Notes under the pieces: model-generated
The model's input: only the letters and a program-made list of their open reading frames with translations
Databases searched by the model: none
What the model was told of the DNA's origin: nothing
Made by a program: the position numbers and the translations under genes
Shown here: positions 1 through 18,326 of the stretch, in pieces
How the letters are laid out: every line of letters starts with the position of its first letter
Position numbering within the stretch: the first letter of the stretch is position 1
Source: an uncultured Synergistales bacterium
GTDB taxonomy: Bacteria; Synergistota; Synergistia; Synergistales; Aminobacteriaceae
Direction of reading: 5' to 3'
DNA: 18,326 nucleotides
Assembly (NCBI GenBank): GCA_905233515.1
Contig: CAJOEQ010000015.1
Span: 4,127 to 22,452, forward strand

Positions 1-1044
1 GGCGTGAAAAAAGTTCAGGGAGATTTTGAGCGGCGCGAACTTGAGACTCGAGTCAACAGCGAGAATATTAATTCAAAAGTTGTAGAAGAGACAATCAGGC
101 GTGCGGGAGATCGTACGGCGTGGCTGATTTTTTGCGTGAGTATTTCCCATGCTGAGGCAATGCGCGACGAATTTATTTCACACGGGATTAACGCAGCAGC
201 AATCACAAGCAAGACTTCAAATGAAGAGCGGGCTAAAATTTTTGCTGATTTCAAAGCCGGCAAAATCAAAGCAGTTACAAATGTCGGAGTCGCTACAACA
301 GGTTTTGATTATCCCGATATTGATGTAATTGTAATGGCGAGGCCGACTCTTTCCCCGGGACTATATGCTCAAATGAGCGGGCGCGGCATGAGAGTCAAAA
401 GCAAAGGCCATCATCAAGATTGTATAGTTCTTGATTTCGCAGGAAATATTATACGTCATGGGCCAGTTACAAAAATTATTCCACCTCGTAGGAGCGCAAA
501 TAAAGCAAAAAAATTTACAAGTGAGAATATAGGCGAATTATTTAAAATTTGCCCGAAATGTCATAAAGCAACGTTAAAACGCTCAAGAGAATGCCCGCAT
601 TGTAAATATCAATTTAAGGAATTAAGCGAGCTTAACACTACAGAAGATATTATGCAGATTGACGAGAATAATAACGAGAATCAAGAAAAAAAGCCCGCAC
701 TTGAACGCATGAACGTTAAAAGCTGGTTTTGGAAAATTATTTACACGAAAAATGATAAGATTCCCATGTTAAGAGTCGATTTTTACAGCGAAGATTTAAT
801 GCAGGGGCCTAAACAATTATTTTTGCGTTTAATGCATGATGATATTCAGAAAAACAAATCATATAGAAGTCTCAAGAGTCTTTTACAAGGAGTCAGAGTC
901 CCCCCCTTAGAAGAATTAAACAGTGCGCGGGCTTTGCATTTTTTAGCAGATACTATTAACGAGCATTATTCCCCGCCTTCTTATATTGAATATAAACAGG
1001 ACGGAAAATATATCACAATTACTAACTGGGGCTGGGAAGATTAA
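1..1044 (+). CDS. RadD-like superfamily 2 DNA helicase, C-terminal part (5' end outside window)
   Basis: The reading frame is open from base 1, so the GTG at 4 is probably an internal codon and the gene begins upstream. Residue numbers count from that GTG. The visible part holds helicase domain 2: a VATTGFDYPDID motif V near residues 96-107 and the arginine-finger motif VI QMSGRGMR at 123-130, followed by IVLDFAGN. A zinc finger of two CxxC pairs follows (C183, C186, C197, C200). The last 130 residues form a poorly conserved C-terminal domain ending in TNWGWED. Motif VI, the LDFAGN segment and the zinc finger match RadD/YejH-type DNA repair helicases; phage-type DEAD/DEAH helicases share this layout and are the alternative. 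The ATP-binding Walker A and DEAH motifs lie outside the window. The 238-base gap downstream suggests separate transcription from the next operon. Confidence 0.8.
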   Translation, partial: GVKKVQGDFERRELETRVNSENINSKVVEETIRRAGDRTAWLIFCVSISHAEAMRDEFISHGINAAAITSKTSNEERAKIFADFKAGKIKAVTNVGVATTGFDYPDIDVIVMARPTLSPGLYAQMSGRGMRVKSKGHHQDCIVLDFAGNIIRHGPVTKIIPPRRSANKAKKFTSENIGELFKICPKCHKATLKRSRECPHCKYQFKELSELNTTEDIMQIDENNNENQEKKPALERMNVKSWFWKIIYTKNDKIPMLRVDFYSEDLMQGPKQLFLRLMHDDIQKNKSYRSLKSLLQGVRVPPLEELNSARALHFLADTINEHYSPPSYIEYKQDGKYITITNWGWED

Positions 1045-1181
1045 ATTTTTTTGCGCGTTAAAAAATTGCATTCATAGCAAAATTTTTATCTCTGTAAAGT
1101 GTTGCAAATGAATTAATTAACTCAACTTTTTGTATTAGTAAATGTAGTAGTAAAAATAGTATTTTTTCTCGTAAAAATTTG

Positions 1182-1210
1182 TTTATGAAATAATTTCAGA
1201 GTATTATAAT
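1182..1210 (+). promoter_or_regulatory. Candidate sigma-70-type promoter for the partner-switching/ABC operon
   Basis: A perfect TATAAT lies at 1205-1210. A weak -35-like TTTATG sits at 1182-1187 with a 17-base spacer; an alternative TTGTTT at 1179 would leave a 20-base spacer, which is too long. It lies about 70 bases upstream of the first start codon in a 238-base AT-rich gap (1045-1282) where nothing else was recognised. In sequence this AT-rich a TATAAT can occur by chance, so only its position supports the call. Confidence 0.35.
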
Positions 1211-1266
1211 TTGCTGCGTATTTTATCATTCAACATGATATTATTTTAGCAGTTATTTATTTTATC

Positions 1267-1285
1267 AGGAGGGTTAGAAAAGTTG
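1267..1285 (+). promoter_or_regulatory. Shine-Dalgarno that fixes a TTG start
   Basis: AGGAGGG at 1267-1273 lies nine bases before the TTG at 1283. No ATG or GTG in the same frame lies at a suitable distance, so the site supports TTG as the start of the first operon gene. Confidence 0.7.
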
Positions 1286-1906
1286 AATCTGCAAACCGAT
1301 AAAGTGAAAGTCTCAAATACAGGTGAGGGCGTGCAGGAAGTATTAAAACTTGCTGAAAATTTCGCCGCGACTCTCTCACTCAACAAAAAAAATTCTCTTC
1401 AGCTGCGACTACTCACAGAAGAAACTATCAGCATGTTAAAAGCTGTAACTAAAGATTTTCAGGCCGATTTATGGTTTGAACAGGAAAATAATATTTGCAA
1501 ATTATTTCTTGAGGGAGAATCTTCAAATATTGATTATGGTAAGCGCAAAAATATTTTAGAACTCTCAAGCACAGGCCAAAATACTGAACCGCTCGGCATA
1601 ATGGAGAAAGTACGAGAAATCTTTGAGGCCGGAATGTACGGACTTGAAGAAAGTTTTAAGCTGCAAAACGAATCAGGAGCAGGAAATTTCAATTATGGAG
1701 CTCTTGGAATGTTAGACGCTGGAATGTCTGAAGCGGTTTATGCGTGGTCAATGCAAAAATATAAGGACGAAATCGAGGCAGCCCGCGAACTAACAGATGA
1801 GGCAGCCGACGAACTTGAGAAATCAATTATTGCGAATTTGGCCGATGATGTTCAAGTCGGAATTACCCGCGATAGTGTAAAATTAGTTATTACTAAAAAA
1901 TTTTAG
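1283..1906 (+). CDS. Degenerate RsbW/HATPase_c_2-like protein, first gene of the operon
   Basis: This 207-residue cytoplasmic protein has no signal peptide or membrane segment. Residues about 38-55 (LRLLTEETISML) resemble the N-box helix of anti-sigma-factor serine kinases, but the Asn that binds magnesium is replaced by Met. The last 30 residues (NLADDVQVGITRDSVKLVI) resemble the final helix and strand of the same fold; the glycine-rich lid between them is missing. A helical insertion with a Gly/Asn-rich loop (about 125-150) makes it longer than usual RsbW proteins, which are near 130-160 residues. It starts with TTG behind a strong ribosome site. A STAS gene follows 27 bases after the stop, the usual partner of such a fold. 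It may bind STAS or another partner without kinase activity. The family match is by pattern only; a new family is possible. Confidence 0.6.
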   Translation: MNLQTDKVKVSNTGEGVQEVLKLAENFAATLSLNKKNSLQLRLLTEETISMLKAVTKDFQADLWFEQENNICKLFLEGESSNIDYGKRKNILELSSTGQNTEPLGIMEKVREIFEAGMYGLEESFKLQNESGAGNFNYGALGMLDAGMSEAVYAWSMQKYKDEIEAARELTDEAADELEKSIIANLADDVQVGITRDSVKLVITKKF

Positions 1907-1933
1907 AAATTTATTCAGGAGGTAATTATTATC

Positions 1934-2230
1934 ATGTTAATCAACAAAGATGCAAAAGGCGACGAACTTACGATCACAATCGACGGAAGACTCGACACAA
2001 CAACAGCACCCCAGCTCGAGGCAGAAATTAATTCATGTCTTGACGGCGTGAAAACGCTTACAATGGACATGTCAAAACTTGTTTATATTTCATCAGCGGG
2101 ACTCAGAGTCTTACTCAAGGCTCAAAAGATTATGAATAAGCAGGGCAAAATGACAGTAATTAACGTCAATCAGGAAATTAAAGAAATTTTCGAAGTAACA
2201 GGCTTTGACGAGCTTCTCAATATCGAATAA
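1934..2230 (+). CDS. STAS-domain anti-sigma factor antagonist (SpoIIAA/RsbV type)
   Basis: A single-domain STAS protein of 98 residues, the normal family length. Recognisable features are the IDGRLDTTTAP strand-helix near residues 16-26, the phospho-acceptor loop YISSAGLRVLL at 51-61, and the closing INV...IFEVTGFDELLNI segment. By alignment with SpoIIAA, Ser54 (second Ser of the SSAG motif) is the expected phosphorylation site. In partner switching the unphosphorylated form binds an anti-sigma kinase, and a SpoIIE-type phosphatase restores it. Both enzyme types are encoded downstream (3334-4968 and 4971-5369). AGGAGGT lies about ten bases before the ATG. Function is clear at family level; the controlled output is unknown. 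Confidence 0.93.
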   Translation: MLINKDAKGDELTITIDGRLDTTTAPQLEAEINSCLDGVKTLTMDMSKLVYISSAGLRVLLKAQKIMNKQGKMTVINVNQEIKEIFEVTGFDELLNIE

Positions 2231-2236
2231 TAAATA

Positions 2237-3331
2237 ATGGACAGCAGAAACACGACTCTTGATATAGCTAGGGGTCTTGGAATAATTATCGTCTGCATTT
2301 ATCATATTGTATATAGGCCTGAAATGGGCTTTGCAGATATGTTAATACTTGGCGGGATCTGGTTTATACTTCCATTTTTCTTTGTGATTTCCGGATATTT
2401 ATACAAGCCCGATAAATTATTTTCAGTCAGTGAGAATATAATTTACAGAATAAAGCGATTATTAATCCCTGCTTTGAAATATACGATTACATTATTGCTT
2501 TTATGGGGGCTTTACTGCGTAATAGTTCACGGAGTTACTCTCAAAGAATGGGCGCGCGATATAGTATTAACTTATTTGAGGCCGGAATTTTACAGATTAT
2601 TAATTGATCAGGATGTCAGAATCGACGGTCTTATATATGACATGATTTCTACAGTATGGTTTTTGTGGACGATGATTCTTGCTGCACCGTTATTTTATAT
2701 ATTTGTAGATTTCACGAATAAGAGAGCTATAAATTTATTTCTTGTCTGTGCAGTATTAATAATTATCAGCACGCTTTTACATCCATATAACGCAAAATTT
2801 TCATGGAGTCTGACTCTTATACCTGTTTATAGTGCTGCTGCTTTGTGCGGGGCGTTCATGAATAGTCATGATTTGATAAATAAATTTTTTTATCGCAAAT
2901 ATAAATATATTCTCGCAGTAATTGCGGCAGTTATTCACGTGAAAATTTTTAACAAGTTCGGCAGCTTCTGGGTATTCTCGAATTCTATTTGTAATGACAG
3001 CGCAGGAAATTTTGCCGTGTTAATATTTTTCTTGCAGGTCTTTATCGGCGGATATGCTTATATAGTCCTGTGTGATTTAATAAATAAATGCGGCGTTATA
3101 AATAAAATTTTAGCGTTCATCGGGGCTAATTCTTTAGTTTTCGTGTTCATGCATAGAATTTTTTCGACAATTTTTGCTGACATTATAGGAGCACCCATAA
3201 AGAGCTGGGAATTCTGGTACGTGCCATTTACTGCGGAAGCATTTATAAAAAGTTTCTGCGGATTTATTTTTACAATTATAATGTGTTCGATTTTAGCGTG
3301 CATTATTAACAAGAGGGCGGCCAAGCTATAA
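2237..3331 (+). CDS. Membrane acyltransferase, acyltransferase-3 (OafA/NolL-like) family
   Basis: A 364-residue polytopic protein with roughly ten hydrophobic segments. The N-terminus has the family pattern: LDIARGLGIIIVCIYH with Asp9 and the probable catalytic His23, then FFFVISGYLYKP near 48-59 and RIKRLLIPAL near 68-77. Members transfer acyl groups, often acetyl or succinyl, to sugars of lipopolysaccharide, exopolysaccharide or antibiotics across the inner membrane; the substrate here cannot be read from sequence. It starts six bases after the STAS stop with no clear ribosome site, so translation is probably coupled to the STAS gene. Its stop lies two bases before the phosphatase ATG. Its place inside a signalling operon is unusual and suggests that envelope modification belongs to, or is controlled by, the system. 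Confidence 0.85.
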   Translation: MDSRNTTLDIARGLGIIIVCIYHIVYRPEMGFADMLILGGIWFILPFFFVISGYLYKPDKLFSVSENIIYRIKRLLIPALKYTITLLLLWGLYCVIVHGVTLKEWARDIVLTYLRPEFYRLLIDQDVRIDGLIYDMISTVWFLWTMILAAPLFYIFVDFTNKRAINLFLVCAVLIIISTLLHPYNAKFSWSLTLIPVYSAAALCGAFMNSHDLINKFFYRKYKYILAVIAAVIHVKIFNKFGSFWVFSNSICNDSAGNFAVLIFFLQVFIGGYAYIVLCDLINKCGVINKILAFIGANSLVFVFMHRIFSTIFADIIGAPIKSWEFWYVPFTAEAFIKSFCGFIFTIIMCSILACIINKRAAKL

Positions 3332-3333
3332 TT

Positions 3334-4968
3334 ATGAAATTTAGATTTAGGCGTAATCTAGCAGTAGAAATTCTCGCAGGTGTTATTGTAGTTCTTGCTG
3401 CTTTGACTCTAATCGTAAGCATAATAGGCTATTATGAATTTACAGGAGCTATACAAAATCAATACGCTAACAGCGCATATAATACAGCTCGAACTGCGGG
3501 GGCTTTATTGAGTCATGCATTCATTAAGAGCGATAATTACACTGCTACGGACTGGCAGCGGCAATATAACCGCATAAAACTTGAATGGAACAGATTAGCA
3601 TTAACTCAAGACGCTACATATATATATTTATTCAAGGCATCAGGCGATAAATATCAAGAAGTAACATTTTTAGTGAATGTTGCAAATCCTAAGATGACAA
3701 GAATCGGCGCATATTCTCCCGGGCATTCTTTCACTCAGACAGATCCCGTATATTTGCGGGCATTCAGCGAAATTTATGCTCAGCGAAAATTAAGATCTGA
3801 ATTTGCAAGTTACAGGCCTGAAACTGAGTATCAATCCGGGAATCATGTAACAGTCTTTTCGCCAATTTATGACATTCGCGAAGGAGAAGGCGAAATTTTA
3901 GGCGTTATAGGTGTAGAAAGACGCATGGAAGATTTAGACTCGGCTCGATGGTCATATTTGCGCGGGACTTTGAGGGCTGCGGGGATATTATTATTAGTCG
4001 TGTTAGCTCTTTACGGTTTATATTTAAGCCGCAATTTGTTATCTCCAATTCAGACAATAGCAAAGGAAGCGACACGATTTGCAAGGAAAAATACTTTACC
4101 CAATGAGCCTTTGAGTTCGAATATTCACACAAGAAATGAAATCGGCCAGCTAGCACGGACAATTGACTCAATGGAAAATGACATAATTAGCTACGTCGAG
4201 AATTTAACGCGTGTAACTCAAGAGAAGGAGCAAATAAAAGCCGAGTTAAACGTCGCTACTCAAATTCAAGCCGACATGCTGCCTAAAGACTTCCCGAATC
4301 GCAAAGAGTTTGAATTATTTGCCACAATGAAACCTGCTAAAGAAGTCGGCGGCGATTTTTATGATTTCTTTATGATTGATGATGATCATATTGCGCTAGT
4401 CATGGCCGATGTCTCAGGGAAGGGAGTCCCCGCTGCTTTATTCATGGTAATTGCTAAGACTCTAATCAAAGACCGCGCTAAAATGGGCGGGAGTCCTTCT
4501 GAAATTTTGAGCGACATAAATAATCAATTATGTGAAGGAAATGAGGCAGATTTATTTGTAACTGTCTGGCTTGGAATTCTTGAGATCTCAACGGGCAAAA
4601 TAACAGCCTCAAACGCAGGCCACGAATACCCGGCAATTAATAAAGACGGCGCAAATTATGAACTAGTCAAGACTAAGCAAAGCCCAGCAGTAGCAACTAT
4701 GGAGGGAATCAGATTCAGACAATATGAATTTGATTTAAAACCGGGCGAAAATCTTTATATTTACACGGACGGAGTTGCCGAAGCTACAAATATAAATGAA
4801 CAATTATTCGGGACTGATAGAATGTTAGAGGCTTTGAATCAGACTAAGAATTTTAACGCTAATGAGATTTTAACTCACATGAAAAAAGCTGTTGACGATT
4901 TCACAGGAGAAGCCCCGCAATTTGATGATATAACTATGTTGTGTCTGCGATATTTTGGAGGTGATTAA
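3334..4968 (+). CDS. Membrane sensor serine phosphatase: periplasmic sensor, HAMP, SpoIIE/RsbU PP2C
   Basis: This 544-residue protein has a membrane helix at about 9-33, a periplasmic sensor region at about 34-211 (Cache-like by size and by its FSPIYD...EILGVIGVE segment), and a second membrane helix at about 212-232. A HAMP linker follows at about 232-290, then the LNVATQIQADMLP regulatory helix typical of RsbU-type phosphatases. The PP2C/SpoIIE catalytic domain runs from about 320 to the end. Expected metal-binding residues are present: GGDFYD with Asp341, ADVSGKG with Asp359, TDG with Asp479, and FDD at 530-532. It should dephosphorylate the STAS proteins encoded on either side when its periplasmic sensor is triggered. 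It begins two bases after the acyltransferase stop. All catalytic motifs look intact. Confidence 0.93.
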   Translation: MKFRFRRNLAVEILAGVIVVLAALTLIVSIIGYYEFTGAIQNQYANSAYNTARTAGALLSHAFIKSDNYTATDWQRQYNRIKLEWNRLALTQDATYIYLFKASGDKYQEVTFLVNVANPKMTRIGAYSPGHSFTQTDPVYLRAFSEIYAQRKLRSEFASYRPETEYQSGNHVTVFSPIYDIREGEGEILGVIGVERRMEDLDSARWSYLRGTLRAAGILLLVVLALYGLYLSRNLLSPIQTIAKEATRFARKNTLPNEPLSSNIHTRNEIGQLARTIDSMENDIISYVENLTRVTQEKEQIKAELNVATQIQADMLPKDFPNRKEFELFATMKPAKEVGGDFYDFFMIDDDHIALVMADVSGKGVPAALFMVIAKTLIKDRAKMGGSPSEILSDINNQLCEGNEADLFVTVWLGILEISTGKITASNAGHEYPAINKDGANYELVKTKQSPAVATMEGIRFRQYEFDLKPGENLYIYTDGVAEATNINEQLFGTDRMLEALNQTKNFNANEILTHMKKAVDDFTGEAPQFDDITMLCLRYFGGD

Positions 4969-4970
4969 TT

Positions 4971-5369
4971 GTGAAGGAACTAGAAATAACAGCCGATGTG
5001 AATAATCTTGATGAAGTTCTAGCGTTTATTGATGCTGATTTAGAAGAAAACGACTGCCCGCCTAAGACTCAAATGCAGCTAGATGTCGCTATTGAAGAAT
5101 TATTTGTAAATATAGCTCATTATTCAGGCTCTGAGCGCGCAATTATTCAGACTGAAATAAACTCAGACGAGGCAGCAATAACTTTTATAGACAGCGGAGT
5201 TTATTATGACCCCTTAGCAAAACCTGATCCCGATGTAACACTTTCAGCGGAAGAACGAGAAATCGGCGGACTTGGTATATATCTCGTCAAAAAGAGCATG
5301 GACTCAATTAATTACGAGCGCAAAGACGATAAAAATATTTTGACGATTACAAAGAGGCTTCATAAATGA
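4971..5369 (+). CDS. Anti-sigma factor serine kinase, RsbW/SpoIIAB type (HATPase_c_2), intact
   Basis: A 132-residue single-domain GHKL ATPase. The N-box is complete (Glu42, Glu43 and Asn47 in EELFVNIAH), as are the G1 box (Asp74-Ser-Gly76, ending in YDP) and the G2 lid (GGLGIYLVKKSMD at 99-111). It is the only one of three RsbW-like domains in this operon with all nucleotide-binding residues, so it is the likely kinase for Ser54 of the 1934-2230 STAS protein and Ser68 of the 5366-6595 STAS domain. It starts with GTG two bases after the phosphatase stop; the ribosome site GGAGGTG lies within the last phosphatase codons. Its end overlaps the next gene in an ATGA junction. Whether its output partner is a sigma factor is not visible here. 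Confidence 0.92.
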   Translation: MKELEITADVNNLDEVLAFIDADLEENDCPPKTQMQLDVAIEELFVNIAHYSGSERAIIQTEINSDEAAITFIDSGVYYDPLAKPDPDVTLSAEEREIGGLGIYLVKKSMDSINYERKDDKNILTITKRLHK

Positions 5370-6595
5370 ATAAAAAATTCAACATCAAAATTTCATCAAA
5401 AGGGGCATTAGAATTTTCGCTCAATGGCAGGCTTGACTCTAACAGCGCGCAGGATTTCTTGAATGTTGTTATGTCAATTGCTGGTCATTCTCCGTCAAGT
5501 ATAGGCGATAAAGATAAGCATATCCCCTCGATTATATTAGACTGTCAAGAGCTTGTTTATATTTCAAGCGCGGGACTAAGGGCAATGCTGACTATCAAGA
5601 AAAGAACTGATACATTAAATTTAATAAATGTATCTCCTGAAGTATATAATATTCTTGAAGTAACAGGATTCACTCAAATTTTTAACGTCGCACAAGTTAA
5701 AGAAAATTTTATAATGTCCGGCATAAAGGAACTCGACAAAATCAACGGTGAAATAATCGCCGATACTGGCGGAATTACGATTTACAAGACAAAATCAGAC
5801 GAGTTAATAAAATTATATCCCGAAAATATTAAACTTGACGACGTAAGAAATGAATTAAATCACACGAAAATTGCATTTATAAGCGGAGTCCCGACTCTGA
5901 TTTCTTATTATGTCGTGAAAATCAAAAATAGATACGGCCTTATTTATGAGATGCCGAGCGCGAAAACTGTAGCCTCAATGATAAATTTTCAGAGTTCGAA
6001 TCTAAATTCTTACGCTAAAAATATGGGATCTACTCTCAAGCAAATTCACTCGTGTATTATTGAAGATGGAATTTTGCCGAAAACTAGCGATTTATTTCTT
6101 GATTATCTCAAGAAGGCAAGTGCTTATTATAACCCTGATGAGGTCTCGCAGCTTTCTGATATAATTCGCGCAATTCCTGAAAGCAATAAATTTATTTATG
6201 GAAATTATCACGCCGGAAATGTATTTATTCAGAATAACGAGATTTTATTATTAAACATGTCGGGCGTAAGTGTCGGCAATCCTATATATGATCTCGCAAA
6301 AAGTTATATGTTTCATGTCTCAGAGTCAGAAATTTTTGCGCAGGCTTTAATGGGATTTGACGTTCATAGATCTGAGATATTTTCACATGTCATGTTATGT
6401 GCTTATTTCGGTTCAGTAAATATCACGGAGCAAGAAAAAATTATAAATATGGCTGCGGATTTGTGTTCGGCACTTTTACCGGGGATGGGCAAATTTCCAC
6501 CTGAACAAATAGTGAAATTCACAGCAAAAGCAAGGAAAAATATTTTAGCAAATTCTTATGAATACATAGAAACTTTATCGCAGGCAAATTTTTAA
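5366..6595 (+). CDS. STAS domain fused to an APH-like pseudokinase
   Basis: This 409-residue protein has two parts. Residues 1-108 are a STAS domain with the phospho-loop VYISSAGLRAML (expected acceptor Ser68) and the closing ILEVTGFTQIFNV. Residues about 120-400 resemble the aminoglycoside phosphotransferase/choline-kinase-like fold (TIGR02172-type): Lys149 in ELIKLYP fits the ATP-binding lysine, and YGNYHAGNVF at 278-287 and LLNMSGVSVGNPIYDLA at 295-311 fit the catalytic and metal loops. In active relatives these loops read HGDxHxxN and (I/L)D. Here both Asp are Asn (Asn280 and Asn297), while His282, Asn285 and Asp309 are kept. The codons AAT and AAC are plainly read. The kinase part is therefore probably a binding or scaffold domain. 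It starts at an ATGA overlap with the kinase gene behind AAAGAGG. Confidence 0.85.
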   Translation: MNKKFNIKISSKGALEFSLNGRLDSNSAQDFLNVVMSIAGHSPSSIGDKDKHIPSIILDCQELVYISSAGLRAMLTIKKRTDTLNLINVSPEVYNILEVTGFTQIFNVAQVKENFIMSGIKELDKINGEIIADTGGITIYKTKSDELIKLYPENIKLDDVRNELNHTKIAFISGVPTLISYYVVKIKNRYGLIYEMPSAKTVASMINFQSSNLNSYAKNMGSTLKQIHSCIIEDGILPKTSDLFLDYLKKASAYYNPDEVSQLSDIIRAIPESNKFIYGNYHAGNVFIQNNEILLLNMSGVSVGNPIYDLAKSYMFHVSESEIFAQALMGFDVHRSEIFSHVMLCAYFGSVNITEQEKIINMAADLCSALLPGMGKFPPEQIVKFTAKARKNILANSYEYIETLSQANF

Positions 6596-6619
6596 GGAGG
6601 ATTTACACTTTTTATCATG
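6594..6619 (+). promoter_or_regulatory. Unusually spaced ribosome site before the first binding protein
   Basis: AAGGAGG at 6594-6600 overlaps the preceding stop codon and lies 16 bases before the ATG at 6617, about twice the usual spacing. No ATG, GTG or TTG lies in frame between them. The ATG is still favoured because a good signal peptide begins there. The wide spacing may lower translation of this first paralog. Confidence 0.5.
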
Positions 6620-7558
6620 AAAAAATTTTTTTGTGCAGTATTAATATTATTGCTAGTTACTTCAACGAGTTTTGCAGCAGCTAAGAAACCGGCCAAGAAT
6701 GCCCCGAAATCCGTAAATTCAGGCGTATTGACTTATTTAGGGACGACTGAGTCAGAATTTCAAGAGAGTCTTGACGATTTAAGAAAGGCTGTAGCTCCGT
6801 TAATTCCCACTGAAGAAGAAAAAGGAGAATGGGAGAGTTATGACCGTTTAGAAGGTTTTCTTGCTGATTTAGTGAAGACTCGCCGAGTTATCAAATTTTT
6901 TGACTCGTTAATGGCTATGGAGATGGCTTTACGTTCAGGGCGTATTGATGAGTTGTCATTGCCTGAAGCAGTTGCGTTATATCTCGTGCAGAATAATGAC
7001 AAGTACGACATTTTATTTTCGCTTAATATGATGCCGTCAACTATATCATTTGGATTTAAGCGTGGAAATACTAAGCTGCAAAAAGAATTTAACTCGGCAA
7101 TTTCAGCAATGAAGAAGGACGGGACATTAAAGCGTCTTGAGAGTCAATATATTACGGACTTGGCCGGAAGTGAGCCGAAAGCCGTAAAATTTCAGGAGTT
7201 CAAAGGCGCGCAAACAATAAAAGTTGCAGTAACCGGTGATTTACCGCCTATAGATTATATTGCGGCAAATGGGACTCCGACTGGATATAATACGGCGATT
7301 TTGAACGAGATAGGAAAGCGGCTCAAGAAAAATATTAGGCTTATTAGTGTAGATGCAGGCGGAAGATCTGCGGCGTTATCGTCAGAACGTGCTGATGTTG
7401 TATTCTGGTATAGAAACACTGAAGGCTTGAATACTAATAAAGTTAAAGGCTTGAAGGGGAAAAATATCAACATGAAGGACTCAATTGAAGGCGTAATACT
7501 TTCAGAGCCCTATTACACATGGGATACTGATATAGTACTCGGAAGAAGAACGCAATAA
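6617..7558 (+). CDS. Exported family-3 solute-binding protein, paralog 1, circularly permuted
   Basis: This 313-residue protein has a Sec signal peptide (MKKFF..., cleavage near SFA-AA at 20). Residues about 36-181 look like lobe 2 of a family-3 (SBP_bac_3) amino-acid-binding protein: VLTYLGTTESEF, FFDSLMAMEMALRSGRIDE and FNSAISAMKKDGTLKRLESQY. Residues about 201-309 look like lobe 1: VAVTGDLPPIDY, TPTGYNTAILNEIGKRL, SAALSSERADVVFW and GVILSEPYYTW. In usual family members lobe 1 comes first, so the order is swapped. It has extra Lys/Ala/Pro-rich sequence after the signal and about 20 more residues near 62-85 than its sisters. First of five tandem paralogs serving the permease at 11019. The ligand is unknown. 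Confidence 0.85.
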   Translation: MKKFFCAVLILLLVTSTSFAAAKKPAKNAPKSVNSGVLTYLGTTESEFQESLDDLRKAVAPLIPTEEEKGEWESYDRLEGFLADLVKTRRVIKFFDSLMAMEMALRSGRIDELSLPEAVALYLVQNNDKYDILFSLNMMPSTISFGFKRGNTKLQKEFNSAISAMKKDGTLKRLESQYITDLAGSEPKAVKFQEFKGAQTIKVAVTGDLPPIDYIAANGTPTGYNTAILNEIGKRLKKNIRLISVDAGGRSAALSSERADVVFWYRNTEGLNTNKVKGLKGKNINMKDSIEGVILSEPYYTWDTDIVLGRRTQ

Positions 7559-7586
7559 TTTATTTAATTCAGGAGGTTATGAAATC

Positions 7587-8408
7587 ATGCGGAAAATTTT
7601 ATTAGCTTTATTGCTTGTAATGCTTTGTGCTAGTATAAGTTTTTCAGACTCGGCAAAAATTGGAATGCTTATACCTGTAGGACTTGACGAGGCCGGAGTC
7701 CGTGAATGGACAGAAAAAATTGCGGAACTCGAAGGCAAATCGGAAATTTTCACGAACGAAAACGAAATTATATTTTATGAAAATTTAACGTCTATGCTCA
7801 TGGCACTTCAGGCGGGGCAAATTGATAGAATAGCTCTATCTTCAATGCCTGCACGTTATATCGCAGCCCGCAACGAGAATTTAAATTATATTGATAATCA
7901 TCATAATGCGATAATCGGTTACTCTTTGGCAGTCCCAGAATCAAAGCGCGCTATGTTAATGGGAATCAATTTAGCAATTTTCGACATGAAAGCAGACGGG
8001 ACTCTGACAAGATTAATGCGTAAATATATGTTAGAACTTGGCACCAATGACCCCGAACCCGTTACAATGCCCGTTTTTCACGGTGAAGAGACTCTAAAAA
8101 TTGCAGTAACAGGAGATTTGCCCGCGATGGACTGCATTTTAGCGAATGGAGCTCCGGCGGGATTCAATACGGCGTTTCTTGCTGAATTAAGCAAACGAAT
8201 CAAGAAAAATTTTGAGCTAGTCAGCATTAGTACAGGAGCGCGAGAAAGTGCCTTAACTTCCGGAAGAGTTGACATGTTATTCTGGACTCGTTCAGTTTAT
8301 AACGATAAAGGTGAGAGAATGCCCTTCCCTCTTGATAATTTTACCGGTGTAGCAATTTCTGAGCCTTATTTGCTTGACTCACGTGCTGCACTTGAACTTA
8401 AAAAATAG
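7587..8408 (+). CDS. Exported family-3 solute-binding protein, paralog 2, most diverged
   Basis: A 273-residue exported protein with a signal peptide ending near SFS at 20. It has the same swapped layout: lobe-2-like residues about 23-150 (NLTSMLMALQAGQIDRIAL, then FDMKADGTLTRLMRKYM) and lobe-1-like residues about 170-265 (IAVTGDLPAMDC, APAGFNTAFLAEL, SALTSGRVDMLFW, AISEPY). It departs most from its sisters: the LPPID core reads LPAMD, the LPE(S/A/V)VA segment reads LSSMPAR, and the LAFGFK strand is changed to YSLAVPES. Its ligand or role may therefore differ. AGGAGGT lies nine bases before the ATG at 7587; an out-of-frame ATG at 7579 is too close to that site. A Cys at 14 lacks a proper lipobox. 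Confidence 0.82.
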   Translation: MRKILLALLLVMLCASISFSDSAKIGMLIPVGLDEAGVREWTEKIAELEGKSEIFTNENEIIFYENLTSMLMALQAGQIDRIALSSMPARYIAARNENLNYIDNHHNAIIGYSLAVPESKRAMLMGINLAIFDMKADGTLTRLMRKYMLELGTNDPEPVTMPVFHGEETLKIAVTGDLPAMDCILANGAPAGFNTAFLAELSKRIKKNFELVSISTGARESALTSGRVDMLFWTRSVYNDKGERMPFPLDNFTGVAISEPYLLDSRAALELKK

Positions 8409-8420
8409 GAGGCCGCTATA

Positions 8421-9305
8421 ATGAATATAAAGAAAAAAATTTTTTGTGCGTTAATTTTGCTTGTGTTAGCTGCTGTTAGTGTCAATGCGTTCGAGATAAA
8501 ATTAATCAAGCTCGGCTTACTGGCAAAAATGAATTCCACCGAGTCAGAATATACTAATACATGGAAAAAAACTTTTGCGCCTCATAATGAAATATTAAAG
8601 CTCAACATCAAATTTTATGATAGTCTAAGTGCTATGCAGCTTGCTTTAACTAAGGGAGAAATCGATCAAATGGTTTTGCCCGAGTCAGTCGCAAATTATT
8701 TCTTGAACAGCACTCACAAAGATTTTGAGGCCGTACTCGCCTTGCCTTCACCGGGTAGGGGACTCGCCTTTGGATTTCTTGAATCTAATAAGAAATTACG
8801 CGACGAATTTAATCAAGCTCTGCAAATTTTGCGCGATGACTGGACTTTATCATCACTTGAAGGACTCTATATAAGCTCGATAACTAATGAAGATAATCTT
8901 GAGCCTATAGAATTCCCGAAATTTGAGAATGCCGAGACTATAAAAGTAGCTGTAACAGGAGATTTGCCGCCTATAGATTTTATTACACCTATGGGAGCTC
9001 CGGCTGGGTTTAATACTGCTGTGCTTGCTGAAATCGGGAGATTACTCAAGAAAAATATCGAGTGCGTAAATATTGAAGCAGGCGGAAGAAGTGCGGCTCT
9101 CTCATCGGGACGTGTTGATGTTGTTTTCTGGTATGAGATTGACACTGTCGGCCGGGATAAAGCGGACATTCCCGACGGAGTTATTTTGTCATCGCCCTAT
9201 TTCACATGGAATAAATTTATTCACATTAAGAAGATTCCCGAAAAAGTTAAAGGCGGTTCAGGCTGGAATTATAAACGTAATTTCTTGAATCTTTACAGGA
9301 GATAA
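8421..9305 (+). CDS. Exported family-3 solute-binding protein, paralog 3, with basic C-terminal tail
   Basis: A 294-residue exported protein with signal cleavage near VNA at 23. Lobe-2-like residues about 27-152 include KLGLLAKMNSTESEY, which aligns well with the usual start of lobe 2, then FYDSLSAMQLALTKGEIDQ, LPESVANYFL, LAFGF and LRDEFNQALQILRDDWTL. Lobe-1-like residues about 174-269 include VAVTGDLPPIDF, APAGFNTAVLAEIGR, SAALSSGRVDVVFWYE and DGVILSSPYFTW. Unlike its sisters it has a tail of about 24 residues rich in Lys/Arg and aromatic residues (270-294). The ribosome site AGGAGG overlaps the stop of paralog 2, so the two are probably translated together. Best member for showing the swapped lobe order. 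Confidence 0.86.
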   Translation: MNIKKKIFCALILLVLAAVSVNAFEIKLIKLGLLAKMNSTESEYTNTWKKTFAPHNEILKLNIKFYDSLSAMQLALTKGEIDQMVLPESVANYFLNSTHKDFEAVLALPSPGRGLAFGFLESNKKLRDEFNQALQILRDDWTLSSLEGLYISSITNEDNLEPIEFPKFENAETIKVAVTGDLPPIDFITPMGAPAGFNTAVLAEIGRLLKKNIECVNIEAGGRSAALSSGRVDVVFWYEIDTVGRDKADIPDGVILSSPYFTWNKFIHIKKIPEKVKGGSGWNYKRNFLNLYRR

Positions 9306-9311
9306 TTATTC

Positions 9312-10190
9312 ATGAAAAAATTTTTTGCGCTGATTATAATATGCTTGCTTGCATGTCCTGTATATGCTGCTGAAGTCCCGGAAGATTTAGAAGTCGGATT
9401 CTTGACTCGTCTCAAAACAAATCCCGATGAATTTTATAAAATCGTAAAAGACTCATGGACTACAAAAGGCTGGGCAATTTTAGGCGGCAATCACTCACTA
9501 AGCACGGCGAAATTTTATGATTCACTCTCAGCAATGCAGTTAGCACTTGATAGAAATGATATTGAAGAAATGATTTTGCCTGATTTTGTAGCTGAATACT
9601 TGATTAAGATTAACTCAAAATATACTGTATCATGCATGTCGAGAACTAATAATAATATGAGCCTTTGTTTCGGTTTCATGAAAAATAATCGGGAATTAGC
9701 TGACAAATGGAATTCTGCATTACGTTCAATGAAAGCTGACTGGGTATTAATGGCCATCAATCAGAAATATTTGAAGGACTTCCCAGCGAGCAATAACGAA
9801 TATGATAACATTTACGGGACAAATCCGAGAAAAGAGCGCGAGAGATTCGCGATAAAAATCGAAAATTTTCCAAATGCTCCGATTATAAGAGTTGCTATTA
9901 CTGGAGATTTGCCGCCAATTGATTTTGTGAATGAACAGGGACTCCCAGCAGGTTTTAATGTTGCAGTCTTAGCAGAAATAGGCCGGCGTTTACGAGTCAA
10001 TATTCAGCCCGTCCAAGTCGAATCAGGAGCAAGGGCAGCGGCTCTTGTGTCAGGTCGTGCGGATGTAGTTTTCTGGTTTGAAGTTAACAGATCTCAAGAC
10101 GCGCAGTTAGACATTCCCGACGGTATAATTTTGTCGGATTCTTATTTAGACTGGAACAATTTTTTACATGTTAGATTAGATGAGGAGTAA
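9312..10190 (+). CDS. Exported family-3 solute-binding protein, paralog 4
   Basis: A 292-residue exported protein. The signal region MKKFFALIIICLLACPVYAAE allows type I cleavage after YA; LLAC also loosely resembles a lipobox, so a lipoprotein is possible. Lobe-2-like residues about 27-154 keep KFYDSLSAMQLAL, ILPDFVAEYL, CFGFMKNNREL and MKADWVLMAINQKYL. Lobe-1-like residues about 190-287 keep VAITGDLPPIDF, LPAGFNVAVLAEIGRRL, AAALVSGRADVVFWFE and DGIILSDSYLDW. The linker between lobes is longer than in the sisters, with a charged KERERF stretch near 174-179. AGGAGA covering the last codons of paralog 3 serves as its ribosome site, and the gap is six bases. Confidence 0.85.
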   Translation: MKKFFALIIICLLACPVYAAEVPEDLEVGFLTRLKTNPDEFYKIVKDSWTTKGWAILGGNHSLSTAKFYDSLSAMQLALDRNDIEEMILPDFVAEYLIKINSKYTVSCMSRTNNNMSLCFGFMKNNRELADKWNSALRSMKADWVLMAINQKYLKDFPASNNEYDNIYGTNPRKERERFAIKIENFPNAPIIRVAITGDLPPIDFVNEQGLPAGFNVAVLAEIGRRLRVNIQPVQVESGARAAALVSGRADVVFWFEVNRSQDAQLDIPDGIILSDSYLDWNNFLHVRLDEE

Positions 10191-10196
10191 TTTATT

Positions 10197-11006
10197 ATGA
10201 AAAAATTTTTTGCTGCGTTATTATTAACAGCTTTATTTGCAAGTTCGTCATTTGCTGCGGGTCATAAAGTAGGCATGTTAGCTAAACTTTGTATGAATGC
10301 TGCTGATTTTGCCTCAAATGTTAAATATCAGTATTTTTCACTTGAAAATTTGAGCGCGCCCGAATTCAAATATTATGATTCAATTAATGCTATGCAGTTA
10401 GCTCTCAGTGCCGGAGAAATTGACGAGATAGCATTACCTGAAGTCGTATCAAATTATTTAATGGCCGCTGATCACGATTATTTAATTAATTGCGTTGTCA
10501 TAATGAGAAGTAACCCGCTTGCTTTTGCATTTGGCTTTAAGTCAGATAATGAAGGACTCAGGGACGAATTTAACAAGGCACTCGCAGAAATTAAACGCGA
10601 CGGGACATTAATAACTCTTCAAGCACAATTTTTAACGCCTAAAGACTCAATGATGGAAATTCCCGCGCCTGTTCATTTCACGAAATTTGACGGAGCAAGA
10701 ACTATTAAAGCCGCAATTACTGGAGATTTGCCCCCGATAGATTTTGCAGCTCCTGATGGAAAGCCGGACGGTTTTAATGTTGCGTTACTCGCTGAAGTTG
10801 CCAGGAGATTAAAATTTAACGTTGAAATCTTGAACATTGAGTCAGGTTCTAGAGCGGCGGCCTTATCTTCAGGACGTGCAGATGTAGTATTCTGGTTTGA
10901 AATTTATCGCGGATTAGCGACTCAGCCAGATGTGCCGGATGGTGTAATTTTGTCAGAGCCTTATTATAATTTTGACACGATTTATCATTTAAAACTAGCA
11001 AGATAA
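10197..11006 (+). CDS. Exported family-3 solute-binding protein, paralog 5, shortest
   Basis: A 269-residue exported protein with signal cleavage near SFA at 20. Lobe-2-like residues about 23-147 have KVGMLAK, YYDSINAMQLALSAGEIDEIALPEVV in two adjoining blocks, AFAFGFKSDNEG, and LRDEFNKALAEIKRDGTL. Lobe-1-like residues about 168-267 have AAITGDLPPIDF, KPDGFNVALLAEVARRL, AAALSSGRADVVFWFE and DGVILSEPYY. It is the most compact member, with little beyond the two lobes and a linker of about 20 residues, and it lies next to the permease gene (12-base gap). It is a good reference for the core fold of the group. Confidence 0.86.
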   Translation: MKKFFAALLLTALFASSSFAAGHKVGMLAKLCMNAADFASNVKYQYFSLENLSAPEFKYYDSINAMQLALSAGEIDEIALPEVVSNYLMAADHDYLINCVVIMRSNPLAFAFGFKSDNEGLRDEFNKALAEIKRDGTLITLQAQFLTPKDSMMEIPAPVHFTKFDGARTIKAAITGDLPPIDFAAPDGKPDGFNVALLAEVARRLKFNVEILNIESGSRAAALSSGRADVVFWFEIYRGLATQPDVPDGVILSEPYYNFDTIYHLKLAR

Positions 11007-11018
11007 AAGGTGTAAAGA

Positions 11019-11702
11019 ATGACTCTCAGCGATATATTATATAAAATTTTAATTCAGGGCGGATCTTACTGGACAATTTTAAAAGGTTTAGGCGCGACTG
11101 TTCAAATTTCTTTATTTTCGCTTTTATTCGGGACGATTTTAGGCGCGTTCGTGTGCATGCTTAGAATGTCCAAGATAACAATTTTTAGATTTTGTGCGAC
11201 AGTTTATATAGTAATTTTGCGCGGTTCACCTGTTTTAATGCTGTTAATGCTTATGTATTACGGGATTTTTGCGCGGAGTTCACTAGAGGCGAATACTATA
11301 GCAATTATAACTTTTTCATTGAATGTAGCCGCCCATGTTGCCGAATTATTAAGAGCGTCAATTAATGCTACAGATTACGGCCAAATCGAAGCAGCCAGGA
11401 CTCTGGGATTTGGAGCTTTTCAGGCGTTCAGGCTTGTTACTTTGCCGCAGATTATCACGATTGCAAAGCCCGTTTATCAGTCTACAGTTGTAAATTTAAT
11501 TCAATGGACGAGCGTTGTCGGTTATGTCTCGATTACTGATTTAACGCGGGTAATTAATAATATAGCGTCTCGAACTATGCAGCCAATGATCACGATTATA
11601 ATCGGAATGTTAATTTATTTAGCACTTGCTTATATAGTACACGGTTTATTTGCTTTATCTGATTATATTCAGGCTCGTAAAGAAAGAGAGGCGGCGGCGT
11701 GA
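11019..11702 (+). CDS. ABC transporter permease, HisM/GlnP polar amino acid type
   Basis: A 227-residue inner-membrane permease with about five membrane helices. Family signatures are clear: ILKGLGATVQISLFSLLFG at the start, YIVILRGSPVLMLLMLMYYG near 63-82, and the EAA loop GQIEAARTLGFGAFQAFRLVTLPQ near 121-144, which docks on the ATPase. Length is normal for the family. It is the only permease in the operon, so a homodimer is expected. The ribosome site AAAGGTG lies just upstream of the ATG. Its TGA stop overlaps the ATG of the ATPase gene by one base. By family it should import amino acids or similar small polar solutes, but the odd binding proteins and altered ATPase leave transport unproven. 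Confidence 0.93.
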   Translation: MTLSDILYKILIQGGSYWTILKGLGATVQISLFSLLFGTILGAFVCMLRMSKITIFRFCATVYIVILRGSPVLMLLMLMYYGIFARSSLEANTIAIITFSLNVAAHVAELLRASINATDYGQIEAARTLGFGAFQAFRLVTLPQIITIAKPVYQSTVVNLIQWTSVVGYVSITDLTRVINNIASRTMQPMITIIIGMLIYLALAYIVHGLFALSDYIQARKEREAAA

Positions 11703-12808
11703 TGAGCTTAATTCAAGTAAAAAATTTGTGTAAATCATTCGGGAGTCTTAGTGTTTTACAGGGCGTTAATCTCGACATCAACGAGGGCGAAAAAATAGCT
11801 GGGAAGAGTGTATTTCTGCGTTCACTTGAATTATTAGAAGTCCCTGACAGCGGGCAAATTTTTATCGACGGTGAAGAGATAACAGCGAAAAATGCCGACG
11901 TGAATCAAATTCGCCGTAAAATGGGCATGGTCTATCAGAAATTTTATTTATTTTCACATATGAACGTGCTAGATAATTTGTGTCTTGCTCCCGTAAAACT
12001 TTTAGGAATTTCGCGTAAAGATGCAGAATCTCAAGCTATTGACTGGCTTTCAAAAGTCGGCTTAACTTCAAAAGCTAAATCAATGCCCGCTAATTTATCA
12101 GGAGGTCAGCAGCAAAGAATCGCAATTTGCCGTTCTCTCATGATGAATCCGAAAGTTTTATTATTTGACGAGCCTACAAGCGCATTAGATCCCACTATGG
12201 TCGGAGAAGTTCTTGCTATGATTAGAATGCTCACTAAACATAACATGACTATGTTAATAGTAACTCATGAAATGAATTTCGCGCGTGAAGTTGCTGACAG
12301 AGTTTTATTTTTTGCCGACGGTGGAATTTATGAGCAGGGAACGCCGGATAAAATTTTTGACTCGCCTGAACGTGAAAAGACTATAGCATTTATTCGCAAA
12401 TTAAAATATTTCACGTATGAGATTAACACGAGAGATTTTGACTTGTTAGCACTGCACGGAGGTATTCACAATTTCGCGGAAAAATACGGAATTGACTCAA
12501 AACTTTCATACAGATTGCAATTATGTTGTGAAGAGCTTGTTTATGAGATTATTTCAGGCTGTTATGATAAATTTTCGCCGATCGATATAAATATAAGCGT
12601 GTCATATTCAGAGGCAGACTCTACGACTTTAATAAATCTCACGGCCAAGAATGCGAAAAAATTTAACCCGTTTGAGATTAACGAGTCAGACGACGAAGAA
12701 AATATACATCTGGGAGTCGCCATGTTAAAGCGGATTTCTCAAGATATAAAATATAATTTTGACTCAGGCAATAATAATATAGAAATTGTCTTAGGTGAAA
12801 GGAAGTAA
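11702..12808 (+). CDS. GlnQ-type ABC ATPase with shortened Walker A, fused to a degenerate RsbW-like domain
   Basis: 368 residues from the ATG at 11702, which overlaps the permease TGA; an in-frame GTG at 11699 is an alternative. Residues 1-232 are a polar amino acid ABC ATPase: Q-loop Gln79 (MVYQK), signature LSGGQQQRIAICR at 132-144, Walker B VLLFDEPTSALD at 152-163 (Asp156, Glu157), and H-loop His189. The Walker A region reads EGEKIAGKSVFLR (29-41): GKS is kept but the preceding GPSGS-type loop, about seven residues, is missing. Residues about 238-368 resemble an RsbW-type GHKL domain: RLQLCCEELVYEII at 271-284 matches the N-box helix but ends in Glu instead of Asn; the G1 Asp is absent (TAKNAKKFNP); LGVAMLKRISQDI near 337-349 matches the lid helix. 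The fusion ties the transporter to the partner-switching proteins upstream. Confidence 0.9.
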   Translation: MSLIQVKNLCKSFGSLSVLQGVNLDINEGEKIAGKSVFLRSLELLEVPDSGQIFIDGEEITAKNADVNQIRRKMGMVYQKFYLFSHMNVLDNLCLAPVKLLGISRKDAESQAIDWLSKVGLTSKAKSMPANLSGGQQQRIAICRSLMMNPKVLLFDEPTSALDPTMVGEVLAMIRMLTKHNMTMLIVTHEMNFAREVADRVLFFADGGIYEQGTPDKIFDSPEREKTIAFIRKLKYFTYEINTRDFDLLALHGGIHNFAEKYGIDSKLSYRLQLCCEELVYEIISGCYDKFSPIDINISVSYSEADSTTLINLTAKNAKKFNPFEINESDDEENIHLGVAMLKRISQDIKYNFDSGNNNIEIVLGERK

Positions 12809-12816
12809 AAATTTTT

Positions 12817-14430
12817 ATGCGCAAGATTTTAGCGTTGATTTTAATATTAGCTGCGTTAAATATTCCTGCTTATGCTGTGAATTTACCCGATAAAGATATA
12901 TTTATCATTTACACGAACGACGTACACTGCGGAATTGATGATCACATAGGTTATGATGGACTCGCTTATTACGTCAAGCAAATGAAAGAGTCAAATCCAT
13001 ATGTAACACTTGTTGACGCTGGCGACGCTGTGCAGGGTGATACAGTGGGCGCGATCTCTCACGGGCGATATATAATCGAGTTAATGAATTTCTTGAGCTA
13101 TGATATTGCAGTGCCCGGAAATCATGAATTTGATTACGGCTGGGGACAATTTGAGAATTTCGTCAAGAATCTCAAGTGCGGCTATCTTGTTTGTAATTTT
13201 AGGGAGATAGCGACAAATAAATTAGTTCTTCCGCCATACAAAATTTTGAATTACGGAAAAGTAAAAGTTGCTTATGTCGGAATCTGCACGCCCGAAACTA
13301 TGGTAAAATCAAGACCCATGACTTTTATGGACGAACACGGAAAATTTATATATGATTTTGACGGAGAAAGCACGGGTAAAAAATTATGCGCTTCAGTTCA
13401 GAAAGCAGCCGATGACGCACGGGCAGCCGGAGCAGATTTTGTCGTAGCAGTCGGACATTTAGGCGAATATGAAGACATTATGACAGAATGGAGCTCACCT
13501 TTTATAATCGCAAATACTCGCGGAATTGATGTATTAATTGACGGACATTCGCACGAGATAACGCCATCACTGAAAATCAAGAATCTTGACGGCCGCGAAA
13601 TAAATATAACTCAATCGGGCACAAAATTAATGCGTATAGGCCAAGTTGTAATTCATACGGACGGAACTATAACGACGGGCTTAATTGACAAAGTTGACGG
13701 CAAAGACCCCGACACAGATAATTTAATTCAAGACATTAGAAAGCGTTATGAAGGCACGTTAAAATCTCATTTAGCTTATACTAGTTTTGATTTACTTGCT
13801 GTTGACGATAAAGGCGAGTGGCTTGTAAGGGACGGCGAGACAAATTTATGCAACCTCGCAGCAGACGGGGGACTCTATGCGGCAAAAGAGACGAAAACCG
13901 GACGCGCTGACATTGCATTAATAAACGCCGGGGCAATCCGCAAAAATATTAAAGCCGGAGAAATTACATATAATGAAGCCTTATCAGTCCAGCCATTTGG
14001 CAATACTTTAGGGCTTTATGAGATGTCAGGCCAGACTATTATTGACGAGTTAGAATTTGGCGCGAGACTCATTCCGAACAGATTCGGCGGTTTCTTGCAT
14101 GTTGCCGGATTGACTTACACAATTAACGAGAAGATACCGACTCCTGTAAAACTTGACGACCATGAACAATTTATAGGCATTGAGGGCGAACGCAGAGTCA
14201 GTGATGTACTTGTGAACGGCCAGCCTATTGATCCGAATAAAAAATATATAGTATCAGGGACAGATTTTGTCATACGAGGCGGCGGAGACGGCCATGTGTT
14301 CAAAGACGCAAAATTAATCGAACGTGATTTTATGGTCGATACTGATGTATTTGCGCATTATATAAAGTCTCTAGGTGTAATTCCTGAACGTTATAGCAAG
14401 TCCCAGAATAGAATCAAATTTGTGAAGTAA
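12817..14430 (+). CDS. Periplasmic 5'-nucleotidase / 2',3'-cyclic phosphodiesterase, UshA-like
   Basis: A 537-residue exported metallophosphoesterase with a signal peptide ending near AYA at 20. The N-terminal two-metal domain has all usual ligands: TNDVHCG (Asp35, His37), DAGDAVQGD (Asp70), GNHEFDYG (Asn102, His103), VGHLGE (His214) and DGHSHE (His244, His246). The C-terminal substrate domain has NAGAIR at 370-375, NEALSVQPFGN near 386-396, GGFLHVAGL near 424-432 and GGDGHVF near 489-495. It is expected to release phosphate and nucleosides from nucleotides in the periplasm. It sits eight bases after the ATPase stop, behind AAAGGAAG, and ends the operon just before a strong terminator. Exact substrate is unknown. 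Confidence 0.93.
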   Translation: MRKILALILILAALNIPAYAVNLPDKDIFIIYTNDVHCGIDDHIGYDGLAYYVKQMKESNPYVTLVDAGDAVQGDTVGAISHGRYIIELMNFLSYDIAVPGNHEFDYGWGQFENFVKNLKCGYLVCNFREIATNKLVLPPYKILNYGKVKVAYVGICTPETMVKSRPMTFMDEHGKFIYDFDGESTGKKLCASVQKAADDARAAGADFVVAVGHLGEYEDIMTEWSSPFIIANTRGIDVLIDGHSHEITPSLKIKNLDGREINITQSGTKLMRIGQVVIHTDGTITTGLIDKVDGKDPDTDNLIQDIRKRYEGTLKSHLAYTSFDLLAVDDKGEWLVRDGETNLCNLAADGGLYAAKETKTGRADIALINAGAIRKNIKAGEITYNEALSVQPFGNTLGLYEMSGQTIIDELEFGARLIPNRFGGFLHVAGLTYTINEKIPTPVKLDDHEQFIGIEGERRVSDVLVNGQPIDPNKKYIVSGTDFVIRGGGDGHVFKDAKLIERDFMVDTDVFAHYIKSLGVIPERYSKSQNRIKFVK

Positions 14431-14441
14431 TAAAAAAATTT

Positions 14442-14477
14442 GAGGCTGACTCAAAACGAGCCGGCCTCTTTTTTTTT
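14442..14477. terminator. Bidirectional rho-independent terminator between convergent operons
   Basis: An 11-pair stem (14442-14452 with 14458-14468; GAGGCTGACTC against GAGCCGGCCTC) has one G-T wobble and one A-C mismatch and closes on an AAAAC loop. Nine T follow at 14469-14477 for the plus strand. On the minus strand the stem is followed by the complement of the A-rich run at 14432-14440, giving a T-rich tract. It lies between the stop of the plus-strand nucleotidase (14430) and the stop of the minus-strand CsgG-like gene (14492), so it probably ends both operons. Confidence 0.88.
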
Positions 14478-14491
14478 GTGTGAATTAATAA

Positions 14492-15904
14492 TTATTTCCT
14501 GCGTTTTGTGCTTTTTTTCGGCTTATTAGTCGCGTCCATATGATTTAAAGCCTTCTTTGCAGGCTCATAATTCGGGTTAATGCTTAAAGAAGTCTCGAAC
14601 CATTGACGAGCTTCGGGACGTTTACCCATTGAGAGAGCAGTATCTCCGGCCTTGTAAGCTGCTAAATAATCATTCGGGTTTGAGTTAGCTAGTTCGACGT
14701 ATTTATTATAAGCATTTGCTCCCCTGAGTCTCCGTGCGTTTAAATGAGCGACTCTTAACGTGTTAGCTTGTCCTGAAGGGAGTCCTAAAGTCGGAATAAC
14801 TTTCGCGGGATCTGTTGAATTATTCTCATAGCCGCCGGAATTTGCGGGGACTGCTGCCGGTCTTGATTGTTTTGGAGCGGGGGCGGGTGTATATTCAGGT
14901 TCAGGCGTATAATTTGCTTCTGGAGTCTGTACACTTCTCAAAGTGTTATCAAGTCCGTTAATATCAGAACCGAGCGGGGATCTTGGCCGGGATTTCGGGA
15001 ATTCTTTGCGTTTTGCTAAATCTCTTGCTTCACTTGATGAGATAGGCGCAATTTTATCACCTCGACGAATTAATGACGGGTCGCCGCCTTCTTTAACGCC
15101 TCTTGCTGTGCTGAATCCTGTTTGAACGTCAATAATTTGTACGACTGCGATTGTATTTGTCTTGCGTCCGAGTACATTTCCATCCATGTCGTAGACTGCC
15201 TGACCTTCAGAATAAACGCGGTATAATGCGCCCTTTCTTGCTCCTGAAGTTGCACCGACACTCAATGTAACCTCACGGCCCCCGGCTGATAAAACCTGCA
15301 TATACTCATCTGCTACAGTTTCACGGACTCTGACTCCTAATTTTGTTACAGCGTCTTCAACTGCTTTTGCCTCTATGCCGCTTATAGCAGTGCCTTCACT
15401 TGCAGAAATATACGAATTTGAGAAGCTCGTAGCATCTTCTTTTGCTGTGCCTGTCTCTGCCATTGATAAAACTACTTCGCCGGTTGTAACGTTTACTATT
15501 CGCATATCAATTGTAACATTTGCGGTATAAGTTGTTGTGTTAATGAGTCCTCCGAATCCAAAAGAAGAATGCTTTGACTCAAATTGAGTAATAGAACCGA
15601 AAATCATATATTGACAGCCTGCGAGTCTTCCTATTTGGACGGCCATATTTGTGTCAACAAGTCCCGACATTGAGAGCCTATGTTCACGGCCTATATCTTC
15701 GAGTCTTTCACGTTCGATTACAGCGATTTTTTTAGAGTTCGCTATCATTCGCGTAAAAATATCTGTGATTGCTGCTGCCTGATAATCGCTCATGCCCTGA
15801 GCTTTATTCAAGAATCCCATTACGCCGATTCTGTAGACTTCTGCACATGATGCCGAACTGATTAATGCTAGAACGAGAATAAATGCTATTAAAAATTTTT
15901 TCAT
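14492..15904 (-). CDS. Exported CsgG-domain protein with FlgT-C-like domain and C-terminal TPR
   Basis: A 470-residue exported protein with a signal ending near SASCA at 21. Residues about 23-205 form a CsgG-like domain: YRIGVMGFLN, AVIERERLEDIGREHRLS, GRLAGCQYMIFGSITQFE, and IDMRIVNVTTGEVVLSMAETG. Residues about 205-290 resemble the C-terminal domain of FlgT (VTLSVGATSGARKGALYRVY and RRGDKI). A Pro-rich linker near 330-350 leads to two tetratricopeptide-like helical hairpins near 395-455 (YLAAYKAGDTALSMGKRPEA and ARQWFETSLSINPNYEPA). CsgG relatives form outer-membrane export channels or envelope accessory factors; the Cys before the cleavage site does not fit a standard lipobox. It is the last gene of the minus-strand operon, 30 bases after its neighbour, with GGAGG before its ATG. 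Role likely in outer-membrane assembly or secretion. Confidence 0.8.
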   Translation of the reverse strand: MKKFLIAFILVLALISSASCAEVYRIGVMGFLNKAQGMSDYQAAAITDIFTRMIANSKKIAVIERERLEDIGREHRLSMSGLVDTNMAVQIGRLAGCQYMIFGSITQFESKHSSFGFGGLINTTTYTANVTIDMRIVNVTTGEVVLSMAETGTAKEDATSFSNSYISASEGTAISGIEAKAVEDAVTKLGVRVRETVADEYMQVLSAGGREVTLSVGATSGARKGALYRVYSEGQAVYDMDGNVLGRKTNTIAVVQIIDVQTGFSTARGVKEGGDPSLIRRGDKIAPISSSEARDLAKRKEFPKSRPRSPLGSDINGLDNTLRSVQTPEANYTPEPEYTPAPAPKQSRPAAVPANSGGYENNSTDPAKVIPTLGLPSGQANTLRVAHLNARRLRGANAYNKYVELANSNPNDYLAAYKAGDTALSMGKRPEARQWFETSLSINPNYEPAKKALNHMDATNKPKKSTKRRK

Positions 15905-15934
15905 TATAATAAATGCCTCCGTGCTTATAAAAAT

Positions 15935-16534
15935 TTAAAACATTTGATACATGCCTGATTCTACTGCTGACATTATAGCCTTATATGAGGCCTCATCATC
16001 AGTATAGCCGACTTGTTTACCCATTGAGGTTTTGCCGCCTAATTTAGTCCCTCGTGAAGTTACAGCCATTATAGCCGCCGACGCTGTACCAGTATACAAA
16101 TTAAATTCATTTACAACGGGATAACCTGCGCTGACTCTTGCTACAACGGTAGCTGCTGCACTGTAACTCGCATTGAGTCTCATAATAGCGTCGACATTTC
16201 CTTCAAGTGCATAACGTGCGGCCTTTGCTCTTGCTGCTGCCTGTCGTATTCGTCTCATTTTTGCCTCATCGACGACTCTATATCCGTTACTTCTAAGCAT
16301 TTCGACAATAATTGCCTCGGCTGTCTTGACGTGCTGAGGATTATCGCCTGTTACAACGACTGCAATATCGCCTTTTTTCGGCAAAACACTGCGACCGTTT
16401 TCGGTAGATCCTCCATAAGAATAATCATATCTCGGCGACTCTACGTAATTATCAAGTTTTCCGCCGAGTCCTGCCGCACTTGCAAGACTTGTGATTAATA
16501 GTACGAGAATTAACGCTAAAAAAATTTTCCTCAT
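15935..16534 (-). CDS. Small exported protein with CsgG/TolB-N-like domain
   Basis: A 199-residue exported protein with a signal ending near ASA at 20. After a Tyr/Gly-rich segment, residues about 57-190 carry a pattern like the core of CsgG-type domains: DIAVVVTGDNPQHVKTAEAI, EMLRSNGYRVVDEAKMRRIR, RYALEGNVDAIMRL, ATVVARVSAG, and a closing helix DDEASYKAIMSAVESGM. It is much shorter than full CsgG proteins and has no extra domain. Its ATG directly follows the stop of the FlgT-like gene, and AAGGGAGG lies within the last codons of that gene. No specific function can be assigned; by context it works with the two larger envelope proteins on either side. Confidence 0.7.
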   Translation of the reverse strand: MRKIFLALILVLLITSLASAAGLGGKLDNYVESPRYDYSYGGSTENGRSVLPKKGDIAVVVTGDNPQHVKTAEAIIVEMLRSNGYRVVDEAKMRRIRQAAARAKAARYALEGNVDAIMRLNASYSAAATVVARVSAGYPVVNEFNLYTGTASAAIMAVTSRGTKLGGKTSMGKQVGYTDDEASYKAIMSAVESGMYQMF

Positions 16535-17974
16535 TTACTGATTAAGCCTCCCTTGTATTGAGTCAGTGCTTAAGCCCTCAATTTCTATATTAATTTCAGA
16601 TAAACGCCCGGCAATTTCTCTAGCAGTCGTTGATTTGCCTTGAATCTTTAGAGTCATAGTCAAAACTTTTGATTTATAGCCCGTCTCAATTTCTCCTAAA
16701 TCCCTTAATGAGTCCTCAATTTTTGCCGCGTCCGAGAATGAAGGCACGTCAATAATTTCAATTGTGATAAATTTCTCTCCTACTTCGGGTTCAGGTTTTG
16801 CCGAGCCGGGTAACTCAAGCGATTTCTTGACTCGTCCGTTAATAGTTTGTTGCGTCAATGACTCAATTTCGACTCCTATATCAGACAAGAATGATGCAGT
16901 TTTCCGCGCTGTATTCTGTGAGACTAAATCAATTTCAAGCAAATTATCATTATATGAACGCTCAAAGACTTCACCGGATTTGCCGGCCAATTCGCGTAAT
17001 TTTTCCTCAATATTTTCTACATCTTTAAATGACGCGTCGGCAATCTTTATATTAACAGTGATTCCGCCCAGTGATGACCCAGCAGAGGCCATATTATAAG
17101 CGATTTTATATACAATTTGTTCTGCTGCGATTGAGGCCGCTTGTTTAAAGCATCTTTCTGCCCCGCCTTCTACAGTTTGAGCCGGCTTTTTACCTGTTGA
17201 CGCTGAAACAGTTTTAGAACTCACTTGATACGCCGTTTGAGTTAAGACCGCTTTTAACTGCACAGTCCCGCTCACTCCGTATAATCTGATTCCGTGAATT
17301 TTTTGACTCGCAAAAGCCCCGGCAGCCGCTCGTCCTACGACTATAATATCAGCTCTGAGAGTCTTTGCTGCTTCTGACAATTTTAACGGGTCATCAAATG
17401 CTTGTGAAGGATTCAAGTGTAAAAGTGTTCTAGCTTGATCAGGATCAACGATTAAATATCCCGCTCGCTCAAAAATTCGTAATAATTCGCTTTCAGTCGT
17501 AGAAATAAACGGTGCCGCCCCTTCTATAGTCTCATCGATTAAAATCATGATTCGGGGATGACCTATCATAGCTATAACTTCAGGGCCAAGAACGCCGTCA
17601 AGTGCCTTCTCTTCGACTCTGCAGCTACCTATAATGTTTAATACGCCGTCTTGATCTACTTTTTCGCTCAAGACCTTAAAATCTTTCACGAGTCCCCGAG
17701 TTTTTGAGAATACTTTATCTTGAGTAACCGCGAAATTTTCCATTTCTGTAATTCCAGTAACACACGCTCCGATTGCTTTCTCCAGTGCGTCGCGATATGC
17801 CATTCTCAAAGCCTCATCACGAGCCGCTTTTTTCTGGCCATTTCTGACAGGAGCGTAACCTTCCGCATCATCGACGATATAATAACCGTTTTGATTTATG
17901 ACTCGTGCAAAAGCAGGAATAACGCAGGAAATTATTACAAGACAAGCGAGTAAAAGCACACAAAATTTTTTCAT
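16535..17974 (-). CDS. FlgT-like exported protein with duplicated C-terminal domain
   Basis: A 479-residue exported protein with a signal ending near AFA at 23. Residues about 30-128 match the FlgT N-terminal domain: VDDAEGYAPV, then ARDEALRMAYRDALEKAIGA, RGLVKDFKVLSE, and IGSCRVEEKAL. Residues about 138-300 resemble the FlgT middle/CsgG-like domain (PRIMILIDE, FERAGYLIVD, LRADIIVVGRA). The C-terminus has two copies of a module of about 75 residues (305-382 and 403-477). FlgT is known from Vibrio flagellar H-ring assembly, but no flagellar gene is in this window, so a general envelope or outer-membrane role is as likely. GAGGTGAG lies just before its ATG, overlapping the stop of the upstream small gene, which suggests coupling. 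Confidence 0.8.
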   Translation of the reverse strand: MKKFCVLLLACLVIISCVIPAFARVINQNGYYIVDDAEGYAPVRNGQKKAARDEALRMAYRDALEKAIGACVTGITEMENFAVTQDKVFSKTRGLVKDFKVLSEKVDQDGVLNIIGSCRVEEKALDGVLGPEVIAMIGHPRIMILIDETIEGAAPFISTTESELLRIFERAGYLIVDPDQARTLLHLNPSQAFDDPLKLSEAAKTLRADIIVVGRAAAGAFASQKIHGIRLYGVSGTVQLKAVLTQTAYQVSSKTVSASTGKKPAQTVEGGAERCFKQAASIAAEQIVYKIAYNMASAGSSLGGITVNIKIADASFKDVENIEEKLRELAGKSGEVFERSYNDNLLEIDLVSQNTARKTASFLSDIGVEIESLTQQTINGRVKKSLELPGSAKPEPEVGEKFITIEIIDVPSFSDAAKIEDSLRDLGEIETGYKSKVLTMTLKIQGKSTTAREIAGRLSEINIEIEGLSTDSIQGRLNQ

Positions 17975-17978
17975 TTTC

Positions 17979-18245
17979 TCACCTCGATAATTTTAACTGG
18001 CCTTTAACTGTGTAAGTTTTGCCGTCCCATTCGCCTTCTAAGATCTCTACATGTTTCATAAAGCCGCTTATTGAGCCTTTGTGATTCCGGCTGTATTTGC
18101 GCAGTAAATTTTTTTGTAGATCAAGAATAGCACCGCGCCGAGCCATTGCCCTAGCTCTTGAAGGATTTACACCCTTTGGAGCAGTACCGACTCCCGACGC
18201 AGTGAGAATAATTGCAAGCAAAAAAAGTGATAAAGCACGTTTCAT
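17979..18245 (-). CDS. Small exported LPP20-like protein
   Basis: An 88-residue protein with a signal peptide ending near VGTA at 22 and a mature part of about 66 residues. The segment SRARAMARRGAILDLQKNLL at 29-48 matches the helix repeated in LPP20 and FlgT-N domains, where runs of alanine/arginine precede a processed strand pair; WDGKTYTVKGQLKLSR ends the protein as the final strand. It is shorter than typical LPP20 proteins and could be a minimal version of the N-terminal domain of the FlgT-like protein encoded just downstream (four-base gap). There is no Cys for lipidation. AGCAGGT precedes the ATG weakly. Function unknown, probably with the other envelope proteins of the operon. Confidence 0.7.
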   Translation of the reverse strand: MKRALSLFLLAIILTASGVGTAPKGVNPSRARAMARRGAILDLQKNLLRKYSRNHKGSISGFMKHVEILEGEWDGKTYTVKGQLKLSR

Positions 18246-18251
18246 TATAAA

Positions 18252-18326
18252 TTACCTGCTGACTATAATAACTTTGCAGTCCTTCCTGAAGTCATAAGAA
18301 CTGCTGCGAATTTGTGCGGCTGCTGA
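18252..18326 (-). CDS. C-terminal fragment of an upstream minus-strand gene (cut by window edge)
   Basis: On the minus strand a frame is open from the window edge for 24 codons and ends with TAA at 18254-18252. The last residues read DFRKDCKVIIVSR. The stop lies six bases before the ATG of the small LPP20-like gene and the AGCAGGT before that ATG overlaps it, as in the rest of this operon. Too short to identify and could be a chance open frame. Confidence 0.4.
   Translation of the reverse strand, partial: SAAAQIRSSSYDFRKDCKVIIVSR

Follow-up and report, generated by a model that had tools for sequence, protein, structure and literature searches.

A run of 14 consecutive plus-strand genes (1283-14430, by ORF analysis), found in the 18,326-nucleotide stretch of DNA analysed here (the window), joins, by profile matches and motifs, a partner-switching core with intact motifs to an ABC importer of the polar-amino-acid type. 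The ATPase of this importer carries a C-terminal RsbW-like tail, an unannotated domain that forms a large family. Partner switching is known mainly for freeing sigma factors. The presence of a kinase-related tail on the motor of a transporter suggests that this switch acts on the transporter directly and not on genes.

The gene run and its components

The sequence-only reading had counted thirteen genes, having omitted the acyltransferase at 2237-3331. The intergenic distances are, in order, 27, 6, 2, 2, -4, 21, 28, 12, 6, 6, 12, -4 and 8 nt. The gaps are as short as had been described, the largest being 28 nt, and stop/start overlaps exist, but there are two of 4 nt each and not several. Profile scans recovered every component listed in that reading: two STAS domains, a SpoIIE with HAMP, an RsbW-type HATPase, a permease, an ABC ATPase, five SBP_bac_3 proteins (SBPs) and a 5'-nucleotidase. 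The features are as follows.

1283..1906, plus strand: gene 1, 207 aa, tentatively a degenerate HATPase-like protein (Glu-Glu kept, Met at the N-box Asn position)
1934..2230, plus strand: STAS protein of the anti-sigma-factor-antagonist type, phosphosite Ser kept (PF01740, 3e-17; TIGR00377 above cut-off)
2237..3331, plus strand: membrane acyltransferase, Acyl_transf_3 (PF01757, 2e-18)
3334..4968, plus strand: SpoIIE-type (PP2C) phosphatase with HAMP and an N-terminal sensor region (PF07228, 1e-43; PF00672)
4971..5369, plus strand: RsbW-type serine kinase (PF13581, 1.6e-18; N, G1 and G2 boxes intact)
5366..6595, plus strand: STAS domain fused to an APH-like (TIGR02172) pseudokinase (profile matches)
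6617..7558, plus strand: SBP1, circularly permuted family-3 SBP (lobe 2 at 35-179, lobe 1 at 197-301)
7587..8408, plus strand: SBP2, circularly permuted (lobe 2 at 24-148, lobe 1 at 167-262)
8421..9305, plus strand: SBP3, circularly permuted (lobe 2 at 30-151, lobe 1 at 170-261)
9312..10190, plus strand: SBP4, circularly permuted (lobe 2 at 28-154, lobe 1 at 189-279)
10197..11006, plus strand: SBP5, circularly permuted (order of the halves swapped relative to solved SBPs)
11019..11702, plus strand: permease of the polar-amino-acid ABC type (PF00528; TIGR01726 65.7 bits, cut-off 42.2)
11699..12394, plus strand: ABC ATPase domain, GlnQ/TcyN/EhuA-like (profile matches)
12395..12805, plus strand: RsbW-like C-terminal domain of the ATPase, proposed receiver, kinase-degenerate (profile-profile comparison)
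12817..14430, plus strand: exported 5'-nucleotidase/UshA-type enzyme (PF02872, PF00149)
14442..14477, plus strand: intrinsic terminator (folding against shuffles)

The terminator noted after the last gene holds up, since its hairpin is significant against shuffles (-18.1 kcal/mol, z -3.8, 0/200 shuffles as good). The consensus terminator scan did not list the hairpin at about 14442-14468, whose stem contains a mismatch, and listed no terminator-like site at 6595-6617, the junction of the two halves. In one relative (L136, genome G051) the 14 genes are identical in kind and order.

The core contains a kinase with N, G1 and G2 boxes, a STAS protein with its Ser and a SpoIIE phosphatase with its metal-binding Asp residues. 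These Asp residues are kept in 25-26 of 26 distinct sequences, the STAS Ser in 37/37 distinct family members and the N-box Asn of RsbW in 22/23. Some loci were fetched twice per genome, and final counts refer to distinct sequences (38/38 for STAS and 23/24 for RsbW before deduplication). Among solved structures, RsbW and SpoIIAB are found with the profile of the RsbW family. The N-terminal sensor region of SpoIIE is probably extracytoplasmic. The STAS-APH protein has Asn instead of the catalytic Asp at both motifs.

The window belongs to a rumen-type bacterium. The window phosphatase is the sole SpoIIE match in this genome, and a second complete system elsewhere in it was rejected. There is another tailed ATPase with an intact Walker A on contig C65 and a STAS-APH protein with an intact kinase motif on C308, while C168 encodes what looks like a usual histidine kinase.

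Gene 1 is present in 18/28 stretches of the window type (type A, at least 134 bits in the tail-profile search, three sister-genus genomes included). It has no Pfam match and its profile similarity is weak (RsbW 11%, ATPase tail 49%), and its N-box position holds Met in 21 and Leu in 1 of 22 distinct sequences. In view of the lost N-box and the weak profile match it was rejected as an RsbW kinase. The acyltransferase occurs in 5/12 SpoIIE-bearing type-A stretches, against 0/16 of the remaining ones. The 5'-nucleotidase is probably accessory; it was rejected as a core part, since of the 28 type-A stretches just one, that of the close relative L136, contains it.

The permease is of the BPD_transp_1/HEQRo type that characterizes polar-amino-acid (PAAT) importers. 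The lobe order of canonical family-3 SBPs is reversed in all five SBPs of the window, as judged with lobe models built from the permuted proteins and, for SBP5, by comparison with solved SBPs. The N-terminal half of SBP1 matches the C-terminal half of TIGR01096, and SBP5 aligns with 4zv1_A in two swapped segments (query 57-139 to chain 143-224, query 169-256 to chain 11-93). Before removing duplicates, 149 SBP chains showed the order 2-1. The predicted model of SBP5 (pLDDT 91.6) gave only Foldseek matches that are partial and poorly superposed, most of them with binding-protein folds or folds related to these; the TM normalized to the query is 0.29-0.48 among the 50 matches listed. This fits a circular permutation without proving it.

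The RsbW-like tail of the ATPase

The fusion of an ATPase to an RsbW-like domain, proposed from the sequence, was confirmed by profile-profile comparison of the tail with RsbW (98.5%, E 1.8e-15); the tail alone falls below the Pfam cut-off (20.8 vs 27.4 bits) and its profile had no match among solved-structure sequences. Foldseek and VIA-align recognized the ABC domain in the ATPase model and barely tested the tail, so the evidence for the fold of the tail comes from sequence profiles and secondary-structure prediction. The intact N-box Asn of RsbW-type kinases is absent from the window tail, which has Glu at this position, and is kept in 7/118 distinct copies (7/124 before deduplication); Asp is found at the aligned G1 position in 11/118. 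With these kinase residues lost, the tail would be a receiver and not an enzyme. It is under purifying selection in the one genome pair compared: its dN/dS against G051 is 0.065, below all 14 whole genes, and that of the nucleotide-binding domain (NBD) is 0.095.

For this domain 819 proteins matched at E 1e-120 or better, and the 11 names given among the matches listed are those of plain ABC ATPases. The same tail was found on other transporters, namely EamA-type proteins in five type-A stretches (L135, L141, L144, L145 and L149) and a MatE protein in L077, and some of the EamA- and MATE-borne tails adjoin a SpoIIE-RsbW-STAS core. In three genomes (G069, G083 and G084) the importer locus has no SpoIIE, and their SpoIIE-RsbW-STAS locus encodes a tail-bearing protein. 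G045 resembles these three, except that its SpoIIE-RsbW locus with the tail-bearing protein is truncated by the contig end, with no STAS in the stretch.

Most of the Walker A motif (P-loop) is missing from the window ATPase which, as read, should therefore not hydrolyse ATP normally. Of 117 distinct aligned family members, 116 have Walker A and the window alone lacks it (122/123 before deduplication); the motif is also present in 120/120 homologues among the matches listed, three of them 96% identical. Walker A, signature and Walker B occur together in the family and not in the window copy, and the loss, confined to the window genome, was rejected as a feature of the system. It could mean that the importer is dead or dying in this genome, through decay of the gene, or that the assembly is in error; the uniqueness of the loss and an assembly in 353 contigs that is 89.6% complete favor this explanation. 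However, the deletion leaves the reading frame open, and by the dN/dS values of both domains the remaining sequence appears constrained. We consider this explanation very improbable. The reading of the family as a whole is unaffected.

The sequence-only reading had also taken the binding proteins and the periplasmic sensor of the phosphatase as one input. This is not borne out, since sensor and SBPs are not conserved together: the window sensor region is recognizable (at least 200 bits) in only 7/12 SpoIIE-bearing stretches, while SBP1 scores at least 420 bits in 12/12, and an obligatory pairing was rejected. The RsbW-like tail makes the transporter look like an output and not an input. Alternatively, and in the direction of the sequence-only reading, the transporter could still be the input, if ligand-bound SBPs and the cycling importer altered the tail, which would phosphorylate or sequester a STAS protein and report transport to the core. 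Transporters do serve as sensors in other systems, the tail and RsbW are homologous, and there are many SBPs per locus. Against this stand the unpaired sensor, the residues mostly lost from the tails, which make kinase activity unlikely and leave sequestration possible, and the tails on MatE and EamA-type proteins, families that are not known to depend on SBPs. We regard such an input role as unlikely.

The two halves in relatives

Of the 43 places with a window-type tailed ATPase (one per genome), 15 have a SpoIIE gene within 15 kb, compared with 0/71 places for the untailed GlnQ-type ATPases of the genus (Fisher p 7e-8); proximity is undercounted where contigs end (e.g. G044, L196). The type-A, other and untailed sets were separated by hand using score and frame length, and the untailed set includes a few rows that are fragments and some on the same contig as a tailed ATPase. 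Those tailed ATPases that are not of the window type are near SpoIIE at only 4/44 places. The contrast of 15/43 with 0/71 supports an association of the two halves beyond chance. The claim that they form one system stands in this respect only in part, because SpoIIE is absent from 16/28 type-A stretches, two of which (L133 and L159) are short. Separation of the halves in relatives had been named beforehand as evidence against one system, and to that extent it was found; two contigs, moreover, carry the halves 71 kb and 102 kb apart, respectively. G067 (86% complete) has no SpoIIE match among the matches listed, the genome survey of SpoIIE covering these down to weak matches.

SpoIIE, RsbW and STAS are all present in 7/80 tailed-ATPase loci (best 80 of 582), from bins with record titles of Synergistaceae, Clostridiales/Clostridia, Elusimicrobia, Bacteroidales and Pelotomaculum. 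In Selenomonas ruminantium TAM6421 a tailed ATPase is encoded on plasmid pSRC1 (L002), and a STAS gene lies some 7 kb upstream of it. In 58/80 of these loci (best 80 of 582), many of them on short contigs, none of the searched core parts is in the sequence examined. Profile A1 had matches in 86/185 genomes, an upper bound for tailed ATPases because this profile also picks up true RsbW. A further 16 stretches were chosen for SpoIIE or tail matches. Another 20 SpoIIE stretches were taken down the match list, one per genus genome and not strictly the first 20. Nine of their phosphatases have no partner found and nine have RsbW, three of the latter (L191, L196 and L206) encoding a tailed protein and the other six being mostly on short contigs. 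One of these six, L203, is 20 kb long and has SpoIIE-RsbW and STAS and no tailed protein.

No sigma gene lies within the window, and no sigma factor was found in the 20 further SpoIIE stretches. The sigma factors of the window genome, which is 89.6% complete, are RpoD, FliA/WhiG and one small sigma-70 only, with no SigB/F/G-type factor found; the FliA-type protein scores 113 bits against the SigBFG model, where 234 are needed. The switch might target something else, such as a sigma factor (e.g. FliA), the acyltransferase or envelope enzymes, with the tail being a regulatory or dimerization domain like those of MetN and MalK and the proximity reflecting loose co-regulation. The stretches in which the halves are apart and the untailed core of L203 agree with this, as do the C-terminal regulatory domains that are frequent on ABC ATPases (MetN, PotA and MalK are among the fold matches of the ATPase model). 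However, no untailed ATPase is near SpoIIE, the tail is related to RsbW, and the genome yielded no SigB/F/G-type factor. A target other than the transporter is, in our judgment, rather unlikely.

Transport as the output and comparison with known systems

The reading that we prefer, at slightly under even confidence, is that the putative operon encodes a partner-switching system whose output is the ABC importer, the tail being the receiver on which STAS proteins dock. The RsbW kinase (4971-5369) would phosphorylate the STAS proteins on the conserved Ser. Removal of the phosphate would fall to the membrane SpoIIE phosphatase (3334-4968) under the control of its sensor region. One phospho-state, probably the unphosphorylated one, would dock on the ATPase tail (12395-12805) and turn transport on or off, in a manner resembling the binding of MlaB to MlaF. 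Gene 1 and the STAS-pseudokinase could be further non-catalytic partners or scaffolds, and the permuted SBPs would feed the importer. The data show the order of the genes, their recurrence, the gain and loss of motifs, the order of the lobes and, in one genome pair, purifying selection; we infer the docking, the direction of control and the ligand. Points for this output are the SpoIIE proximity, the intact core, the degenerate yet conserved tail, its occurrence on EamA and MatE proteins, the lack of a nearby sigma factor and the MlaB-MlaF case. Points against it are the 16/28 stretches and G067 lacking SpoIIE, the 58/80 loci, the 4/44 places of other tailed ATPases, the nine phosphatases with no partner found, L203, the 7/118 tails with the N-box Asn and the P-loop loss. 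More tentatively, the kinase-dead RsbW-like domain may be a portable receiver that places ABC importers, MATE and EamA proteins under direct STAS partner-switching control, with transport and not transcription as the output. If true, gut and rumen bacteria of several phyla would gate transporters directly by partner switching, and phosphatase sensors would set uptake or efflux without new transcription. A large unannotated domain would gain a function, and there would be a testable path from envelope signal to transport.

A search of the open-licence PMC literature at the level of titles and the starts of abstracts, with subscription papers outside its scope, gave no description, among the matches listed, of an ABC ATPase-RsbW fusion, of partner switching controlling a transporter or of permuted family-3 SBPs. 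The core resembles RsbU/RsbV/RsbW and SpoIIE/SpoIIAA/SpoIIAB of Bacillus in its PP2C phosphatase, Ser-bearing STAS protein and HATPase kinase with intact catalytic motifs. Unlike these, it comes with a STAS-pseudokinase, with an importer in the same operon and with additional HATPase-like domains that are kinase-degenerate, one being fused to the ABC ATPase; a SigB/F/G-type sigma factor was not found.

In MlaFEDB, too, a STAS protein (MlaB) works with an ABC ATPase (MlaF). A conserved Thr at the MlaB-MlaF interface is, according to the authors, a site of phosphoregulation in other STAS proteins (PMC7367683). While MlaB binds MlaF itself, the likely dock in the window is the RsbW-like tail. Unlike MlaFEDB, the window has kinase and phosphatase genes, and none of the 19 window proteins scanned has a Pfam match to the permease MlaE or the MCE protein MlaD.

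The permease and ATPase families are those of GlnPQ-type polar-amino-acid importers, in which, as described in PMC8025302, tandem SBPs are fused to the permease. The window differs in its RsbW-like ATPase tail and in its circularly permuted SBPs; in relatives up to eight permuted SBPs share a chain with the permease (L162). The glucose-binding protein TpMglB-2 of Treponema is a transporter binding protein that is naturally circularly permuted (PMC4990184). TpMglB-2 is a type I/cluster B sugar protein, whereas the window SBPs match family-3 amino-acid SBPs; they would be a further natural example of circular permutation, this time among binding proteins of the amino-acid type and also in long fused arrays.

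The gene run and its host genome

Positions 1283-14430 carry 14 plus-strand genes. No intergenic gap is longer than 28 nt, two neighbouring pairs overlap by 4 nt, and a strong terminator closes the run. The sequence-only reading was right about the close packing and the terminator, but its count of thirteen genes with several overlaps becomes fourteen with two. In order, the genes encode:

Genes 1-6, plus strand: degenerate HATPase-like protein (gene 1, 1283-1906), STAS protein, membrane acyltransferase, SpoIIE phosphatase with HAMP, RsbW kinase, STAS-APH-like pseudokinase fusion
Genes 7-14, plus strand: five solute-binding proteins (SBP1-SBP5), one permease, ABC ATPase with a C-terminal RsbW-like domain (tail), 5'-nucleotidase

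The assembly has 2.03 Mb in 353 contigs and is 89.6% complete; its closest named records are Synergistaceae/Synergistales bins, mainly ruminant-derived. Identical fourteen-gene content and order were found in a relative, G051 (locus L136), with dN/dS of 0.08-0.30 over the fourteen gene pairs. The dS of SBP3 (8421-9305) and the nucleotidase (12817-14430) against G051 is 0.09, far below that of the other genes (0.25-0.68), so recent recombination between lineages is likely. There is also a four-gene convergent cluster on the minus strand (14492-18245), with CsgG/LpoB/FlgT-type family matches in two genes.

The ATPase tail and the partner-switching core

ATPase residues 233-369 are homologous to RsbW (98.5% in the profile comparison, E 1.8e-15), and the predicted model is confident over the whole protein (mean pLDDT 92.9). 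All tails (124/124) have the second N-box-region Glu, while of 118 distinct sequences just 7 have the N-box Asn and 11 an Asp where the G1 position aligns. Tail dN/dS against G051 is 0.065, below all 14 whole genes in this single genome pair. Because the tail is conserved yet has lost kinase residues, its sequence is best read as that of a putative binding module. In the window's own ATPase most of the Walker A motif is missing, with the reading frame kept (11780-11815). Of the 117 distinct family members aligned, the other 116 have the motif intact, as do 120/120 homologues listed, three of them 96% identical. Among the homologues seen, the loss is private to the window's assembly and is either real at the strain level or an error, and functional claims should rest on the relatives rather than on this copy.

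Retained in the core are the RsbW N-box Asn (22/23 distinct family sequences), the STAS phosphosite Ser (37/37 distinct sequences) and the SpoIIE metal-binding Asp residues (25 or 26 of 26 distinct sequences), whose roles we take to be the usual ones. The RsbW family profile also matches solved RsbW and SpoIIAB. On paper, RsbW, STAS and SpoIIE would make a working partner switch. The window's SpoIIE is the only one matched in its genome, where sigma-70 region 2 matches three proteins: RpoD, a FliA/WhiG type and a small sigma-70. Of these, the FliA-type factor may be the target of the switch; in this 89.6% complete genome it scores 113 bits against the SigB/F/G model, which requires 234 bits. 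Separately, a STAS-APH paralogue with intact kinase motifs lies at 25-1185 of locus L098, followed by a gene that resembles a tyrosine phosphatase in its motif.

Recurrence of the halves and tails on other transporters

When species genomes were scanned by pattern with the window's ATPase, at least 582 relatives came up, not necessarily all tailed. Among the best 80 of these, the loci examined, the tail was found in 80/80, a permease in 75/80 and an SBP lobe in 62/80, within fetched DNA. Their labelled taxa are Synergistaceae, Selenomonadaceae, Clostridia, Lachnospiraceae, Elusimicrobia and others, and most of the records are metagenome bins. Records without a bin label that have relatives are, among others, Selenomonas ruminantium S137 and Lachnospiraceae LC2019; strain TAM6421 of S. 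ruminantium also encodes one on its plasmid pSRC1. In the phylum search the tail profile matches 43/43 genus genomes (best E 4e-28 or better), and SpoIIE is present in 42/43.

SpoIIE lies within 15 kb of window-type tailed ATPases (type A) in 15/43 places (one per genome), of other tailed ATPases in 4/44 and of untailed GlnQ-type ATPases in 0/71. SpoIIE is present in 12 of the 28 type-A stretches that were fetched, always together with RsbW and SBPs; in the remaining 16, two of them short, neither SpoIIE nor RsbW was found. Gene 1 occurs in 11/12 SpoIIE-bearing and 7/16 SpoIIE-less type-A stretches and bridges the importer and switch halves. Among the 80 loci, SpoIIE, RsbW and STAS co-occur in L008 (Synergistaceae), L024, L046, L065, L076 (there on the opposite strand), L077 and L080. 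From these counts, the union of the halves is real and repeated, yet not obligatory: the one joined system proposed earlier does recur in other genomes, but without constant pairing, as 16/28 type-A stretches lack SpoIIE.

The tail is also found on other proteins. Five type-A stretches (L135, L141, L144, L145, L149) have tailed proteins of ~600 aa between STAS and SpoIIE, assigned to EamA by Pfam for L149 and L008 (whose protein is that of L141). Type-A stretches L148 and L152 have a 282-residue tailed protein in this position. Further tailed proteins, listed together with the one of L152, are:

L186 12094-12975, L187 10327-11178, L188 2540-3421, L152 2741-3589: ~290 aa, between STAS/SpoIIE genes
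L030 14994-16748, L069 13720-15471, L077 2939-4666, L082 3062-4852: MatE (Pfam) with C-terminal RsbW-like domain
L173-L180: MatE candidates, from tail profile and length only

The ~290-aa proteins have an N-terminal part judged hydrophobic by eye, and the one run against Pfam (L152) gave no family. HATPase_c_2 exceeds the Pfam cut-off in 3/4 of the Pfam-assigned MatE proteins, and in L077 the tailed MatE gene and those for STAS, SpoIIE, RsbW, SBP-permease and the tailed ATPase all lie in one run on one strand. Genomes G069, G083 and G084 have an importer locus without SpoIIE and a tailed protein at their SpoIIE-RsbW-STAS locus; G045 likewise has one at its SpoIIE locus, which a contig end cuts.

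Twenty further SpoIIE stretches contained a lone SpoIIE with no partner found (9), RsbW (9) or a tailed protein (5, 3 with RsbW), and a sigma factor in 0/20 with three query sequences. Six had RsbW and no tailed protein; most are short, and L203 is 20 kb. A transporter output thus fits many loci, not all, and SpoIIE also serves other jobs. The lone SpoIIE phosphatase, ~580-610 aa long and with neither a kinase nor a STAS partner found alongside, recurs in L189, L190, L192, L193, L195, L197, L199, L204 and L205. Next to STAS in L206 (15997-17197), the tail is matched by three short proteins or fragments in tandem.

Permuted binding proteins and the proposed scheme

In each window SBP, the N-terminal half resembles lobe 2 plus the C-terminus of a family-3 SBP and the C-terminal half lobe 1, which points to circular permutation. 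Lobe models gave the order 2-1 in 137 distinct separate chains and 1-2 in 2, the remainder being partial or mixed; the predicted SBP5 model is confident (pLDDT 91.6). The Arg and Asp that we take to be the usual family-3 ligand-binding residues are out of place in most of the five. Fused arrays occur in the second tailed-ATPase type of the genus:

L161-L168 (e.g. L162 7042-13800): permuted SBPs fused to permease, 1054-2260 aa

These read 21-21-...-permease, and the number of SBPs rises to eight in L162, whose chain has 2252 residues. End-lobe loss from a tandem array would be a natural origin of the permutation. Contig C60 of the window's genome has an ordinary GlnQ-type ABC operon whose ATPase lacks the tail, and the SBP encoded there (L099 2516-3331) is permuted too, aligning co-linearly with the window's permuted SBPs; the permutation is therefore not tied to partner switching.

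In the best-supported scheme, SpoIIE and RsbW would set, in opposition, the phosphate on STAS, which would dock on the RsbW-like tails of transporters. A transporter that acts as the sensor, the reverse direction, is less likely because kinase residues have been lost from the tail, because tails are also on other transporter families, and because the SpoIIE sensor varies, being kept in 7/12 SpoIIE-bearing type-A stretches, whereas SBP1 is constant (12/12). On the same counts, the earlier proposal that the SBPs and the phosphatase sensor form a joint input is not supported. Among the matches listed by full-text searches of open-licence literature, nothing was comparable to this form of partner switching. 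Passages of a STAS-protein review (PMC8256260) give the SypA target as unknown and describe STAS domains within SulP transporters; 'ABC' is absent from these passages. In sections of the MlaB-MlaF paper (PMC7367683), a STAS protein can bind an ABC ATPase and be needed by it, and phosphoregulation is raised by its authors.
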